DNA of 64,000 bases, from positions 5,608 through 69,607 of the forward strand of contig PBMZ01000006.1 of NCBI GenBank assembly GCA_002722955.1, written 5' to 3'. The stretch is from Planctomycetaceae bacterium (GTDB lineage: Bacteria; Planctomycetota; Planctomycetia; Planctomycetales; Planctomycetaceae). Position numbers and translations under genes: made by a program. The notes below the pieces were generated by a model. The model made no database searches. It was not told where the DNA came from and worked only from the letters and a program-made list of their open reading frames with translations. Shown piece after piece: positions 1 to 64,000 of this stretch (positions are counted from its first letter, which is position 1; every line of letters starts with the position of its first letter).

Positions 1-3000
1 AATCAATTTGTTTGACTATGGATCCTGATGTGTTGTAAATTATCAGCTGTACAGATCCACCTCTGGCTAGTTCGAATGGTACCCAAGTTTCCGGGTTGAA
101 AGGGTTAGGATAGTTAGCTAACAACCGAGTTTCGTGTGGTTGAAGAGCAGAATCTAACACCTTAAAAACTAATTTTTCATCAGCAGTAAGGGGTTCTAGG
201 TTTTTGATTGTTTGAACTGCTAAACGGATCCGTTTTTTTTCACTCGTCGACAGTTTTGACACTTTGTGATTGATAAGATCTAATGCCTGAAATGGTGCCG
301 CCATTTCAGGTTGCTGGCTTCGTCTCAGATCGACGGCAATCAAAGCAAGGTCAAAAACATCTACTTGCCCATCTTTATTTACATCCCCAGTCAAATCAGG
401 ACCAGTTTTTCCGAATTGACTAGCAGTAAATACCAGATCAAAAATTGTTATTTCACCGTCAAGGTCAACGTCCCCTAGTTGTTCTCGGCCCGTAAATAGG
501 AACGCCAAACCAGTCTCAAGCGTTAAATTGTCAATTACAGCTTTGACTACTTTGACTCCTGGGTCGCCAACGGTAAAGCTAATCAGCGTTTTCCCCTCTG
601 AATTCGTTTTTTGTGATTCTTCTATTCTAATCTTGTTACTTGGTTCAATATCCAAACTCACATCTCGTCCAACGATTGGTAACCCATCTAGTGTCCGCAA
701 TTGCACCTCCACCGATGTAAGATGAGATAATGGGAGTGTTGATTCACCAACTAGCTTAATTCTCGACTTCTGAGGTGAAATCCTAACTGGTATTAGGTCA
801 AGGTTTAGAACATCAGAATCGTCTGTTGGTGTTGAGGCTGTGATTTTAACGCTTCCAATTTGATCGTTGTTAGCTGTGTAATATGCGGTGTAGGTGCCAT
901 CCCCATTATCGGTAGCTGGAGAGCTAATTTGTCCTTTGTCAGCTGTTAAATTTACTTCTTGACCTTCTTGTGTCTGACCAAGAGTGTTACGAACAGTAAC
1001 TACAATTTTAGCTTCAGCAGAAGGTAGAGCCGAAATCTGGGGTGTTGGTGTTGACAATTCGACTCGGTGAAAAAAGTAAAGATCTAGCTTTTTTGTTATT
1101 CCATTTGACGCTGAAGCTAAAAGTTTTACTGTTTGTGGCTGGCTGATTTCTGCGGTATAGTTCGCGCTGTAAGTACCATCACCATGGTCAGTAGCTGGTG
1201 AACCGATCTGTCCAGCTGAAGCCTTCAATGTAATTGTTTCTCCAGAAATGAATGACCCATATTGATCGGTTAATTGAAGTTCTAGATTAGTTATAATCTT
1301 TCCGTCAGCTAAAAAGTGCCGATTTCCTAACAGGAACTCAATCTGATCCACCGGTGTATTTTTTGTCACTGGCCGCTGTAATTTCAACGATATGGTATCC
1401 GATGTCAGTGATTGGTTCGTATTATCAATAGCCATGGTATTTGATAAACTTAGAAAAGTATCCTGACGTTTTTTGACAATAAAGCTTAGATTAGCCAAAG
1501 CCATATTTTTTTCAGGTGTGCTATCCGAAATTGGCGACATTATAGCCTTAGTAAATGTGATGGACCCCGACTTTACCCAACTGATATCACCTGAAATACT
1601 AGTGGCCTTATCATTAGAATAGCCATTCGCTAAAGAAGAAGGAAAACCAAGTTGACTCGGTTGCTCAAGATACAAGTCAATACTACTAAATTGTAATTGG
1701 GCTGGATCATAATTGAGAGTCGCATGGCAAGCAACAAGTCCTAAAACTGAATTAGCAAGGACTTGAACGGTTATTTTTTGGCCAACTTTCGGCAATTTCG
1801 TAACAGAGGGTTGAAGTGTAAGAAAAACGGATCTCGTGGTTTCAACTGGAGTATATTGAGTGAAATCATCCAGATTACTGATAAGTATTTGATAATCAAA
1901 ATTATCAACCAAATTGTCTTGGTTGAGATCACTAATCAGCCCACTTTCGTTTTTTTGCCATTCCTGTCGCATGATACTGAGGTCTTCTAAGTTAACACCA
2001 CCGTCGCTATTTAAATCCCAAGGCACCATGTCAATGAATGATATTTGGGTGGGAATAGCATGTCCTGCTTGGTCTGCTAATTTGAACTCAGATATAGACA
2101 GCCGTGTACGAGAACGAGAAAGAGCTTTGAATGTGAATACGGCAACGGTTTTTCCCAACGACAAGGTCTTAGCCCTCGGGAAACCGGCAGCGGCAAATAC
2201 AACTGAGCCAGCTCGGAATAGTTGGCCTAATTTTGATGGTGGTACAGGCGTCGGGTGCTCACTATTGTTGCTACTATACCAAGCTGCGGGAAAAAATTGC
2301 GTATCCATAGACATTTCTACCAGCTCTAGTTTTTCTGAATCATAATTTAATGTTCCTTCAAATCCTGATATCTTTTCGGAAAAGGCTAAAGGTGTGTGAA
2401 TGTCAACCTCAACACTTATTAATTCTCCCACATGTGGATTAAGACTGGAAGATTGCAAGTGGGAACTGACAGGGAAATTCACCTTTAAGTCTGTAGCCTT
2501 GACTGCTCTAGGCTGGCCAGTCGATTGGCCAAAATGATCCATTACCAAACTTGCATCGATAGCTTCAACGATTCCATCCTGATTGATGTCTCCTATCAGC
2601 TCAAATCCAGTCTTCTTTTTTCCCCATTGTTGAATAACAGGCACTAAGTCGTAGATATCGATCAATTGATTATTATTGACATCCCAAGAAATAGTTTTAA
2701 ACGTCTGCTGCCGCTCATTTTCTAGCAGCGGTGCTTCAAGGTGCTTACGATCGATTGGTTGTAGTACTAAATTCTGAGCCGTTTGGTAATCTAGTTGGGA
2801 CGATCTCACTGTGATCGTGTCACTTGTTGGTTGTAATATTGATAAAATGGGTGCTGTATAAACGGCTGTATAAACACCTGCTTTGGATTGAGTTAGTTGA
2901 CCGATTGTGCCTTTAATTGCTGTTACAGAGAGGGTGTTATCCTGCAGGTTTGGATTTGTAGTTGCCATAATGACTGTCAATATCGTTTGATCAAAGCCGT

Positions 3001-3844
3001 CGGCTATTACTTCTTGATCGGCAAGTTCTAATTTCAGACTTTCATCTGGTAAGTTTGCTGTTTCGAAGTCATCTAATGAAAAATTGATTTTAACTGCCAA
3101 GTTTTTGATGTCTACTAGTGTCACGTAATAACTTGTTTTAGCAACCATCTGGCCCGTAGGATTGTCAACAGCTTGAAGCGTGATTTGGTCATTTACCCTA
3201 GTTCGTCTTGAACCAAAAATGTCGAGAAATGACAAGGCAAAACTTCCATCTGACCGCGTCTCTGACTGTGGAGACAAAAACCATCCATCTTTAACTCGCA
3301 TGTTTTGGCCAATAACTCGGTAACCTGTACCAGCTGGATTTCCATTAGATAATTCTAGAATTCCAGTGACCGTAAAAGTATCAGTTTCTAATTCTTCGTT
3401 TTTTAGTTTTGGGTTTAACTCTGCTGGTAACTGCATATTCAACTCGGCTTCTAAATTCTCGATAGCATTTGAAGTAACAGCATAAACGATTTCCGATATT
3501 GATTGGCCAGTATCAGGGATATCTGCAATTTGCACAACTATCTGGTCGCCAACACGAGTTCGGTTGGAACCAAATATATCTAGAAAGGAGATCACATAAC
3601 TGCCGTCTTTACGCGTTTTAACTTTAGTCAAGGTTTCCTGTTGAAACCATCCAGTTTTGAGGCGTTGATTTTCGGCCTTTACTTGGAATCTAGTAGAGAC
3701 TTGTAATCCATTCTGATGTGTGATTCGTCCATTTAGATTGAACGCATCAGTCCCATCTTGACCATGCGAAACAGTAGTCCAAGCTAGACAAAACATGACA
3801 GAGAAGTAAGTATGTACTAGCCAAAGATAGCGATCTGAGATCAT
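1..3844 (-). CDS. Large secreted cohesin/dockerin/Ig-like surface protein, C-terminus beyond window
   Basis: An uninterrupted minus-strand frame begins at ATG 3844 and stays open to base 1 (about 1281 residues, no stop in the window). The N-terminus looks like a signal peptide (basic start, hydrophobic stretch, cleavage near SHGQ). Two related carboxypeptidase-regulatory-like repeats follow (residues about 35-110 and 150-230), sharing the pattern SFLDIFGS-RTRV. Dockerin-type calcium-loop pairs lie near 385-438, 608-655 and 1122-1175 (DxNxDGxV patterns, for example GDINQDGIV and GDVNKDGQV). Cohesin-like beta domains lie near 461-575 and 685-798 (motifs FEGTLNYDSEKL and CHATLNYDPAQL). Big-1/invasin-like Ig domains lie near 838-1115, with DGTYTAYYTA. 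The visible end carries YPNPFNPETW, typical of an FlgD-like/T9SS-like C-terminal tail. Probable role: extracellular scaffold or adhesin. Domain order is seen; the role is inferred. Confidence 0.85.
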   Translation of the reverse strand, partial: MISDRYLWLVHTYFSVMFCLAWTTVSHGQDGTDAFNLNGRITHQNGLQVSTRFQVKAENQRLKTGWFQQETLTKVKTRKDGSYVISFLDIFGSNRTRVGDQIVVQIADIPDTGQSISEIVYAVTSNAIENLEAELNMQLPAELNPKLKNEELETDTFTVTGILELSNGNPAGTGYRVIGQNMRVKDGWFLSPQSETRSDGSFALSFLDIFGSRRTRVNDQITLQAVDNPTGQMVAKTSYYVTLVDIKNLAVKINFSLDDFETANLPDESLKLELADQEVIADGFDQTILTVIMATTNPNLQDNTLSVTAIKGTIGQLTQSKAGVYTAVYTAPILSILQPTSDTITVRSSQLDYQTAQNLVLQPIDRKHLEAPLLENERQQTFKTISWDVNNNQLIDIYDLVPVIQQWGKKKTGFELIGDINQDGIVEAIDASLVMDHFGQSTGQPRAVKATDLKVNFPVSSHLQSSSLNPHVGELISVEVDIHTPLAFSEKISGFEGTLNYDSEKLELVEMSMDTQFFPAAWYSSNNSEHPTPVPPSKLGQLFRAGSVVFAAAGFPRAKTLSLGKTVAVFTFKALSRSRTRLSISEFKLADQAGHAIPTQISFIDMVPWDLNSDGGVNLEDLSIMRQEWQKNESGLISDLNQDNLVDNFDYQILISNLDDFTQYTPVETTRSVFLTLQPSVTKLPKVGQKITVQVLANSVLGLVACHATLNYDPAQLQFSSIDLYLEQPSQLGFPSSLANGYSNDKATSISGDISWVKSGSITFTKAIMSPISDSTPEKNMALANLSFIVKKRQDTFLSLSNTMAIDNTNQSLTSDTISLKLQRPVTKNTPVDQIEFLLGNRHFLADGKIITNLELQLTDQYGSFISGETITLKASAGQIGSPATDHGDGTYSANYTAEISQPQTVKLLASASNGITKKLDLYFFHRVELSTPTPQISALPSAEAKIVVTVRNTLGQTQEGQEVNLTADKGQISSPATDNGDGTYTAYYTANNDQIGSVKITASTPTDDSDVLNLDLIPVRISPQKSRIKLVGESTLPLSHLTSVEVQLRTLDGLPIVGRDVSLDIEPSNKIRIEESQKTNSEGKTLISFTVGDPGVKVVKAVIDNLTLETGLAFLFTGREQLGDVDLDGEITIFDLVFTASQFGKTGPDLTGDVNKDGQVDVFDLALIAVDLRRSQQPEMAAPFQALDLINHKVSKLSTSEKKRIRLAVQTIKNLEPLTADEKLVFKVLDSALQPHETRLLANYPNPFNPETWVPFELARGGSVQLIIYNTSGSIVKQID

Positions 3845-3941
3845 ATTAATCAAAATAACAGCAAATAAGTAATAGGGGTGACAGAATCTTTATTCTAGCA
3901 TAGAAGTACTAAAGCGTAAAGCCCGTGGCAAGCCAAATTGT

Positions 3942-3971
3942 TTCACTTTATATTCACCTGATCAGTATAAT
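3942..3971 (+). promoter_or_regulatory. Candidate sigma-70-type promoter for the PhyH-HEAT gene
   Basis: TTCACT at 3942-3947 and a perfect TATAAT at 3966-3971 are separated by 18 bases, about 27 bases before the ATG at 3998. The element lies in the divergent spacer between the cohesin/dockerin gene and the PhyH gene. Consensus match only. Confidence 0.4.
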
Positions 3972-3997
3972 AGAAGCATTATAGTTAATAAAAACAG

Positions 3998-5419
3998 ATG
4001 ACAGAGCGAAAAATGAAAACATCACTTCCACTCCTTAGTGATCAACAGATGAAATCTTTTATCCAAGACGGGTATATCAAATTAGCTCCTGAGTACCCAC
4101 CTGAGCTTCATGAAAAGATATACCAAGAAATTGAACATATGTTGAATAAAAACGGGAACTTAGGGAATAATATCCTACCGTTGATTCCTGATATTCAAAA
4201 AATTTTCGATGACCCTCTAGTACGTGGTGCTTTGACCGGAGTTCTGGGTATCAACTACGTCATGCACTCACATCGTTTTTGTCATTTTAATGCTCCTGGC
4301 AGTACTGGACAAGATTTTCATAAAGATAGCTACGAAGGTGACGTTTCTGCGAATAGCCACCGTTGCCGTTGGGCTATGGCTTTTTACTATCCTCAGCACA
4401 CACCAAAGAAAATTGGCCCAACGTCTATTTTACCAAGCTCACAATACTACGATACAAGCCAAGCTGCAGACCAGCATAATGAACTAATCCTATCAGGCCA
4501 ATCAGGCACAATCACTATAGTTCATTATGACTTATGGCACCGTGCTATGGCCAACCTAAGTTCGAGCAACCGATATATGTTGAAATTCTTATTTTATCGA
4601 TTGCAGGAACCAGCCATTCCTACCTGGGAAAACGAATCTACGGAATGGCTCCCATCGAAGGATCAGGAATTATCTCAATCTGACAATCTAATCCTTTACC
4701 AAAAGATCTGGTCTTGGTATCAAGGTAAATCCACTAGGCCTCAAACAACCGAGATTCAAACTAGTTTGCCAGATCTGTTTAATCAATTGTCTGATACACG
4801 AGAAAGCGAATGCTTGAAATCAGCCTACGCACTAGGAGCCGCTGGGAATCCTGCAATCTCCGGTTTAGTTGATCGATTAGCGGATGAGTCAACTGGACGT
4901 TATGCAACAATCTCTCTTGGTGCTAGTGATCAGAATGCAGTTCCAAGGTTGATTTCCGCTTTGAAACATCCAAAAGACATTGTTCGAGCTCGAGCAGCCC
5001 ATGCCTTAGGTAATTTGGGCGTAGCCTCCGAGCCTGCGAAACCAAAACTTTTGTTATCTCTAACCGATTCAGCTCCCAGAGTACGTCGAAATGCGGCAGA
5101 ATCCTTAGGCAACATAGGATTTAAAAATGGCGATTATTCATTTGCAGAACAACAAGCTGCAACTTTAGGCCAATTGTTGAAAGATGAATATTACTGGGTT
5201 CGAGATAACGCCGCTCGCAGCTTAGCAAAAATGGGAGTTCAAGCCGAGCAAGCGATTCCGAGTTTGCAGTTAGCTCTGAATGACGAAAACCGTTATGTTC
5301 GATTTAATGCAGCTATAGCTCTAAAAGAAATTGATACACGAAAATCTAAGGAAATCTTATTCGATTATTTATTCACTTCTCGATGGTGCTCATTGACCAA
5401 CTCAGATAGTGCTTTTTAG
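3998..5419 (+). CDS. Phytanoyl-CoA dioxygenase domain protein fused to HEAT repeats
   Basis: The 473-residue protein has two parts. The first (about 1-210) is a PhyH-type Fe(II)/2-oxoglutarate oxygenase. It shows the iron ligands H108-x-D110 (sequence DFHKDSYEGD), a distal histidine at H181 in DLWHRAMAN, and a following arginine (R192) suited to bind 2-oxoglutarate. The second part (about 255-455) is a run of PBS-lyase/HEAT-like repeats (patterns VRARAAHALGNLG, VRRNAAESLGNIG, VRDNAARSLAKMG, VRFNAAIALKEI). The first domain would hydroxylate a small organic substrate; the repeats probably mediate protein contacts. The substrate is not evident. It stands alone, divergent from the preceding gene and convergent with thrS. 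An alternative start is Met6. This fusion is, to my knowledge, common in Poribacteria-like genomes. Confidence 0.88.
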   Translation: MTERKMKTSLPLLSDQQMKSFIQDGYIKLAPEYPPELHEKIYQEIEHMLNKNGNLGNNILPLIPDIQKIFDDPLVRGALTGVLGINYVMHSHRFCHFNAPGSTGQDFHKDSYEGDVSANSHRCRWAMAFYYPQHTPKKIGPTSILPSSQYYDTSQAADQHNELILSGQSGTITIVHYDLWHRAMANLSSSNRYMLKFLFYRLQEPAIPTWENESTEWLPSKDQELSQSDNLILYQKIWSWYQGKSTRPQTTEIQTSLPDLFNQLSDTRESECLKSAYALGAAGNPAISGLVDRLADESTGRYATISLGASDQNAVPRLISALKHPKDIVRARAAHALGNLGVASEPAKPKLLLSLTDSAPRVRRNAAESLGNIGFKNGDYSFAEQQAATLGQLLKDEYYWVRDNAARSLAKMGVQAEQAIPSLQLALNDENRYVRFNAAIALKEIDTRKSKEILFDYLFTSRWCSLTNSDSAF

Positions 5420-5490
5420 AGCAGAAATAAGTGGAGTGAGTTCTTACTGATTAACAGATAAATAATTAATAAACCAATCGCGACAAAAGG

Positions 5491-7287
5491 CTAAAAATCT
5501 AAGTCTGACTCATTTACCAGTTTCTCAATTACCGAATTTAGATCCACTGCCCCTAAGTCGCCGTCTTCTCGTGCCCTAAGCGAAACCGTTCGACTTTCTT
5601 CTTCTCTTTCGCCAACTATTAACATGTAAGGTATCTTCTCTAGTCGAGCTTGACGAATTTTAGCCCCAATTTTGTCATCTTGGCTGTTAAATTCTGACCT
5701 AATACCTTTAGCGATTAGTATTTGGTGAATTTCTTTTCCATATTTCACGAACCGTTCACTAATTGTCATTACTACACACTGTATTGGAGCTAGCCACATT
5801 GGAAATGCTCCGGCATAATGTTCTATGATAAGCCCGATGAATCTCTCAAAACTACCATACAAGGCGCGGTGAATGACGACTGGCCGTTCTGATCCACCAC
5901 TTGATGTAGTATATGTCAAATCAAATCGTTCTGGTAATTGGAAGTCTAGTTGAATTGTTGCACATTGATGCTCGCGATTGAGTGAGTCACGAACATAAAA
6001 ATCGAGTTTAGGTCCATAAAACGCAGCATCTCCTGGATTAATCTCAAAATCGAGATCATTATTTTTTAAAACCTCTTCTAAAGCCCCCTCAGCTTGGTTC
6101 CATACGGGTACGTTACCCATGAATTTTTCCGGATCACGGGTGCTTAGAACAGCACGGAAATCTAGATCGAAGGCCTGATAGATACGGCTGATCAAATCGA
6201 TAATTCTATTATGTTCATCCTCAATTTGTTCTTTAGTAATAAAATTGTGTGCATCATCTTGACTGAATTGGATTGCTCGTACAAGTCCACTTAAAGCTCC
6301 AGTTCGCTCATTTCGATGCAAAACACCTTGGTCATACAGACGGAAAGGTAGCTCACGATAACTTCTTCGCTTACTCTTAAAAATCAACATGTGAGCGGGA
6401 CAATTCATTGGCTTCAGCCCACTTTTAGGTTTACCTTCTTCATCATCAAAGGTAAACATATCACCACGGTAGTGTTCCCAATGACCAGACGCTTGCCATA
6501 GGGATTTGTCATAAATTAGAGGCGTTCGAACTTCATTATAACCGCTGTTTAAATATAGTTTTCGAGCCTTTTGAGCGAGCGTATTATAGACTGTAGTCCC
6601 TTTTGGTAACCAGAAAATAGCGCCCGGAGATTCCGGGTGTAATTGAAACAATTCTAGTTCTTTGCCCAAGCGCCTGTGATCTCTCTTTTCAGCTTCTTTC
6701 AACATCGTCAGGTAAGTGTGCAACTCATTCTTTGTTGACCAAGCAGTACCGTAAATTCGTTGTAGTTGCTCACGATCTTGGTCAGCTCGCCAGTAGGCTC
6801 CAGAAACACGAAGAAGCTTAAAAAAACGGCATTCTTTCGTTGTATCAACATGTGGGCCTTTGCATAAATCAGTGAACTCACCGGTGTGATAAATGGAAAC
6901 GCCACTTTCAGAAACCCCTTCATTTTCACCAGATAATTCTTGGTCTGAGATGCCGTCGATCAGTTCCAATTTGAACTTTTGGTCTTGATTGGAAAACCAT
7001 TCACGAGCTTGTTCAAAAGACCAGTCTTCTTGTACGAATGGTATTTTCTCTTTGATGATTTTTTTCATCAATTTTTCGATTTCGACTAGATCATCTGGTG
7101 TAATCGAGCACGGAAGTTCCATGTCATAATAAAATTCATTTTCAATAGGGGGACCAATTGCAAACTTAACACGCTTGGGTTCGAACATTTGCTGAACCGC
7201 ATAAGCCATAACATGAGCAGTAGAATGACGAACTCGGTACAGATAGTCTTGGTGTGAATGGTCAGGCTTGTTCAAAGGGCTTGGCAT
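5491..7287 (-). CDS. thrS: Threonine--tRNA ligase lacking the N-terminal TGS domain
   Basis: The 598-residue class II aminoacyl-tRNA synthetase charges tRNA-Thr. It begins almost directly with the editing domain: H21-xxx-H25 (HSTAHVMAYA) and C142/H146 (DLCKGPH) give the expected editing site. The catalytic core shows the zinc cysteine in MNCPAH, motif 2 (LHRNERTGALSGLVRA), a zinc histidine in VIHRALYGS and motif 3 (GSFERFIGLIIEHY). The HGTP anticodon-binding domain covers about residues 495-590. The roughly 60-residue TGS domain found in the E. coli enzyme is absent, as in some other bacterial lineages. ATG 7287 has only a weak upstream ribosome site. No T-box leader was recognised. The gene is convergent with the PhyH gene and lies downstream of a tRNA operon. 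Confidence 0.95.
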   Translation of the reverse strand: MPSPLNKPDHSHQDYLYRVRHSTAHVMAYAVQQMFEPKRVKFAIGPPIENEFYYDMELPCSITPDDLVEIEKLMKKIIKEKIPFVQEDWSFEQAREWFSNQDQKFKLELIDGISDQELSGENEGVSESGVSIYHTGEFTDLCKGPHVDTTKECRFFKLLRVSGAYWRADQDREQLQRIYGTAWSTKNELHTYLTMLKEAEKRDHRRLGKELELFQLHPESPGAIFWLPKGTTVYNTLAQKARKLYLNSGYNEVRTPLIYDKSLWQASGHWEHYRGDMFTFDDEEGKPKSGLKPMNCPAHMLIFKSKRRSYRELPFRLYDQGVLHRNERTGALSGLVRAIQFSQDDAHNFITKEQIEDEHNRIIDLISRIYQAFDLDFRAVLSTRDPEKFMGNVPVWNQAEGALEEVLKNNDLDFEINPGDAAFYGPKLDFYVRDSLNREHQCATIQLDFQLPERFDLTYTTSSGGSERPVVIHRALYGSFERFIGLIIEHYAGAFPMWLAPIQCVVMTISERFVKYGKEIHQILIAKGIRSEFNSQDDKIGAKIRQARLEKIPYMLIVGEREEESRTVSLRAREDGDLGAVDLNSVIEKLVNESDLDF

Positions 7288-7394
7288 AACAATCTTAAAC
7301 TCAACTTAGGGGTGTGTTTACCCTACTCATTGCAAGGTGCCAGAGGGCAAACACGTGAAATAGTATAAACTGGTATTTTTTTCTTACACAAATG

Positions 7395-7422
7395 GAAGAG
7401 GGCCGTTGAAACGGCCCTCTTC
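7395..7422 (-). terminator. Rho-independent-type hairpin ending the tRNA operon
   Basis: A perfect 12-bp stem (GAAGAGGGCCGT at 7395-7406 with its complement at 7411-7422) closes a 4-base loop, 31 bases beyond the tRNA-Val gene. It is GC-rich and very stable. The T-run after it is weak on both strands, so strand assignment rests on the position after the tRNAs. Confidence 0.7.
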
Positions 7423-7452
7423 TTTCCAAAAGAGGCTTCAGAATAAAGTGAA

Positions 7453-7526
7453 TGGGCGGTACGGGATTCGAACCTGTGACCCCTTGCGTGTCGGGCAAGT
7501 ACTCTAACCAACTGAGCTAACCGCCC
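7453..7526 (-). tRNA. tRNA-Val (anticodon GAC)
   Basis: Cloverleaf read on the minus strand: acceptor GGGCGGT/ACCGCCC, D arm AGCTCAGTTGG, anticodon stem CTTGC/GCAAG with loop CCGACAC, T arm containing GGTTCGAATCC, discriminator A. The anticodon GAC reads valine GUC/GUU. Position 33 is C instead of the almost universal U. The CCA end is not encoded. It is the last gene of a Gly-Cys-Val tRNA operon. Confidence 0.88.
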
Positions 7527-7559
7527 CAAATAAATATAGCCCCTAATGAAATGGAGTGA

Positions 7560-7631
7560 AGGCGGCGGTCGGAATTGAACCGACGCATAGAAGTTTTGCA
7601 GACTTCCGCCTTACCACTTGGCTACGCCGCC
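7560..7631 (-). tRNA. tRNA-Cys (anticodon GCA)
   Basis: Minus-strand cloverleaf: acceptor GGCGGCG/CGCCGCC, anticodon stem GAAGT/ACTTC with loop CTGCAAA, T loop GGTTCAATTCC and discriminator U, as expected for cysteine tRNA. No CCA is encoded. Middle gene of the three-tRNA cluster. Confidence 0.95.
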
Positions 7632-7635
7632 AAAG

Positions 7636-7707
7636 AGCGGAAGACGAGATTCGAACTCGCGACCTCCACCTTGGCAAGGTGGAGCTCTACCACTGAGCTA
7701 CTTCCGC
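7636..7707 (-). tRNA. tRNA-Gly (anticodon GCC)
   Basis: Minus-strand cloverleaf: acceptor GCGGAAG/CTTCCGC, D arm AGCTCAGTGG, anticodon stem CCACC/GGTGG with loop TTGCCAA, T arm GAGTTCGAATCTC, discriminator U. No CCA is encoded. First gene of the tRNA cluster, four bases before tRNA-Cys. Confidence 0.96.
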
Positions 7708-8022
7708 AAAAGGTTCACCGATTATACCAAGGCTGAAAAAGAGTTGTCAACAAAATTTGACATATACCCAACCCTATAAAAAAGAAGCAAAGCTAGTCGG
7801 AGGCTTAGTTCAAATCAAATAACTGACTACAGTAGAGCCAAAATGGCAGATAGGTCTGGCATCTAGATCTAACGTGTCTCCTCTCGATAAATTTACTAAA
7901 TTCAAGTTGACGCTTCGGGTAAAGATTCAAAAAAGTACTGATTTCAGGCCGTTTTTATATGCTAGATAGACTAGTACCTACTGAAGAGTACCCTGTTTGT
8001 ATACATTGGATCGGGCTACCTG

Positions 8023-8058
8023 TAGGCTATTATTGGTAATTAGGCTATTATTGGTAAT
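8023..8058 (+). repeat. Perfect tandem duplication of an 18-base unit
   Basis: TAGGCTATTATTGGTAAT occurs twice head to tail (8023-8040 and 8041-8058). The second copy contains TTGGTA, which could serve as the -35 element of the following promoter. Confidence 0.9.
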
Positions 8059-8080
8059 ATTGATGAGTGTTATATATAAT
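8051..8080 (+). promoter_or_regulatory. Candidate promoter of the TPR-OGT gene
   Basis: TTGGTA at 8051-8056 and TATAAT at 8075-8080 with 18 bases between them. The start codon follows 36 bases later. The -35 element falls inside the second tandem-repeat copy. Consensus match only. Confidence 0.35.
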
Positions 8081-8116
8081 TGACCTATCAACTGTAACCT
8101 TAGCCCTACGAGATCT

Positions 8117-10273
8117 ATGATATCCAAGATCGAATCGGTCGAAGAAATGTTTGTTCTGGCGCTAAAATACCAAAAAGCCGGCGATTTATCGATGGCTTCG
8201 CAAATTTACCAAAAAATTTTGGCTGTTGACCCTGAACACACTGCTTCGATCGGCAACTTAGCTTTGATTGTTCAACATTCAGGCAATAATGATTTAAGCA
8301 TCAAGTTGCTAAAGAAACTTATCTCTCTGGAGCCTAATGATACACGTGCATACAGCACTCTAGGCAATGCTTATTACCATCATGGATGTGCTCAGGCAGC
8401 AATTGAGTGCTATAAAAAAGTCCTCGAATTAGAACCGGAGTCTACGTCAGCTTTCGCTGATCTCGGTATTACGTACCAACATATTGGTGATTTTCATCAA
8501 GCTGTATCGTATTTGAAGCGTGGACTTGAGTTGGATGCGAATTCAGGACACATCAACTTCTGTTTAGGAAATGTTTACTACGAATCGGCTAACTATAAAC
8601 CGGCTATTCATCATTACAAAAAAGCAATACAAGTAGAACCTGATCATTCAGAAGCATATGCAAACCTAGCATTGTCTTACAAAGCTTTAAAGCAAAATAA
8701 CCTTGCAATTGATAGTCTAAAGATTGCCCTTGAATTAACACCCAATTCTTCTAATTTTCACTATAATCTGGGTAATATATATCAACAGGTAGGAAAACCT
8801 AAAAGAGCCATATTATGTTACCAGAAAGCTATTCAAATAAAGCCTCGTTTCTCCCAAGCCTATATTAACTTGGGTAATATTCTTCGTGATTTAGGACGAC
8901 GTAATAAAGCCATCGAATACCTAAAGGAGGCGGTACGTCTTGCTCCTGGCGATCCTGATGTATATTATAATCTAGGTCTTCACTTATCTGATCTCAACGA
9001 TTACAAAAAATCCAGCCATTTTTATCAGATTGCTATTGGTCTGAAATCTAAACAAGCTGTAAGTAACTATCTGATGGATTTGAATTACTATGAACAAATT
9101 GACCCAAAGTTGATTTTTGATAACCACTTAAGAGAAGCCAAAAAGTTACACATAGATCCGTTATCGAACGACCCGATTTCCGTTCCGCGACAAGATGGAT
9201 ATAAATCAAAGATCAAGATTGGCTATTTATCATCTGATTTTAGAAACCACAGTGTCGCTTGCTTTTTTCAGCCAATTGTTGAGTTTCATAATAGAGATGA
9301 ATTCGAGGTTTTCTGTTTTTCTAACTCAAGCATTGAAGATGAAATAACTAATCAGATCAGGACTCATTCTGACCACTTTATTCCAATTCATCACTTGCCG
9401 GATGTTGTAGCTTTTCAAAAAATCAAAAGCCAGGACTTAGATTTTTTAATTGACCTTAATGGGCATACTAGCGGTAACCGTTTGGCGATTTTGCGCTCTG
9501 GACTAGCCAAGAAAGTTTTGTCTTGGATCGGTTATCCTACGACAACTGGATTATCCACAGTTGATTATAAAATTAGTGACAACTATTGTGACCCAGCACC
9601 GTTTACTGATCAGTTTTACGCAGAAGATTTATTGAGACTAGACGGTTTCTTCATGGTTTATAAACCACCAAACTTTTTGCCTGAAATACAACCGAGTCCC
9701 TGTTTTTCTAATGGTTATTTAACTTTTGGTTGTTTCAACAATTTCAAAAAGATTAATCATTCACTAATTCGGATGTGGTCAAGGGCCCTGTTAGATCAAC
9801 CGCATTCTAGACTGATTTTGAAAAATAGTGGCAAACCTAATCAGCAGCAGAAAGAGATTTTTTTGGATTTTTTCTATCAATCAGGTGTTGACGATTCGCG
9901 TATCAAATTTTTCGATAGAATGGAAAGTAGAGTCGATCATTTGAATTTATACAACTTGGTTGATATCAGTCTTGATACCTACCCATATAGTGGAACGACG
10001 ACAACATTTGAATCCTTATTGATGGGCGTTCCTGTCTTTACTATGGTTGGCCAAACACACGTTTCTCGAGTGACTGGTTCAATTTTGGACCAACTGGATT
10101 TACATCAATTCACTGTTTCTAATTTCGAAGACTATGTGCCAGAATTGAGACAGTTAGCACAGAAAAAGTGTAACTTCGATCGGAGTTACCGCCAGAGATT
10201 GCTCCAGTCGAATTTATGTGACGGCTTAACGTTTGTAAGAGGATTGGAAACTAAACTGAAGCATGTAAGATAG
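8117..10273 (+). CDS. TPR protein with O-GlcNAc-transferase-like (GT41/SPINDLY) catalytic domain
   Basis: This 718-residue protein has about nine tetratricopeptide repeats (residues about 10-340; recurring YxNLGNxY...A..CY.KAI.I.P). A GT41-type catalytic domain follows (about 366-715). Family hallmarks are visible: IGYLSSDFRNHS, DFLIDLNGHTSGNR, LTFGCFNNFKKI and DTYPYSGTTTTFESLLMGVPV. Known GT41 enzymes attach GlcNAc or fucose to Ser/Thr of proteins; the TPRs select the acceptor. It has no signal peptide, so it should be cytosolic. It opens a run of two TPR glycosyltransferases ending at the flagellin gene, which suggests flagellin as acceptor (inference). The donor sugar is unknown. Confidence 0.9.
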   Translation: MISKIESVEEMFVLALKYQKAGDLSMASQIYQKILAVDPEHTASIGNLALIVQHSGNNDLSIKLLKKLISLEPNDTRAYSTLGNAYYHHGCAQAAIECYKKVLELEPESTSAFADLGITYQHIGDFHQAVSYLKRGLELDANSGHINFCLGNVYYESANYKPAIHHYKKAIQVEPDHSEAYANLALSYKALKQNNLAIDSLKIALELTPNSSNFHYNLGNIYQQVGKPKRAILCYQKAIQIKPRFSQAYINLGNILRDLGRRNKAIEYLKEAVRLAPGDPDVYYNLGLHLSDLNDYKKSSHFYQIAIGLKSKQAVSNYLMDLNYYEQIDPKLIFDNHLREAKKLHIDPLSNDPISVPRQDGYKSKIKIGYLSSDFRNHSVACFFQPIVEFHNRDEFEVFCFSNSSIEDEITNQIRTHSDHFIPIHHLPDVVAFQKIKSQDLDFLIDLNGHTSGNRLAILRSGLAKKVLSWIGYPTTTGLSTVDYKISDNYCDPAPFTDQFYAEDLLRLDGFFMVYKPPNFLPEIQPSPCFSNGYLTFGCFNNFKKINHSLIRMWSRALLDQPHSRLILKNSGKPNQQQKEIFLDFFYQSGVDDSRIKFFDRMESRVDHLNLYNLVDISLDTYPYSGTTTTFESLLMGVPVFTMVGQTHVSRVTGSILDQLDLHQFTVSNFEDYVPELRQLAQKKCNFDRSYRQRLLQSNLCDGLTFVRGLETKLKHVR

Positions 10274-10297
10274 ATTAAGGCACTTGTAAATTCCAAA

Positions 10298-10331
10298 ATT
10301 TTTCTTTTAATCTCTAGGTTAAAAGAAAAAT
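10298..10331 (+). terminator. AT-rich hairpin after the first TPR-OGT gene
   Basis: A perfect 13-bp inverted repeat (ATTTTTCTTTTAA at 10298-10310, its complement at 10319-10331) with an 8-base loop, 24 bases after the stop codon. It is almost pure A/T, so terminator activity is uncertain, but the position fits. Confidence 0.4.
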
Positions 10332-10391
10332 ATTAAAACAGGTGTCACATTCTAATCTTGATTTATGTAGACTTGTGTTTTTCACCAAAGT

Positions 10392-12041
10392 ATGAATTCG
10401 ATCACAAAACATAAAAAATTACTGCACAAGAATTACTCAACTAACCTGATGACTAAAATTAATTTTACTAATCATCTATCTGTTGACCAGTTGTTTGTAA
10501 CAGCTGTACAACATCATCAAGTCGGTGATTATGAACAAGCTGAAATTATTTATCACCATATTCTAGGGCTAGATCCAGCACACTACCTTTCGCTCAATAA
10601 TTTAGGATTAATTAACCTGCAGTCAGGCAGAAATAATCAAGCTGAGGAATATTTCAAGCATGCTATTACTGCCAATTCAAACTACTATGAAGCTCACACT
10701 AACCTGGGTAATCTACATCTACGTAATGGATGTTGTGTGCCGGCTATAAGTTCTTACAAAGAAGCTCTTCGGATCGCTTCTGATGATGAAGAAGTGTGGG
10801 CCAACTTGGGTAATGCTTACTTTAAGAACAATCAATTTGGCCAAACAATAAAATGTTATCAGACAGCTATCCAGCTTAACTCAAGCAGGTATGACCTGCA
10901 TAAAATGCTGGGCAATTGTCATTATATTCTGGGTCAATACCAAGATGCTATTAGATCTTATAAAGAGTCTTTAAAAATAAACCCTAGGCAACCTGAGCTT
11001 TATTGTAAAACAGGGTTATCTTGCCAAAATATTGGTTTGTATGAACGAGGGGTGGAATGTTTTAGACAAGCAGTGGCTTTGGAGCCAGACGATGCTGAAC
11101 TACATAGTCAGTTTGGTACATCCCTTCTATTAACAGGCGATTTTATGAATGGGTGGCTTGAGTATGAATGGAGACACAAAATGGCTAAATACAACAGGCA
11201 TTTTGTCAAACCGTTTTGGACCGGAGAAGATTGTGATGGTCAAACTCTGTTAATTTATGCCGAACAAGGGGTAGGGGACACCATCCAATTTTTACGATTT
11301 GTTACGCTACTCAAAGATAGAAATCTTACTATTGTTTTTGAATGCCCTCCACGTTTGAAACCTTTGATAGAAAGTTGGAACTTTCTCAGCAAAAAGTTCA
11401 AGGTTTTTTCTATTGGCGAAAATTTGCCAGACTTTGACTTTTACCTACCATTAATGAGCCTACCATTCCTGTTGGGTCTTAATCAAATTGACCAGATATC
11501 ATCAATCGCGCCTTGTCAGTTCTCTATTTGTGGTACTGATCATCGGTATTTAATAAAAAGAAATGAGAATGACTTAAAAATTGGTTTAGCTTGGGCTGGA
11601 AATCCTGAGCACGCTAGGGACCGCGATCGTTCGATTAAATTCACTGAATTCTCTAAATTGTTACGATTGAAAAATTGTAGTTTTTTCAGCCTGCAAGTTG
11701 GCCAAGCCAGAACTGAACTATACGAAACATCAAACGCTTCACTTAGAGAGTCAATTACAGATTGGGGACAGACTTTTACTAATTTTTTTGATACGGCCCA
11801 AGCTATCAGCCAGCTTGATTTAGTCATAACTGTGGATACAGCAATCGCCCATTTATCTGCAACGATGGGAAAAATGACCTGGATTATGTTGTCGGCCAAC
11901 CCGGATTGGCGCTGGCTAGTACGGAGAGAAAATTCGCCTTGGTATCCACAAGCTCGACTTTTTCGGCAACAAATTTTTGGTCGGTGGGATTCAGTGATTG
12001 CAAATATTGCCCAAAATTTACTCAAAATAAAAAAGAATTAA
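10392..12041 (+). CDS. TPR protein with GT9-like glycosyltransferase domain
   Basis: A 549-residue protein. Residues about 30-260 are seven or so TPR units. The C-terminal half (about 280-545) resembles the heptosyltransferase-like (GT9) domain that often follows TPRs: LLIYAEQGVGDTIQFLRF, KIGLAWAGNPEHARDRDRSI, LVITVDTAIAHLSATMGK and the closing PDWRWLVRRENSPWYP. The hinge motif NGWLEYEWRHK is typical of this family. Members are frequently linked to flagellin glycosylation loci, although a defined substrate is rarely known. It lies 118 bases after a TPR-OGT and 181 bases before flagellin. The annotated start could instead be the ATG at 10449, which removes a basic 19-residue leader. Confidence 0.88.
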   Translation: MNSITKHKKLLHKNYSTNLMTKINFTNHLSVDQLFVTAVQHHQVGDYEQAEIIYHHILGLDPAHYLSLNNLGLINLQSGRNNQAEEYFKHAITANSNYYEAHTNLGNLHLRNGCCVPAISSYKEALRIASDDEEVWANLGNAYFKNNQFGQTIKCYQTAIQLNSSRYDLHKMLGNCHYILGQYQDAIRSYKESLKINPRQPELYCKTGLSCQNIGLYERGVECFRQAVALEPDDAELHSQFGTSLLLTGDFMNGWLEYEWRHKMAKYNRHFVKPFWTGEDCDGQTLLIYAEQGVGDTIQFLRFVTLLKDRNLTIVFECPPRLKPLIESWNFLSKKFKVFSIGENLPDFDFYLPLMSLPFLLGLNQIDQISSIAPCQFSICGTDHRYLIKRNENDLKIGLAWAGNPEHARDRDRSIKFTEFSKLLRLKNCSFFSLQVGQARTELYETSNASLRESITDWGQTFTNFFDTAQAISQLDLVITVDTAIAHLSATMGKMTWIMLSANPDWRWLVRRENSPWYPQARLFRQQIFGRWDSVIANIAQNLLKIKKN

Positions 12042-12205
12042 AAAAAACTCAAGTTGAGTGAAAAACGTTCGACATTACTACTGGTGGTAGATTTTGAACT
12101 TAATTTCGATGCTGTTTTCAGCGTTCTTAGGTTTGTGTTCAAGCCACTAAAGCGTATTTAGTCATGACTTTAACGAGCTATTGTAGCCATTAGGATTAAT
12201 CCTTC

Positions 12206-12212
12206 AGGAGGT
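12206..12212 (+). promoter_or_regulatory. Perfect Shine-Dalgarno of the flagellin gene
   Basis: AGGAGGT ends 10 bases before ATG 12223, the strongest ribosome site in this part of the window and consistent with very high expression. No convincing sigma-28 or sigma-54 promoter was found in 12042-12205. Confidence 0.85.
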
Positions 12213-12222
12213 AAACTAGATA

Positions 12223-14805
12223 ATGGCATCTATTCGAACTAACTTACAAGCGGGATTGATTTCTCGCCAATTGTCTAACATTAATCGTAGGTTTACAACT
12301 AACTTAGAGCGGTTGTCAACCGGCTTGCGCCTTAATCGGCCAGACGATTCACCAGGGCAATATGGTGTAGTTATTAACCAAAACCTGCAAATACAGTCTC
12401 TTAATCAGGGCGTCCTTAATGCCCAGAATGCAGCAGGAATGCTGCAGACGGCCGAGGAAGGCATAAACACGTTAATTGATGTGTTGAATCGAGCTCATGA
12501 TTTGGCAGTCACCGCTGCAGATGCTACCTTGACTCAGGCTCAGCGCCAGCAGGCACAAGACGAAGTTGAAAGCTTACTCACTGCAAGCGACGGGTCAGCT
12601 GAGATTCAGCAACTGCTGGATAATGTTAACTACAACGGAGTCAAGCTTCTAGCTGATTCTGAAAAATCGGCTGCCATCCAAAATGCGGCTATCGGTGTCG
12701 TGGGTGGTTCTCGTGAGGCTACGGCCGCTGGTGGTGATAAAGTAGATCTACTCACTTTAACTGGTGGTTCTGCTACTCAGTTCTTTGAGACAACTGCTGC
12801 TTCAACTGCCCTAGGTGGTAACAACTTCGATACTATCACCGCTACTGACTTGACTAGTGTTGGTTTGGCAACGTCCAAGTCGGGCTTGGTTATAAACATG
12901 TCCAACGTAGCTGACACTGTTAACAAAGGTGATATTCTTGAGTTATCCGTAACCAATTCTTCCGGTACAACTAGTGATCAGGTGATCGTTGCTAGAGTAG
13001 ATCAAGACGCAGGAAATAAGGGTGGATTAGATAATGTAACAGTATTCAATGCGGACGGTCATACGGTAGCATTGGATTTGTATGATCTGTTGAATACCAC
13101 AGGAATTTCTTCGTCTACCGATACCTTCTCTATCAAGCGTATCCCCCAGACCTTGATTTTGGATTCAACCGGAGCAACCGCTACAAGTGGGTCATCACGT
13201 AACTTCAACCCTGGTACAATTGCGACTACCAATAACACAGATAGTGAATTCCGGGAAGTTCTGCATATCGGTGTTGCACTAAAAGCATCTAGCGATGCTG
13301 GTGCAGCTGCACTGAGTCGGGTTACCGTTAGTTTTGCTGACACAGATCCACTAGCCGCTGCGCGTAAAATCCAAGCAGCTATTGAAGATCAATTGGGTGG
13401 TGAATATCGTAAAGGTGGGTCTCTACACATTGACGTCACTGCAGTTGCCGATGTCTATAAAATTCAAGACCCTGACATCACCGGTGGTGGTGACACCAAC
13501 AACTCTTTACTCGTTGCGAGCAAAGCGGAGCTTACTGAAGACTTATGGACTAGTACTAAAAATGTGATAGGTACTGGTGCGTATAATAGCTTCAATGGTA
13601 CGACTTACATGGATCAGGTTGGCCGAGAATATGCAGATGCTAGCAAGGTCTTCTTCAAGTTCTCCACAACCACTACGGCAGGTGTCAACCAAACACCCGA
13701 GCTGCGTGTGATGTCAGACACTTTAGCTGGCTATACAGACTCAACTTATCCAGACCGGCTATTCGGCAACTCACTGAGTATTGCTACTGGCGAGCACGGC
13801 AACGATAAGTTCATGTTGACAATCGACGGAGAAGAAGTTGAGGTCGATTTGGACGCTGATTCTTCAAGCTCAACCAATACACGAATCCAGACTTTAGTAA
13901 CTGCAGCTGAAGCCAAGACCATAGGTCAGGCTAATACAACAGCCGCTGCGAACATGTCTGTGACTGCGATTGGTATTGCAGACAACAACACAACTGCGGG
14001 TGTTACCTATACAGCAGGTAGCGTTAATACCAACTTTAAGATCACGAATGATGTCGATGCTGGTTTAGACTATGCTATAGGTAATTCTACCAGTCGCAAC
14101 TATACTGGCGGTTATTACAGTCAGGATAACTTGCGGACTATGCTAACGAACGCAATCAATACTGCAACGACGTCTGCTAAGGACGCTAGCGTATCCTACG
14201 ACCACGCAACTCGTACGTTTACGGTAACTACTGGGTCCAGAAGTAATCTTAGTAGTCTTAATGTTGGTAAAAGTATAGCAACTAACATCACTTTAGATAA
14301 CTCAGCTAAAGCGACCAACATAGTTGATAGTACTCCAGGTACATCTGGCTTTGTAGGAGCTCTCGGTCTATCCCAAGGTGCTTCGAGCTCAGGATCAGGG
14401 TCGTTCTTTGAGTTCCGTCTTGGTGGCGATGGGGATACGTACTCCATTAACTTTGGCACCTTTGGTGTAACTAACATGGGTGCTGACCAAGTTGATATTT
14501 CGAATATCACCTTGTCAACCCAAAGTGGAGCGGCTAGTGCCATTTCGGTTATCGAGCAGGCATTAGATAGTATCAGCACTACACAAACCAAGATTGGTGC
14601 TGGTATTAATCACATGCAACGTCGTGTAAATGTGATGGAAAGCCATCGTGAAGCTTTACGTGGTGCTAAGGCAAGGATTGAAGAGATTGACTTTACCGTC
14701 GAGACCAGAAATCTGGCCAGTTTGCAGATTTTATTACAATCTAGTACTGCAGCTCTAGCGCAAGCCAATATTATTCCACAAACTTTATTGCAGCTTCTCG
14801 CTTAA
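12223..14805 (+). CDS. fliC: Flagellin with very large central variable region
   Basis: The 860-residue flagellar filament subunit has a conserved N-terminal D0/D1 region (about 1-145: ASIRTNLQAGLISRQL, LERLSTGLRLNRPDD, NAQNAAGMLQTAEEGI, VNYNGVKLL) and C-terminal D1/D0 region (about 775-860: ISTTQTKIGAGINHMQRRVNV, ending SSTAALAQANIIPQTLLQLLA). The roughly 620-residue insert is rich in Ser, Thr, Asn, Asp and Ala with few Lys/Arg and no Cys apparent. That suits a surface-exposed, possibly O-glycosylated domain. Flagellins are usually 270-550 residues, so this one is large. It has no signal peptide, as expected for type III export. It is followed by a hairpin, then flaG and fliS. Confidence 0.95.
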   Translation: MASIRTNLQAGLISRQLSNINRRFTTNLERLSTGLRLNRPDDSPGQYGVVINQNLQIQSLNQGVLNAQNAAGMLQTAEEGINTLIDVLNRAHDLAVTAADATLTQAQRQQAQDEVESLLTASDGSAEIQQLLDNVNYNGVKLLADSEKSAAIQNAAIGVVGGSREATAAGGDKVDLLTLTGGSATQFFETTAASTALGGNNFDTITATDLTSVGLATSKSGLVINMSNVADTVNKGDILELSVTNSSGTTSDQVIVARVDQDAGNKGGLDNVTVFNADGHTVALDLYDLLNTTGISSSTDTFSIKRIPQTLILDSTGATATSGSSRNFNPGTIATTNNTDSEFREVLHIGVALKASSDAGAAALSRVTVSFADTDPLAAARKIQAAIEDQLGGEYRKGGSLHIDVTAVADVYKIQDPDITGGGDTNNSLLVASKAELTEDLWTSTKNVIGTGAYNSFNGTTYMDQVGREYADASKVFFKFSTTTTAGVNQTPELRVMSDTLAGYTDSTYPDRLFGNSLSIATGEHGNDKFMLTIDGEEVEVDLDADSSSSTNTRIQTLVTAAEAKTIGQANTTAAANMSVTAIGIADNNTTAGVTYTAGSVNTNFKITNDVDAGLDYAIGNSTSRNYTGGYYSQDNLRTMLTNAINTATTSAKDASVSYDHATRTFTVTTGSRSNLSSLNVGKSIATNITLDNSAKATNIVDSTPGTSGFVGALGLSQGASSSGSGSFFEFRLGGDGDTYSINFGTFGVTNMGADQVDISNITLSTQSGAASAISVIEQALDSISTTQTKIGAGINHMQRRVNVMESHREALRGAKARIEEIDFTVETRNLASLQILLQSSTAALAQANIIPQTLLQLLA

Positions 14806-14821
14806 TCTAAGTTTAATTATT

Positions 14822-14850
14822 GAGGCAAAGAGGATTTCCCTCTTTGCCTC
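14822..14850 (+). terminator. Hairpin between flagellin and flaG
   Basis: A perfect 12-bp stem (GAGGCAAAGAGG at 14822-14833, complement at 14839-14850) with a 5-base loop, 17 bases after the flagellin stop. The U-tract is short (TCTCATT), so partial read-through into flaG is likely. This would set a high flagellin to low FlaG ratio. Confidence 0.75.
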
Positions 14851-14867
14851 TCTCATTGAGGTAGGAT

Positions 14868-15320
14868 ATGTCTTCAGTTAATGCCATTAATTCCTCTGTC
14901 GACACTGCCGTCGCTAGTGTCAAACAACAGATTTTGCTGGCTCAACAAAATGCCAGTCAACAAAAAACCGACCAATCAACGATTCGGCCCACATCTTCTG
15001 ATGTTGATGTAAGGCCTAGTGTAGATGCAGACCACCTCGGAGTGGAAGATATCACTGAAGTCGTTGAAGTTGATGCGCCAAAACCTCAAGAAATGTTGGA
15101 TAAAGTTCGCAATGTAATTCCTAAATTAAATTCAGTCATGCATAGCATGAACCTCAAACTTAGGTTTGAGGAATTTGCAGACTCCGGACGTTACTATGTG
15201 CGAGCGATGGATATGGTTGAACAGAAGGAAGTTTCCAGACTCCCCCACGATCAGTTTTTAAAACAGGCTGAAGTAACTAAGCATTTTATCAGTGGTTTAT
15301 TCGTCGACCAAGGTAAATAG
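14868..15320 (+). CDS. flaG: FlaG family flagellar protein
   Basis: A 150-residue protein with a variable N-terminus and the FlaG domain in the last about 70 residues. The domain pattern is LNSVMHSMNLKLRFEEF, an aromatic/charged strand (RYYVRAMDMVEQKEVSRLP), then a helix (DQFLKQAEVTKHFISGLF). FlaG proteins influence filament length in several bacteria; the mechanism is not settled. ATG 14868 has a good GAGGTAGG ribosome site just upstream. It lies between flagellin and fliS. Confidence 0.85.
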   Translation: MSSVNAINSSVDTAVASVKQQILLAQQNASQQKTDQSTIRPTSSDVDVRPSVDADHLGVEDITEVVEVDAPKPQEMLDKVRNVIPKLNSVMHSMNLKLRFEEFADSGRYYVRAMDMVEQKEVSRLPHDQFLKQAEVTKHFISGLFVDQGK

Positions 15321-15348
15321 TAGAATTTAATAGAGGAAACCTTTTACC

Positions 15349-15786
15349 GTGAACCACCCCCCCACAGACGTTCCAGAACAGCAATATCGTACGGTTCAGG
15401 TGGAAACCTCAACCACCTTGAACTTAGTACAAATGGCGTATGATGGTATTGTTGATAATTTGCGCCAAGCGGTTCAGGCGCTCAAGTCTGAGCCTAAATC
15501 TCTTGATGTTTTTAACGAAAAAGTATCAAAAGCCCAACAAATTGTTTCTGCGTTAGATGATGGAATAAATGAAGATGAGGGAGAGCTATCAGCTCTTTTA
15601 ACCAGTTTCTATGAGTTTATCCGAACAAAATTGATCGAGTCTAATATGCAAAAATCACTGGATGGAATAGAAGAGGCTTTGTTAGTTGTCGAGCAAGTTC
15701 GTGGTTTTTGGGCAGAAAGTAGTGAACTTGATGTGGATATTGGTACTAGAAAGGAAGATAATGTAAAAATCGATTTTTCTGGATAA
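15349..15786 (+). CDS. fliS: Flagellin export chaperone FliS
   Basis: A 145-residue, mainly helical protein with the FliS pattern: YRTVQVETSTTLNLVQMAYDGIVDNLRQAV, then helices containing VSKAQQIVSALDDGIN and LLTSFYEFIRTKLIESNMQKSLDGIEEA. FliS binds the disordered C-terminus of flagellin in the cytosol and delivers it to the export gate. The start is GTG 15349, supported by GAGGAAA at 15333-15339. It is 28 bases after flaG, so probably co-transcribed. Confidence 0.88.
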   Translation: MNHPPTDVPEQQYRTVQVETSTTLNLVQMAYDGIVDNLRQAVQALKSEPKSLDVFNEKVSKAQQIVSALDDGINEDEGELSALLTSFYEFIRTKLIESNMQKSLDGIEEALLVVEQVRGFWAESSELDVDIGTRKEDNVKIDFSG

Positions 15787-15810
15787 TAATAGTTTTGCTG
15801 AGTTTTAGAT

Positions 15811-18336
15811 TTGACTTATAACTGCCTGAACCAAGCGCGGGCTCTCTCTTCCCAGCAGCGTTACGCCGAGTCAAACGAGATTTGTGACCTTATACTTCGG
15901 GCCGATGGCCGTGATGTGGCTGCACTACAATTGAAAGCCCTCAATCTGGCTAGCTCGGGTGAACTAAGTCTTGCAGGCAACTTACTTCAGAAGTGTAGTA
16001 AAATTTCCCCTGAGGATGAGAAGGTTTGGCTAGACTTAGCTTATATCTATTCTAAACAAGGGGAGTGTGACCTATCGGAAGCCGCATACCGTCGATCCAT
16101 ATTTCTTGCTCCTGATTATTCCCCCGCATATAACGGTATAGCAGTGATCCAAGCCCGAAAGGGGGATTACAAATCGGCCATAGCCACACTAAGACAGGCG
16201 GTAACCGTCAACTCAAACGATCTTGTTTCTTACAACAATTTAGCCCGCCTACTTGAAAGTAACAAAGAATTCAAGAGCGCAATGATGATTTATCAGCGGC
16301 TTTTGACTTTGTCTCCGACAGCTGATAATTACCAATCTCTCATTCATTCCTACCTGAAAGCTGGTTTATCTAAGGCTGCTGCCTCGACGTGCTGTGACGG
16401 CTTAAGGAAGCATCCAAAAAACATAGCTCTGAGGAGAATTTCATTTCAACTAGAAAATGGTCCTGTCAAAGTTTCACCTGAAGCTGATCAGAAAGTTAAA
16501 AAACAACTTGAAGTGATTCTTCAGCTATTAAAAAAAGATAATATAGACACTGCTGGACAATTGTTTGAACAACTTTATCGAGAGAACCCGTACCACCCAT
16601 TACTTTTGCATGATTATGGCTTATATTGCCTCCGGCATGCTAACCGAAAAAATATAAAGTTTGGCCTCGAAATATTGGATAGAGCAGTCCTAATTTATCC
16701 AAATTTTCTTCCTCCCTATAAAACACTAGCCAATTATTTTTATTCTCAGGATGATTTTGAAAGTGCTATTTTGTTCGCCAAAGAAGGAATCAAGTTTAGC
16801 CAATCTCAGTCAGATTTGTACTATGTGCTTGCAATGGCACTGAAAGAAATTGGAAAATTGAAAGACGCAATTCAGGTAATGGAGAAAGGCTTGAAAGCGG
16901 ACGGTCATATACCAATAGAGATGTATCATGAACTTGGCCTACTATATGATAATGTAGGGCAGTTTAGTTGCGCTAAATCGTATTATCAAAAAGCATTGTC
17001 AGTTGACCCTGATTATTATCAGTCTAAGTTTAATTATGGTTTGCTTTTATCTCGATCAGGTTTTGTAGATGAATCAATTCTCACTTTTGATGAATTACCA
17101 TTTCTTGATCAGAATGGATATGAAGCTCTTTTGTATGCACTCGCTTGTCATCCGGAAAAATATCGACATCTTCCTCTTTACTTGAAAAAATGGCCTAAAT
17201 TATATGCAGGTCATATAGTGGCAAAAACTGTACACTTTAAAAAAAATAAACAAAAAAAAATTCGAATCGGTTATGTATCTGCTGACCTTAGGAAACATCC
17301 CATAGCACATTTTATGGCTGGGATTTATTCTCATCATAATAAAAATGACTTTGAGATTTACTCTTATTATAATGGCATGAATGTTGATACTTACACATCT
17401 CAATTCAAGTCTCAATCCGACCAATGGCGTAATATCCGATCGCTTTCCGATCAGGATCTAGAACATCAGATAAAAAGAGATCAGATTGACATACTCATTG
17501 ATCTTTCTGGTCATACAAGCCACAATCGACTGCCAGTTTTTGTCGCTAAACCAGCACCAATACAAGTCACGTATCTCGGATATTTGGCTTCTACGGGAAT
17601 ACCACAAATAGATTATCGGCTTATTGATGGGTATGCTCGACCGGATGTTGGTATAGAGAAATTAATCGAACTTCCAAATTGCTACTTGTGCTACCAACCG
17701 CTTGAATCAGGTATCTCAGCTAGTATTAACGCACAATCTAAAAAAGGGCATGTGACTTTTGGTAGCTTTCATCGTCTTTCTAAAATTCATCATCGCTTGG
17801 TGAACGTCTGGTCTGAGATTTTATTGAGGGTGCCAGATTCAGCACTTTTGATGAAGACGAGATATCTCGATGATCCCGAAATAAAAATGAAACTCTTAGA
17901 TAAATTCATTGATAATGGCATCGATCCGGAAAGAATTATTTTTAAAGGTCATTCTGACTCCTTAACCTCCCATCTCTCCGCCTACAATGATATTGATATT
18001 ATGCTGGATGCATTTCCATATAATGGAACAACAATCACCTGTGAGTCCTTGTGGATGGGGGTTCCAGTTGTAACTGTAGCGGGACAAGTCCATTTTAGTC
18101 GTGTAGGAGTTAGTATCAATACCAATTCTGGGCTCCCTGAATTGATCGGAAACGATGAAAATGAGTATGTCAAGATTGCCTCAAATTTGGCCGAGGACCA
18201 TAGCCGATTGGCTGAATACAATTGCCAATTGAGAAAACAATTTTTGGATTCGTTAGTTTGTGACCCAGTTACTTTTACCCAAAACTTGGAAACTACCTAC
18301 AGAAAGATGTACCACCGCTGGCGACATTCGAACTGA
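15811..18336 (+). CDS. Second TPR protein with O-GlcNAc-transferase-like (GT41) domain
   Basis: An 841-residue protein. TPR-type helical repeats fill residues about 1-430, with a break near 200-230. The GT41 domain covers about 484-835 and shows IGYVSADLRKHPIAHFMAG, ILIDLSGHTSHNRLPVF, VTYLGYLASTGIPQIDYRL, HVTFGSFHRLSKIHHRLV and DAFPYNGTTITCESLWMGVPV. This is closer to the bacterial OGT consensus than the copy at 8117. The frame starts at TTG 15811 with no good ribosome site; no earlier in-frame ATG was seen and the next one is deep inside the TPRs. It follows fliS by 24 bases, so it is probably in the flagellin operon, which supports a role in flagellin glycosylation (inference). Confidence 0.88.
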   Translation: MTYNCLNQARALSSQQRYAESNEICDLILRADGRDVAALQLKALNLASSGELSLAGNLLQKCSKISPEDEKVWLDLAYIYSKQGECDLSEAAYRRSIFLAPDYSPAYNGIAVIQARKGDYKSAIATLRQAVTVNSNDLVSYNNLARLLESNKEFKSAMMIYQRLLTLSPTADNYQSLIHSYLKAGLSKAAASTCCDGLRKHPKNIALRRISFQLENGPVKVSPEADQKVKKQLEVILQLLKKDNIDTAGQLFEQLYRENPYHPLLLHDYGLYCLRHANRKNIKFGLEILDRAVLIYPNFLPPYKTLANYFYSQDDFESAILFAKEGIKFSQSQSDLYYVLAMALKEIGKLKDAIQVMEKGLKADGHIPIEMYHELGLLYDNVGQFSCAKSYYQKALSVDPDYYQSKFNYGLLLSRSGFVDESILTFDELPFLDQNGYEALLYALACHPEKYRHLPLYLKKWPKLYAGHIVAKTVHFKKNKQKKIRIGYVSADLRKHPIAHFMAGIYSHHNKNDFEIYSYYNGMNVDTYTSQFKSQSDQWRNIRSLSDQDLEHQIKRDQIDILIDLSGHTSHNRLPVFVAKPAPIQVTYLGYLASTGIPQIDYRLIDGYARPDVGIEKLIELPNCYLCYQPLESGISASINAQSKKGHVTFGSFHRLSKIHHRLVNVWSEILLRVPDSALLMKTRYLDDPEIKMKLLDKFIDNGIDPERIIFKGHSDSLTSHLSAYNDIDIMLDAFPYNGTTITCESLWMGVPVVTVAGQVHFSRVGVSINTNSGLPELIGNDENEYVKIASNLAEDHSRLAEYNCQLRKQFLDSLVCDPVTFTQNLETTYRKMYHRWRHSN

Positions 18337-18832
18337 TCTGGATCCTTATTTTTGCCTTAATTGATTTGAATAGTTCGGCATTTTAATTGTAAGGATATCT
18401 ATTCAGAAATATCTTGAGGCCTTAGATATTATCGTTTTTGAAATGGCTAAACTCCTTTTATGTCATTAGTATTCATTAGGTAAATTATTCAGTTAGTAGT
18501 ATACAAGGAATTCGATCCGGATTTTCACCCAAACTGGTCTCATACATTTTTACCTTTCAGTTCGTAGCTGGCATACTTCCATTATCTATTTATTGTATCG
18601 ATGGAAGTTCAAATTATATAAATTTCTTATACTAAAAATCGTATACAGTTGAAGTAATTGTACAAAGATAAACCATTAAGATTGAATATATCGAGTTACA
18701 AAATCTGTTTACTTTTAGTTTTTTCGTTTCATCCTTGTAAAAGGATATAGAATGTCTTTAACTTACAACACAACTGTGAGAAAACCAGAAGTATTTGGAG
18801 AAAAAACCTAATTATTGCTAGGAGGTAAGACT
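18337..18832. other. AT-rich intergenic region
   Basis: No coding frame was recognised. A weak inverted repeat (CTTCCAT at 18576-18582, ATGGAAG at 18601-18607) is present. The promoter of the following SDR gene is presumably here. Confidence 0.5.
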
Positions 18833-19819
18833 ATGAAAATTTTGGTTACTGGCAATGCTGGACTTATGGGAGCTCGATTTTGTGATTGGCTGGTTGAAAA
18901 AACGAGCCACGATATTATTGGAATTGATGATCTCAGCGGTGGTTATCAAGATAATATTCATCCAAAAGTTACTTTCATTAAACAAAACTTGCTTGATGAC
19001 CTGACTCCAATCTTTGAACAGCATGAGCCAGAAGTAATTTATCACTTTGCTGCATATGCAGCCGAAGGGCTATCTCCATTTATTCGCAGATATAACTATG
19101 AAAACAATCTGATTGCTTCTGTGAATTTGATCAATAACGCAATCAAATTTGATGTTCAGCGGTTTGTTTTTACTAGTTCCATGGCAGTTTATGGCGATTC
19201 TTGTACCCCACCTTTTACTGAAAATGACCCGACAAGGCCGATTGATCCATATGGTATTGCCAAACTTGCAGTGGAGAAAGATTTAGAAGTTGCCTATGAA
19301 CAGCATGGCTTGAAATATACGATCATTCGTCCGCATAATTTCTATGGAGACAAACAAAATATTTGGGATCGTTATCGAAATGTTTTAGGAATTTGGATGA
19401 ATCAAGTTATTAATGAAGAAAACCCTACGATTTTTGGTAATGGAGAACAGCGACGTGCATTTTCCTGTATAGATGATGCTTTGGTTCCACTATGGAACGC
19501 GAGTCAACGAGATGCCTGTATTGGTCAAGTGATCAACCTTGGTGGGATCAAGGATGTTTCGATTTTAGATGCCTGCTTAACTTTATTGGACGTTACCGGA
19601 ACTAAACTACAGCCAGTTTTTTTAGAAAATCGACATGAGGCAAAAAATGCATTCAGTTCATGGGAGAAGTCCATCGAGTTACTAGATTTTGAACATAAAA
19701 TCGAGTTGAGGGAAGGATTAGAGAAGATGTGGCAGTGGGCAAAAAAACAACCTAAACGCCCCCAATTCACTTGGCATGAATATGAACTAGATAAAAATCT
19801 CTATGGCTTTTGGCAATGA
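18833..19819 (+). CDS. NAD-dependent epimerase/dehydratase (extended SDR)
   Basis: A Rossmann-fold sugar-nucleotide enzyme of 328 residues. The N-terminus MKILVTGNAGLMG is a variant of the usual TGGAGFIG NAD-binding motif. The catalytic Ser/Tyr/Lys are seen in FTSSMAVYGD and DPYGIAK. Other SDR features are HFAAYAAEG and IIRPHNFYGD. The family acts as UDP-sugar 4-epimerase, dehydratase or decarboxylase; the substrate cannot be told. The ATG at 18833 is chosen because AGGAGGT (18820-18826) sits just before it; the frame extends to a TTG at 18815, but that start would lie in front of this site. Confidence 0.85.
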   Translation: MKILVTGNAGLMGARFCDWLVEKTSHDIIGIDDLSGGYQDNIHPKVTFIKQNLLDDLTPIFEQHEPEVIYHFAAYAAEGLSPFIRRYNYENNLIASVNLINNAIKFDVQRFVFTSSMAVYGDSCTPPFTENDPTRPIDPYGIAKLAVEKDLEVAYEQHGLKYTIIRPHNFYGDKQNIWDRYRNVLGIWMNQVINEENPTIFGNGEQRRAFSCIDDALVPLWNASQRDACIGQVINLGGIKDVSILDACLTLLDVTGTKLQPVFLENRHEAKNAFSSWEKSIELLDFEHKIELREGLEKMWQWAKKQPKRPQFTWHEYELDKNLYGFWQ

Positions 19820-20238
19820 TCTTTTTGAACGGCGCGCCTGCTTGTATCATGTACAGTGTTTATCCAACAATCTGTATAAGAACTTAGATTTTTGAAATCA
19901 GGCTTCTCATCTTTTGCTTGATAGATTAATTTTACTCAGAAATCTAGATGTATATGGTTGTGAATAAACTGAATCAATAATGTAAGAAATTTGGTGGATT
20001 TTTTCAATTTGTATATAATCGCGATTCATAACTTATGGTATTGTTGAATAATAAGTCTAGCTAGGTCTTCTGATGTGAGAATCATTAAGGCGATAGTTTA
20101 AAGTTTCTGTTAATAAAAGTAATATTCCGATTCTATTGTCTACATAGTAAAAAAGAAAGATATCTCGATAAAATATAAGAAGATTGAATAGAAAATTTGC
20201 TTGTATTTTTCATATGTGGTTCACATAATTAGAATCAA
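19820..20238. other. AT-rich intergenic region
   Basis: No coding frame, RNA gene or clear terminator was seen. It separates two plus-strand genes, so the second probably has its own promoter. Confidence 0.5.
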
Positions 20239-21714
20239 TTGAGTAAAAAACAAATGCCTTCTTATGATAACTTGAATATTCTTTTTTCATCTCATTACTC
20301 TGACGAGTATATCAAAGTGCCTGATTTTTCTTCTCGGCAGGTTAATTGTGGTCCTAACTGTCAAGATAAAGACGATGGTATTCGTGCATTGTCTGTAAAA
20401 ACCCCAGTCGGACAATATGATATCCAAGAAATTATTAGCAAGTTGCCCAATAACCAAAGACCTGACTTGGTAATTGTGAAATCGGACGCTACTCGTTCTA
20501 ATCATCCGATAAATATTGAGAGCTTATCGATACCGACACTTCTGATTATTGGTGATACAATGCACCAACATCGTCCGCTTCAGACGATGTTAGCATATGC
20601 AAGGGAGCAAAAATTCGATTATTATGTTGCTGATCACGGAAAAAGACATTTACATTTTTTTCGTCAACTTGGTATTGATGCCCATTGGTTACCTGGCGTA
20701 CTAATAAGAACATGGGATATCCCATTTGAACAAGTAAGAGATATTCCTATATCATTTGTAGGTCAGGCAGGTAGATTCCACCCCCATAGGCGGCTGTTAC
20801 TCGATAAAGTAAAAAATGATAAATTCAATTTATTTCAAACGCGAGCCTCCCAGAAAGACGCTTGTCTTATCTACGCTAAATCTCAGATAACATTGAATTT
20901 AAGTATGATGGGTGATATTAACTTGCGGGTATTCGAAGCACTATCTGCTGGTGGATTTTTAATTACAGACGATATATCCCCTCAAGCTGGAAAAGACTTG
21001 ATATTTAAGAATGGTGAGCATTTGGTTTTATTCAAAGATTATGAAGATCTCAAATCCAAACTCAATTATTACCTAGAAAATCCATCAGAAGCGATGGCTA
21101 TTGCAGAAAAAGGCTATCAAGAATTCTATTTAAATCATTCCCCAAGCGTCAAGCGTAAGCAATTATTTGACCTAGTATTTGAGGGAAAACTACCAAATTC
21201 ATATGATGGCAGAACAGACAAACGTTCTATAATCATTCCAGAAAACAAACAAACAGTAATAGCTGATAGGGTTCAGAAATACGAGTATTTACAGTCAATA
21301 CACCGAATAAAGGAAAAATTAAAACTTATTTTTCTTGTAGGTTCTGACCAATACCTTCTATCTGATCTCGTTGATATGCCAAGATTTGAGTTATATCATA
21401 CTGATCCTCCATCAGAAAATCTAATGAATGCTATTGGTCCAAACCAAATTACAAGAATAGACTTGACGAACATAAAAAATGAAAATTGTTCTTGCACTTT
21501 TGATCTCGCGGTTGTGAGCTGGCAAACTCTTGAATTTTCTTTTTCGAAAAATTACCTCAAAAAGGCTAAGATAAAGCAGGTAATTGTTGCAAACGATAAA
21601 TCTGTACCCGAAATGGACATTTCGTTTGATATTGATAATGAAATCATGAATTTTGGGTACTTGGCTTTAAGACATGACGGTTTAACTGTTTACCATTTGC
21701 AAACTAGAGACTAA
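20239..21714 (+). CDS. CgeB-like glycosyltransferase (GT-B fold)
   Basis: A 491-residue protein. The middle part (about 170-310) matches the CgeB/Glyco_trans_1_2 pattern: ISFVGQAGRFHPHRRLLL, then INLRVFEALSAGGFLITDD with the acidic residue used for nucleotide-sugar binding, and the tail YLENPSEAMAIAEKGYQEF. The last about 150 residues have no recognised domain. It probably transfers a sugar in a surface glycan or glycoprotein pathway. The start is uncertain: TTG 20239 opens the frame and ATG 20254 is five codons later; neither has a strong ribosome site. It is 15 bases before the Gfo/Idh gene, suggesting an operon. Confidence 0.75.
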   Translation: MSKKQMPSYDNLNILFSSHYSDEYIKVPDFSSRQVNCGPNCQDKDDGIRALSVKTPVGQYDIQEIISKLPNNQRPDLVIVKSDATRSNHPINIESLSIPTLLIIGDTMHQHRPLQTMLAYAREQKFDYYVADHGKRHLHFFRQLGIDAHWLPGVLIRTWDIPFEQVRDIPISFVGQAGRFHPHRRLLLDKVKNDKFNLFQTRASQKDACLIYAKSQITLNLSMMGDINLRVFEALSAGGFLITDDISPQAGKDLIFKNGEHLVLFKDYEDLKSKLNYYLENPSEAMAIAEKGYQEFYLNHSPSVKRKQLFDLVFEGKLPNSYDGRTDKRSIIIPENKQTVIADRVQKYEYLQSIHRIKEKLKLIFLVGSDQYLLSDLVDMPRFELYHTDPPSENLMNAIGPNQITRIDLTNIKNENCSCTFDLAVVSWQTLEFSFSKNYLKKAKIKQVIVANDKSVPEMDISFDIDNEIMNFGYLALRHDGLTVYHLQTRD

Positions 21715-21729
21715 ATACAGGTTTTCATT

Positions 21730-22761
21730 GTGAAGAAAATTAAGGTAGCACAACTTGGGGTTGGGTATTGGGGCCCAAATTTACTCAGAAATTTGCTTAG
21801 TAATCACAAATGCGAAGTTCAATGTGTTGTTGACTTATCATTAGAACGAAGATTATTTGTGGAAAATCTGAATTCAACTATAAATGTTCAAGCTGATTCC
21901 AATGCAGTTTTTGAAGATGAAGGGATCGAAGCTGTGGTGATTGCGACACCAGCGAGAACTCACTTTCAGCTAGTAATGAGAGCTCTTGAAGCAGGTAAAC
22001 ATGTATTGGTTGAAAAACCAATGGCAACTACGGTAGAAGAAGTTGACCTTATCAGCCAAATTGCAGAAAAAAAGGAATTAGTTGCAATGGTAGGGCATAC
22101 TTTCCTTTACAATCAATGTGTACAGTTCATAAAACGTGTGATTGATCAAGGAGACATTGGTACTGTTCGTTACATATACAGTCAGCGACTGAACTTGGGT
22201 CGAATTCGTAGGGACGTCAATGCGCTGTGGAACTTAGCACCACATGATGTCAGTATCCTGCAGTATTGGTTGAACGAACCTGAACCGATTGACGTCTCGA
22301 TGACTGGAATGTGTTTCGTACAGGAGAGTATTGAGGATGTTGCCTTCTTAAACATTACTTATCCTAACAATATTATGGCTCATTGTCATGTGAGTTGGTT
22401 AGATCCTCAGAAAGTAAGGCAAATCACCGTAGTTGGTAGCAAAAAAATGATTGTCTACGATGACTTGGCTGATAATAAAGTTGCTATTTACGATAAGGGA
22501 ATTGATAGGATGGCGGTTTTAGGAGAGGGAATGGACTTTGATCAGAGCCCTCTATTTACGCTTAGCCATCGTTCTGGTGATGTAATTCTGCCTAAAATTG
22601 AATGGAAAGAACCTCTTCAACTAGAAGTTAATCATTTTCTGGACTGTATAATGGGTCAAGATGAATGTTTAACCTCAACGGAACACGCAAGAAACGTAAT
22701 CCAAATTTTGAGTTTAGCTAGTGATAAAAACAGAACACATTCGCGAAACAGCCATTATTAA
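21730..22761 (+). CDS. Gfo/Idh/MocA sugar dehydrogenase (possibly UDP-GlcNAcA 3-dehydrogenase, WlbA/WbpB role)
   Basis: A 343-residue NAD(P)-dependent oxidoreductase: Rossmann motif GVGYWGPN (residues about 9-16), the conserved EKPMATT with the catalytic lysine, and WNLAPHDVSIL in the C-terminal domain with the conserved HD. The start is GTG 21730. It is followed by an overlapping LbH acetyltransferase and a DegT aminotransferase, the same trio that makes 2,3-diacetamido uronic acids (WlbA-WlbB/WbpD-WbpE). The specific role is inferred from that context. Confidence 0.85.
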   Translation: MKKIKVAQLGVGYWGPNLLRNLLSNHKCEVQCVVDLSLERRLFVENLNSTINVQADSNAVFEDEGIEAVVIATPARTHFQLVMRALEAGKHVLVEKPMATTVEEVDLISQIAEKKELVAMVGHTFLYNQCVQFIKRVIDQGDIGTVRYIYSQRLNLGRIRRDVNALWNLAPHDVSILQYWLNEPEPIDVSMTGMCFVQESIEDVAFLNITYPNNIMAHCHVSWLDPQKVRQITVVGSKKMIVYDDLADNKVAIYDKGIDRMAVLGEGMDFDQSPLFTLSHRSGDVILPKIEWKEPLQLEVNHFLDCIMGQDECLTSTEHARNVIQILSLASDKNRTHSRNSHY

Positions 22762-23194
22762 AAACAGCCATATTGGAGAGGGTACAAAAATTTGGCACTA
22801 TGCAAATATTTATGACTGTAAAATTGGTGGGTCTTGTACCATCGGCTCTTTTGTAGAAATTCAGAATGGTGTCAGTATTGGGAATTCAGTGACCATTTCT
22901 TCTCATAGCTTCATATGTTCTCTCAGTGTAATTGAAGATGATGTATTTGTAGGACATGGAGTAATGACGATTAATGACATTTATCCACCTTCATTTAAAC
23001 GTACAGGAAGCAAAGAAAAATGGAAGCCCATATTAATTAAATCTGGAGCAGTGATCGGTAGTAACGCTACGATTATGCCTGTCACTATTGGTGCAAATTC
23101 AATAATTGGCGCTGGTAGTGTTATTTTGAAAGATATACCTGATAATGCAGTTGTCGCAGGTAACCCTGCAAAAATCATAAGATATGTGAAATAG
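22721..23194 (+). CDS. Left-handed beta-helix N-acetyltransferase (WbpD-like)
   Basis: A 157-residue hexapeptide-repeat acyltransferase with repeated [LIV]-G-x4 turns (IGEGTKIWHYANIY, IGGSCTIGSFVEI, IGNSVTISS, IGANSIIGAGSVI) and the usual ending VAGNPAKII. It likely acetylates the 3-amino group of a UDP-amino sugar. The start is GTG 22721, overlapping the end of the upstream gene by 41 bases, so translation is probably coupled. The downstream aminotransferase follows after 5 bases. Confidence 0.85.
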   Translation: MIKTEHIRETAIIKNSHIGEGTKIWHYANIYDCKIGGSCTIGSFVEIQNGVSIGNSVTISSHSFICSLSVIEDDVFVGHGVMTINDIYPPSFKRTGSKEKWKPILIKSGAVIGSNATIMPVTIGANSIIGAGSVILKDIPDNAVVAGNPAKIIRYVK

Positions 23195-23199
23195 TAAAT

Positions 23200-24312
23200 A
23201 TGAGAGTCCCATTTGTAGATTTAAAATCCCAATATCAAGAAATTAAGTTAGAAATTGACGTAGCAATACAGCAGGTTATTGATCAATCAGCATTTGTTCG
23301 GGGTTCCCATGTAAAATCTTTTGAAAAAAACTACAAGACCTTATTCGGGGTTGAACATTGCATTTCTTGTGGTAATGGCACTGATGCACTATACATTTCT
23401 CTCAAAGCCTTAGGGATTGGTCCTGGTGATGAAGTTATTACGACGGCTTTGAGTTGGATTGCTAGTTCTGAAGTTATTACCCAGTGTGGAGCAAAAGTAG
23501 TTTTTGCTGATATAGAAGCTGATTATTACACAATAGACCCGCTAGATATAGAAAGAAAAATTACTAAAAACACGAAAGCTATAATTCCAGTACATCTTCA
23601 TGGACAGGCCGCCAACATGCAAGCAATTATGTCAATTGCTGAGCGGCATAACCTTTACGTAATTGAAGATTGTGCCCAAGCTCACCTAGGCAAGTACAGA
23701 GGAGAAATACTAGGTACTTTTGGAATTGCGGGTACATTTAGTTTTTATCCTTCCAAGAATTTGGGTGCGTTTGGAGATGCCGGTGCGATTATTTCGAATA
23801 ACGAAGAGTTTGCTATTAAGGCGCGTATGTTCGCTAATCATGGGGCGATTGAGAAGCCAGATCACTTGTTGGAAGGTATAAACAGCAGAATGGATGGAAT
23901 ACAAGCGGCAGTTCTTTCTGTAAAACTTAATTATTTAAAAAAGTGGAACCAACAAAGGAAAATAGTGGCCAACTCATATACGAAATTCCTATCACGAATT
24001 CCTGATATTTTGCCACCAAAAATCCGGCCAGATTCTCAACACGCCTTTCATCTTTATGTAGTACAGACTAATGAACGGGACCAACTCAGATCATACTTGT
24101 CGGATGAAGGAATTGATTCGTCTATTCACTATCCAATAGCCCTGCCTTTTCTCGGTGCATACGATTACCTGAAACACTGCCCATCGGATTTCCCAGTTGC
24201 TTTTGGAGTAACTCAAAATATTTTGTCTTTACCGATGTATCCCGAATTAACTACCAATCAGTTGGAAAGAATATTAGATACTATACTTCAAAGCACTGTA
24301 AGGAAAAAGTGA
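23200..24312 (+). CDS. DegT/DnrJ/EryC1/StrS sugar aminotransferase (WbpE-like)
   Basis: A 370-residue PLP enzyme. It begins with the family signature VPFVDLKSQY, has CISCGNGTDALYISLKAL, IEDCAQAHLG and the PLP lysine in SFYPSKNLGAFGDAG. It would aminate a 3-keto UDP-sugar made by the Gfo/Idh enzyme, with the LbH protein acetylating the product. It is the last gene of this plus-strand operon; about 1 kb of non-coding DNA follows. Confidence 0.9.
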   Translation: MRVPFVDLKSQYQEIKLEIDVAIQQVIDQSAFVRGSHVKSFEKNYKTLFGVEHCISCGNGTDALYISLKALGIGPGDEVITTALSWIASSEVITQCGAKVVFADIEADYYTIDPLDIERKITKNTKAIIPVHLHGQAANMQAIMSIAERHNLYVIEDCAQAHLGKYRGEILGTFGIAGTFSFYPSKNLGAFGDAGAIISNNEEFAIKARMFANHGAIEKPDHLLEGINSRMDGIQAAVLSVKLNYLKKWNQQRKIVANSYTKFLSRIPDILPPKIRPDSQHAFHLYVVQTNERDQLRSYLSDEGIDSSIHYPIALPFLGAYDYLKHCPSDFPVAFGVTQNILSLPMYPELTTNQLERILDTILQSTVRKK

Positions 24313-25310
24313 TTGTCGAGAAAAAACGTGGAAAGAACATCATTGCCTAAGTATAAAAACAATCTGAACTCGGTTGTGAAAATACTACTCAATAATCTCG
24401 AGAATTGAAAATGCTCACACTACGTTTCTAATAATTCTAATTATCCTCTAAATATTAAAAAAGTGAACTCTTCTTTGAATTGATTGTCTGTCTGTTGTTT
24501 GGTTTTCATTGATTTGATAATCTTCTTTTAAGATTCTCCACAGAAACCTACTTATTACAGGATTAATCAGACACAAATATGGGTTGAATTCCTTCTATAA
24601 AATGATATTGACGCTGCATTTTATAAAACTATTTTTTCACATTTTTAATCTACCTCAAAACACATACACTCTCCAGTTCACTTTTTGCGATTGATTTATA
24701 AGGTAATTATTGAGAAATTGAAATACAAAATTTGGTCTTTCGTACTTTTAACAAGGTATTCGTCATTAAGCTTAAAAAATCAATTTTAAGTCTCTAAATC
24801 TCTATAACTCAGATTTACATGATACATAAACGATTGGTAATAATATAAGCGTGATTTATTACAAACTAATCTGACGAGCAAAATTAGGATGTTAGTGTCT
24901 TCACAATCAAAAGCTGTTCATAATTATTTCTCCTTTGTGATGGAAAAGCCTAAGCGTTAATCATGATAAAGTGAAAACTAATATTATCAAATGCTTAGGC
25001 AATCGATAACAGAAGTGTCTTTTAATTTTGAATTATTTAATAAAAGAAAAAATGCTTTCTCTTTCACTTTTGTTTGCTCAGTGGACATTATTTCTTTGAA
25101 ATTTCAACTATCATTCACGGAAATGCTTGAATGTTCCTCAATGATAGAATTTAGTAGAATAGAATTGATTCATCATAGTATTAATAGTAGAATGGAGCCA
25201 GTGTGTATACAACAATATATGTGTTGTAATAAATAAAAATCTTTAGAAAGCTCAGAGAAATGACGAACTCAATAACAGCTTTAATATTAGTAACAACTAG
25301 TTATTGAATC
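24313..25310. other. Long AT-rich gap without a supported gene
   Basis: About 1 kb with stop codons in every frame. The only open stretch (24991-25236, 81 codons) has no ribosome site and no recognisable content and is not called. An 8-bp perfect inverted repeat, GCCTAAGC (24948-24955) and GCTTAGGC (24993-25000), flanks a 37-base interior. Confidence 0.5.
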
Positions 25311-25778
25311 ATGGATCAAGACTTAAAGAAAGCCCAATATTTTTTTCAAATCGGAAGATATGAAGACGCACTGAAGATTGGCACTCATATTCTTGATAGC
25401 GGAAATCGTTGCCCCCAGCTATTACATTTACTAGGTCTTTGTTGTATTCATACAAACAGGTTCAATGACGCGAAAGAATTTCTTCATCAAGCCGTCATTT
25501 TTGAACCCTTAAATGAAAAAAAATGGCAGGATCTCGGGTTTGTTTTTCACAAACTGGGTTTATTTGATCAAGGGTTAGAAGCGTACTTGAATTCTTTACA
25601 AATTAACCCTGACTCTGCTCTGGCACTCAATGGTTTAGCCGTTATCTCTGCACACTGTAAAGATTATAATGCTTCTATCAAATATATCCGATTAGCAAAT
25701 AAAATTGCTCCAAACGATAATAATATTAAGAACAACTACGCTAAAATTAGTGGAATTTGGAAATCTAGAAAGATTTAG
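25311..25778 (+). CDS. Small TPR protein
   Basis: A 155-residue protein made almost only of about four TPR units (AQYFFQIGRYEDALKIG, LHLLGLCCIHTNRFNDAKEF, WQDLGFVFHKLGLFDQGLEAY, ALNGLAVISAHCKDYNASIKYI). No catalytic domain is attached. Its repeats resemble those of the TPR-OGT at 15811 (both contain ALNGLAVI/AYNGIAVI-type units), so it could be a truncated relic or a stand-alone adaptor. No strong ribosome site. Confidence 0.65.
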   Translation: MDQDLKKAQYFFQIGRYEDALKIGTHILDSGNRCPQLLHLLGLCCIHTNRFNDAKEFLHQAVIFEPLNEKKWQDLGFVFHKLGLFDQGLEAYLNSLQINPDSALALNGLAVISAHCKDYNASIKYIRLANKIAPNDNNIKNNYAKISGIWKSRKI

Positions 25779-25972
25779 CAATTGTATTAAAATGATTGTC
25801 TTACTTTCGATCATTGGTTATTCCATAGTTATTTCGAGTTTTAATTTGCGTTTAATAACCTGCAATTATATTGAATTAAATATTACTTTCGACTGGTTCG
25901 AGACTACACTGATTTAGGATTTGTGAGATAGACTCGCTACTCTTAATAGTCCATTTTTTGAAGGTAAATGAT

Positions 25973-27034
25973 ATGTTGAAGACATTAGCAGTTGACAATC
26001 GTTCAACCTTGCGAGACGCAATGCAAGTTATTGATAAAAATAGTGGGATGCCATGTATTATTGTAGATAAAAATGGTATTTTCGTAGGTATTATAACTGA
26101 CGGAGATATTCGAAGGGCTCTATTAAGAGGTACCGAAATAGATGAAAATATTAATGTTGTGGTCAATTACAAGTTAGAAATAGAAGACCGTAAGCAAATT
26201 GTTGCCAATATGGACCTGCCAAAAACCCGTTTAAAATGTATGATGGAAGAACATGGCATCAAACATATTCCTATTTTAGATAATTCTGATAAGTTCATTT
26301 ACTTAGCTACACAAGAATATATCGAAGAATCTTCAAAACTAAGTTGTGCTTTAGTAATGGCAGGTGGGCTTGGAACGAGACTCAAACCGCTCACTGATAA
26401 TCTACCAAAGCCTATGTTACCTATCAAAGGGAAACCACTCCTTGAAAGAATTATTGAACAACTTTCAAGGCAAGGGATCTCTAATATTTTTATTTCTACA
26501 TTTTATAAATCAGAAAAAATCATAAATTACTTCAATGATGGTAAAGATTTTGGTGTTTCAATTAACTACCTACACGAGGACAGGCTAACAGGTACAGCAG
26601 GAGCTCTCTTGCTATTGCCACCAATAAATACTCCAATATTAGTTTTAAATGGAGATGTATGTACCACAGTGAATTTTAAACAAATGATGGAATTCCACAA
26701 TGAGCATCAAGCTGATATGACGGTTGGAACTTATCAATTTGCTTACCAACTTGAGTATGGTGTTTTGGAAACAAAGGGCTATGAAGTCATTGGTATTTCA
26801 GAAAAACCGGTGTTGAAATATTCGGTTAATACTGGAATATACATTTTATCTCCTGCTTGTTTTGAATTTATGCCTGACAGCTTTGACAAGTCTGAGTTGT
26901 TTCATATGACAGATTTTTTAGAATTGCTGATTCAGCAAAATTTGAAAGTGGTGGATTTTCCAATTTATGAGTCTTGGCTAGATATTGGTAGTATGGAAGA
27001 TTACAGAGCTGCTCAAGAGCTGAGTGTGCCTTAA
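25973..27034 (+). CDS. CBS-domain nucleotidyltransferase, PtmE-like (GDP-aminosugar pyrophosphorylase)
   Basis: Two CBS domains occupy about residues 1-120 (IITDGDIRRALLRG). A sugar-1-phosphate nucleotidyltransferase domain follows (about 121-350): MAGGLGTRLKPLTDNLPKPMLP with the catalytic lysine, LNGDVCTTVNF and the C-terminal SWLDIGSMEDY. This architecture is that of PtmE, which makes GDP-glucosamine for legionaminic acid in Campylobacter. The frame opens at TTG 25958, but ATG 25973 follows AAGGT (25961-25965) at good spacing and is preferred. It lies 1.3 kb from the convergent nonulosonate operon, supporting that role. Confidence 0.85.
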   Translation: MLKTLAVDNRSTLRDAMQVIDKNSGMPCIIVDKNGIFVGIITDGDIRRALLRGTEIDENINVVVNYKLEIEDRKQIVANMDLPKTRLKCMMEEHGIKHIPILDNSDKFIYLATQEYIEESSKLSCALVMAGGLGTRLKPLTDNLPKPMLPIKGKPLLERIIEQLSRQGISNIFISTFYKSEKIINYFNDGKDFGVSINYLHEDRLTGTAGALLLLPPINTPILVLNGDVCTTVNFKQMMEFHNEHQADMTVGTYQFAYQLEYGVLETKGYEVIGISEKPVLKYSVNTGIYILSPACFEFMPDSFDKSELFHMTDFLELLIQQNLKVVDFPIYESWLDIGSMEDYRAAQELSVP

Positions 27035-27391
27035 TGTTAACTAAATTATATAGAAAAATTTATCCTTCGTGAAAGCCATACATCAACATTTCGCCAACTG
27101 GACCGCCCTTTTCTAAAGGGAATTCATTTAGTAAGTAACAGTGTGGATCTCAGCCAGTAACAATAAGAAATGTTGTTTGATCAAACCAGATGTATCTCAA
27201 ATTAGTAAGCTATTTTGGTGTTTTTGAACTAATTGATGGATTTCAAGATCTTTTGATAGTTTCTCTTATTGAATATGGAAACCTAAAAACACTTTTTTTA
27301 AAATTAAACCAAAAGTAAAAGATATCATTGATTAAATTTTCTAGTGAAATAAATCCAACAACCATTTAGCATATAGGATGTTTAGAAAATA
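27035..27391. other. Intergenic region
   Basis: No gene or clear regulatory element was seen in this 357-base, AT-rich spacer between two plus-strand genes. Confidence 0.5.
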
Positions 27392-28051
27392 ATGAGAGTT
27401 GCTTTTCTTTGTAAGCCTGACAAATATGGAACCAAAGAAGCTATTAGCAAGTTGAGACAAATCACCACCACGTTGGATGTTTACACTGGTGATTTAAATG
27501 AGACGTTTCCGGAGGAATTAAAAGAAAACTGCTACGATATGATAATATCATATCTTTCCCCATGGATTATTCCTAAGAATATTTTAGAAAAAACGAGAAA
27601 GTGGAATATTAACTTTCACCCAGGGCCTCCTGATTATCCTGGAATAGGATGCTTCAATTTTGCCATCTATGATAACGTGAAATGTTATGGCGCTACATGC
27701 CACATCATGGAACCTACAGTTGATTCTGGCCAAATTATTGGGGTGAAACGGTTTCGGATGTCAGCAAGGGAGACTGTTCAGTCTTTGTCGCAGAAAACTT
27801 ACAAATCACAACTCAAATTATTCAACGACATCATAAGTCACATAGGAAAATACGGTTGTTTGCCTCAAAGTGATGAAGTCTGGACTAGGAAACCATATAA
27901 GCGAGAGGATTTAGAGGTTTTAGCAACCATTGGCGCTTCCATGACAACGGACGAAATAGAACACATAATTAGATCCACTTACTTTGCAGGCAAACCGGCT
28001 CCGTTTGTTGAACTTGGGGGATACCGGTTTGAATATAATCCTAGAAGGTAA
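27392..28051 (+). CDS. Formyltransferase-family protein, probably sugar N-formyltransferase
   Basis: A 219-residue protein with the formyltransferase catalytic triad: N74 and H76 in INFHPGPPDYPG and D111 in PTVDSGQI. The GXG-type segment GIGCFNFAIYD is also typical. It lacks the C-terminal domain of methionyl-tRNA formyltransferase. Such short forms commonly transfer a formyl group from 10-formyl-THF to an amino sugar nucleotide. The last about 60 residues have no clear match. It lies among nonulosonate genes, so the acceptor may be a 4-amino or 7-amino sugar. Confidence 0.8.
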   Translation: MRVAFLCKPDKYGTKEAISKLRQITTTLDVYTGDLNETFPEELKENCYDMIISYLSPWIIPKNILEKTRKWNINFHPGPPDYPGIGCFNFAIYDNVKCYGATCHIMEPTVDSGQIIGVKRFRMSARETVQSLSQKTYKSQLKLFNDIISHIGKYGCLPQSDEVWTRKPYKREDLEVLATIGASMTTDEIEHIIRSTYFAGKPAPFVELGGYRFEYNPRR

Positions 28052-28341
28052 TTTGCAAAGAGGAAAAATCGAGCAGTGAATAGCGAAAGAAACAGTTGAA
28101 ACCGATCGGAACATATGTCTTAACTGTCAAATTCCGGATCCTCAACCGAGAACATTTTTTTCAGATCATTAAGGGGTCGTGTTTAAATTATTCTCCTGAT
28201 AGGCGGGGAATGAATCCTTCTATTGTTCGTATATTTTTTGGGTGTTAACTACGGAGAACAACAGACTTTTCGCTGGGGTTCCAATTTGTGAACACGCTTT
28301 CCTACTTTCTATTCTTCGAAGTTAAGGTAAAAACTGAAACA

Positions 28342-29064
28342 TCAATTTGACTTTCCAATAGGATTGGTGTTTCTATCTAAATTTTTCATCAAAGTTTCCG
28401 CAATTAGAAAGTCAAATTGGTCATCTATGTCCACTGAACATTCTTTATCCATAATATATGAAAAAATATTATCTTTAATATAAAAACTCCATTCTTCTAG
28501 TAATCGGCTTACTTCACAAATGTAAATCGCTCCGTTTGTTCGGTGGTATTTGGGCAGATCTTGACTTCTAAGATCTTTAATATCTTCACCCCTAAAGTTT
28601 TTAAGACTTCCATCAACAGGAAGAAGATTAGCCCAGAGTGGGCTATGCTCTGACTCGCAAACTGAAATAATAGCGTCTGCATTTTTTCTTATCAAGGTAT
28701 GAAACGCTTCGTCTATATGCTTTTTCGTGCGGAGAGGTGTAGTTGGCTGAAGAAGGATCAAATAGGTATAGTTCTCTTTTATTATAGATAGTGTGTGCTC
28801 TACTACAGGTATTGTTGGCACCTCATCTCCAGATAAGTCCGAAGGTCTATCTACAACTTCGGCTCCTGAAGTTAAGCTAATGTCTTTGATTTCTTTATCA
28901 TCTGTAGAAACAATTGTTTTATCAATATAATTACATGACAGACTAGCCTCGATCGTCCAAACAATTAAAGGCTTACCACATATAGAAAGGATATTTTTTC
29001 GTGGTAGTCGCTTACTACCACCACGGGCAGGGATTAGTGCTAAAACTTTTTTACCATTCAGCAT
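28342..29064 (-). CDS. neuA: CMP-N-acylneuraminate/legionaminate cytidylyltransferase
   Basis: About 240 residues with the CMP-sialate synthetase signature: LALIPARGGSKRLPRKNI (CTP-binding), VSTDDKEI, LLQPTTPLR and the late acidic motif SVDIDDQFDF. It activates a nonulosonic acid with CTP. The frame extends to ATG 29112, but ATG 29064 is preferred because GAGG lies 8 bases before it and because the protein then starts at the usual place for the family. It is the last gene of the minus-strand nonulosonate operon. A second, divergent copy lies at 44590. Confidence 0.9.
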   Translation of the reverse strand: MLNGKKVLALIPARGGSKRLPRKNILSICGKPLIVWTIEASLSCNYIDKTIVSTDDKEIKDISLTSGAEVVDRPSDLSGDEVPTIPVVEHTLSIIKENYTYLILLQPTTPLRTKKHIDEAFHTLIRKNADAIISVCESEHSPLWANLLPVDGSLKNFRGEDIKDLRSQDLPKYHRTNGAIYICEVSRLLEEWSFYIKDNIFSYIMDKECSVDIDDQFDFLIAETLMKNLDRNTNPIGKSN

Positions 29065-29164
29065 ACTTTTTACCTCAAACCGGTCAGTTCCTCTAGGTAC
29101 TAAATTAGCCATCTAGAATGAGAAAATTACCAATTACTCAAAGAAAGTTACAAGAAGCTTTTTA

Positions 29165-30331
29165 TTACAAATCATAGAAATTCTTTTTCAAATTTTCAGG
29201 TAAATACACTTTCTTGAGTATGTCTAGGATCTTCTCAGATGCATTCCCATTTCCATAAGGGTTTTTCACATCTTTCAGTATTCCTTGAAATTCCTTACTG
29301 TACAGTTTATTAATTGCATTTCGAATTGATTTATTTGAGGCAACACAGTCAATGACACTTTTTGCTTTTAAACGTCCTTTTTGCCTATCTCCAATATTAA
29401 TTGTTCCAATTTGGTAAGTAGGTGTCTCTAATAGACCACTTGATGAATTTCCGATGACTCCATCCACAAACTGCATAGTTGAAAGATACCTTAAACTACC
29501 CATCGAGGAAAACGCAATAGTTCTATTTGGATAAGTAGAAACAAAATCTTGGGTCATTTGTTGAATGATACGACCATCTGTATCTGAATTAGGCATAGTG
29601 AAAATCAGGTATATATCATCAAACTCGGCTAAGACCTCTAACAAACATCTAAAATCCTTCCGCGAAGACTCCTTTTCCATTGTAACTGGATGGTAAGTGA
29701 TTAGAAGATTTTTTTTAGCAAATTGGATTTTAGCTTCATACATTAATTCCTTCTTCGAAAGTAAATTAGCCTTGCTGATATGATCAACACCCAACCCACC
29801 AACATTGTAAACGCGTTCGGGATTTTCTCCTAACTGAATTACTCGTTTTTGATATTCCTCTGCTGCTGTAAAGTGCCACCAAGCCATTTTTGTAATAGAA
29901 TGGCGTATCGCTTCATCAAATGCACCAGCTGTTGTTTCTCCTCCGTGAATATGAATTATGGGTAACCTGGCGAAAAGTGCTGCTGTGCCAGCGGCTAGTA
30001 GTTCGTATCGATCCCCCAACAGAACTACTGCATCTGGCATTAAATCGATGTAAGAATCAGCAAAACTGATTAATGCAATTCCCGTTGACTTAGTAATGGC
30101 ACTTGGTGTGTCGGCGGAAAGCACCATTTCAATTTTTTTGTTAATGGTAAAACCATCTTTTTCAATTTCTCGGTATGTTAATCCAAATTCTGGAGATAGG
30201 TGCGATCCGCTAGCGATAATTTGCAATTCAAGGTCTGGATCCTCTTTTATACTTTTCATAAGCCAAAACAACAAACCATATTCAGCTCGTGTTCCCGTTA
30301 CGATACAGATTTTTTTTAACTTTGGTTTCAT
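29165..30331 (-). CDS. neuC: Hydrolysing UDP-N-acetylglucosamine 2-epimerase (NeuC/LegG type)
   Basis: A 388-residue GT-B-like epimerase. Recognised: ICIVTGTRAEYGLLFWLM, VLLGDRYELLAAGTAAL, PIIHIHGGETTAGAFDEAIRHSI, YHPVTMEKE and GNSSSGLLETP. NeuC/LegG enzymes invert C2 and release UDP, giving the free 2-epimer used by NeuB. It is placed between neuB (upstream) and neuA (downstream). Confidence 0.92.
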   Translation of the reverse strand: MKPKLKKICIVTGTRAEYGLLFWLMKSIKEDPDLELQIIASGSHLSPEFGLTYREIEKDGFTINKKIEMVLSADTPSAITKSTGIALISFADSYIDLMPDAVVLLGDRYELLAAGTAALFARLPIIHIHGGETTAGAFDEAIRHSITKMAWWHFTAAEEYQKRVIQLGENPERVYNVGGLGVDHISKANLLSKKELMYEAKIQFAKKNLLITYHPVTMEKESSRKDFRCLLEVLAEFDDIYLIFTMPNSDTDGRIIQQMTQDFVSTYPNRTIAFSSMGSLRYLSTMQFVDGVIGNSSSGLLETPTYQIGTINIGDRQKGRLKAKSVIDCVASNKSIRNAINKLYSKEFQGILKDVKNPYGNGNASEKILDILKKVYLPENLKKNFYDL

Positions 30332-30651
30332 ATGTATTATTATTAGATCTCAGATGAGTTTTTGGTACTAATGTGTCCCAAAAGCCTAACGGTCTATATT
30401 GAGTTCAGAAAAGACCTAAGGCCAGAAAACAAAGTTACCAAATGTATTAAGATCTTATCGCCATTTTGGAGGCGGTAAGATCATCACTAATTAGTGATGG
30501 ACGCCAAGGATTTTCACTTTCAATCCTATAATTATCAGCAGCTAAAAATTAAACTGATCTATACTTCGACGAGATCAAATTGTTCGCCTGTGATCCCGAA
30601 ATAACGTTAAAGTTAATTGTGGCTCACCTCGCTAATATTAAAACAGATGTT
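30332..30651. other. 320-base non-coding spacer inside the nonulosonate operon
   Basis: No gene was found. It contains the hairpin and palindrome listed separately; the rest holds no recognised signal. Confidence 0.5.
30451..30499 (-). repeat. Hairpin plus perfect 18-base palindrome in the neuB-neuC spacer
   Basis: GATCTTATCGCC (30451-30462) pairs with GGCGGTAAGATC (30471-30482), 11 of 12 positions, with an 8-base loop. It is immediately followed, sharing one base, by the perfect palindrome CATCACTAATTAGTGATG (30482-30499). It lies in an unusually long (320-base) gap inside an otherwise tight operon. It may be an attenuator, an RNA-processing site or an operator. Confidence 0.6.
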
Positions 30652-31683
30652 TTACTCGCGAATTAAATCATCAGGTTCAAAATTGAATTTTGCCTTCTGT
30701 CCTATTAGTCGATCCCACTGCATTGGGCTTATTCCTGTACCAGGCCGTTTGATCGTCATATTTTTTTCTGAGAAATATTCTTTCTCTCGAATTTTCGTCT
30801 TTGCAACAATCGATTTTCGGGCAACTGAGATGTTTTTCTTCTCACTATTTGAGGGGTGTTTGACACCATTTCCTATTGCTTTTTCAATATTACGGATAGC
30901 GAATACAAGAGATTTGAGTTCATTAGGTTCCAAGCTAGCAGCATGATCAGGGCCAGCTAAACTTCTACTCAGGGTAAAATGCTTTTCAATCACGCTTGCA
31001 CCTAAAGTAACAGCAGCAACAGCGACTTCATTTCCCAGAGTGTGATCAGAATATCCAATCTTGACATTCAGTTCGTTTTGTATGGTTAACATCGCAGTTA
31101 AATTTACGTCTTCCATAGGAGTTGGATACTCCGTATTACAGTGTAAAACAACGAGATTTTCTTTCTCCAGACCAGATTGGAAGAGTATATTCGTAGCGAC
31201 CCGGACTTCTTCTAGGGTTGACATTCCTGTTGACATGACTACCGGTTTTTTTTGATGAGCTATATATCTCAAATAAGGGAGATTGGTTATTTCTCCGGAT
31301 GGGATCTTAAGTAATGGGACGTCTAAGCTGACCAACAAATCGATACTCTCGTGGTCAAAAGCTGTAGAGAGAAATTGAATATTTTCCTTTTGACAAGTTA
31401 ATAGAAGTTCTTCGTGGAAGCATCGATCAAGTTCCAACTTTTTTATCATCTCAAACTGAGATTCACTATTATCCGTTTGTTTCTTTTGATATAAAGCCTT
31501 CTCTGCTGATGTTGTGACCAAGTTTTCTGCTTTAAAAGTTTGGAACTTAACAAAGTCTGCACCTGATTCTGCCGCGATCTTAACCATATCCTTTGCCACT
31601 GAGATTGAGCCGTTATGATTAACTCCAGCTTCGGCGATGATTACAGTATGATTTTTTTCTGTAGAGACTGGAAATATGTTCAA
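30652..31683 (-). CDS. neuB: N-acylneuraminate/legionaminate synthase
   Basis: A 343-residue synthase that condenses phosphoenolpyruvate with a 6-carbon 2-acetamido sugar. The N-terminal TIM barrel shows IIAEAGVNHNGS, FVKFQTFKAENL, KIPSGEITNLPYL, MSTGMSTLEEV, CNTEYPTP and GYSDHTLG with the metal-binding His, then IEKHFTLSR. The C-terminal antifreeze-like SAF domain (about 285-343) ends in KRPGTGISP. Sequence type is NeuB/LegI (SIA, LEG) rather than an assigned substrate. Confidence 0.93.
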   Translation of the reverse strand: MNIFPVSTEKNHTVIIAEAGVNHNGSISVAKDMVKIAAESGADFVKFQTFKAENLVTTSAEKALYQKKQTDNSESQFEMIKKLELDRCFHEELLLTCQKENIQFLSTAFDHESIDLLVSLDVPLLKIPSGEITNLPYLRYIAHQKKPVVMSTGMSTLEEVRVATNILFQSGLEKENLVVLHCNTEYPTPMEDVNLTAMLTIQNELNVKIGYSDHTLGNEVAVAAVTLGASVIEKHFTLSRSLAGPDHAASLEPNELKSLVFAIRNIEKAIGNGVKHPSNSEKKNISVARKSIVAKTKIREKEYFSEKNMTIKRPGTGISPMQWDRLIGQKAKFNFEPDDLIRE

Positions 31684-31857
31684 GCTTGTACTCTCCTAGC
31701 TCAATTAAGAAAGAAGTTTACCAATTGAGTTAACGAACCTGATTTCGTTACTAATTTCGTTGTATCGTATTAAAATTTCGGTGAGCTATCATTTATACGG
31801 CTATTGGTTAGACATACAATTTATACATTTATCAGCTGATTACTTTTATCCATATGC

Positions 31858-33021
31858 CTATTCGGACTCATTATTACTTAAGTTTTTAATAATTATTTGA
31901 AGTTCATTTCTGGTCAGTTTCGTCGAGGAAGGCAAGCATAGACTATTATTCTGTAATTTAGTAGCTGTTTCTATTTTATAGGATTGGCATTTTCGATAAG
32001 GCTTTTGAAGATGGTTCAATTTCCAGACTGGTCTGGTTTGAATACCTCTTTTTTTTAGTTTTTCTAGAAGTATTTCGGCTGAGAACCCATATGCTTTGCT
32101 ATCAATTTGCAATAGATTCAACCAATGGTTATTTTGTGAATAATCTGGAACTGCTGCCATTTCTAATCCTACAATTTCCTTTATGCCTTCAGTGTATTGA
32201 TCATAAATTTCCTTTTTCCTCTTCAGAAATTTGGGTAGTTGTTCCATTTGTGCAAGTCCTAGTGCTGCTTGAATATTAGTCAGTCTAAAATTGTACCCAA
32301 CTTCATTGTGTATATATTTTACAGGATCATCTTTAGCTTGGGTTGTTAGGTAGTGAGCTTCTTCAGCTAATTTAATGTCATTTGTAATGATCATACCACC
32401 ACCGCCAGTCGTGATAATTTTATTAGCATTAAAGGAAATACATCCAAGTTCCCCGAGAGTTCCACTATGACGGCCTTCAAACTTACCATTCAAGTAATAT
32501 GTACCCAGACTTTCGCTTGCATCCTCAACTATCTCGATGTTGTACTCTTGGCAAAGTGATACTAGTGAAGCTATATCAACCGCATTTCCCCACATATGTA
32601 CAGGTATGATAGCTGATATTCGTCGGCCGGTCTTACGATTGTATGTAAAACCTTTTTGAAAAAAAGTCTCTTTTTCAAGAAAAGAAGATACTTTTCCTAC
32701 ATCTATATTGTAGTGGCAATCGACGTCGAAAAATATGGGGCGCGCATAATTGTAATGAATTGCATTTATTGGGGCAATAAAAGTCAGAGTAGGAACGATA
32801 ACCTCATCATGTGGTTCTACGCCCGCAATTCGTAGGCTTACTTGTAAGGCTGACGTACCATTAATACAGGCAATTGCATACTTAGCCCCTGTGAAATCAG
32901 TTATTTTTTGTTCAAATAACTCAACAAATTCACCTGCTGTTGATACCCATTCGGTATCGAGACATTCTCTGACATATTGCCATTCATTACCGCAAATATT
33001 AGGAGTTAAAAGTGGAATCAT
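31858..33021 (-). CDS. legC: LegC-type aminotransferase
   Basis: A 387-residue DegT-family PLP aminotransferase whose N-terminus (IPLLTPNICGNEWQYVRECLDTEWVS) has the LegC-like form. It also shows INGTSALQVSLRIAG, EDASESLGTYY and the PLP lysine in ISFNANKIITTGGGG. LegC converts the 4-keto intermediate to the 4-amino sugar in legionaminic acid synthesis. It overlaps the upstream SDR gene by 4 bases (ATGA), so they are translationally coupled. Confidence 0.88.
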   Translation of the reverse strand: MIPLLTPNICGNEWQYVRECLDTEWVSTAGEFVELFEQKITDFTGAKYAIACINGTSALQVSLRIAGVEPHDEVIVPTLTFIAPINAIHYNYARPIFFDVDCHYNIDVGKVSSFLEKETFFQKGFTYNRKTGRRISAIIPVHMWGNAVDIASLVSLCQEYNIEIVEDASESLGTYYLNGKFEGRHSGTLGELGCISFNANKIITTGGGGMIITNDIKLAEEAHYLTTQAKDDPVKYIHNEVGYNFRLTNIQAALGLAQMEQLPKFLKRKKEIYDQYTEGIKEIVGLEMAAVPDYSQNNHWLNLLQIDSKAYGFSAEILLEKLKKRGIQTRPVWKLNHLQKPYRKCQSYKIETATKLQNNSLCLPSSTKLTRNELQIIIKNLSNNESE

Positions 33022-34007
33022 CCTATGTATACACTATCTCTGGTTAAAACATTGACCGAATACCATCCAAGAGTCCTTCTCAATCCTTCAGTAAGTGAGT
33101 ATTGTTTTTTATAATTGATTATTTTGTTTGATTTTGACATGTCAGGTATTCTTTTTCGGGGAGAGCCAACTGTTGGAGGCAACGGATTCACTTTAATATT
33201 TTTTCCCATTAGAACTATGATTTTTTCTGCTAGTTCTCCCATGGTTATTTCCTCATCCTCATTACCAATATTGTAAGTTTCACCCAGTGTTTTTGGGTTT
33301 TCTGCCAAAAGCTGAATCAATTGAACAGCGTCCTTAATGTAACAGAAAGTCCGTTTATGTTCTATAGAGGGAACATTAATGAAGCCATCATCGGTATCAA
33401 TTACCTTTTTCATTAACTCAGGTATGACGTGGGCCATGCCCATTCGGGGGCCATAAAAATTGTGGGGGCGCATAATAGTAACTGGTAAACTGGAATAACT
33501 GCACATTGCTTCTCCATAGACTTTTGACAACATATAACTGGTTCTTGGTTGACTTAATTCAGTTATAGTGAGTGGTGTATTTTCAGGTGTTGGGAATTTC
33601 AATCCATGATAATGCAACGTGCCTCCATAAACTTCACTACTAGACGCAAACACAAAACGCCGTAAATCTTTCTGTTTAGTAGCAATACTTAAAGAATTTT
33701 GAAGAAGAACGAAATTATGTTCTAGAACTGAAAGCGGTGATTTTACAACATTCTGCACACCAATTATAGCAGCAAGATGGTAGATATAAGAATAATCGTT
33801 TTTACATTGATCAATTATTTTGGTGTCTAATAAGTTAGCATTAATCAGATTGACTTTTTTGTTATTTTTGAGAACCGTCAAATCTCTATCATGTATCCCT
33901 CTAGAAAAATCATCGATTAAATCGATTTGGTAGTCACTATCTAAGAGTTTATACGCTAAATGAAAGCCAATGAAGCCGGCACCACCAGTAATCAAAATTT
34001 TTCTCAT
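33018..34007 (-). CDS. NAD-dependent sugar-nucleotide epimerase/dehydratase (candidate LegB-like 4,6-dehydratase)
   Basis: A 329-residue extended SDR: MRKILITGGAGFIGFHLAYKL, HLAAIIGVQNVV, FASSSEVYGG and SYMLSKVYGE giving Ser/Tyr/Lys, and IMRPHNFYGPRMGM. The operon needs a 4,6-dehydratase to make the keto sugar for LegC, and this is the only candidate in it. But motif reading cannot separate dehydratase from decarboxylase or epimerase. It starts directly after the stop codon of the upstream dehydrogenase gene. Confidence 0.82.
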   Translation of the reverse strand: MRKILITGGAGFIGFHLAYKLLDSDYQIDLIDDFSRGIHDRDLTVLKNNKKVNLINANLLDTKIIDQCKNDYSYIYHLAAIIGVQNVVKSPLSVLEHNFVLLQNSLSIATKQKDLRRFVFASSSEVYGGTLHYHGLKFPTPENTPLTITELSQPRTSYMLSKVYGEAMCSYSSLPVTIMRPHNFYGPRMGMAHVIPELMKKVIDTDDGFINVPSIEHKRTFCYIKDAVQLIQLLAENPKTLGETYNIGNEDEEITMGELAEKIIVLMGKNIKVNPLPPTVGSPRKRIPDMSKSNKIINYKKQYSLTEGLRRTLGWYSVNVLTRDSVYIG

Positions 34008-35384
34008 TTATCCTCTGCCTACTGACTGGTAATTTAGTTTGTATTTTTTAATTTCCCTTACTTGATTTTCAGTTAAAACATTATTCGCATCAAAGATCAA
34101 GGTTTTATTACCAACTAACCACTTTTCAATAGCAATGTTGGCAAATTCTTTGTGAGCCACTGCAAATATTACTGCATCATAATCAGAGGCCTTAGGTAAA
34201 TTTGAGTCCAAATCAATCTGTAATTCATCCCAATACTCTATCATAGGATCATAACAATCGACTTCGGCTCCTAATAATATAGCTTGCCGAAAAAAAATCT
34301 CACTAGGTGAAAAACGTGTGTCACCAATATCTGGCTTATAGGTAATTCCCATTACTAGAAGTTTTCTTCCTTCTAAGTCTCCCTCAAAATAATTCTTAAT
34401 TTTTTCAAGGGTTCCGAACGGCATTTTCTTATTTGTTTCCACAGACCTAGTCGAAAAGGGAAATTGATGGCCATTTAACCGCAGCAAATCCTTAGCCGCA
34501 ATTTTTGCAAATAAAGGATCTTTTGTTGGACAATATCCCCCGACCCCAAAACCTGGTTGTCTAATGTTAGAGTGTGTAGGCCGGAGACTGATTGCTTGTA
34601 GTATTTCATATAAGTCAATTCCCACATCTTCGGCAAATCGACTCCACTCATCAATGAAAGCAATATTAACTGCTCGGTAGCTATTTTCTAACAACTTTCC
34701 CGTTTCTGAAGCGGTTGTATTTTCCAAACGAGTAAGTGGATAATCTGAAGTGTTAATTACTTTAGAGAGAAATGTTGCACATTTATGTCCTGAAGTATCA
34801 TTGATTCCTGAAAAAACACGCCAATAGTTTACTATAGAATCTAGGTATTTGCTGCCAGGTGTCACTCGTTCATATGAATGTGCCAAATAGAATTTTTGGA
34901 TATTGAGCTTTCTTCGTTTAAAAGAATTTTCGAAAATTGGATACACAATCTTTTCACATGTGCCTGGTGGAACCGTTGATTCAATTATCACTAATGTTTC
35001 TTCTACAATTCTATGTGCAATTTCTGATATGCTTTTTGAAAAAGAGTCTAAATCTATTTTTTGCTCTTCATCCTGTATTACCAAATCACAGTTAATACTA
35101 ACAATTATAATACTTACGTCAGAATATACATTTTTGTCATCGGTGGCAGTCAAATTGCCCCGTTCGACTGCTTTACCTAACTCAATAGAAAGTTTTTTAT
35201 CGTTGTTCCTAAAGGGGAATATTCCGTTGTTGAGATCATGAATTTTTTTTTGTCCCGATTTTGTTGGCAGATCAACTCCAATTACATTGAAGAGAGGCTG
35301 TCCTTTTGTATCCGTTCTACTTGCAATCGCTACTGACATAGCACAACCAACAAACCCAAGTCCTTGCACAGCTACATTTATCAT
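34008..35384 (-). CDS. Nucleotide-sugar 6-dehydrogenase (UDP-GlcNAc/ManNAc type)
   Basis: A 458-residue UDP-glucose/GDP-mannose dehydrogenase family enzyme. It has the NAD motif VQGLGFVGCAMSVAIA, the central VIIESTVPPGTCEKIV, AHSYERVTPG, and the catalytic cysteine in GFGVGGYCPTKD. The C-terminal UDP-binding part contains GITYKPDIGDTRFSPS. The product would be a UDP-N-acetylhexosaminuronic acid, which could feed the WlbA/WbpD/WbpE-like trio at 21730-24312. It is the first gene of the minus-strand operon; its promoter should lie just after 35384. Confidence 0.88.
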   Translation of the reverse strand: MINVAVQGLGFVGCAMSVAIASRTDTKGQPLFNVIGVDLPTKSGQKKIHDLNNGIFPFRNNDKKLSIELGKAVERGNLTATDDKNVYSDVSIIIVSINCDLVIQDEEQKIDLDSFSKSISEIAHRIVEETLVIIESTVPPGTCEKIVYPIFENSFKRRKLNIQKFYLAHSYERVTPGSKYLDSIVNYWRVFSGINDTSGHKCATFLSKVINTSDYPLTRLENTTASETGKLLENSYRAVNIAFIDEWSRFAEDVGIDLYEILQAISLRPTHSNIRQPGFGVGGYCPTKDPLFAKIAAKDLLRLNGHQFPFSTRSVETNKKMPFGTLEKIKNYFEGDLEGRKLLVMGITYKPDIGDTRFSPSEIFFRQAILLGAEVDCYDPMIEYWDELQIDLDSNLPKASDYDAVIFAVAHKEFANIAIEKWLVGNKTLIFDANNVLTENQVREIKKYKLNYQSVGRG

Positions 35385-36344
35385 TCGATTAACCTACAAA
35401 ATTCATATGTTTTATCTTCTAAAGAAGCAAATATCTGATTTGCTAGGAGTATCTTGAATCTTAAACTCGAATAGATCAAGATTGAGGAAACTTCTTCTAA
35501 TACCTTGAACAATCTTTACGTAGAATCCGCACACTGTTCTAAAAAGAGACTTTCTTTTATAATGTAAGTACTTTTACTATTCTCATCAAAACAGTGATGG
35601 CGTGATGGCTATAGTTGTCAATAATCAAAAGTTTGAGACCTAAATTTTTTAAATTAAAGCCCTGTAAGATATCGACAGGTCTACAGAAACCTTCAATAAC
35701 TTCCCATAAACTACTCATGTCTCTTGGGATATGATTCGTGTAGCAAATGCGTTAACCTAATTGAGTAAATTAGTGGTAATTGGATTATATTTTATCCAAG
35801 ATGGATTAGCAACTGTGTGATCTGCAGAAATCGTAATGACCTAGTGCAATCGATCTCATTTATCGTAATAGATGTTAATCTTCATTTGTACCTTTTTAGA
35901 TTGCATCTGGCTATTACAAGTAGGTAGTTTACTTGAGGAAACTCAGGAATATAACGATTTAATATTCGTGAATTTACCTGAAAACCACTTCCACTCCTAA
36001 ATTATTTAAAATTCTGAGGGGGGAATCTACTCTATTGGGCACTTTTACTATTTCTTTTTTCAAGCAGAATTTAGCCTTTCCTGATTTTTTTTGAGAAATA
36101 TTTGGCTGTTTAAGCTAAATTTCAATCATGTAAAAGACTAATTCTGAATTGATCTGCAGAAAATAGGTAGTAGTATATGCTTTCATTCTATCATTCTAAG
36201 GCATTCACAACTCAAGTCAGATGAGAAAGGGTTCTGGCTACCTCCTAGATTCAGGCTTCGGGAAAAAGCTAAATTCTTTTTTACTTCTTAATGGAACTCA
36301 GTTGGTCTCGGGTTCCACAAAATAGATTTGGTTGTTGCCTCATC
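35385..36344. other. 960-base AT-rich gap, no supported gene
   Basis: Stop codons are dense in all frames and no RNA gene or repeat was recognised. It lies between the divergent nonulosonate operon and a decayed glycosyltransferase copy, so it may hold further unrecognisable remnants. Confidence 0.5.
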
Positions 36345-37244
36345 AAATTTTAGCCGAAGAAATCAAAAAATTACGGAAACAAGATTTTATCAAAATTAAT
36401 ACTGATCAGTTCAACCTGCATGTCTGAACAAGATTGACGTGTATGATAACGAAAGTGCTAAATCAGAAGAAAAAGTTGCTGACTGTATTTTTTAAATCTA
36501 GCCATATAATAAGACTGAATGTAAATGTTAATAAAAAGATAGTCAATGATTACCAAAACTCAAACGACCTTCTTTCAGAAATATGTAGCAATCTTCCCAT
36601 TGATTTTTTGGCATGTCGAAATGATACAGTTTATGTCCTATTACTGATTTTTGTCTTTACAAACTAAAGAAGAAATATCTGTATGAAAACGTGAATTAGT
36701 CGATATTTGGAAAGTGTATCTGATTTGGAAAGTGTATCTGGTTTATTCAATTAGGTGATTAATCGATGATGTATAGATCAAAGTATATTTACGGATAAAA
36801 TCACAACTTATAAGTACAATAAAAAAAATTCTAAAAACTGGTCCTTATTGATTCACTGTCTTTCGCTATACAGAACTTAATGACCGTTTATTTCCTGAAA
36901 ATGTCTATAGAATGATAATATCAAGTTTGATTAGCTATAAAGTAAATGTTTTTAGTCAGCTTCTTATAGAGAAAATTTTTTCCTTTTATAATCATAATAT
37001 TACCCATGCTCCAAGTACTGAGGGCTCTAGGTTATAATATTCCTTTTAAAATAATCAATCTAGTGGCTAAATATGGTTATCGCTAAATAATTCACTTGAG
37101 AATAATTAAATTTAGTAATGAGTTCAAAAAAAATTGATTCGGTTGAAAAAGCAAAAATCGATGGTAATTGGGAATGTAAAGTTAAAGAAGAAATAGCTAA
37201 TAGTAAAGATCAGCATAGCAGTTTTTGCTTGATAATTTTTTAGA
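36345..37244 (+). pseudogene. Decayed copy of the glycosyltransferase at 38587
   Basis: Eye alignment to the intact gene at 38587-40128 shows collinear similarity. The start region matches near 36345-36440 (CTGCATGT, AAGATTGACG). The next block matches to about 36660. Then, after a large internal deletion, the 3' part matches from about 36800 to the stop region near 37244 (CCTGAAAATGTCTATAGAATG, TATAGAGAAAAT, AAAGATCAGCA). Frameshifts and in-frame stops (for example the TAA in CGCTAAATAATT) make it non-coding. About 650 bases are missing relative to the intact copy. Confidence 0.8.
36705..36740 (+). repeat. Perfect tandem duplication of an 18-base unit at the pseudogene deletion site
   Basis: ATTTGGAAAGTGTATCTG occurs twice head to tail (36705-36722, 36723-36740). 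It sits where the decayed glycosyltransferase copy lost its middle part, and it has the same period as the unrelated repeat at 8023. Confidence 0.9.
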
Positions 37245-37362
37245 AAGTCTCAGTACGTTTAAAAAATCACCTTGTTGGGATCATTTGGCCGCTAGAGGGA
37301 CTTCAGGTGAATATTAATTTCTCTACAAACTTAAAAATACTTTTCATATCTGGGATTGTGTA

Positions 37363-38091
37363 ATGTCAAATCTAGAAAGGAATCGTACTGTTGATAAGGA
37401 TATTTACAGTAATGGGAATGATTCTTCTTTTCCCAAAGAAAGTCATAAAAAAATTATTTCTATCATTCAGAAATATTTACCTTTACCGACCCAGGTTAGC
37501 ATTCTCGATGTTGGTTGTGCGAATGGGTCTTTTCTCCTATTATTGTCAAAGATGCTACCTAACCATGATTTTCAAATGACAGGGATAGACTTACATCCAA
37601 ATCTCTTAGAAATTGCGAAGAAAAACATAAATGGCATTCATACAATTATCAGTCCCATTGAAGAACTTAAATCAGACATAGGGTTATTCGATGTAATAAC
37701 TTGTTTGGGAACTTTTTCTGTATTCGATGATTTTAAACTACCATTTACAAAACTCTATAATCTGATGGCAAAAAAGGGTCTACTAATAATTTTCACAGAA
37801 TTCAATGAATTCCCAATAGATGTTATTGTTCGATATAAAGATGCGCAAAACGAGAGTGCCAAATTCGAGTCAGGGTGGAACATTTTCTCGAAATATTCAG
37901 TGGAAAAGATACTCCAAGATTATCCTGATTTGACTTATCAATGGGTTGATTTTAAGATGCCCTTCAGTCTTAAAAAACAAGCAGATCATATGAGGAGTTG
38001 GACTATAAAAACAGAAAGCGACAATTTTCAACAGGTTAACGGTGCACAACAATTGGTGAATCAGAGTATTTTGTATTTAATAAAAGAATAA
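37363..38091 (+). CDS. SAM-dependent methyltransferase (class I)
   Basis: A 242-residue Rossmann-fold methyltransferase. Motif I is ILDVGCANGSFLLLL (about 47-61), motif II has the acidic GIDLHPNLLEIA, and a later IGLFDVITCLGTFSVFDDF matches motif IV. The substrate is unknown; the surroundings suggest an O- or N-methyl group on a surface sugar. It is the intact member of a duplicated glycosyltransferase-methyltransferase pair: its glycosyltransferase partner upstream is a pseudogene. Confidence 0.88.
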   Translation: MSNLERNRTVDKDIYSNGNDSSFPKESHKKIISIIQKYLPLPTQVSILDVGCANGSFLLLLSKMLPNHDFQMTGIDLHPNLLEIAKKNINGIHTIISPIEELKSDIGLFDVITCLGTFSVFDDFKLPFTKLYNLMAKKGLLIIFTEFNEFPIDVIVRYKDAQNESAKFESGWNIFSKYSVEKILQDYPDLTYQWVDFKMPFSLKKQADHMRSWTIKTESDNFQQVNGAQQLVNQSILYLIKE

Positions 38092-38586
38092 TTTCATTAT
38101 TGTTAATCCGAATAGTGGTTAAATTTTGTTTCTACCGTAAAAATTATTAGGCCAAAAAATTATCCTAGTAAGAAATGATTTCGTTGTACTATTGTTAAAC
38201 AAATCTGTTTTTGGTGGTTAACCATTTTTTTAATTTTGTGAGGGAGTGAAAAATACAAAATACGTGCAAAATTACTTATAACTATCAACTAAAAATTCAT
38301 GGCTAATTTGAAGACAAATCTAGAAAAATTATATTTTTTGTTCACAAAGATATCTATTGATTCCTGTCAGTTTGTCTACTAATGTGAGGGAAAATAGGGG
38401 GTCTGTGCCCGATCATTAATGCAGCTACTCTAAGAAAACAGTAAATCGACTTTTTTGGAATAGCCGAATTACTAAAAACCGGTAAAGAAAAATTGAAATA
38501 AGAGACTTCGATAGAAACTAAAGCCACCGATATCGAAACATAAGCCTAAAACCGAGAAAGTATATTTTTGTGATGCTGGAGCGCTA
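38092..38586. other. Intergenic region holding the boundary of a tandem duplication
   Basis: No gene was found. A stretch near 38430-38475 (AAGAAAACAGTAAATCG followed by GAATTACTAAAAA) resembles 40389-40440. It marks the 3' end of the duplicated segment after each methyltransferase copy. Confidence 0.55.
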
Positions 38587-40128
38587 ATGTCTTTTTTTTC
38601 TGAAGCACAAATCACCAAGTACCTGTATTGCCTTGAAAAGTTAACACCTGTTAACAGCTATATTGTTCAAGGCTTGCATGTGTGGCCAATTTTGAGGATC
38701 TACTTGACTACTCAAATTAAAAAGGTAGACTGGTTTACAGACGAAAAACTGCTAGAGAACCCAACGTGGATACGTATAGACGAGAAAATTGAACACCTTT
38801 TTACTCAAATTAACAAAGGTAATGACGTTAAAACGGAAATTGATTTAGAGCAGGTAAGTCTGCCTAAATACTCGGGTAATCAGTCACCAATTTTTGATTG
38901 TCTTTTTTTCAGTAGACATGATGAACATTATCTTCGAACGGAAGAGGGGTGGTTTGCGCCTATTCTCGACAGCTGGTTAAATTTTGCGGATAAAAGATGG
39001 AATGTACAAAAATTTGAGCATATTCAGTCGCTTGATCGTATGCCTCGTGTAAACCCACCTGTTTTCGTTATAGATCAATCATTTTCCGAAAAATCACATC
39101 CTGAAAACAAACACAACTTAATTGTGAATGACCTAATAAAACTAACCGATGTTATTAATAATTTCAATAAAAAGGTTGCTATACCCTTCAAAATTGATCA
39201 CGGAAATAACCTAGACATTTTTGTTCATGCTATATTGAATAATTACAATTGGGCTTTTCAGTTTTTGCATCAAAATCCATGCAAAGCACTAATGCTTACT
39301 ACTTGGTACCATTCAATCGCGATGGGACTAATTTGGGCAGCCAATGATCTTGGGATTCCTACCATTGACCTTCAGCATGGATGTGGTGAATATCAAGTAG
39401 CATATACTCATTGGGGTAACATACCTAGAGGTGGTTATAAGATAGTTCCCAGAATCTTCAATGTTTGGGGGAAAACTTCAAAAGAAAATATGCTGTCATG
39501 GCATTTGGCTCAAGAAAGAAGCCACCATGTTGTGGTAGGTGGGAAAGTATCCATTGATGCTTATTTCCAAAAAGAACAAGAAATTGGCTTCTTGGAAACC
39601 ATTAGGCGTGATTACCAAACCGTAGTTTTGGTAACCCTATCAAGTATCGCATGTTATAGTTTAACATCAGAACTTCTGGGTGCAATCAAAAGATCTCCTA
39701 AGGATTGGTTTTGGTTAATTCGATGCCATCCAATGGCTGGATCCTCTTCGACTCATGACGGTCCCACACCTGAAAATGTTAATAGACTGATATCGTCGAA
39801 TTTTACTCGCTATGAAGTAAATGTGTCTAGCCAACTCCCTATAGAGAAAATCTTTCCATTTTGCGACCATCATATAACTCATACATCAAGTGCTGCAATT
39901 GAGGCTCTGGGTTATAATATCCCTTCTACAATGATCAATGTAATGGCTAAATATAGTTATCGGCAAATGATTAACTCTGGAATAATTAAACTAGCAATGA
40001 ATTCAGACGAAATAATTGATTCAATTAAAAAAATAAAAGCCAATGACGAATGGAAAAGTAAGATTAGAAAAGAAATAGTTAATAGCAAAGATCAGCACCG
40101 TAGTTTTCTAAACTCAATAATTTCCTAA
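38587..40128 (+). CDS. Putative GT-B glycosyl/polysaccharide transferase
   Basis: A 513-residue protein without a recognised named family. The C-terminal half looks like capsule/teichoic-type GT-B enzymes: IPTIDLQHGCGEYQ (a QHG motif), WLIRCHPMAG, then ITHTSSAAIEALGYNIPS, the segment that usually binds the nucleotide sugar. The N-terminal 200 residues have no match. No signal peptide or membrane segment. A degraded second copy precedes it at 36345, and a degraded methyltransferase copy follows it. Confidence 0.7.
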   Translation: MSFFSEAQITKYLYCLEKLTPVNSYIVQGLHVWPILRIYLTTQIKKVDWFTDEKLLENPTWIRIDEKIEHLFTQINKGNDVKTEIDLEQVSLPKYSGNQSPIFDCLFFSRHDEHYLRTEEGWFAPILDSWLNFADKRWNVQKFEHIQSLDRMPRVNPPVFVIDQSFSEKSHPENKHNLIVNDLIKLTDVINNFNKKVAIPFKIDHGNNLDIFVHAILNNYNWAFQFLHQNPCKALMLTTWYHSIAMGLIWAANDLGIPTIDLQHGCGEYQVAYTHWGNIPRGGYKIVPRIFNVWGKTSKENMLSWHLAQERSHHVVVGGKVSIDAYFQKEQEIGFLETIRRDYQTVVLVTLSSIACYSLTSELLGAIKRSPKDWFWLIRCHPMAGSSSTHDGPTPENVNRLISSNFTRYEVNVSSQLPIEKIFPFCDHHITHTSSAAIEALGYNIPSTMINVMAKYSYRQMINSGIIKLAMNSDEIIDSIKKIKANDEWKSKIRKEIVNSKDQHRSFLNSIIS

Positions 40129-40148
40129 GTAGTGTGTCACAGACGAAA

Positions 40149-40326
40149 AAGGTGGACTTAGATCCAAATCTTTGGGAAATCGTGAGCAAAACATAAGATG
40201 GAACGTCTGCTCGAAGTCTTCGGTAAAGAAAACCTTGCAAGATTATTCCAACTTAATTTGCAAAAGGGTAGGGTACTATTCAGTCTATAAATGCAGTCAG
40301 ATTATATTTGGAAGTTAGACTGAACA
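40149..40326 (+). pseudogene. Decayed fragment of the methyltransferase at 37363
   Basis: GTGGACTTAGATCCAAATC and the following bases to ACATAA match the motif II region of the intact gene (near 37583-37630). The copy then jumps, with about 245 bases lost, to TGGAACGTCTGCTCGAAG and onwards, matching 37876-38010. The 5' end, including motif I, is missing. Direct continuation of the duplication described for 36345-37244. Confidence 0.75.
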
Positions 40327-40467
40327 ACAGACTTTTACTGTTGGCTATGTTAGGAAAAATCAGCCTAACGACTAATGTTCTCGCTTTACCAAGAAAAATA
40401 GTAGTAAATCGCGTTGACTTAATCGAATGAATCAAAAAATTTGATAGCTTTCATTTTGGAACAAACT

Positions 40468-41115
40468 ATGGCAAATTATCACAAATATATTCTGGACAAA
40501 AAGAAGAGAGTCATAATCGGTGACTTTGAAGCAGCTTACTCTAAATGCGAGATCGTATATCCAGGACAACTGGAACTTCATACTGTCAAGCATCGACTAA
40601 TTACTGAAATTTGTCAAAGGCTGAGACCAAACGATAAAGTACTTGATATCGGTTGTGGTTATGGCTATTTTACTTCCTTTCTTTCCAATAACTCACAAGT
40701 TGACATCTATGGTTCAGATATCAGCCCTACCGCCTTACAGAAAGGACTGCAGGTTCATGAACACAAAGGATTAGTTGTTGCTGATATATCTAATGATTTA
40801 CCCTTTAAATCAGATACATTCGACGCAGTTATTTGTTTAGGGGTGTTGGCCTTATTATTTGATAAGATAGAAAAGTGTTTAATCAATATGAAAAGAATAC
40901 TTAAAGAGAAAGGCCTCTTGATACTTTCAGTATATGTTCCTGAGAATCCTATTGGTTCCGAGTACATAAAAAACAAAGAAGAGCTTTACAATGTGATTGG
41001 AAAATTCTTTCAGGTGAATGAAGTTTGTCTTATATGGGATCACAAAGGAATAAAGGAAGGAAAATCGCTAGACCACTGTGATGATGACTTGTTAGTTTTT
41101 GCCCAAAAGATATAA
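40468..41115 (+). CDS. SAM-dependent methyltransferase (Methyltransf_11 type)
   Basis: A 215-residue class I methyltransferase: motif I KVLDIGCGYGYFTSFL, acidic SDISPTALQKG, and LPFKSDTFDAVICLGVLALLFD, followed by LKEKGLLILSVY. The frame opens at TTG 40441; ATG 40468 is preferred because it begins the typical helix, although neither start has a strong ribosome site. The next gene follows after 3 bases, so they form an operon. It is only distantly related to the methyltransferase at 37363. Confidence 0.85.
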   Translation: MANYHKYILDKKKRVIIGDFEAAYSKCEIVYPGQLELHTVKHRLITEICQRLRPNDKVLDIGCGYGYFTSFLSNNSQVDIYGSDISPTALQKGLQVHEHKGLVVADISNDLPFKSDTFDAVICLGVLALLFDKIEKCLINMKRILKEKGLLILSVYVPENPIGSEYIKNKEELYNVIGKFFQVNEVCLIWDHKGIKEGKSLDHCDDDLLVFAQKI

Positions 41116-41118
41116 AAA

Positions 41119-42426
41119 ATGTCAGTTTTATACATTGTACATTGTATCGATACTGAAGGACCTTTAGAAGAAACTCTAGCTGGTACATTTGAACGATTGA
41201 GACAAGAAAAAGGAATTGATTATGATACCAGTATGGAAATACTAATTAAACTACAAAGACAGGAAATTGATCTTTCAGGTCGAGAACAAGAGATTCAAGA
41301 TTACTTAGCACCTAAACGACTGGCTTATCTTGATTCTTGGAATCAAGTAGAAAAAATGATTCTTTCTGTGACAAGTGAAGAATTCAGATACAAGTTCGCG
41401 GACCCTAAAGGAAACCCTTACACGTTTTCTTGGTTCGTTGTTGATACTGTTGGCTACAAGGATAATCCTCGTAGAAAAGCCGTGGGGTTTCATGTAATTT
41501 GGGATCAATACCAAAGGTTTTTAAAAGGGCGTTTATTGAATGATACTTTCGGATGGCATTTTCATACTGTTCCTGTGAACGGGCACGCTCTTCATTATAA
41601 TACTTGCTGGACAAATAATGATTGGCATGAACAAGCTGTAGCTAGAAGGTTACTCGAAAGAAGAAGTTTTCCAAGTTTATTTCGTGCTGGAGGTGCTATT
41701 GAGCGGATTGACTCCAGTTTCTGGCTTGAACAATTCATTCCCTTTGATTATTCTTGTGCCTCTTTGGAAAATAACGATTTCCAGCCAGGAGAAATGATGG
41801 ATTGGCGGTTAGCAGAAACAAACTGGGGGGCTTACCACCCCTGTTTTTACGATTATCGTCGTAAAGGTCGTATGAATAGATTTTTATTACGATGTTTAGA
41901 TATCGATAGTAATCATCATTCACTAACATCTGAGGAAGTCGAAAAAGCATTTACTCAGGTCGAGAGTGGAAGTTCAACTATATTATCTTATAGTTGTCAC
42001 GATCGACGTGATATTAGACCTAAGATAGAATCAGTTCATTCGATGATTAAAGAGGTTTCTAAAAAATACCCCCATGTAGAATGGGTATATGCAAATGCCC
42101 AAGAAGCCGTACAAAAATGCTACTTGGCAGGTGAATATAAGCCGATAAACTTTACATGCTCCTTAGTTGAAAATACGTTATTCATAGAATCCAACGAAAA
42201 GTTATTTGGCCCCCACCCTTTTTTGGCTGTTCAAGAAGGAGACTTTTTTTACCGCGACAACGTGACGATGGAAGGCGAAAAAAGTTGGGCTTACAAAATG
42301 GTTCGTCCTGATTCTATCAATAAGATCGGAATTGCCGGTTCGAATCCTGCGGGAGATGTTGGATTAGTTATTCTTAATTTTGATGAAGGAATTGAACAAG
42401 AATGTTTACAGGGAAAAAATAGATAG
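41119..42426 (+). CDS. Polysaccharide-deacetylase-like protein (tentative)
   Basis: A 435-residue protein of no family I can name with certainty. Near the N-terminus HCIDTEGP (D11, E13) resembles the metal-binding aspartate strand of NodB-like deacetylases. FGWHFHTVP (near residue 145) could supply the histidine pair, and SYSCHDRRDIRP (near 292) a late catalytic histidine. The last about 100 residues look like a separate beta domain. A carbohydrate de-N-acetylase working on a surface sugar would fit the context, but this rests on weak motifs. Tight operon with the genes on both sides. Confidence 0.5.
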   Translation: MSVLYIVHCIDTEGPLEETLAGTFERLRQEKGIDYDTSMEILIKLQRQEIDLSGREQEIQDYLAPKRLAYLDSWNQVEKMILSVTSEEFRYKFADPKGNPYTFSWFVVDTVGYKDNPRRKAVGFHVIWDQYQRFLKGRLLNDTFGWHFHTVPVNGHALHYNTCWTNNDWHEQAVARRLLERRSFPSLFRAGGAIERIDSSFWLEQFIPFDYSCASLENNDFQPGEMMDWRLAETNWGAYHPCFYDYRRKGRMNRFLLRCLDIDSNHHSLTSEEVEKAFTQVESGSSTILSYSCHDRRDIRPKIESVHSMIKEVSKKYPHVEWVYANAQEAVQKCYLAGEYKPINFTCSLVENTLFIESNEKLFGPHPFLAVQEGDFFYRDNVTMEGEKSWAYKMVRPDSINKIGIAGSNPAGDVGLVILNFDEGIEQECLQGKNR

Positions 42427-42478
42427 TATTTCTTTTTTTCTCGCAAGTGGATGATGAACTACTACCAAGATATATAAA

Positions 42479-43534
42479 GTGAATTTATTAATTTCATCTC
42501 ATGATTATGGAAGTGCGCTTCAAAATAGAGCTTTTTTGGATTACTTTCTTACTTATAATAGCTTAGCTAAGGTTTATTTATACTTTTCGGATAAGTGCAA
42601 ACCAGTCTACAACGATCTAGAAAATAACTATAGAATAGACTTCATTCAGTCCGATTTTTTTTCAAAAAATCGGACAAATATAAATTTCGCATTAATCGGT
42701 TTATCCGAAAGCCAAACTAGCATTGATAAAATTTCAGCACAATTTGCTCTTGGCAACAAGATTCCAACTGGTGTAATTCAGGATATATGGGGAAACACAG
42801 GTCATTTTGATCAAGACAACTTACCAAATTTCTTTTTTGTGATAGATGAAACTGCTAAAAAATTGACACTTTCAAAAACTACTGGAAAAGCTAACTGTAT
42901 TATAACCGGGTCTCCCAAACACGCAAACTATTCCAAATGGGCTAGGAGTACTTCTGAAGGTGAACGAAACAATATCCTTTTTTGCTTGCAACCTTTGTGT
43001 TTACCAGGAGTGGAAGAAAATTTCTTCTATTTTCTTAACTTTTTGTCAAAGATTGATCATAGATCGAGATTGCAAATAAAGCTTCATCCAGATGACTATG
43101 GTTCTGTCGATAATGTTTTAAGATGGGTTAATAAATTTGACCAGACAGCTAAAATCTACACTGACTCAGAAATTATAAACCTGCTCGGTCAAGCAAAATT
43201 GGTTGTCACATGTTTTTCTACAGTTGGTATTGACCACAATTACTTGAATGGTTTTTCTAGGCAACCATTGGGTAACTTGATTTATATGAGTGTAGGTTCC
43301 GATATCAGAAATCATATCAGTAAGCAGTTTGGGACTGATATTATACCCGGCCCTACTCAGGGATTAGGGATTGTTGTTACGGAGAAGAGAGAAGGAGTAA
43401 TAAAATTAAGAAGAGGTATTTTTGACAAAAAATTAGCAATCAATTATCACCAAAAATGCCAAGAAATTTGTCAATACAGTTTAAACTCCAAAAAAATTAT
43501 TAACGATAATATACAAAAATACGACATTAGGTGA
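42479..43534 (+). CDS. Putative GT-B-type glycosyltransferase of unknown family
   Basis: A 351-residue soluble protein. No named domain was recognised, but the second half has a GT-B-like pattern: IKLHPDDYGSVDNVL, a helix-turn with IINLLGQAKLVVTCFSTVGID, then the conserved tail. The start is GTG 42479, chosen as the first codon of a compact beta-strand start (NLLISSHDYGSALQ). It follows the deacetylase-like gene by 52 bases and precedes the Gfo/Idh gene by 3. Confidence 0.6.
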   Translation: MNLLISSHDYGSALQNRAFLDYFLTYNSLAKVYLYFSDKCKPVYNDLENNYRIDFIQSDFFSKNRTNINFALIGLSESQTSIDKISAQFALGNKIPTGVIQDIWGNTGHFDQDNLPNFFFVIDETAKKLTLSKTTGKANCIITGSPKHANYSKWARSTSEGERNNILFCLQPLCLPGVEENFFYFLNFLSKIDHRSRLQIKLHPDDYGSVDNVLRWVNKFDQTAKIYTDSEIINLLGQAKLVVTCFSTVGIDHNYLNGFSRQPLGNLIYMSVGSDIRNHISKQFGTDIIPGPTQGLGIVVTEKREGVIKLRRGIFDKKLAINYHQKCQEICQYSLNSKKIINDNIQKYDIR

Positions 43535-43537
43535 AGT

Positions 43538-44554
43538 ATGAAGGTTGGTTTAGTCGGACTGGGCTCAATAGGAAAAAGACATATAAAAAATCTCGTCTCA
43601 CTATCAAAAGAACTAGAAATAACGGAAATTCGTTGTTACGATAGAGATTGTAATCGACTAGAATCGATTGCCTCGTTACAGTCTGATCTAATTAGCCCTA
43701 AGAAAGATTTAGCAAATACTGTCGAAGACAGTGAAATTGCCTTTGTATGTGTTCCCACTGCATTTCATTTACCTGTAACTGAAGAAATCCGAGCTTATAA
43801 CAACCAATTACATATCTATTTGGAGAAACCAATTTCGCACAGTTTATTAGGTTGCGAAGAACTTGTCTACAAACAAATTGAATCGGGAAAAGTCTTGGCT
43901 GTTGGTTATATGCTACCTAACCATCCGTTGTTAAAACAGATTGAAGAGATTTTGAAATCAAATCGGTTGGGCAAAGTACTCTCAGTGAGAGCTGAATCAG
44001 GCTTCTATTTGCCCAATTGGCACCCTTGGGAAAATGATCAAGACTTTTACATGTCATCAAAATACGCTGGTGGAGGAGCGTTACTAGACAGTAGCCACGA
44101 AATTAACTATCTACAATGGTTATTCGGTGACATCGTTGAAGTTTCTGGCTACCTAGGTACAGTTTCCGAACTCAAGATAACCAGTGATGACTTAGCGTTA
44201 GGCATCTTAAAATTCACTAATGGAATTATTGGGCAATTACAACTTGATCTCCTCCAATTTGAGGAATCTAGGGAATGTAAAATTATTGGCGAAAATGGAA
44301 TTCTAATAGCTGACTTTGCCAAGAACGAGCTAAGATATTACCTCAATCAGTATAAAGAATGGACAACTTTAAAATTAGAAATTGATTTTGAGGATATTTA
44401 TCTAACACAAATCAGAGAATTTTTCAAATTATGTAAAGGTCAAAAAGCTTCACTAATAACTGGCATGCAAGCTCTGAAAACAATGCATGTAATAGAGGGA
44501 ATTCGGAGATCCCATACTTACTCTACTTCTGTCAAATTACCTCTATATAGTTAG
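43538..44554 (+). CDS. Gfo/Idh/MocA family oxidoreductase
   Basis: A 338-residue NAD(P)-dependent dehydrogenase: MKVGLVGLGSIGKRHIKNL Rossmann start, EKPISHS with the catalytic lysine, then GGGALLDSSHEINYLQWLFG with the family's DxxxHxxxxxxxL signature. The substrate is probably a sugar or sugar nucleotide; it sits directly before a CMP-sugar synthetase gene, as in many nonulosonate clusters. Confidence 0.87.
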   Translation: MKVGLVGLGSIGKRHIKNLVSLSKELEITEIRCYDRDCNRLESIASLQSDLISPKKDLANTVEDSEIAFVCVPTAFHLPVTEEIRAYNNQLHIYLEKPISHSLLGCEELVYKQIESGKVLAVGYMLPNHPLLKQIEEILKSNRLGKVLSVRAESGFYLPNWHPWENDQDFYMSSKYAGGGALLDSSHEINYLQWLFGDIVEVSGYLGTVSELKITSDDLALGILKFTNGIIGQLQLDLLQFEESRECKIIGENGILIADFAKNELRYYLNQYKEWTTLKLEIDFEDIYLTQIREFFKLCKGQKASLITGMQALKTMHVIEGIRRSHTYSTSVKLPLYS

Positions 44555-44589
44555 AATATCTTGCCAAGGACTCTAATTATCTTTTTAAA

Positions 44590-45291
44590 ATGAATAAGAA
44601 TAAGATCGTCGCCATAATACCTGCTAGAAAAGGATCTCAACGGGTCAAAAATAAGAATATTCGGAAATTCCAAGGGGTACCTCTAGTCGAGCTGTCCATC
44701 AGGTCTGCTTTAAAGTGTTCATTAATTGACCAAATCGTGGTCAGTACAGATGACCAAATGGTGAAAGATATCATTTGTAGATATGATATTGAATGCTTTG
44801 ACAGGCCACCTCACTTGGCACACGAAACGGCCCGTACTTTTGATGTGTTGGTTGATGTTATCGATAGATTAGAATCAACACCGGAGTTTTTAGTTTTGCT
44901 TCAGGCGACGAGTCCTCTACGTGAAATAGACTTGATCCAGAAAGGTTTGTATATGATAGAGAGTAATCCTGAAGCATCATCTTTAATTGCAGTTTATGAA
45001 CACAGGATATTCACTGGGCAAATCAGAAAAGGATATTGGTTGAGTGATTATCCTGAAGAAATACGCTCTCAAGATATCCCGGCGAAATATGTACCTGCAG
45101 GTAGTTTATACATATATAGAGTATCTGATACAATTGAAAAATGTGATCCTTTCGGAAATAAAGTATTACCAATCCTGGTGGATGAAACGCAATCAGTAAA
45201 TATCGACTACGAAGACGATTTCATCAAATTAGAATACGTTTTTGCTAAGTATAGAAATAAATTTTCTTACTTGTTGGATAATTTGGTGTAG
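44590..45291 (+). CDS. Second CMP-nonulosonate cytidylyltransferase (NeuA family)
   Basis: A 233-residue protein with AIIPARKGSQRVKNKNI (CTP loop; note KGS in place of the more common GGS), VSTDDQMVKD, LLQATSPLRE and SVNIDYEDDF. This is the second NeuA-like enzyme in the window and differs clearly from the one at 28342, so two different acids, or one acid and a derivative, may be activated. It ends the 40468-45291 operon. Confidence 0.88.
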   Translation: MNKNKIVAIIPARKGSQRVKNKNIRKFQGVPLVELSIRSALKCSLIDQIVVSTDDQMVKDIICRYDIECFDRPPHLAHETARTFDVLVDVIDRLESTPEFLVLLQATSPLREIDLIQKGLYMIESNPEASSLIAVYEHRIFTGQIRKGYWLSDYPEEIRSQDIPAKYVPAGSLYIYRVSDTIEKCDPFGNKVLPILVDETQSVNIDYEDDFIKLEYVFAKYRNKFSYLLDNLV

Positions 45292-45702
45292 CTTACTATT
45301 TTTGACATGGATTTTATAATTCTCTAAGACCGTTACTTTTTTGCAGCTGTAGCCTTAGGAGTTGCCAATAAAAACTTCATGATTGTATGTATTCAGGCTA
45401 ATGAGTATAAAAATTGATAGAAAGACGAAGAGATTTAAGGTGTATGGTTTCTCTGAGCCTATGGGATATATAGAAAATATCTAGGGAATGAGCTAAAGAT
45501 AGCAATGGGTGAAATCAAAAATGGTCTATAGAACTGTATTGATAGAAGAAAGCGCAGAAATAGTCGAATTATTTGCAAAGATGAACCCTTATTATGGTGA
45601 GCGACCAAGAATAGGTTACTCACTTACCGAATGGCAGGCTTCTGTTGAGGTGCAGTCCCTAATATTTCCTTAATCTTGATGGTTTAATTTACATTTAGCA
45701 TT
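45292..45702. other. Intergenic region with probable gene remnants
   Basis: Short open stretches look like debris of lost genes, one of which is listed at 45521. No complete gene, RNA or terminator was seen. Confidence 0.45.
45521..45673 (+). pseudogene. Fragment resembling the N-terminus of a GNAT-type protein
   Basis: A 50-residue frame (MVYRTVLIEESAEIVELF and on) looks like the first strand and helix of an acetyltransferase but stops before any acetyl-CoA motif. No ribosome site. It may also be a chance frame. Confidence 0.25.
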
Positions 45703-46560
45703 GTGAAATATATCCGTATCATCCCCCGTCTAGACATAAAAGGTCCCAACCTAGTCAAGGGTATCCACCTTGAAGGGTTGCGTGTTTTAGGAAAACCAGA
45801 GTCGTTTGCTCGTCTATACTATGAGCAGGGGGCCGATGAAATTATTTATCAGGATACCGTAGCTAGCCTTTATCAACGTAATAATTTGACCGAAATCGTA
45901 ACTCGTACCGCAGAAAATATTTTTATACCAATTACGGTTGGTGGTGGAATACGATCTTTATCTGATATTAGTGAAATCCTTCGTTCAGGTGCTGACAAAG
46001 TTTCAATTAATACTGCAGCAATTGCAAACCCGAATTTTATTAATCAAGCTAGCCAATCTTTCGGCTCATCGACAATTGTCGTGGCTGTTGAAACAATAAA
46101 GCAATCAGACGGAAGGTACCTCGCTTTCACTGATAATGGAAGGGAATATACGGGAGTAGAGGTTATGTCTTGGGTACGAGAAGTACAAGAACGTGGCGCC
46201 GGTGAAATACTTTTAACTTCGATTGATCAAGAAGGTACGGGAAATGGTTTTGACATTGATCTGATTAAGCTAGTTTCAGATGTTGCCACAATTCCCATTG
46301 TTGCTCATGGAGGGGCTGGAACTATTTCCCATATTGTTGATTCTATTCAATTAACTGGGGTTGACGCTGTCGCGCTAGCATCAATATTACACTACACTGC
46401 AATTAACCAAGATACTATATCTCAAAAACAGTTTAAAGATGAAGGTAATATCGAATTCATCAAAAAAAGACATTCTTTTAAAATGTTCGGCACTGAAAAC
46501 ATAAAGATGATTAAAAATCAACTAACTGACAGTAAAATTCCAATTCGGGTCCCTTACTAA
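45703..46560 (+). CDS. hisF: HisF-like cyclase subunit for sugar amidation
   Basis: A 285-residue (beta/alpha)8 barrel of the HisF family: IRIIPRLDIKGPNLVKGIHL with the first catalytic Asp, ITVGGGIRSLSDI, GADKVSINTAAI and GEILLTSIDQEGTGNGFD with the second Asp, then PIVAHGGAGT. It is somewhat longer than standard HisF. Context (HisH, WbpG) says it works with HisH to deliver ammonia for making an acetamidino group rather than in histidine synthesis; no other his gene is here. The start is GTG 45703. Confidence 0.85.
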   Translation: MKYIRIIPRLDIKGPNLVKGIHLEGLRVLGKPESFARLYYEQGADEIIYQDTVASLYQRNNLTEIVTRTAENIFIPITVGGGIRSLSDISEILRSGADKVSINTAAIANPNFINQASQSFGSSTIVVAVETIKQSDGRYLAFTDNGREYTGVEVMSWVREVQERGAGEILLTSIDQEGTGNGFDIDLIKLVSDVATIPIVAHGGAGTISHIVDSIQLTGVDAVALASILHYTAINQDTISQKQFKDEGNIEFIKKRHSFKMFGTENIKMIKNQLTDSKIPIRVPY

Positions 46561-47213
46561 TGATAGATGTGGCAATTATTGATTACCAGATGAGTAACCT
46601 TCACAGTGTTCAAACTGCATGTTGTATAGTGGGCCTCTCGTCTATTATAACGTCGGACTGTAAACAGATAATGAACGCAAAGTCTGCTATTCTTCCAGGT
46701 GTGGGTGCTTTTGGCGAAGCTATGAAAAAACTCCAAATATCAAAGCTGGACGATTGTATTGCATCATTTATAGAGAGTGGTCGACCTTTTGTTGGGATAT
46801 GCTTAGGATTACAATTATTATTTGAAAGTAGTGAAGAATTTGGCGATCACAAAGGACTCGCTATAATTAAGGGGACAGTCAAGAAGTTAGCATACAGTAA
46901 AGATGGCTTACTAAGGTATCCTGTTCCTCATGCTGGCTGGAATAGAATTAGAAGAAAAAATAATTGGGATAAAACGTTACTCCGCCAGAATACCCCGGGG
47001 GACTTTATGTACTTTCTTCATTCGTACTATGTTCAACCAGAAGACCCAAAAATAGTCCGGGCGACAACCGTTTATGGCCAAAAAGAATACTGCTCAGCCT
47101 TACAGCAGAATAATATATTTGCGGCTCAATTTCATCCAGAAAAAAGTGGTCAAATAGGAATGCGTATTTATCAAACCTTAAAAACTAATTTGGCAAAATC
47201 CTTATTTTTATGA
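46560..47213 (+). CDS. hisH: HisH-like glutamine amidotransferase subunit
   Basis: A 217-residue class I glutaminase: catalytic C81 in GICLGLQLLFESS, His/Glu in QFHPEKSGQIG, and LPGVGAFGEAM. It releases ammonia from glutamine, which is channelled to the HisF-like partner. It overlaps the hisF stop by one base (TAATG) and the next gene by four (ATGA), so all three are translationally coupled. Confidence 0.9.
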   Translation: MIDVAIIDYQMSNLHSVQTACCIVGLSSIITSDCKQIMNAKSAILPGVGAFGEAMKKLQISKLDDCIASFIESGRPFVGICLGLQLLFESSEEFGDHKGLAIIKGTVKKLAYSKDGLLRYPVPHAGWNRIRRKNNWDKTLLRQNTPGDFMYFLHSYYVQPEDPKIVRATTVYGQKEYCSALQQNNIFAAQFHPEKSGQIGMRIYQTLKTNLAKSLFL

Positions 47214-48427
47214 AAGTATTCTACAATTTACCTGAGAAAGTCGTTTTTTGTTCAAAATGTGTCATGTCTAATCAACGTCCGGCGTCTACGCCAGAGTTTC
47301 GTCACACCCGAAACCGTGATGGAGCAAAATATTTACGAATGGACGAAAATGGAATTTGTGATGCTTGCCGTCATGCTACAATAAAAGAAAATATCGACTG
47401 GGAGCAAAGGGAAGGCGAATTAGCTATACTACTAGATGAATTTAGGAGAAGCGATGGGAAATATGACTGCCTAGTTCCAGGTAGCGGTGGGAAAGATAGT
47501 GTTTTTCAGTCTCATATACTGAAATATAAATATGGTATGAATCCTCTAACTTGTACTTGGCCACCAATTCTATACACAGACTACGGATATCAAAATTTCA
47601 AAAACTGGATTCAGGTTGGAGGCTTTGACAATATATCGTTTAATCAAAATGGGAAAGTTATGAGAATTTTGACGAGACTATCAATAGAAAATCTTCTACA
47701 CCCATTCCAAACTTTTATCCTCGGCCAAAAAAATCTTGCCCCCAAACTCGCAGCTGATTTGGGCATAAATCTAGTTTTCTATGGAGAAAATGAAGCGGAA
47801 TATGGTAATCCACTTGCGGATAATGCTTCATCACTTCGAGATAAATCCTATTATACTATGGAAAATATAGACCAAATGTATTTGGGAGGCCAGCCTGTTA
47901 ATGAGATTATAGAAAATAACAATCTGAGTTTGGTAGATTTAATGCCCTTTCTTCCTGCGCCGGCTGAGTCTTTCTCTCGAAAAGACATCCAAATCCACTA
48001 CTTAGGCTACTACTTAAAATGGGTTCCTCAAGAAGCCTACTACTATGCAGTAGAAAATACTAATTTTCAAGCGAGACCATTCCGGACCCAAGGTACATAT
48101 AGTAAATACAATAGTATCGATGATAAAATAGATGATCTGCACTACTATACAACTTTTATCAAATTTGGGATAGGCAGGGCTACTTATGATGCATCTCAAG
48201 AGATTAGGAACAAACATATTACTCGTGAGGAAGGGCAAGCTTTGGTGAAAAGATTTGATGGTGAGTTTCCTGATGAATATTTTGATGAAATTATGGAATA
48301 TATTGGAATGGACACAGAATATTTTCATCAACTCTGTGATGAATTCAGATCACCTCACCTTTGGGCCCAAGAAGGTGGACAATGGAAACTGCGTCATACT
48401 GTCAATAATGACGGCGTAGATGACTAA
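47210..48427 (+). CDS. wbpG: N-acetyl sugar amidotransferase (WbpG/PseA family)
   Basis: A 405-residue protein. It starts with a zinc-type cysteine set (CSKCVMSNQRP, then CDACRH), followed by the PP-loop ATP pyrophosphatase motif PGSGGKDSVFQS (about 90-101) and FYGENEAEYGNP. This family uses ammonia from HisH/HisF to convert an N-acetyl to an acetamidino group on surface sugars (known for Pseudomonas O-antigen and Campylobacter pseudaminic acid). It is the last gene of this operon. Confidence 0.9.
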   Translation: MKVFYNLPEKVVFCSKCVMSNQRPASTPEFRHTRNRDGAKYLRMDENGICDACRHATIKENIDWEQREGELAILLDEFRRSDGKYDCLVPGSGGKDSVFQSHILKYKYGMNPLTCTWPPILYTDYGYQNFKNWIQVGGFDNISFNQNGKVMRILTRLSIENLLHPFQTFILGQKNLAPKLAADLGINLVFYGENEAEYGNPLADNASSLRDKSYYTMENIDQMYLGGQPVNEIIENNNLSLVDLMPFLPAPAESFSRKDIQIHYLGYYLKWVPQEAYYYAVENTNFQARPFRTQGTYSKYNSIDDKIDDLHYYTTFIKFGIGRATYDASQEIRNKHITREEGQALVKRFDGEFPDEYFDEIMEYIGMDTEYFHQLCDEFRSPHLWAQEGGQWKLRHTVNNDGVDD

Positions 48428-48820
48428 TCGTCAGAGTATTTATTTAGAATGTCTCTTTGGATAAATTTTCTGGTCCCGAGATAGCGATGGCAGATGTGAA
48501 ATCAGTTGAACCACCGCTGGTAACCTGAGTATCGATTAGAAAAACAGGTGAATTTTCAGAAGGAGAAACTTATTGAGATTGTAGTAATTCATTTGCTATC
48601 CTATCTGAATATCTAACTCAGCTCCTAGGGAAAATTATCTAGCCAAGCACGTAACTTTCTACCATAAAAATCTCGATGTAGCTAAGTTACCAGTGATGTT
48701 ATCTCTGTTTGTACGAGTATACCGTGTTGGATCTATTGACTTTTAGTTCCTTGTTTTAAGATACAGAAACGCTCACAGTCCTTATCATATCCGTTGTGAA
48801 ACAAAGCTTTTCGAGCATCG
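48428..48820. other. Convergent intergenic region
   Basis: No gene recognised between wbpG and metA, which end towards each other. No strong terminator hairpin was found either. Confidence 0.5.
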
Positions 48821-49714
48821 TTAGTCGATAAGGCTAATTTTCATGTAGCAGTAACGTATCCACTGTTGAAAAAAAGTGTTTCTATGCATTCGCCAAACAT
48901 TTTCAGGCTTTTTAAAATCAAAATTACGAATTTTTGGAACTGTAGGATTATGAAAGTCTCGCTCGGCCTCATGAGCTAGACGACCTGAATTATACTCAGG
49001 ATGGCCCATATGCATTATTTGTTTCTGGTCCGTGGTTTCGAAAATTGAGTACCCAGACTCTTTCCCGAAGGCTAGGAGGTTTAAATCTCCTCTTCTCTGT
49101 GCGGCTTCCATTTGTTCATTTAACGTACCAGCAATTCTACTCTGAGGACACAGAAATCTATCATCTAAAGCTCCCATTATAGGGTGATCAGTTACCAAGT
49201 TTGTTAACTCGAAAACACCAAACAATTTTTGTTTAAAAGTGAATTTGGGAACTTTTGCCATGTATGCTAGTGCCATTGCCCCCCAACATAAACCTAATGT
49301 ACTAGGACAAGTTTTTCTCGCATGATTTATGATTTCTACAATCTCTTTCCAGTATATCACTTCTTCGAAATCGAGGTGTTCTACAGGTGCACCAGTTACT
49401 ATCAAACCGTCAAGAGGATAGTCTTTAGTGGCATCCTCATAGGTCGAATACAATTGATCTAAATGTTCTTCAGGCCATGTCTTATAGACGTGAGATTGCA
49501 ATTTAATCCATATGGGTTCGATTTGAAGAATAGATAACCCAAGTGGATTTAGTAAATTTAGTTCGTATTGTTCGCCCAATGGCATTATATTCAGGATTCC
49601 TATGCGTAATGGGCGGATATCTTGTACCTTCGCTTGATCGAGTGATATCCATTTGATTCCGTTTTTTTCGATCAAGTGAACAGCATGGTAATCAGACCTG
49701 ATGATTAACGTCAT
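48821..49714 (-). CDS. metA: Homoserine O-acetyltransferase (MetA family)
   Basis: A 297-residue MetA. It shows the catalytic C143 (GLCWGAMALAYM), the His/Glu pair in HMGHPEYNSGR and the N-terminal RIGILNIMPL. The specificity loop reads TGAPVEHLDF; glutamate at this place goes with acetyl-CoA use, whereas E. coli has glycine and uses succinyl-CoA. The product O-acetylhomoserine is the substrate of the upstream MetY. Transcription probably comes through metY, which ends 81 bases before it. Confidence 0.95.
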   Translation of the reverse strand: MTLIIRSDYHAVHLIEKNGIKWISLDQAKVQDIRPLRIGILNIMPLGEQYELNLLNPLGLSILQIEPIWIKLQSHVYKTWPEEHLDQLYSTYEDATKDYPLDGLIVTGAPVEHLDFEEVIYWKEIVEIINHARKTCPSTLGLCWGAMALAYMAKVPKFTFKQKLFGVFELTNLVTDHPIMGALDDRFLCPQSRIAGTLNEQMEAAQRRGDLNLLAFGKESGYSIFETTDQKQIMHMGHPEYNSGRLAHEAERDFHNPTVPKIRNFDFKKPENVWRMHRNTFFQQWIRYCYMKISLID

Positions 49715-49733
49715 AATATTGCCACGTCCAAAC

Positions 49734-49789
49734 TTATGTGTAGCTTAACACCGAGGCCCAATTGGATGATGGTACCAAACTACACATAA
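49734..49789 (-). promoter_or_regulatory. Inverted repeat in the metA leader
   Basis: TTATGTGTAG (49734-49743) and CTACACATAA (49780-49789), 10 bp perfect, enclose 36 bases that contain the small palindromes GGTACC and CCAATTGG. It lies between metY and metA on the RNA strand, 19 bases before the metA start. It could be a structured RNA element controlling metA translation. I recognise no known riboswitch consensus. Confidence 0.5.
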
Positions 49790-49795
49790 ACTGTT

Positions 49796-51139
<1,344 letters not shown>

Positions 51140-51142
51140 CTA

Positions 51143-51246
51143 AATATTCTTATAAGATGAAGTGTTAGGTTAACCTAGCACTGGTGGAACTGATTAAACT
51201 CCTGTAAAACCATAAAATCTACAAAAAGTCATCTTATAAGAATATT
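51143..51246 (-). promoter_or_regulatory. Structured metY leader (18-bp stem, internal hairpins)
   Basis: AATATTCTTATAAGATGA (51143-51160) is the exact complement of 51229-51246, giving an 18-bp closing stem. Inside, TCTACA (51218-51223) can pair with TGTAAA (51203-51208, one G-U). A near-perfect 22-base palindrome centred on TAGGTTAACCTA (51166-51177) forms a third arm. On the RNA strand this is a three-way-junction shape starting about 125 bases before the metY ATG and ending 22 before it. Each closing-stem strand also contains the palindrome TCTTATAAGA, so a protein operator is the alternative. Confidence 0.65.
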
Positions 51247-51269
51247 CTACATGAAAAAGCTAATTCAAG

Positions 51270-52451
51270 TCACCTAAATTTACCTAGTATTTCATTCAAA
51301 ACTTCATCTAATAATTTGGGTGGAATAGTGAAATTCGCTTGCGTATCTTCCCAATTCAGATATTGGTGCCCAGGAGGGGCTTCCCCAATGATTTTACCAT
51401 AATGGCACCTAGAATATGAAACAAAGTCCATATACCATGAGTCAAGGTGTCGGTAGGGATCGCATAACTCAAGAACAATACTATGCTCAGGCATAAAGAC
51501 ACAATTACACAAACTAGCTCCCCAAGCGCCTATTAGGAGATGGGTATTGCTGAATAAATGCATTTGTTCCATTACTGTTAATTCGTGTGGAGTAACTTGT
51601 TGAATATTGTACTTTTCAAGTAATGGAATTAGATCGGCCTCATTTTTTATAGCCCGACGGGATCCCGTACGGGATACGTAAATTGCTGGCACATAGTTAC
51701 TGGTTTGCTTAGCTACATTCCTCCAATCTTGACGATCACTCTTAACTATTTCTGCTCCTTGACTTCGAAGGTAATCCATAGCAGAAAAAGATATTGGTGG
51801 TTGTGAAACGAAGTGCAATTCAGGAGTTTCCACTGAGACACCTTGGTTAACTAAATATGTATCATTGGGGCCAAAACGAGAAAAAAATTCACCAATAAAT
51901 TTAGGTCCAATTGAACAGACAGAAGATGCTATATACGCAAGGAAAGGGAACAACTTTCTTACTCGACTTAAAGGTAGGCAGTCCCGTAAAAAATGACCGT
52001 AATTTTGGCTATGATGGTGAGTAGCACGGAATATAGGCTTCTCAACTCTTTGAGGCCTTATGTTTTCGCTAAATGTGTGAGCGTACCGATGATTATTCGT
52101 CACATGATCTACATTTAGCGTGATAGGTTCACGTAAAAAACGTCCATCGGCCAAAGCTATCATTTGATATGGTCCAAAAAGGCTGGCATCTGCTAATACT
52201 CCATATATTGCTGGACTATGCAAGTCCCGTATTCTATCTTTCTGAATTAAGTCAGATGAAGAATTTGTAATAATGGCTTTAGGAAGATATTTTTGTTCTT
52301 CCGTTTCTGGTAAGACCACGAACTCTCCTGGTTTCAACGGACGGCTTCGAGCAATTTCTAAGCTAACTTCATCGGCGACTTCTGCAATTTCGAAGGTTTC
52401 AACTTGATTGACTACTTCAATTTCTTTTTCATGGGGGAACAATTCAATCAC
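51270..52451 (-). CDS. GT61-family (DUF563) glycosyltransferase
   Basis: A 393-residue protein with the GT61/DUF563 pattern: HHHSQNYGHFLRDCLPLS (residues about 140-160), IYVSRTGSRRAIKNEADL, VMEQMHLFSNTHLLIGAWGASLCNCVFM and IVLELCDPYRH. Bacterial members transfer xylose, mannose or GlcNAc to capsular or other surface glycans. No membrane segment or signal peptide. It lies upstream of metY with a 148-base gap and is probably a separate unit. Confidence 0.85.
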   Translation of the reverse strand: MIELFPHEKEIEVVNQVETFEIAEVADEVSLEIARSRPLKPGEFVVLPETEEQKYLPKAIITNSSSDLIQKDRIRDLHSPAIYGVLADASLFGPYQMIALADGRFLREPITLNVDHVTNNHRYAHTFSENIRPQRVEKPIFRATHHHSQNYGHFLRDCLPLSRVRKLFPFLAYIASSVCSIGPKFIGEFFSRFGPNDTYLVNQGVSVETPELHFVSQPPISFSAMDYLRSQGAEIVKSDRQDWRNVAKQTSNYVPAIYVSRTGSRRAIKNEADLIPLLEKYNIQQVTPHELTVMEQMHLFSNTHLLIGAWGASLCNCVFMPEHSIVLELCDPYRHLDSWYMDFVSYSRCHYGKIIGEAPPGHQYLNWEDTQANFTIPPKLLDEVLNEILGKFR

Positions 52452-52528
52452 CTCATATCACTTCAAGATAACAAAAAAATATGGTAAATTCTATCACAGA
52501 TTGATCAATAGTGATTTTCCTGATAGAC

Positions 52529-52557
52529 TTGACAGATAAATTAATGAAAGATACGGT
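52529..52557 (+). promoter_or_regulatory. Candidate promoter of the Gfo/Idh gene at 52583
   Basis: A perfect TTGACA -35 at 52529-52534 and TACGGT at 52552-52557 (17-base spacer) lie 25 bases before the ATG. The -10 is a poor match, so this is a suggestion. Confidence 0.35.
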
Positions 52558-52582
52558 TATTTATTAAAAAAAGAGAATTCAA

Positions 52583-53575
52583 ATGTCAATTAGAATGGCC
52601 CAATGTGGTATTTTGCATGATCATGCTCGAGGAAAAACTCAAGTCATGAAAGAGTTTTCAGATGTAGATTTAGTGGGTATCTATGAACCTGAGCTAACTG
52701 CAAAAAAAAAGGTAGAAGGCGATAAGTTATACAAAGATTTGTATTGGTTTTCATCACTAGAAGAAATGTTAGAAGATGAAACTATTCACGCTGTTGCCAT
52801 TCAGGGACGAGTATCTGACAACCTTGATTTTGCCGAGCAAGCCTTAAAGCATAACAAACATATTTGGCTTGACAAACCGGCGGGTGATGATTTGGATCAA
52901 TTTGAAAAGATATTAGATTTAGCAAGACAAAACAAATTATTAGTTCAGTTGGGCTATATGTTCCGCTATAATGCCGGATTTCAATTTTTGCTAGATTGGG
53001 CTAATGGTGGCAAACTTGGTCATATTTTTTCGGTTCGAGCGCGAATATCGACTGGAAACGCTAGTGAGTCTCATTGGGAACGTTGGAATTCCAATGGTGA
53101 AACACGCGGTGGTATCGTATTCATTTTAGCTTGTCACTTAATCGATATTATCGTATCTTTGATGGGTCGACCAGATCAAGTCACTCCTTTTCTTAGACAT
53201 GACGGCACGAAATTTGACTGGTATAAAGACAATAATATAGTTATATTTGAATATGCCACTGGACAAGCTGTTTTGGAGTCAACAGCCTTAGAAATCTCAC
53301 CTGGTTTATCTCGAAGAATTGAGGTTTATGGAACACGAGGTGCTATCATCATGGAACCGATGGAGCCACCAGAATTGCGCTTATGTTTGGATATTGATCG
53401 AGATGGATATAGAAAAGGTTGGCAAGTTGTTAAAGTAGAAGCTCGCCCTCGTTATGTCGAAAGTCTACGAGCATTTGTCGCTGATATTCGGGGACAGAAA
53501 AAACCGGACCGTTCACTTAACCATGAATACATTGTCCAAGAGACTGTCATGCGCGCATCAGGTTTCGATATTTAG
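52583..53575 (+). CDS. Gfo/Idh/MocA family oxidoreductase
   Basis: A 330-residue dehydrogenase: MAQCGILHDHARGKTQVM replaces the usual GxGxxG with GILHDHA, followed by WLDKPAGDDLDQFEKIL with the catalytic Lys, and GGIVFILACHLIDIIVSLMG. This sub-type, with HDHA near the N-terminus, is in my experience common in Planctomycetes- and Poribacteria-like genomes and of unknown substrate. It stands apart from the sugar-nucleotide genes that follow (114-base gap). Confidence 0.83.
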   Translation: MSIRMAQCGILHDHARGKTQVMKEFSDVDLVGIYEPELTAKKKVEGDKLYKDLYWFSSLEEMLEDETIHAVAIQGRVSDNLDFAEQALKHNKHIWLDKPAGDDLDQFEKILDLARQNKLLVQLGYMFRYNAGFQFLLDWANGGKLGHIFSVRARISTGNASESHWERWNSNGETRGGIVFILACHLIDIIVSLMGRPDQVTPFLRHDGTKFDWYKDNNIVIFEYATGQAVLESTALEISPGLSRRIEVYGTRGAIIMEPMEPPELRLCLDIDRDGYRKGWQVVKVEARPRYVESLRAFVADIRGQKKPDRSLNHEYIVQETVMRASGFDI

Positions 53576-53689
53576 CCCCTTATTTTGACTTTTTATTTAA
53601 TATTTGCTAGAATGGTCGGGCTTGTTTGATCGGATGTTTTTGAATCAAACAGTGGTAGTGCGTATTCTTCGAATAGGCGTGAGGGGTTA

Positions 53690-54631
53690 ATGCAAAGAGT
53701 ACTAATTGCTGGTGGGGCTGGTTTCCTCGGCTCACACCTTTGCGATCTTTTTTTACATAGAAGTTTTGAGGTTATTTGTGTCGATAACTTACTCACGGGT
53801 CGTGCGGTGAATGTTCAGCACCTGATTGGCCATGAAAGGTTTCTCTACATTGACCATGATGTCGTAATGCCTATTGAAATCGAGCAAGATGTTGATTATG
53901 TACTGAATTTTGCTAGTCCTGCTAGTCCTCCTGACTACTATCGTCTACCAATTCAAACTATGCAAGTTGGTTCAACTGGAACTTATAACTTGTTGCAATT
54001 GTCTAAAACTAAGTCTGCAGTATTTATGATGGCATCTACTTCCGAGATTTATGGCGACCCATTAGTTTCTCCACAATCAGAGAGTTACTGGGGAAATGTT
54101 AACCCTATTGGACCTCGAAGTGTATATGACGAAGCTAAGCGCTTTTCAGAAGCAATGACCGCAGCCTACCATCGTGAATTTAACTTAGACATTCGCTTGT
54201 TAAGAATCTTTAATGTATATGGTCCTCGGATGCGACCTCATGATGGGCGAGCGATTCCCAATTTCATTGATCAAGCCTTACATAATCGGCCAATTACTAT
54301 CTATGGTGATGGTAGTCAAACACGAAGCTTTTGCTATTTTCAAGATGAAGTTGAAGGTATTTACCGCTTGTTGATGTCTGGCCTAAACGAACCAATCAAC
54401 GTTGGTAACCCAAGTGAATTGACTATTCTTGAGTTGGCCGAGACAATTATTGAATTAACTGGAAGTAGAAGCCAGATTATTTTCCAAGATCTTCCAGTTG
54501 ACGATCCGAAAGTACGTAGACCAGATATTAGTAAGGCAAAAAAACTACTAGATTGGAAGCCAGTTGTTAAATTGCATGACGGTCTTCAAAAGACAATTGA
54601 ATACTTCGCTAATTTATCCAATGAAAACTAA
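53690..54631 (+). CDS. UDP-glucuronate decarboxylase-like SDR (UDP-xylose synthase)
   Basis: A 313-residue extended SDR with the UXS signature: [49 protein letters not shown], and [19 protein letters not shown], with Ser, Tyr and Lys in place. The late HGRAIPNF segment reads [14 protein letters not shown]. It probably converts UDP-glucuronate to UDP-xylose. A nucleotidyltransferase gene overlaps its end by 11 bases. Confidence 0.9.
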
Positions 54632-55988
54632 AGCTATAATCCTCGCGGCCGGACTAGGAAAAAAAGTGTGGCCTTATGGAGAATTCCGCCAAAAGTGTAC
54701 ACTACCAGTTTGTAACATTCCTATTGTGCGACGTTTATCAGAGCAACTAATCAGAATCGGTATTGAACAAATTACCATAGTTATTGGAAATTATGGTCAG
54801 CAAGTTGTTTCAGTAACTGCAGATTTGAATGTAAACTTTGTAACTCAGCAGTCTCTCGATGGTACTGCCACGGCCGCTTATCAAGCAATCACAACTGAGC
54901 CTAGCATGGAGCAGTATGTGGTTTTAGCAGGTGATTTGGTTGTCACCGATAATGACTTGCGTAGATTTATTCAATGTCTCGGAGAAACAGAAGCCACAGT
55001 ACTGGTTAATCGCCTAAACAAAGAAGATCCCTTAAACTGGATTTGTGCAGGTGTCAATAAAGACCAAGTTACTGGAATTGAAGGCCACCCACGTGGTGGA
55101 AACTTTCGCCTTTGTGGTATTTACGGCTTTCGTCGCTCAGCTATTGAATATATACGTCGAAATCCAGGTATTGCCACACCAGTTCCTGTTGGTGGAATGC
55201 CTCCAGTAGAATCTGAAATTTCTCACTCTATTCAGCTGATGATTGATAATAACCGAACTGTTCGAGCCGTTATGACTGAAGATATTTTTGTAGATGTGGA
55301 CAAACCATGGCACTTATTAGAGGCTAACGATCGTCTGAAACATCATTTGGTTGGTCAAATTGATGAGGACCAAATAGCTGAAGGAGCTAAAATCTCAGAT
55401 GGCGCAGATATTGGCGGACGCGTGATCTTGGGAGCCAATTCAAAAATCGGCAAACGCGTAGTAGTGAAAGGAGACCTGATTGCTGGAGCCAATAATAATA
55501 TAACTAATGGTGCAATTCTAGGTGGCAGCTTAATTATAGGAAATCAGTGTAGAGTTAGTGATTACTGCGAAGTTGGTTCTAGTGTGATTGGAAATCAGTG
55601 TATCATTGGACATGGAGCAGAAATGTCGGGTGTTTTATTTGACAAAGTCTATCTTTATCACTACTGTGAGATGTCGGGTGTTTTTGGCACCGCTACCGAT
55701 ATTGGGGCCGCTACAGTCTGTGGAACTCTACGGTTTGACGACGGTGATACTGCTCACAAAGTCAATGGAAGATATGAGGTCCCAACTTATGGTGCTAACG
55801 CGACTTACATGGGTGAATATTGTCGAACTGGAGTGAATGCGATAATTATGCCGGGCCGAAAAATTGGTTCTTACAGTGTGGTTGGTGCTGGTGTCATATT
55901 AAGCGAAGATGTTCCTAGTCAAACCATGATTACGGTCAAGCAAGAATTGGTTAAAAAACCGTGGGGGCCATCTCGTTACGGTTGGTGA
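54621..55988 (+). CDS. GlmU-like sugar nucleotidyltransferase with beta-helix domain
   Basis: A 455-residue two-domain protein. The N-terminal nucleotidyltransferase part (about 1-230) has [16 protein letters not shown] where GlmU-type enzymes have GxGTRM, then [24 protein letters not shown] and [13 protein letters not shown]. The C-terminal left-handed beta-helix (about 255-445) carries many [IV]-G repeats ([31 protein letters not shown]). The frame extends to 54564, but ATG 54621 begins the conserved strand. It overlaps the UXS gene, suggesting it supplies or activates the sugar phosphate for that pathway. The weak loop makes the exact substrate uncertain. Confidence 0.85.
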
Positions 55989-56153
55989 ATCCTAATTCAA
56001 TAAATAGACTTAGGAGAAAAACTAATTCAATGAGAACGGATAAGGCAAACATTAAACAAATTGTTGCGTTGTATAATAGAGGCTGTCAGGAGTATGTCGT
56101 TTTCATCTTTAAGAATCCAAGTCATAATACGACCGGCTCAATTGTTTGTTAGA

Positions 56154-56339
56154 TTATCCGACAAACCATATCATTGAAACTATCAACCCCGCACTAACAA
56201 CCATCAACAAAATGCTCAAAACGAACTCCTCATTTTGCCTAGCTATCTCCCTGTCCTCTTGGGCTTTTTGCTGTACGTAGCTTCGTGTTTTGATTTTGAT
56301 TTCTTCTTGCAAAGGTCTAGTTGGTTCAATTAAACTCAC
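56154..56339 (-). CDS. Small membrane protein, C-terminal transmembrane segment
   Basis: A 61-residue protein of charged helix (PLQEEIKIKTRSYVQQKAQEDREI) followed by a hydrophobic membrane segment (LSILLMVVSAGLIVSMIWF) and a two-residue tail. The start is GTG 56339, 18 bases after the coiled-coil gene, so it is the last gene of a four-gene minus-strand unit. No family recognised; a tail-anchored partner of the proteins encoded upstream is plausible. Confidence 0.6.
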   Translation of the reverse strand: MSLIEPTRPLQEEIKIKTRSYVQQKAQEDREIARQNEEFVLSILLMVVSAGLIVSMIWFVG

Positions 56340-56357
56340 AACAGATTGAGAAATTGC

Positions 56358-56735
56358 CTAAAGATCAACGAGTCTTCCGGACTGAATATCTGTCTTCAGA
56401 TGAGTTAACTTTTGAGTTGTGGAGGCTAATATTTTTTTTGAATCCTGGGGCAAATCTATTGTTGGCAATTTGGCCAACCCTTGTCGAATATTCTTGGCGA
56501 AATTACGGTATTGCTTCAATGATGTGAGAGCTTTTTCTGACTTTTGCTGAATCTGTTCTATTGATTGTTCTCTTTTAATTTCTGCCTTCTGTCGTTTCTT
56601 TTCCAACGCATGTTTTGCAGAGGTTACTTGTGCATCAACTTCTTGGTTTAGTTCTTCCTGTTTCTTTTTCAGTCGATTCTCTGAAATTAAGAATCCTTGC
56701 ATTAACTGGTTCTGCATTTGCAATACTTGGTTCAT
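56358..56735 (-). CDS. Coiled-coil protein of unknown function
   Basis: A 125-residue, highly charged, almost entirely helical protein (segments ENRLKKKQEELNQEVDAQV and LEKKRQKAEIKREQSIEQIQ) with heptad-like spacing. No enzyme motif, signal peptide or membrane segment. A GGAGAGG ribosome site precedes ATG 56735. It lies 109 bases after the FtsK-like gene and 18 before the small membrane protein. Confidence 0.65.
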   Translation of the reverse strand: MNQVLQMQNQLMQGFLISENRLKKKQEELNQEVDAQVTSAKHALEKKRQKAEIKREQSIEQIQQKSEKALTSLKQYRNFAKNIRQGLAKLPTIDLPQDSKKILASTTQKLTHLKTDIQSGRLVDL

Positions 56736-56844
56736 CTGGATTCCTCTCCATCTGTGAACGGAACTTTATCAAATTAAATTACCAAACGTACATTTGAAAA
56801 TGACGCTTCGACGAGGTTACACGATACTAATATTTTAATAATTT

Positions 56845-57909
56845 TCAAGACGGTAAATTGATAAGATCAAAAACTGAAATATCAGTGCTGCTGACCAACT
56901 TCTCAAGTAGATCTAAGTCAGGGAGTTGATCAAGTTCTAGATTAAAATTAGAGTAATCAAAAGCACTCTCATTAGTTGGGTCAGATTGTGATATTCCACT
57001 TCTAAAGACAAAACGGTCATCCTCATACGAGATTACACTAGCTTCTTTATCAAGTCCTTCTAAATCTAAATTAGGAAGTTCTTCTGCATCAACTAACATG
57101 ATCGTATGTACACCACATGCAGGTCCTTCTCGCATAATTGTTATCAATTGGCGGATGGCTTTCGCTGAAAAATTGTGAGGGAAGTCCGTAACGGCTAAAA
57201 GGTAATGAGGTACAGGATAGTTACCTGTTTCGGCCATGACTTCAAGTAGTGTGGGCTGATCATTCGTTAAATGCTTTTTTCTAACTAGCGATATATGTAG
57301 GCTTAGTCTATTTAAACTTTCTTCAGCGTTCTCGTGCTCTACGTATTTTTTGGGAAATATACCAAGAATTTTATTACTATTCGCCAATGGTTCAATTGAC
57401 ATCAGATGAATTTTGCTTGTTGGAGATGTGACAATTAATCGCAATATCAGGCTTTGGAAAGCTTGATTTATTTGTTTCTTGATTTCTATCGAGGACAGGA
57501 AGATAACATTTTGCCCATTGATTATCGGTATCAGAGCCAAAGTCTCTAATTGGTTAAAGTGACCATTGACTTTTAGTGTGCCGACTCGATGACAATCAGA
57601 TACTTTGCTTACAGTTTCAGGGAGAAAATCATGCCAAAATTCGTCATCCCAGTGGTAAGCGGCGCCTTCTAGTTCTACTAATAGCTGCTGAAAGTGATCA
57701 ATGTTGTCACTTAGTTCATCGTTATGATTACTCATCAAATTATCGACTTGGTACATGAGATTTTTATCGATTTCTTCCAATTCAGCTTGATATTCTTCTT
57801 CTGCTTGGTTTAGCTCGCTCCTTAAATGTTCTTCAACTTCCTCCACTTTGTCTGTTTGCACTTTGCGCAATGTTCCAATAATTTCATCAACCGTTTTTTC
57901 TTCCGACAT
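56845..57909 (-). CDS. Degenerate FtsK/SpoIIIE-like protein without Walker A
   Basis: A 354-residue protein. Residues about 1-70 are a coiled coil; the rest (about 80-300) matches the first domain of long FtsK/SpoIIIE-like proteins: RVGTLKVNGHFNQLETLALIPI, AFQSLILRLIVTSPTSKIHLMSIEPLA and DFPHNFSAKAIRQLITIMREGPACGVHTIMLVD. No Walker A lysine loop is present and the second ATPase domain seen in the long members is missing. The frame runs back to 57984, but ATG 57909 is chosen for its GGAGAT site. It may be a structural or regulatory homologue. Family call is by remembered pattern, not search. Confidence 0.6.
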   Translation of the reverse strand: MSEEKTVDEIIGTLRKVQTDKVEEVEEHLRSELNQAEEEYQAELEEIDKNLMYQVDNLMSNHNDELSDNIDHFQQLLVELEGAAYHWDDEFWHDFLPETVSKVSDCHRVGTLKVNGHFNQLETLALIPIINGQNVIFLSSIEIKKQINQAFQSLILRLIVTSPTSKIHLMSIEPLANSNKILGIFPKKYVEHENAEESLNRLSLHISLVRKKHLTNDQPTLLEVMAETGNYPVPHYLLAVTDFPHNFSAKAIRQLITIMREGPACGVHTIMLVDAEELPNLDLEGLDKEASVISYEDDRFVFRSGISQSDPTNESAFDYSNFNLELDQLPDLDLLEKLVSSTDISVFDLINLPS

Positions 57910-58033
57910 TGCATATCTCCACTCATTATTTTTCAGAGCACACTGGGGTGAGAGTATACAGTTAGTTCTCATAGCGGTCAACATTTTTATTGGCTATTTC
58001 TTTTAACCGCTTCGTTTTAGCTACGTAACCCGT

Positions 58034-58138
58034 CTAACATAGTTTCACCCAAATTAAAAATAAAAAACCGATAGGGATGACGAATATGCCAATAAAGAAA
58101 AGAAAAAAATTGGGTAGTTCATCAATGATATTCAACAT
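58034..58138 (-). CDS. Very small hydrophobic protein
   Basis: A 34-residue frame (MLNIIDELPNFFLFFIGIFV, then PIGFLFLIWVKLC) starting at 58138. It is almost entirely one membrane segment. It precedes the FtsK-like gene by 124 bases in the same direction and pairs logically with the other small membrane gene of the unit. It may also be a chance frame. Confidence 0.4.
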   Translation of the reverse strand: MLNIIDELPNFFLFFIGIFVIPIGFLFLIWVKLC

Positions 58139-58332
58139 AGACGATCGTTTTGGACACAAATAGTGAGTAGCAAGCGAAATAATGGCGAAAGGTTGTCGCC
58201 ATTTTGGTAAATACCTCCGCTACTTCTGTTGCATCCTACGGGATAAATTTTCCATTTCATTGCTCATACGACCTGATAATAAACCAATTTTTTTGTGACG
58301 CTTCTAGCATATAATAGGCCAATTTTCCCTTT

Positions 58333-59396
58333 TTGAATGTTTTTTATTCGAGTAACAATACTCTTTTTCTTTGTTCGTTGATTTCATATTTTGACGGAGC
58401 TGTGTACTTTGTTGAACATGCTGATTCTACTGGTGTCGACTTCATTCATGCTGATGGAATTGACAAAAAACTTATACCTACTATTGTTGGATCAGGAGCT
58501 GCATTTGTTGATTACGATAATGATGGCGACTTAGATCTTTGTCTGGTCAATACTACTTAACCACATGAAAGTTCGAATCAGTCGGTTAGAGTCGTTGACT
58601 ACCGACCGATTAACTTTCTATATCAAAACGAAGGCCAAGGTCGATTCACCGAAGTAGCACAGCAGGTTGGCTTTGACCACGACGGTTGGGGAATAGGGTA
58701 CGCGTTTACTGACTATAATAACGATGGTGATGTAAACCTTTACCTAACTCACTATCTGTCTAATGTCTTTTTCAAAAATCGAGGAGATGGAACCTTCAAA
58801 CAGGCTTTATCTCGTACCGGTGGTATCGGTTATAATCGTTTTGGTTCTGGTATTAGCTGGATTGATTATGATAACGATGGGTTTCTAGGTCTGTATGTGG
58901 GTAATTACCTTGATTATGGGAAAATTCCATCCGGTGCAGATAATTTTTCCCCTATGATTTCACTGGTCAAAATAATGTTCTTTAATTTTAACCGTGGTGA
59001 TGGTCGATTCATGAATGTTACAAGGAGGTAACCATTTGACTCTGGGGGCACTAGGTCTGATTACGACAATGATGGAGATATTGATCTGCCTCTAGCTAAT
59101 GTGATACTGATCAAAAAATTCTGTATAGAAACGATAGTGAATCTAACATCACCAACACCAATTTAGTTGATCATTGTAGTTATATAGGGGACACCCGTGT
59201 TAGTATGAGTATTACCTTGGAGTAACTGTGCCAATGACGGCGATTTAGATTTGTTGTTACTAAGTAGCTGGATGAAAATAACTTACTTGATTGTAAAAAT
59301 GGTGATTGGGCTTTTACTGATGTTCCTACTAGTAGCGGAGTCCTTGAATCAGCTATAGGTAAAACTTATTGGGAAACCGGATTTTTTTAATTATAA
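58333..59396 (+). pseudogene. Decayed FG-GAP/VCBS-repeat (ASPIC/UnbV-like) surface protein gene
   Basis: The first 75 codons encode a signal-like segment and FVDYDNDGDLDLCLVN, then stop at TAA 58558. The same frame continues past the stop with further repeats (AFTDYNNDGDVNLYL, SWIDYDNDGFLGLYVGNY) to a second stop near 59030. More repeat traces (SDYDNDGDIDLPLAN, then NDGDLDLLLL) follow in shifted frames to about 59390. The calcium-binding DxDxDG loops show an FG-GAP propeller protein. Multiple stops and shifts make this a pseudogene. Confidence 0.85.
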
Positions 59397-60118
59397 ACTC
59401 AAACAGGAATTACGAAGTTAGGAAGAGTGCCGAGTCGAGGTTCTGTTTTGGCGATTATGACTGAAACGTTGTCTGTTTACTAACCTAGGGGTAGAAACCC
59501 AACCTGCTATGAAATGAAGATGGAAACCGAAATTGTTGGTTGCACATGAAGTCGATTGACTGTAAGTAAAGGTGATGGAGTTAAGTGGTGGGCAGATGTA
59601 AACACGTAAGGTGATTTTGGACAGCAATTACTTATGTCAGGGTAGCATAAAATTAGAATTCGGATTGAGGAAAGAAATCGTAGTTGGTCTTAGCTAGGTT
59701 CTATGGGCTTATCGATACTAAACAAATGATGAAATCAGTAGAAACTAACCAATATTTGCTAGTAATTTAAGACAACTGATGTTAACTTTTCTAAAACACT
59801 TATATATTGGTTTAGCTGAGCTTGTTAAAGTGTTAATCGTGTACAGGATAAAAAGAGGAGTAACTATTAGCTAATAAATAGATACAATCAAAATACATAA
59901 AATTAAGAAGCCTATTAAACATATAAAAGTATGCCTTTTAACGTTATTCTTTGGCGAAAATTTGAGACTTCTACAAATTGATTCAAATATGAATTATTTA
60001 TTGTTTCATTTTTTACCGTTTTCATTCGATTGCTAGTTATCGACGGAGATTGTTATTTTCATTTGAAGAGAAGTTACAAAAAAAAATTTCCCATGACATA
60101 TGAAGGAGATGTGCTGAA
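59397..60118. other. AT-rich intergenic region
   Basis: No supported gene. The first part may hold unrecognisable remains of the pseudogene. GAAGGAGAT near 60102-60110 is the ribosome site of the following SDR gene. Confidence 0.5.
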
Positions 60119-61114
60119 ATGAAGCAAAGTGTTCTTGTCACCGGTGGGGCAGGATATGTGGGAAGTGTATTAGTCCCAAAATTATTAATGGCTGGTTATC
60201 ACGTAAAAGTATTGGATGCATATATTTATGGCGATCATACACTATTATCCGTTAGGAACCATCCTAATCTGGAAGAGATTAAGGGGGATCTACGTGATCA
60301 AGCATTACTAAAATCATCGATACATAAATGCCATAGTATCATTCATCTGGCTTGTATTTCGAATGATCCTAGTTTTGAATTAAATCCCGATCTTGGTAGA
60401 TCCATCAACTATGAGGCCTTCACACCATTGGTGAAGATATCTATCGATAGTGGTGTGAAACGTTTTATTTTTGCTTCTTCTTCGAGTGTTTATGGAATCA
60501 AGGATGAAGAGAATGTGACAGAGAATCTATTATTGGAACCATTAACCGACTACTCGAAATATAAAGCTATGTGTGAGGATATACTAATATCAAATCAAAC
60601 CCCAGAATTTACGACGGTCATTGTTAGACCAGCCACAGTATGTGGGTATTCTCCACGTTTGAGGCTAGATTTAACCGTGAATATTCTTACGAATCATGCT
60701 GTTAATCGTGGAGAGATTACAGTTTTTGGTGGAGAACAAAAAAGGCCTAACATTCACGTTGAGGATATTACGAACCTATATGTTGATCTGTTGTCTCGTT
60801 CAAATCAGGAGATAGCGAGTAAGATTTGGAACGTAGGTTTTGAGAATCATAAGGTTAGCGAAATTGCTAAGATTGTAAAAAACGTGGTTGGTAAAGAGGA
60901 TGTAAAGATTCTTAAAACTCCAACAGACGATTTGCGATCCTATCATATTTCATCGAAAAAAATAAGAGAGGATTTAAATTTTATCCCGATGCACACAATA
61001 GAAAATGCCGTTCAGGATTTGGTTAATGCTTTCCGAACCGGAAAAATTACTAACCCACTAGAAAATGAAAATTATTATAATGTCAGTAAAATGAAAGGTA
61101 TTAAAATGGTATGA
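60119..61114 (+). CDS. NAD-dependent epimerase/dehydratase (extended SDR)
   Basis: A 331-residue sugar-nucleotide SDR: SVLVTGGAGYVGSVLVPKLL, HLACISNDPSFELNPDLGRSINYEAF, FASSSSVYGIKDE and TDYSKYKAMCED giving Ser/Tyr/Lys, and IVRPATVCGYSPRLRLDL. The SNDPSFELNP segment is typical of a sub-family found in surface-glycan clusters. The exact reaction is unknown. A strong ribosome site (AAGGAG) supports ATG 60119. It is isolated between two non-coding stretches. Confidence 0.87.
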   Translation: MKQSVLVTGGAGYVGSVLVPKLLMAGYHVKVLDAYIYGDHTLLSVRNHPNLEEIKGDLRDQALLKSSIHKCHSIIHLACISNDPSFELNPDLGRSINYEAFTPLVKISIDSGVKRFIFASSSSVYGIKDEENVTENLLLEPLTDYSKYKAMCEDILISNQTPEFTTVIVRPATVCGYSPRLRLDLTVNILTNHAVNRGEITVFGGEQKRPNIHVEDITNLYVDLLSRSNQEIASKIWNVGFENHKVSEIAKIVKNVVGKEDVKILKTPTDDLRSYHISSKKIREDLNFIPMHTIENAVQDLVNAFRTGKITNPLENENYYNVSKMKGIKMV

Positions 61115-62468
61115 CCTCTAGAGGATTAGTAAATACGATGCAGATTAACTAACACTATTGGGAATAGTGTTCAATCTACTCAATTATACACCATGGCTAG
61201 AGCAGAACTGGCTTTTGCATTTTTTGTATGCTTTAGCTAAATATGAAGAATAGAAAGATCGTCGCTTGTTGGCTAAAAGTATCCACTTGTTTAATCTTAA
61301 CGTCGTAAATTAGATTGCTGCAAAGCACAATGCCAACAATGTTTAACCGGTATTGATCTCCTTCACCCTTCTTCTTTCTTTTTGTAAGTGTTGTATTGGT
61401 TAAGAAAAAATTGGTCTTATCGTATAGTACAAACCGTACGAAGGATATTTATGATGTGTAGAGATGAAAATCTATTTTTCAAAGAAGAATTTTAAAAATC
61501 CAACGGCAAAATCATTTTGATGGATCCAATTGGCTACATGCTTCAAAAATCGATCTACTATGGGACTTCCTATAGTTTCGAAGTTTTTTTATTATACGAC
61601 AGAAACACTCTTTGTGATGACGGTTTATCCTGTTAACAATGGGAGTTTAACTAGTTTTTGGTCTAAAGAATCTATTTATTACGTTATTATGTAAATCGAC
61701 ATTACTCCTTTCGAAACAAATAATAGCTAGAAAACCAAAACCCACATTGTGCTACTAGTGGAAACTAGAATTTTGATTTCGTTTATACATCTATTCATTC
61801 ATAAAATGTCGACTGCCTAGCTCGGGGCGATTACCTATTATGGGAGGAACCGTAACTTGTTTTTTTATTAGACAGACTGTGTTCAATTTTATCTGCTTAG
61901 TTAGGTTAATGTTTAGGATGTCGATCAAATGGTTCTTGCGTCATAATTCAAAATATACGAAGCCTTTCATAGACATATATCGCTTGTGTTAGAATTTGTC
62001 ATATATTTTATGGAAGAAAATATATTCTGCTTACATTAGCTGTCATACTCATTAGCATACAAATTCAGTATCCTGATTTCTAAATGATAAAATCAAGCCA
62101 ACAAGCTATATATTTGACTAATAGCGATGGCACACTAGCTATGGTCTAGAAAATGACTCTTTCACTTTTTATTAATAGTGTATGAGTCATTTTTTAAACA
62201 TCACTGTTTTTCTGAAAACAAAAGTACCAACACTATAATCATTACCATTTCGTTTGTTGATCTAGTCATTGAGTTTTGCGAAAAAGTAGGAATTGAAATT
62301 CGAAATATGGATTACGAAAGCCAAAAGTTATAGCAAGCTTTTGTAAACTTTTTATGAACCAATGATGACGATCCCCAATCCAGAAGTATAGAAAAACTTA
62401 ATTATTTCTCTTTAGCGTAGGGTTGCTAATATCTTATTAGATTAGCCGATAGTTTTCAAAGGGGAATC
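61115..62468. other. 1.35-kb non-coding gap
   Basis: All frames are broken and no family trace, RNA gene or repeat array was recognised. Apart from the hairpin at 61151, nothing can be assigned. Confidence 0.5.
61151..61171 (+). terminator. Small hairpin after the SDR gene
   Basis: AACACTATT (61151-61159) pairs perfectly with AATAGTGTT (61163-61171) around a GGG loop, 36 bases after the stop. No T-run follows, so the terminator call is weak. Confidence 0.35.
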
Positions 62469-63829
62469 TCATAATAGGTTGAGGCTATCCGATGTCAAGT
62501 GGACGTGTTTCTGAATACCTATCCGAAGTTTCTTTTGGCTTAAATTTTGATTTGCCTGCACTATACTACCGTTTTCCAGGAATTCCATCATTTCTTTAAC
62601 CGCTTGAACGTGATTTTCTGGGGATATTGGCTGGGGTTCTAGTCCCGCTCGTGTAAAGGCCAAAGGTGTAGACGAAAATCTAAGCTCTGACTTAGTTATA
62701 TCACTAAACTTGATGATTTGCTTATCTTTAACCCGTCTCATGGGTTGAAACTGCATCAAGACATTATGATAGCCTAAACTATAACCAATTACCGAGGAAA
62801 TAAGCATAGGTGCTCCAAAATGTTGTGCAATTGAATTAGGTCCACTGTCGGTTCCAAAAAAAATAAATTCTTAGCACACAAGTATATATCCACTTCGCCA
62901 GGCCTTTGAATTTGTGTAAGATCAATTAACCCCCTTCGATTCTTGATAGGAGGCATTCTTGCATGCCCAATACGGATAATTTGAATTCCTTGATTTAACA
63001 ACCATTCAATTGCTAATTCGTAGTCTTCCACATTAGCATTTCGCCACGCATAATTCGGGGAGTCAGAATATCCTTCAGATCGAAGATGCAGTGTCACAAA
63101 TGGCTTATTTAAATCAAAACCATTTGTTGTCAAAAATTTTGTTGCTATATCAGTTGTTTCCTCTAAAAGTTCAAATGCGAATGGTCTTTTTCCTATTTTA
63201 CTAAGCAATGTATACAAAGTCGGAATAACTTCCCAGTCCCCACCATAAATATCATTGGTAACCTTTATCAGTTGACCGTGGTATGGCACAATTTCGCTCA
63301 TTTTCGTGAAGTATGAAATTTCTTTCTCATCGGAAGTTATGTCGAAAGTATCTGCCAAATAAGGCAAAAGACCCATGTTTACTAAACGATAACTGTCTCT
63401 CCCTTGAGGTAGTGTTAAGATTGGCTTTGTATCTAAGAGCCCAAGAGTCATTGACTGTCGTACCATAGCTGATTGAGCTACAATTTCCCCAATAGATCGT
63501 ATAGAATAAACATTTTCAAAAATCGGTGGAAGATTATAAGTTGCCCTACCGATCGTTACAAGCTTTTCAGTAACATCTAGAAAGGTTTTTGTAAGTCTTT
63601 TGTAGATACTTGCTACACCATCATTACGGGCTAAATATGCAATCTCTCTTGCTAAATGACGTTGCTGCGGGAAACGATCAATGAAGTTTTCTATAAATAA
63701 AACTGCTTCTACAGGATTTTCGGTAAAAATCCGATTAAACTCGCTTCGGGCATTTGCGGCAAGAAACCTTAGGTCATCTAGAGAATAAGGCTGCTTTTTA
63801 TGGAGAATTTTTTCATACTTCATATTCAA
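62469..63829 (-). pseudogene. TIGR04372-type glycosyltransferase gene, frameshifted
   Basis: Frame 1 (63829 down to 62789) encodes 346 residues including FVTLHLRSEGYSDSPNYAWRNANVEDYELAIEWL and GEVDIYLCAKNLFF, after which the sequence turns into nonsense. In the next frame the expected continuation GTDSGPNSIAQHFGAPMLISS appears and runs on through the frame ending at 62469. The switch lies at eight A's (62854-62861; eight T's on the coding strand); one more T would restore a single 450-residue protein. TIGR04372-type proteins are putative glycosyltransferases. It may be a real pseudogene, a sequencing error, or slippage-expressed. Confidence 0.8.
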
Positions 63830-64000
63830 TGTATTGAGTAGAAAGGCTATAGGCAGTCCAAACTCTTGTGAACACCGGCGACTTTGTTGCCTAATTATTA
63901 GAATAGTTTACCGGGGGGCCACTAGAGACTTATGCAGATAAAAACTTTATAGAAATAATCAATTAACAAGCAGTAAAAAAATAATGGCGAATGACAAATA

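Follow-up and report, generated by a model that had tools for sequence, protein, structure and literature searches.

A putative flagellin glycosylation locus with two SPINDLY-clan GT41 enzymes and a third TPR glycosyltransferase in a Poribacteria-like bacterium

The DNA analysed, here called the window, comprises 64,000 nt of contig G000:C6, and all coordinates refer to it. Six open reading frames, P0001, P0002, fliC, flaG, fliS and P0006, form a run on one strand (Table 1), with intergenic gaps of 24 to 118 bp except for 181 bp upstream of fliC. A first-pass annotation had placed fliC, flaG and fliS among three TPR glycosyltransferases, the last of them 24 bases after fliS; the positions, common strand and Pfam families of the ORFs bore out this order, and the distance from fliS to the start of P0006 was measured as 24 bp. 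The flagellin has a long central region that is Ser/Thr-rich by composition (152 S/T per 620 aa). No sigma-28 consensus was found in the window and sigma-70-like sites were not above the level of shuffled sequences; terminator-like sites numbered 12, compared to a mean of 8.8 in the shuffles. The same annotation had seen no Maf-type transferase. The assembly indeed gave no match to the Maf domain (PF01973, PF20157), but these models also matched no bacterial control.

Table 1. Features of the window; the first six rows make up the run at 8117-18336
Feature	Coordinates	Strand	Assignment	Basis
P0001	8117-10273	+	TPR repeats and SPINDLY-clan GT41, 718 aa	Pfam PF13844
P0002	10392-12041	+	TPR and GT-B domain, weakly GT9-like, 549 aa	PF01075 sub-threshold; AF2 model
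P0003 (fliC)	12223-14805	+	Flagellin, 860 aa	Flagellin_N (PF00669) 69 bits, Flagellin_C (PF00700) 60 bits
P0004 (flaG)	14868-15320	+	FlaG	PF03646, 29.6 bits
P0005 (fliS)	15349-15786	+	FliS, flagellin export chaperone	PF02561, 82 bits; TIGR00208, 57.9 (cut-off 53.75)
P0006	15811-18336	+	TPR and SPINDLY-clan GT41, 841 aa, TTG start	PF13844
SDR gene	18833-19819	+	NAD-dependent nucleotide-sugar epimerase/dehydratase	PF01370, 148 bits; galE 124 bits, below cut-off
Glyco_trans_1_2 gene	20239-21714	+	Glycosyltransferase-like protein	PF13524, 76.7 bits
Sugar genes	21730-24312	+	Gfo/Idh-type sugar dehydrogenase, hexapeptide acyltransferase, DegT-type aminotransferase	NCBIfam, below cut-offs
TPR ORF	25311-25778		155 aa	
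CBS-nucleotidyltransferase	25958-27034	+	CBS and sugar nucleotidyltransferase	PF00483, 148 bits; PF00571, 42 bits
Nonulosonic acid (legionaminic-type) genes	28342-35384	-	CMP synthetase, NeuC, NeuB, LegC, LegB-like, NDP-sugar dehydrogenase	NCBIfam TIGR03568 480 (cut-off 236), TIGR03569 488 (400), TIGR04181 (LegC) 471 (420), TIGR03026 246 (190); CMP synthetase and LegB-like below cut-off
Second sugar group	44590-48427	+	CMP-NulO synthetase-like gene, two HisF/HisH-type ORFs, WbuX-type N-acetyl sugar amidotransferase	TIGR03573 334 (cut-off 203); PseF 123, below cut-off; HisF/HisH from reading translations

In both P0001 and P0006 many TPRs lie N-terminal to a GT41 catalytic domain (Pfam Glyco_transf_41, 141 and 157 bits, respectively; cut-off 25), and both catalytic domains were closer to plant SPINDLY (SPY) than to OGT. 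For P0006, sequence and fold (AF2 model pLDDT 90.1; TMt of 0.83 against 8dti, the complex of SPY with GDP-fucose) both gave SPY as the best PDB match, and for the P0001 catalytic domain SPY was the best match by sequence (348 bits to the SPY structure). The SPY clan differs from OGT in that K689, at the guanine, and Y744, at the fucose, replace OGT L866 and C917; K665 is catalytic (PMC10027727). When the SPY residues that contact guanine, pyrophosphate and fucose (PMC10027727, PMC9715652) were mapped onto the two proteins, both were found to keep K665, K689, H728, Y744, T747, T748, E752 and H495; the residue of P0006 equivalent to K665 is K658. The third clan residue, A731, is kept in P0006 and is L in P0001, which additionally keeps S496, V497, I592 and N662. 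By these residues P0001 and P0006 are assigned to the SPY clan and not to the OGT clan. The earlier label of OGT/SPINDLY-type enzymes was correct as to the TPR-GT41 architecture, but both proteins carry the K689 and Y744 equivalents and are not placed with the UDP-GlcNAc OGTs.

Since the guanine-contacting residues are kept, the donor of both GT41 enzymes is probably a GDP-sugar. GDP-fucose itself is doubtful, because no GDP-mannose 4,6-dehydratase scored over the cut-off in the poribacterial relative described below; contig C6 gave weak matches only, and these two scans do not support GDP-fucose as a certain donor. P0006 shares its fold and its GDP and fucose contact residues with Arabidopsis SPINDLY (7y4i, 8dti), and differs from it by S496P and N662R. 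These two substitutions, at donor-contacting positions, occur in P0006 and its poribacterial ortholog and are absent from P0001, which hints weakly at a difference in specificity, as in the earlier suggestion of two GT41 specificities acting in sequence. No member of the GT41 set is closely related to P0001 (end branch of 1.2 in the tree), a point that counts against a role of the locus in flagellin glycosylation. An assignment of P0001 as MamA (NCBIfam, 238 bits; cut-off 200) was rejected in favour of consensus-like TPRs, as the protein also matches engineered consensus TPRs at 521 bits.

P0002 matched Glyco_transf_9 with 19.2 bits, under the cut-off of 22. In its AlphaFold2 model (pLDDT 87.7) a TPR superhelix, with helices to about residue 263, is followed by a two-domain alpha/beta glycosyltransferase (residues 285-548), and the best whole-chain PDB structure matches were SPY and OGT. 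Of the first-pass description as a TPR-GT9-like protein, the TPR and glycosyltransferase fold was recovered in the model, but the GT9 family match stayed sub-threshold. Homologs are widespread at 28-34% and are named 'TPR-containing glycosyltransferase family protein'; the best named homolog lies on a Rhodovastum plasmid, 4.5 kb from a flagellin-flaF-flbT group. In the cytosol of Caulobacter crescentus, FlmG attaches to flagellin through its TPR domain and transfers pseudaminic acid to it (Ardissone et al. 2020, PMC7591256). Its layout, an N-terminal TPR domain and a GT-B domain of ~290 residues in a soluble protein, is that of P0002; the likeness drawn here is one of layout, and a nonulosonic acid pathway is present in both genomes. 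FlmG, in contrast to the present locus, is a single enzyme, and it uses pseudaminic acid. Because P0002 has the FlmG layout, the mechanism is less new than the first-pass annotation had implied.

The run is followed by sugar genes (Table 1). The genes at 21730-24312 are likely to act in amino-sugar nucleotide synthesis, as judged from their family matches. Most of the legionaminic acid pathway lies downstream of the flagellin locus and could serve P0002, LPS or both, and the CBS-nucleotidyltransferase presumably resembles PtmE of the GDP-based legionaminic acid route. Both glycosyltransferase and sugar biosynthesis genes, by which a flagellin glycosylation island is recognised, were found beside fliC. 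The 155-aa TPR ORF shares ~30% identity with the N-terminal part of P0006 and could be left over from a third TPR glycosyltransferase.

The assembly that holds the contig comprises 7.1 Mb in 220 contigs and is 79% complete. The GC content of the window was 37.5%, compared to 50-55% in every other sampled contig of the assembly, and its GC-normalised tetranucleotide correlation was 0.82-0.88 with contigs of Candidatus Poribacteria Arabian9_MAG_50 and 0.43-0.56 with its own bin. The thrS gene of the window is 77% identical to thrS of the same poribacterial MAG; a second thrS elsewhere in the bin is 43-51% identical to it over two matched parts. On the GC content, the tetranucleotides and this second, different thrS, the contig was mis-binned and is a piece of a Poribacteria-like genome. 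It belongs to an uncultured Poribacteria-like bacterium and not to the genome of its assembly, which these tests ruled out as the host genome; statements about the remaining assembly therefore do not apply to the owner of the contig. Contig G000:C88 of the same bin carries two genes for TPR-GT2 proteins of 1054 and 684 aa and then three tandem flagellins (L125 8160-18069), another TPR glycosyltransferase-flagellin layout, in the true genome of the bin. Since contig C6 was mis-binned, these five genes are from another organism.

The nearest relative of P0006 was found by an alignment scan, a scan with P0006 as a single protein having given nothing. It is encoded in the Candidatus Poribacteria MAG named above, matches P0006 at 65% in the catalytic domain and 52.7% over 837 aa, and starts 42 bp 3' of fliS. 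P0001 and P0006 are the only two GT41 ORFs in the whole assembly and both lie at the flagellin locus; this, together with the recurrence of the fliS-GT41 order in the Poribacteria MAG, indicates that the clustering of GT41 with flagellin genes is not due to chance. Other fetched flagellin contigs of the poribacterial relative had no GT41 or TPR-GT9 gene nearby, and none of its TPR-GT9 homologs lay beside flagellin, both of which count against a flagellin role.

A flagellin-type gene was present in 8 of the 79 named loci nearest P0006, and the edge of fliS in one more. With flagellin-type genes at a density of 0.24-1 per Mb, a Poisson estimate gives 0.27-1.1 expected loci; the P values, 1.5e-11 to 2.7e-6, are guides only, because the loci cannot be treated as independent and the search started from a flagellin-linked query. 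Loci linked to flagellin or fliS occurred in Poribacteria, Planctomycetota, Mariprofundus, Desulfobacterales, Deltaproteobacteria, Rhodospirillales and Geobacter, the last being weak (L276, Flagellin_N 32 bits only). The order fliC-fliS-GT41 was found in two Planctomycetota MAGs (L264 and L275, with a fliS-GT41 gap of ~1.2 kb in L275), and in a Rhodospirillales MAG three flagellins, a TPR-GT9 and two GT41s lie one after another. In a set of 99 genomes near the bin, flagellin-adjacent GT41s were seen in G022, G025 and G037 and flagellin-adjacent TPR-GT9s in G019 and G050; locus L273 also has the latter. In G022:C46 (L057 4826-18679) an uninterrupted series of five TPR-GT41 genes lies behind a single flagellin gene, all on one strand. 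At L163 12086-16291 a 1401-aa TPR-GT41-methyltransferase fusion lies directly 3' of flagellin, like those of enterobacterial islands. Synteny in related genomes had been proposed as a check in the first-pass annotation, and it was found, as the retained fliS-GT41 order in Poribacteria and as a linkage that recurs in several phyla. In a tree of 177 GT41 domains (a quick search without mixture model) the starred branches forced at least 10 changes in flagellin linkage, which is therefore scattered and not confined to one clade. Most GT41 genes of relatives lay away from flagellin, and some by type I secretion genes, which argues that the TPR glycosyltransferases are not flagellin-specific as a family.

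From these sequence comparisons we consider it probable (about 0.72) that the run is a Poribacteria-like flagellin glycosylation locus in which cytosolic TPR glycosyltransferases, P0006 as the main enzyme with P0001 and P0002 as partners, modify flagellin before export. The TPR superhelix of these enzymes would bind newly made flagellin, and sugars would be put on Ser/Thr of its long central region ahead of FliS-guided export. P0006, directly 3' of fliS, is the likeliest core transferase; P0001 (the second SPINDLY-type enzyme) and the FlmG-like P0002 may differ from it in target sites or donors, or may lengthen the glycan. The donor of P0001 and P0006 would probably be a GDP-activated sugar, and that of P0002 may be CMP-legionaminic acid made by the downstream genes. 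Flagellin as the acceptor is suggested by conserved linkage and precedent, and the donors by active-site residues and neighbouring genes; the linkage and the order of action are likewise proposed. The first-pass proposal of cytosolic flagellin O-glycosylation is thereby favoured by the kept fliS-GT41 order, the multi-phylum linkage and precedent (PMC4875605, PMC7591256), but not its OGT-type enzymes.

That P0002 is the sole flagellin transferase, with CMP-legionaminic acid as donor, and that the GT41s extend the glycan or modify other proteins, appears unlikely. Its FlmG layout, the legionaminic genes on the same contig and the TPR-GT9s beside flagellin in several genomes agree with such a role; it is a GT41, however, and not a TPR-GT9 that was kept beside fliS in the poribacterial relative. 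Slightly less likely still is action of the TPR glycosyltransferases on another exported surface protein (e.g. an adhesin), with fliC nearby as part of a general surface-glycan island. Here the abundance of sugar genes on the contig is in accord, as are two cases in other bacteria. In Azospirillum, SPINDLY-like GT41 genes adjoin genes for GDP-L-fucose synthase and for type I secretion (L193 13682-31674, L196 9114-15570), a possible sign of fucosylation of secreted proteins, and an Arcobacter plasmid has a TPR-GT9 next to type I secretion genes and an ORF of very large size, ~25 kb (L195 1-13317). The fliS-GT41 order of Poribacteria and the fliC-fliS-GT41 order of the Planctomycetota MAGs argue against it. 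Regulatory O-fucosylation of cytosolic proteins by the GT41s, as by plant SPINDLY and unrelated to the filament, is very improbable: SPY K665, K689, Y744, T747, T748 and E752 are conserved, but the dehydratase scans and the operon-like link of the GT41s with flagellin genes speak against it.

The proposed flagellin glycosylation by the three enzymes has partial precedents. A survey of 198 Enterobacteriaceae strains described SPINDLY-domain GT41s, predicted flagellin transferases, in fliC-adjacent islands (De Maayer and Cowan 2016, PMC4875605). Those islands have one glycosyltransferase family each, and their GT41 is mostly fused to a methyltransferase, whereas the present locus has two GT41s and a TPR-GT9-like enzyme, no methyltransferase fusion and a link to fliS, and belongs to Poribacteria. 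Apart from this genomic survey, no literature on the biochemistry of GT41 and flagellin was found. Maf nonulosonic acid transferases carry out the same task, cytosolic O-glycosylation of flagellin before export, and are of a different family. Known already, then, are the fliC-adjacent SPINDLY-type GT41s (2016) and the TPR glycosyltransferase FlmG (2020); the novel points are the phylum, the proximity to fliS and the combination of a TPR-GT9-like enzyme with two GT41s.

More tentatively, and possible rather than probable, three TPR glycosyltransferases of two families at one locus may build a mixed GDP-/CMP-sugar glycan on one flagellin, and such enzymes may be a general cytosolic system for proteins exported unfolded (flagellins and type I secreted adhesins); for the latter, the type I secretion neighbours in Azospirillum and Arcobacter are a lead only. 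The locus breaks the rule of one glycosyltransferase family per island seen in Enterobacteriaceae, and would carry a known but little-tested type of flagellar glycosylation into a further phylum, here with enzymes of mixed families. Hardly any substrate is known for bacterial SPINDLY-like GT41s; the active site predicts a GDP-sugar donor, and the fliS-adjacent GT41s of Poribacteria and Planctomycetota point to flagellin as a testable acceptor.

Follow-up and report, generated by a model that had tools for sequence, protein, structure and literature searches.

An oversized flagellin gene flanked by TPR glycosyltransferase genes on a low-GC contig of a Planctomycetaceae bin

We propose that the 860-residue flagellin encoded at 12223-14805 of the window (the whole 64,000-nucleotide stretch analysed) builds the filament of a low-GC bacterium, probably not the one represented by the bin, that its central insert would thicken the filament, and that the TPR enzymes encoded on both sides would glycosylate it. 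This is the reading that we favour, with reasonable but not high confidence. In the proposed mechanism, the core helices would polymerise to give an ordinary filament, thickened by a large surface domain that the 628-residue insert would form. The flanking TPR glycosyltransferases would modify flagellin in the cytoplasm, the TPR arm gripping the flagellin and the GT-B domain transferring sugar to Ser/Thr, and the modified flagellin would then pass to FliS for export and assembly. Counted in favour of this reading are the core domains, the gene order, the constraint on the insert, the conserved Shine-Dalgarno sequence, upstream box and hairpin, the three TPR genes and the nonulosonate-type genes. 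Counted against it are an effective codon number that is not lowered and AlphaFold models that are not usable (pLDDT 35 and 38).

The flagellin gene and its central insert

The features of the gene are listed below; the homologue is an 870-residue protein, 81% identical, encoded on PAQH01000020.1 of 'Planctomycetaceae bacterium isolate SP141'.

12155-12168, + strand: 14-nt box TATTTAGTCATGAC, 5' of the flagellin gene, identical in the homologue
12206-12211, + strand: Shine-Dalgarno sequence AGGAGG, 11 bases 5' of the flagellin ATG, conserved in the homologue
12223-14805, + strand: flagellin ORF, 860 aa, a single open frame with an ATG start
12223-12660, + strand: N-terminal core (D0/D1), residues 1-146, Pfam Flagellin_N, 98.6% identical to the homologue
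12661-14544, + strand: central insert, residues 147-774 (628 aa), no Pfam family, 74% identical to the homologue
14545-14805, + strand: C-terminal core (D1/D0), residues 775-860, plus the stop codon, Pfam Flagellin_C, 98.8% identical to the homologue
14822-14850, + strand: 12-bp hairpin directly 3' of the stop codon, conserved in the homologue

The protein is a flagellin, as an earlier note on this DNA had stated. Flagellin_N covered residues 4-146 (E 6.9e-19, 68.7 bits against a Pfam cut-off of 26.6) and Flagellin_C covered residues 775-859 (E 2.6e-16, 60.1 bits against a cut-off of 23). With both domains at the termini and nearly unchanged in the homologue, the filament core ends are standard, which agrees with that note. 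Among the 19 NCBIfam full-length models listed for flagellin and FlgL/HAP3, none reached its own cut-off on the 860-residue protein; the best flagellin model scored 101.8 bits, while the FlgL/HAP3 models scored 61.3 and 52.7 bits. Because the flagellin models scored higher, we take the product to be a flagellin and not FlgL. The two weaker matches would also fit a hook-filament junction protein (FlgL/HAP3) that carries an insert, but this is very improbable and was rejected, given the flagellin scores of up to 101.8 bits, the presence of Flagellin_C, and FlaG and FliS downstream.

The homologue was the one relative among 66 candidate stretches in the genome collection. Plasmids gave no match, and viral contigs gave no relative among 53 candidates. 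A profile of the insert at E <2 recovered nothing beyond copies of the two known flagellins from the 629 frames of the loci searched, and genomes of relatives of the bin and of SP141 gave weak matches, those listed including the core ends. Topic searches, run neither by sequence nor by name, turned up no paper on this flagellin. The order flagellin-FlaG-FliS is common to the window and the homologue contig. Because the homologue recurs in a second MAG with the order of its neighbouring genes kept, an assembly artefact, which the earlier note had named as grounds for dismissing the insert, is unlikely and was rejected; the gene is genuine.

Identity to the homologue is 98.6-98.8% in the core ends versus 74% in the insert, where residues about 147-260 and 561-640 form two variable stretches. 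Over the whole insert, dS is saturated; dN/dS could be computed for two insert stretches, giving 0.32/1.86 = 0.17 and 0.45/1.42 = 0.32. The insert is thus under constraint and, judged from these comparisons, appears to be a fast-changing surface.

Around the gene, the 14-nt box is possibly a regulatory element. The hairpin after the stop codon has folding z values of -4.9 in the window and -4.6 in the homologue, with none of 200 shuffles as stable in either; a terminator-like T run follows it in the homologue and is absent in the window, and the hairpin may possibly act as a terminator or as a read-through control. The effective codon number of the flagellin gene is 53.4 compared with a mean of 51.1 for 30 neighbouring genes, and its preferred synonymous codons are shifted relative to the neighbours. 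Because the effective codon number is not below that of the neighbours, codon bias gives no sign of high flagellin expression.

To place the insert among others, we compared it with the middles of 24 further flagellin frames with both core ends identifiable, three of which lie on contig C88 of the same bin; frames lacking either core end, inserts shorter than 60 aa and duplicates were left out, and the boundaries are approximate. At 628 aa, the insert is 2.6 times as long as the median control (238.5 aa, n=24), so the earlier estimate of about three times the usual size was roughly right. Its S+T+N content of 31.5% bears out the description as Ser/Thr/Asn-rich in absolute terms, but does not distinguish it from the controls (mean 30.1%, range 18.8-35.5%, n=24), for which such a content is the norm. 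The description as poor in basic residues does not hold: K+R amounts to 5.9%, above all 24 controls (1.2-5.3%, mean 3.2%). The insert is therefore long but ordinary in composition, and not basic-poor.

Searches for a fold gave little. Even at E values up to 10, the insert matched no Pfam family; the homologue's insert gave two Pfam matches far below the cut-offs (E 0.019 and 0.078). In the PDB, the insert had one chance-level match (E 0.39). Its best self-alignment scored 73, below the 82 reached by the best of 30 shuffles, and at the DNA level only two short low-scoring repeats were found. Repeated beta domains, for which a structure prediction had been suggested, were thus unsupported by Pfam, by the PDB and by self-alignment of the insert. 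AlphaFold models from a two-sequence input had a pLDDT of 35.1 for the whole protein and 37.6 for residues 514-746, too low to interpret. By eye, some stretches of the insert resemble flagellin-IN beta-alpha-beta units; the searches gave no support for this.

Glycosyltransferase genes and a sugar island beside the flagellin

The flagellin gene stands among the following genes, with identities referring to the homologue contig.

8117-10273, + strand: TPR + GT41 glycosyltransferase, 718 aa, Pfam Glyco_transf_41 (E 4.3e-41), 55% identical, same place
10392-12041, + strand: TPR protein with a weak GT9-like C-terminal end, 549 aa, FlmG-like layout, 52% identical, same place
14868-15320, + strand: FlaG, 150 aa, Pfam FlaG, 88% identical
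15349-15786, + strand: FliS, flagellin export chaperone, 145 aa, Pfam FliS (E 4.2e-23), 56% identical
15811-18336, + strand: TPR + GT41 glycosyltransferase, 841 aa, SPINDLY-like, Pfam Glyco_transf_41 (E 5e-46), 54% identical, same place
18337-48820: sugar island filling the 30,484 bp from the second GT41 gene to metA, made up mostly of sugar genes
25958-35384: nonulosonic-acid-type gene set from domain matches, with a putative pathway assignment
from 25958: CBS + nucleotidyltransferase of this set
from 28342: cytidylyltransferase of this set
from 29165: UDP-GlcNAc 2-epimerase of this set
from 30652: NeuB of this set, above the NCBIfam NnaB cut-off
from 31858: DegT aminotransferase of this set
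from 33018: NAD-dependent epimerase/dehydratase of this set
from 34008: UDP-sugar dehydrogenase of this set
45703-48427, + strand: HisF-like, glutamine amidotransferase and WbuX N-acetyl-sugar amidotransferase genes, from domain or model matches

All three TPR glycosyltransferase genes keep their places around flagellin-FlaG-FliS in both genomes, at 52-55% identity. The proteins of 8117-10273 and 15811-18336 both combine TPR repeats with Glyco_transf_41, as GT41 enzymes do. Against the PDB, SPINDLY was the best match of 15811-18336 (E 8e-95, 322 bits, compared with 196 bits for human O-GlcNAc transferase); for 8117-10273, the best glycosyltransferase was again SPINDLY at 348 bits, followed by human OGT at 333 bits, scores to which the TPRs contribute. 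Because SPINDLY is the nearest solved glycosyltransferase (narrowly so for 8117-10273), the two genes, which had been labelled OGT, are better read as GT41 of unassigned donor. In the portion of PMC9715652 drawn on here, SPINDLY is described as a plant O-fucosyltransferase that uses GDP-fucose, in which activity is lost on mutation of K665 and strongly reduced on mutation of Y744 or T748. In an alignment, 15811-18336 keeps the Lys, Tyr and Thr equivalent to these three residues, and 8117-10273 has a Lys, Tyr and Thr in the same motifs by eye. Both proteins therefore resemble SPINDLY and O-GlcNAc transferase in their TPRs and these kept residues, and 15811-18336 differs from SPINDLY in having Pro in place of S496.

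The third protein, of 10392-12041, has clear TPRs, a GT9 match below the cut-off (E 8e-4), and a C-terminal 313 aa with one chance-level match in the PDB (E 0.4). As far as the cited part of PMC7591256 describes it, Caulobacter FlmG is a protein of 596 aa with TPR and GT-B parts that modifies flagellins through a cytoplasmic pathway, the sugar being pseudaminic acid. The protein of 10392-12041 is like FlmG in layout, in size class (549 versus 596 aa) and in lying directly upstream of flagellin, and a NeuB gene is present on the flagellin's contig. The GT9 match is weak, however, leaving the C-terminal GT-B domain putative, and the NeuB here is of the NnaB type.

We take the nonulosonic-acid-type set to resemble legionaminic-acid synthesis; the NCBIfam label of its synthase is NnaB type. 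The island also holds aminotransferases, Gfo/Idh oxidoreductases and methyltransferases. Three island proteins (38587-40128, 41119-42426 and 42479-43534) matched no Pfam family above cut-off, and are candidate new glycosyltransferases. In the homologue contig, only 32 bp separate the second GT41 gene from metA, versus 30,484 bp in the window, and identity between the two contigs is 84% for metA and 90% for metY. At 48821-51121 (- strand), a homoserine O-succinyltransferase gene adjoins that of a Cys/Met PLP enzyme, an order kept beside the homologue. The homologue's 28.9-kb contig holds no NeuB, no cytidylyltransferase of that type and no UDP-GlcNAc 2-epimerase; it holds other sugar genes farther from the flagellin and one more TPR protein. 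At the other end of the window, a 1284-aa frame at 2-3853 (- strand) runs out of the window and has Invasin_D3, Big_1, cohesin and dockerin domains.

A Maf route, as reported for Aeromonas caviae in the part of PMC4065374 considered here, puts a sialic-acid-related sugar on flagellin before chaperone binding and export. The window resembles it in the NeuB-type gene set on the contig of its flagellin, and differs in having TPR glycosyltransferases instead of a Maf match. The search for MptE-like (Maf) proteins gave no match in either bin, with control genomes that themselves hold no bacterial Maf. None was found among 61 of the 65 frames of at least 120 aa on the window's contig, the remaining four overlapping others on the opposite strand; besides flagellin, FlaG and FliS, no flagellar families were found among these 61 frames either. 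The lack of Maf, of a nonulosonate gene on the homologue contig and of further flagellar genes was counted against a glycosylated filament. As for the earlier proposal of O-glycosylation through adjoining OGT genes, its gene context stands, with GT41 genes kept beside the flagellin in two genomes, while the OGT label itself gives way to SPINDLY, clearly for 15811-18336 (322 versus 196 bits) and narrowly for 8117-10273 (348 versus 333 bits). Judged from the locus, flagellin glycosylation appears likely but unproven, and the island sugars may end up on the flagellin.

Origin of the contig and alternative readings

The window has a GC content of 37.5%, and the whole 87-kb contig (C6) has 36-41% across its three parts, whereas all 36 other contigs of the bin that were sampled (stretches of 3-20 kb) have 52-57%. 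The tetranucleotide profile of C6 is far from those of all 15 bin contigs compared. A second ThrRS in the bin, on C66, is 51% and 43% identical to that of the window over two matched parts; the stronger matches to the window ThrRS in 20 other genomes are about 39-51% identical. In SP141, the homologue contig has 39-40% GC; of 32 further contigs sampled, 29 have 52.6-69% and three have 34-39%. This contig ends in a 60-residue ThrRS fragment that is 72% identical to the window's, and the full ThrRS of SP141, on C153, is 44% identical to the window's. The low-GC contigs of SP141 are C20, C30, C40 and C12 (34-40%), others sampled being at 52.6-61% except C100 at 69%, and this MAG looks mixed. From the difference in GC and the second ThrRS, together with the tetranucleotide profile, C6 is probably mis-binned. 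The window's and the homologue's contigs most likely derive from related organisms that belong to neither bin.

The bin does hold other flagellins, a check that had been suggested: three ordinary ones (388-479 aa) lie with FliD on C88, and FlhA lies on C173. The contig of the window's flagellin is, however, probably another organism's, so these genes would be uninformative on it. C88 also carries, beside its three flagellins, a frame of 1220 aa (3925-7587 of the examined stretch, - strand) that matches FliD_N and is presumably long for the FliD family. Flg_bbr_C (rod/hook) had no match in either bin, though both have a FlhA-family protein, and perhaps this reflects incompleteness.

Against the favoured reading stands the possibility that the contig is a genuine part of the bin, native or acquired horizontally as an island, and adds a further flagellin to the three of C88. 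Both bins with the locus fall in the same wider group, and many large flagellins occur in the class. In addition, the FlhA-family protein of SP141 lies on a 55.7%-GC stretch and the only Flagellin_N match in that bin is that of the low-GC contig, which counts against mis-binning, although an incomplete bin could explain it. We nevertheless consider membership of the bin improbable, since the whole 87-kb contig has 36-41% GC and a distant tetranucleotide profile, and a second ThrRS is present in both bins. That whole contigs, ThrRS included, differ and that no junction was seen makes horizontal acquisition of an island less likely.

Two further readings concern what the flagellin does. The gene could be silent or a minor part of the filament, with the owner building its filament from another flagellin, as the earlier note had allowed. 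Other flagellins in the true owner's genome are conceivable and the effective codon number is not lowered, but the strong Shine-Dalgarno sequence, the conserved hairpin, the constraint and the near-identical core ends make this a poor prospect. Somewhat more serious, but still unlikely in our judgement, is a large flagellin that is not glycosylated, the TPR glycosyltransferases and the island serving surface polysaccharide or other proteins. The island does resemble a general surface-sugar locus (aminotransferases, Gfo/Idh, methyltransferases, WbuX), is absent at the homologous place, and the homologue contig has its other sugar genes farther off. What speaks for a glycosylated filament instead is that the three TPR glycosyltransferase genes stay around flagellin-FlaG-FliS in both genomes and the island does not.

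Large flagellins and what the locus may mean

Large (>800 aa) and giant (>1000 aa) flagellins occur in several phyla according to the part of PMC6248924 consulted, examples being Bermanella marisrubri and, of the Planctomycetes, Blastopirellula marina; in two species, giant flagellins form filaments of at least 30 nm. The window's flagellin is like those described there in having a standard core and an oversized central insert that replaces D2/D3. It differs in that its 860 aa fall within the large range and under the 1000-aa line, so a giant flagellin proper was rejected, and in that its insert has sequence relatives limited to one homologue and no sequence-detectable internal duplication; tandem duplicated insert domains of the Oceanospirillales DE type were not found by sequence. 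By analogy with these flagellins, a thicker filament from the oversized insert is plausible, and at 860 aa the thickening should be moderate.

In the bin's class, which we take to be Planctomycetes because identical match places recur among the SP141 relatives, 47 of 79 sampled genomes (the bin's own included) had Flagellin_N matches. Among the 59 strongest rows (at least 73 bits, a chosen cut, with the window's own excluded), 17 were longer than the window's flagellin, all >1000 aa; these are stop-to-stop frames, of which a few may be partial. The oversized flagellin is thus real but moderately unusual, not exceptional.

Since large flagellins with unalignable inserts are known from many phyla, the protein alone changes little. 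For binning, it is a warning: taking the contig as part of the two MAGs (the window's and SP141) would make their flagellin counts wrong. As a tentative idea, for which we would claim only a modest chance, a low-GC lineage may use three TPR glycosyltransferases in the cytoplasm, two being SPINDLY-type, to decorate its large flagellin, with the 30-kb sugar set gained or lost among relatives and the transferases staying, so that the coat would be changed wholesale and the flagellin left unchanged. If the linked TPR enzymes do modify the flagellin, the FlmG-type route would be extended, and bacterial SPINDLY-like enzymes would gain a natural substrate.
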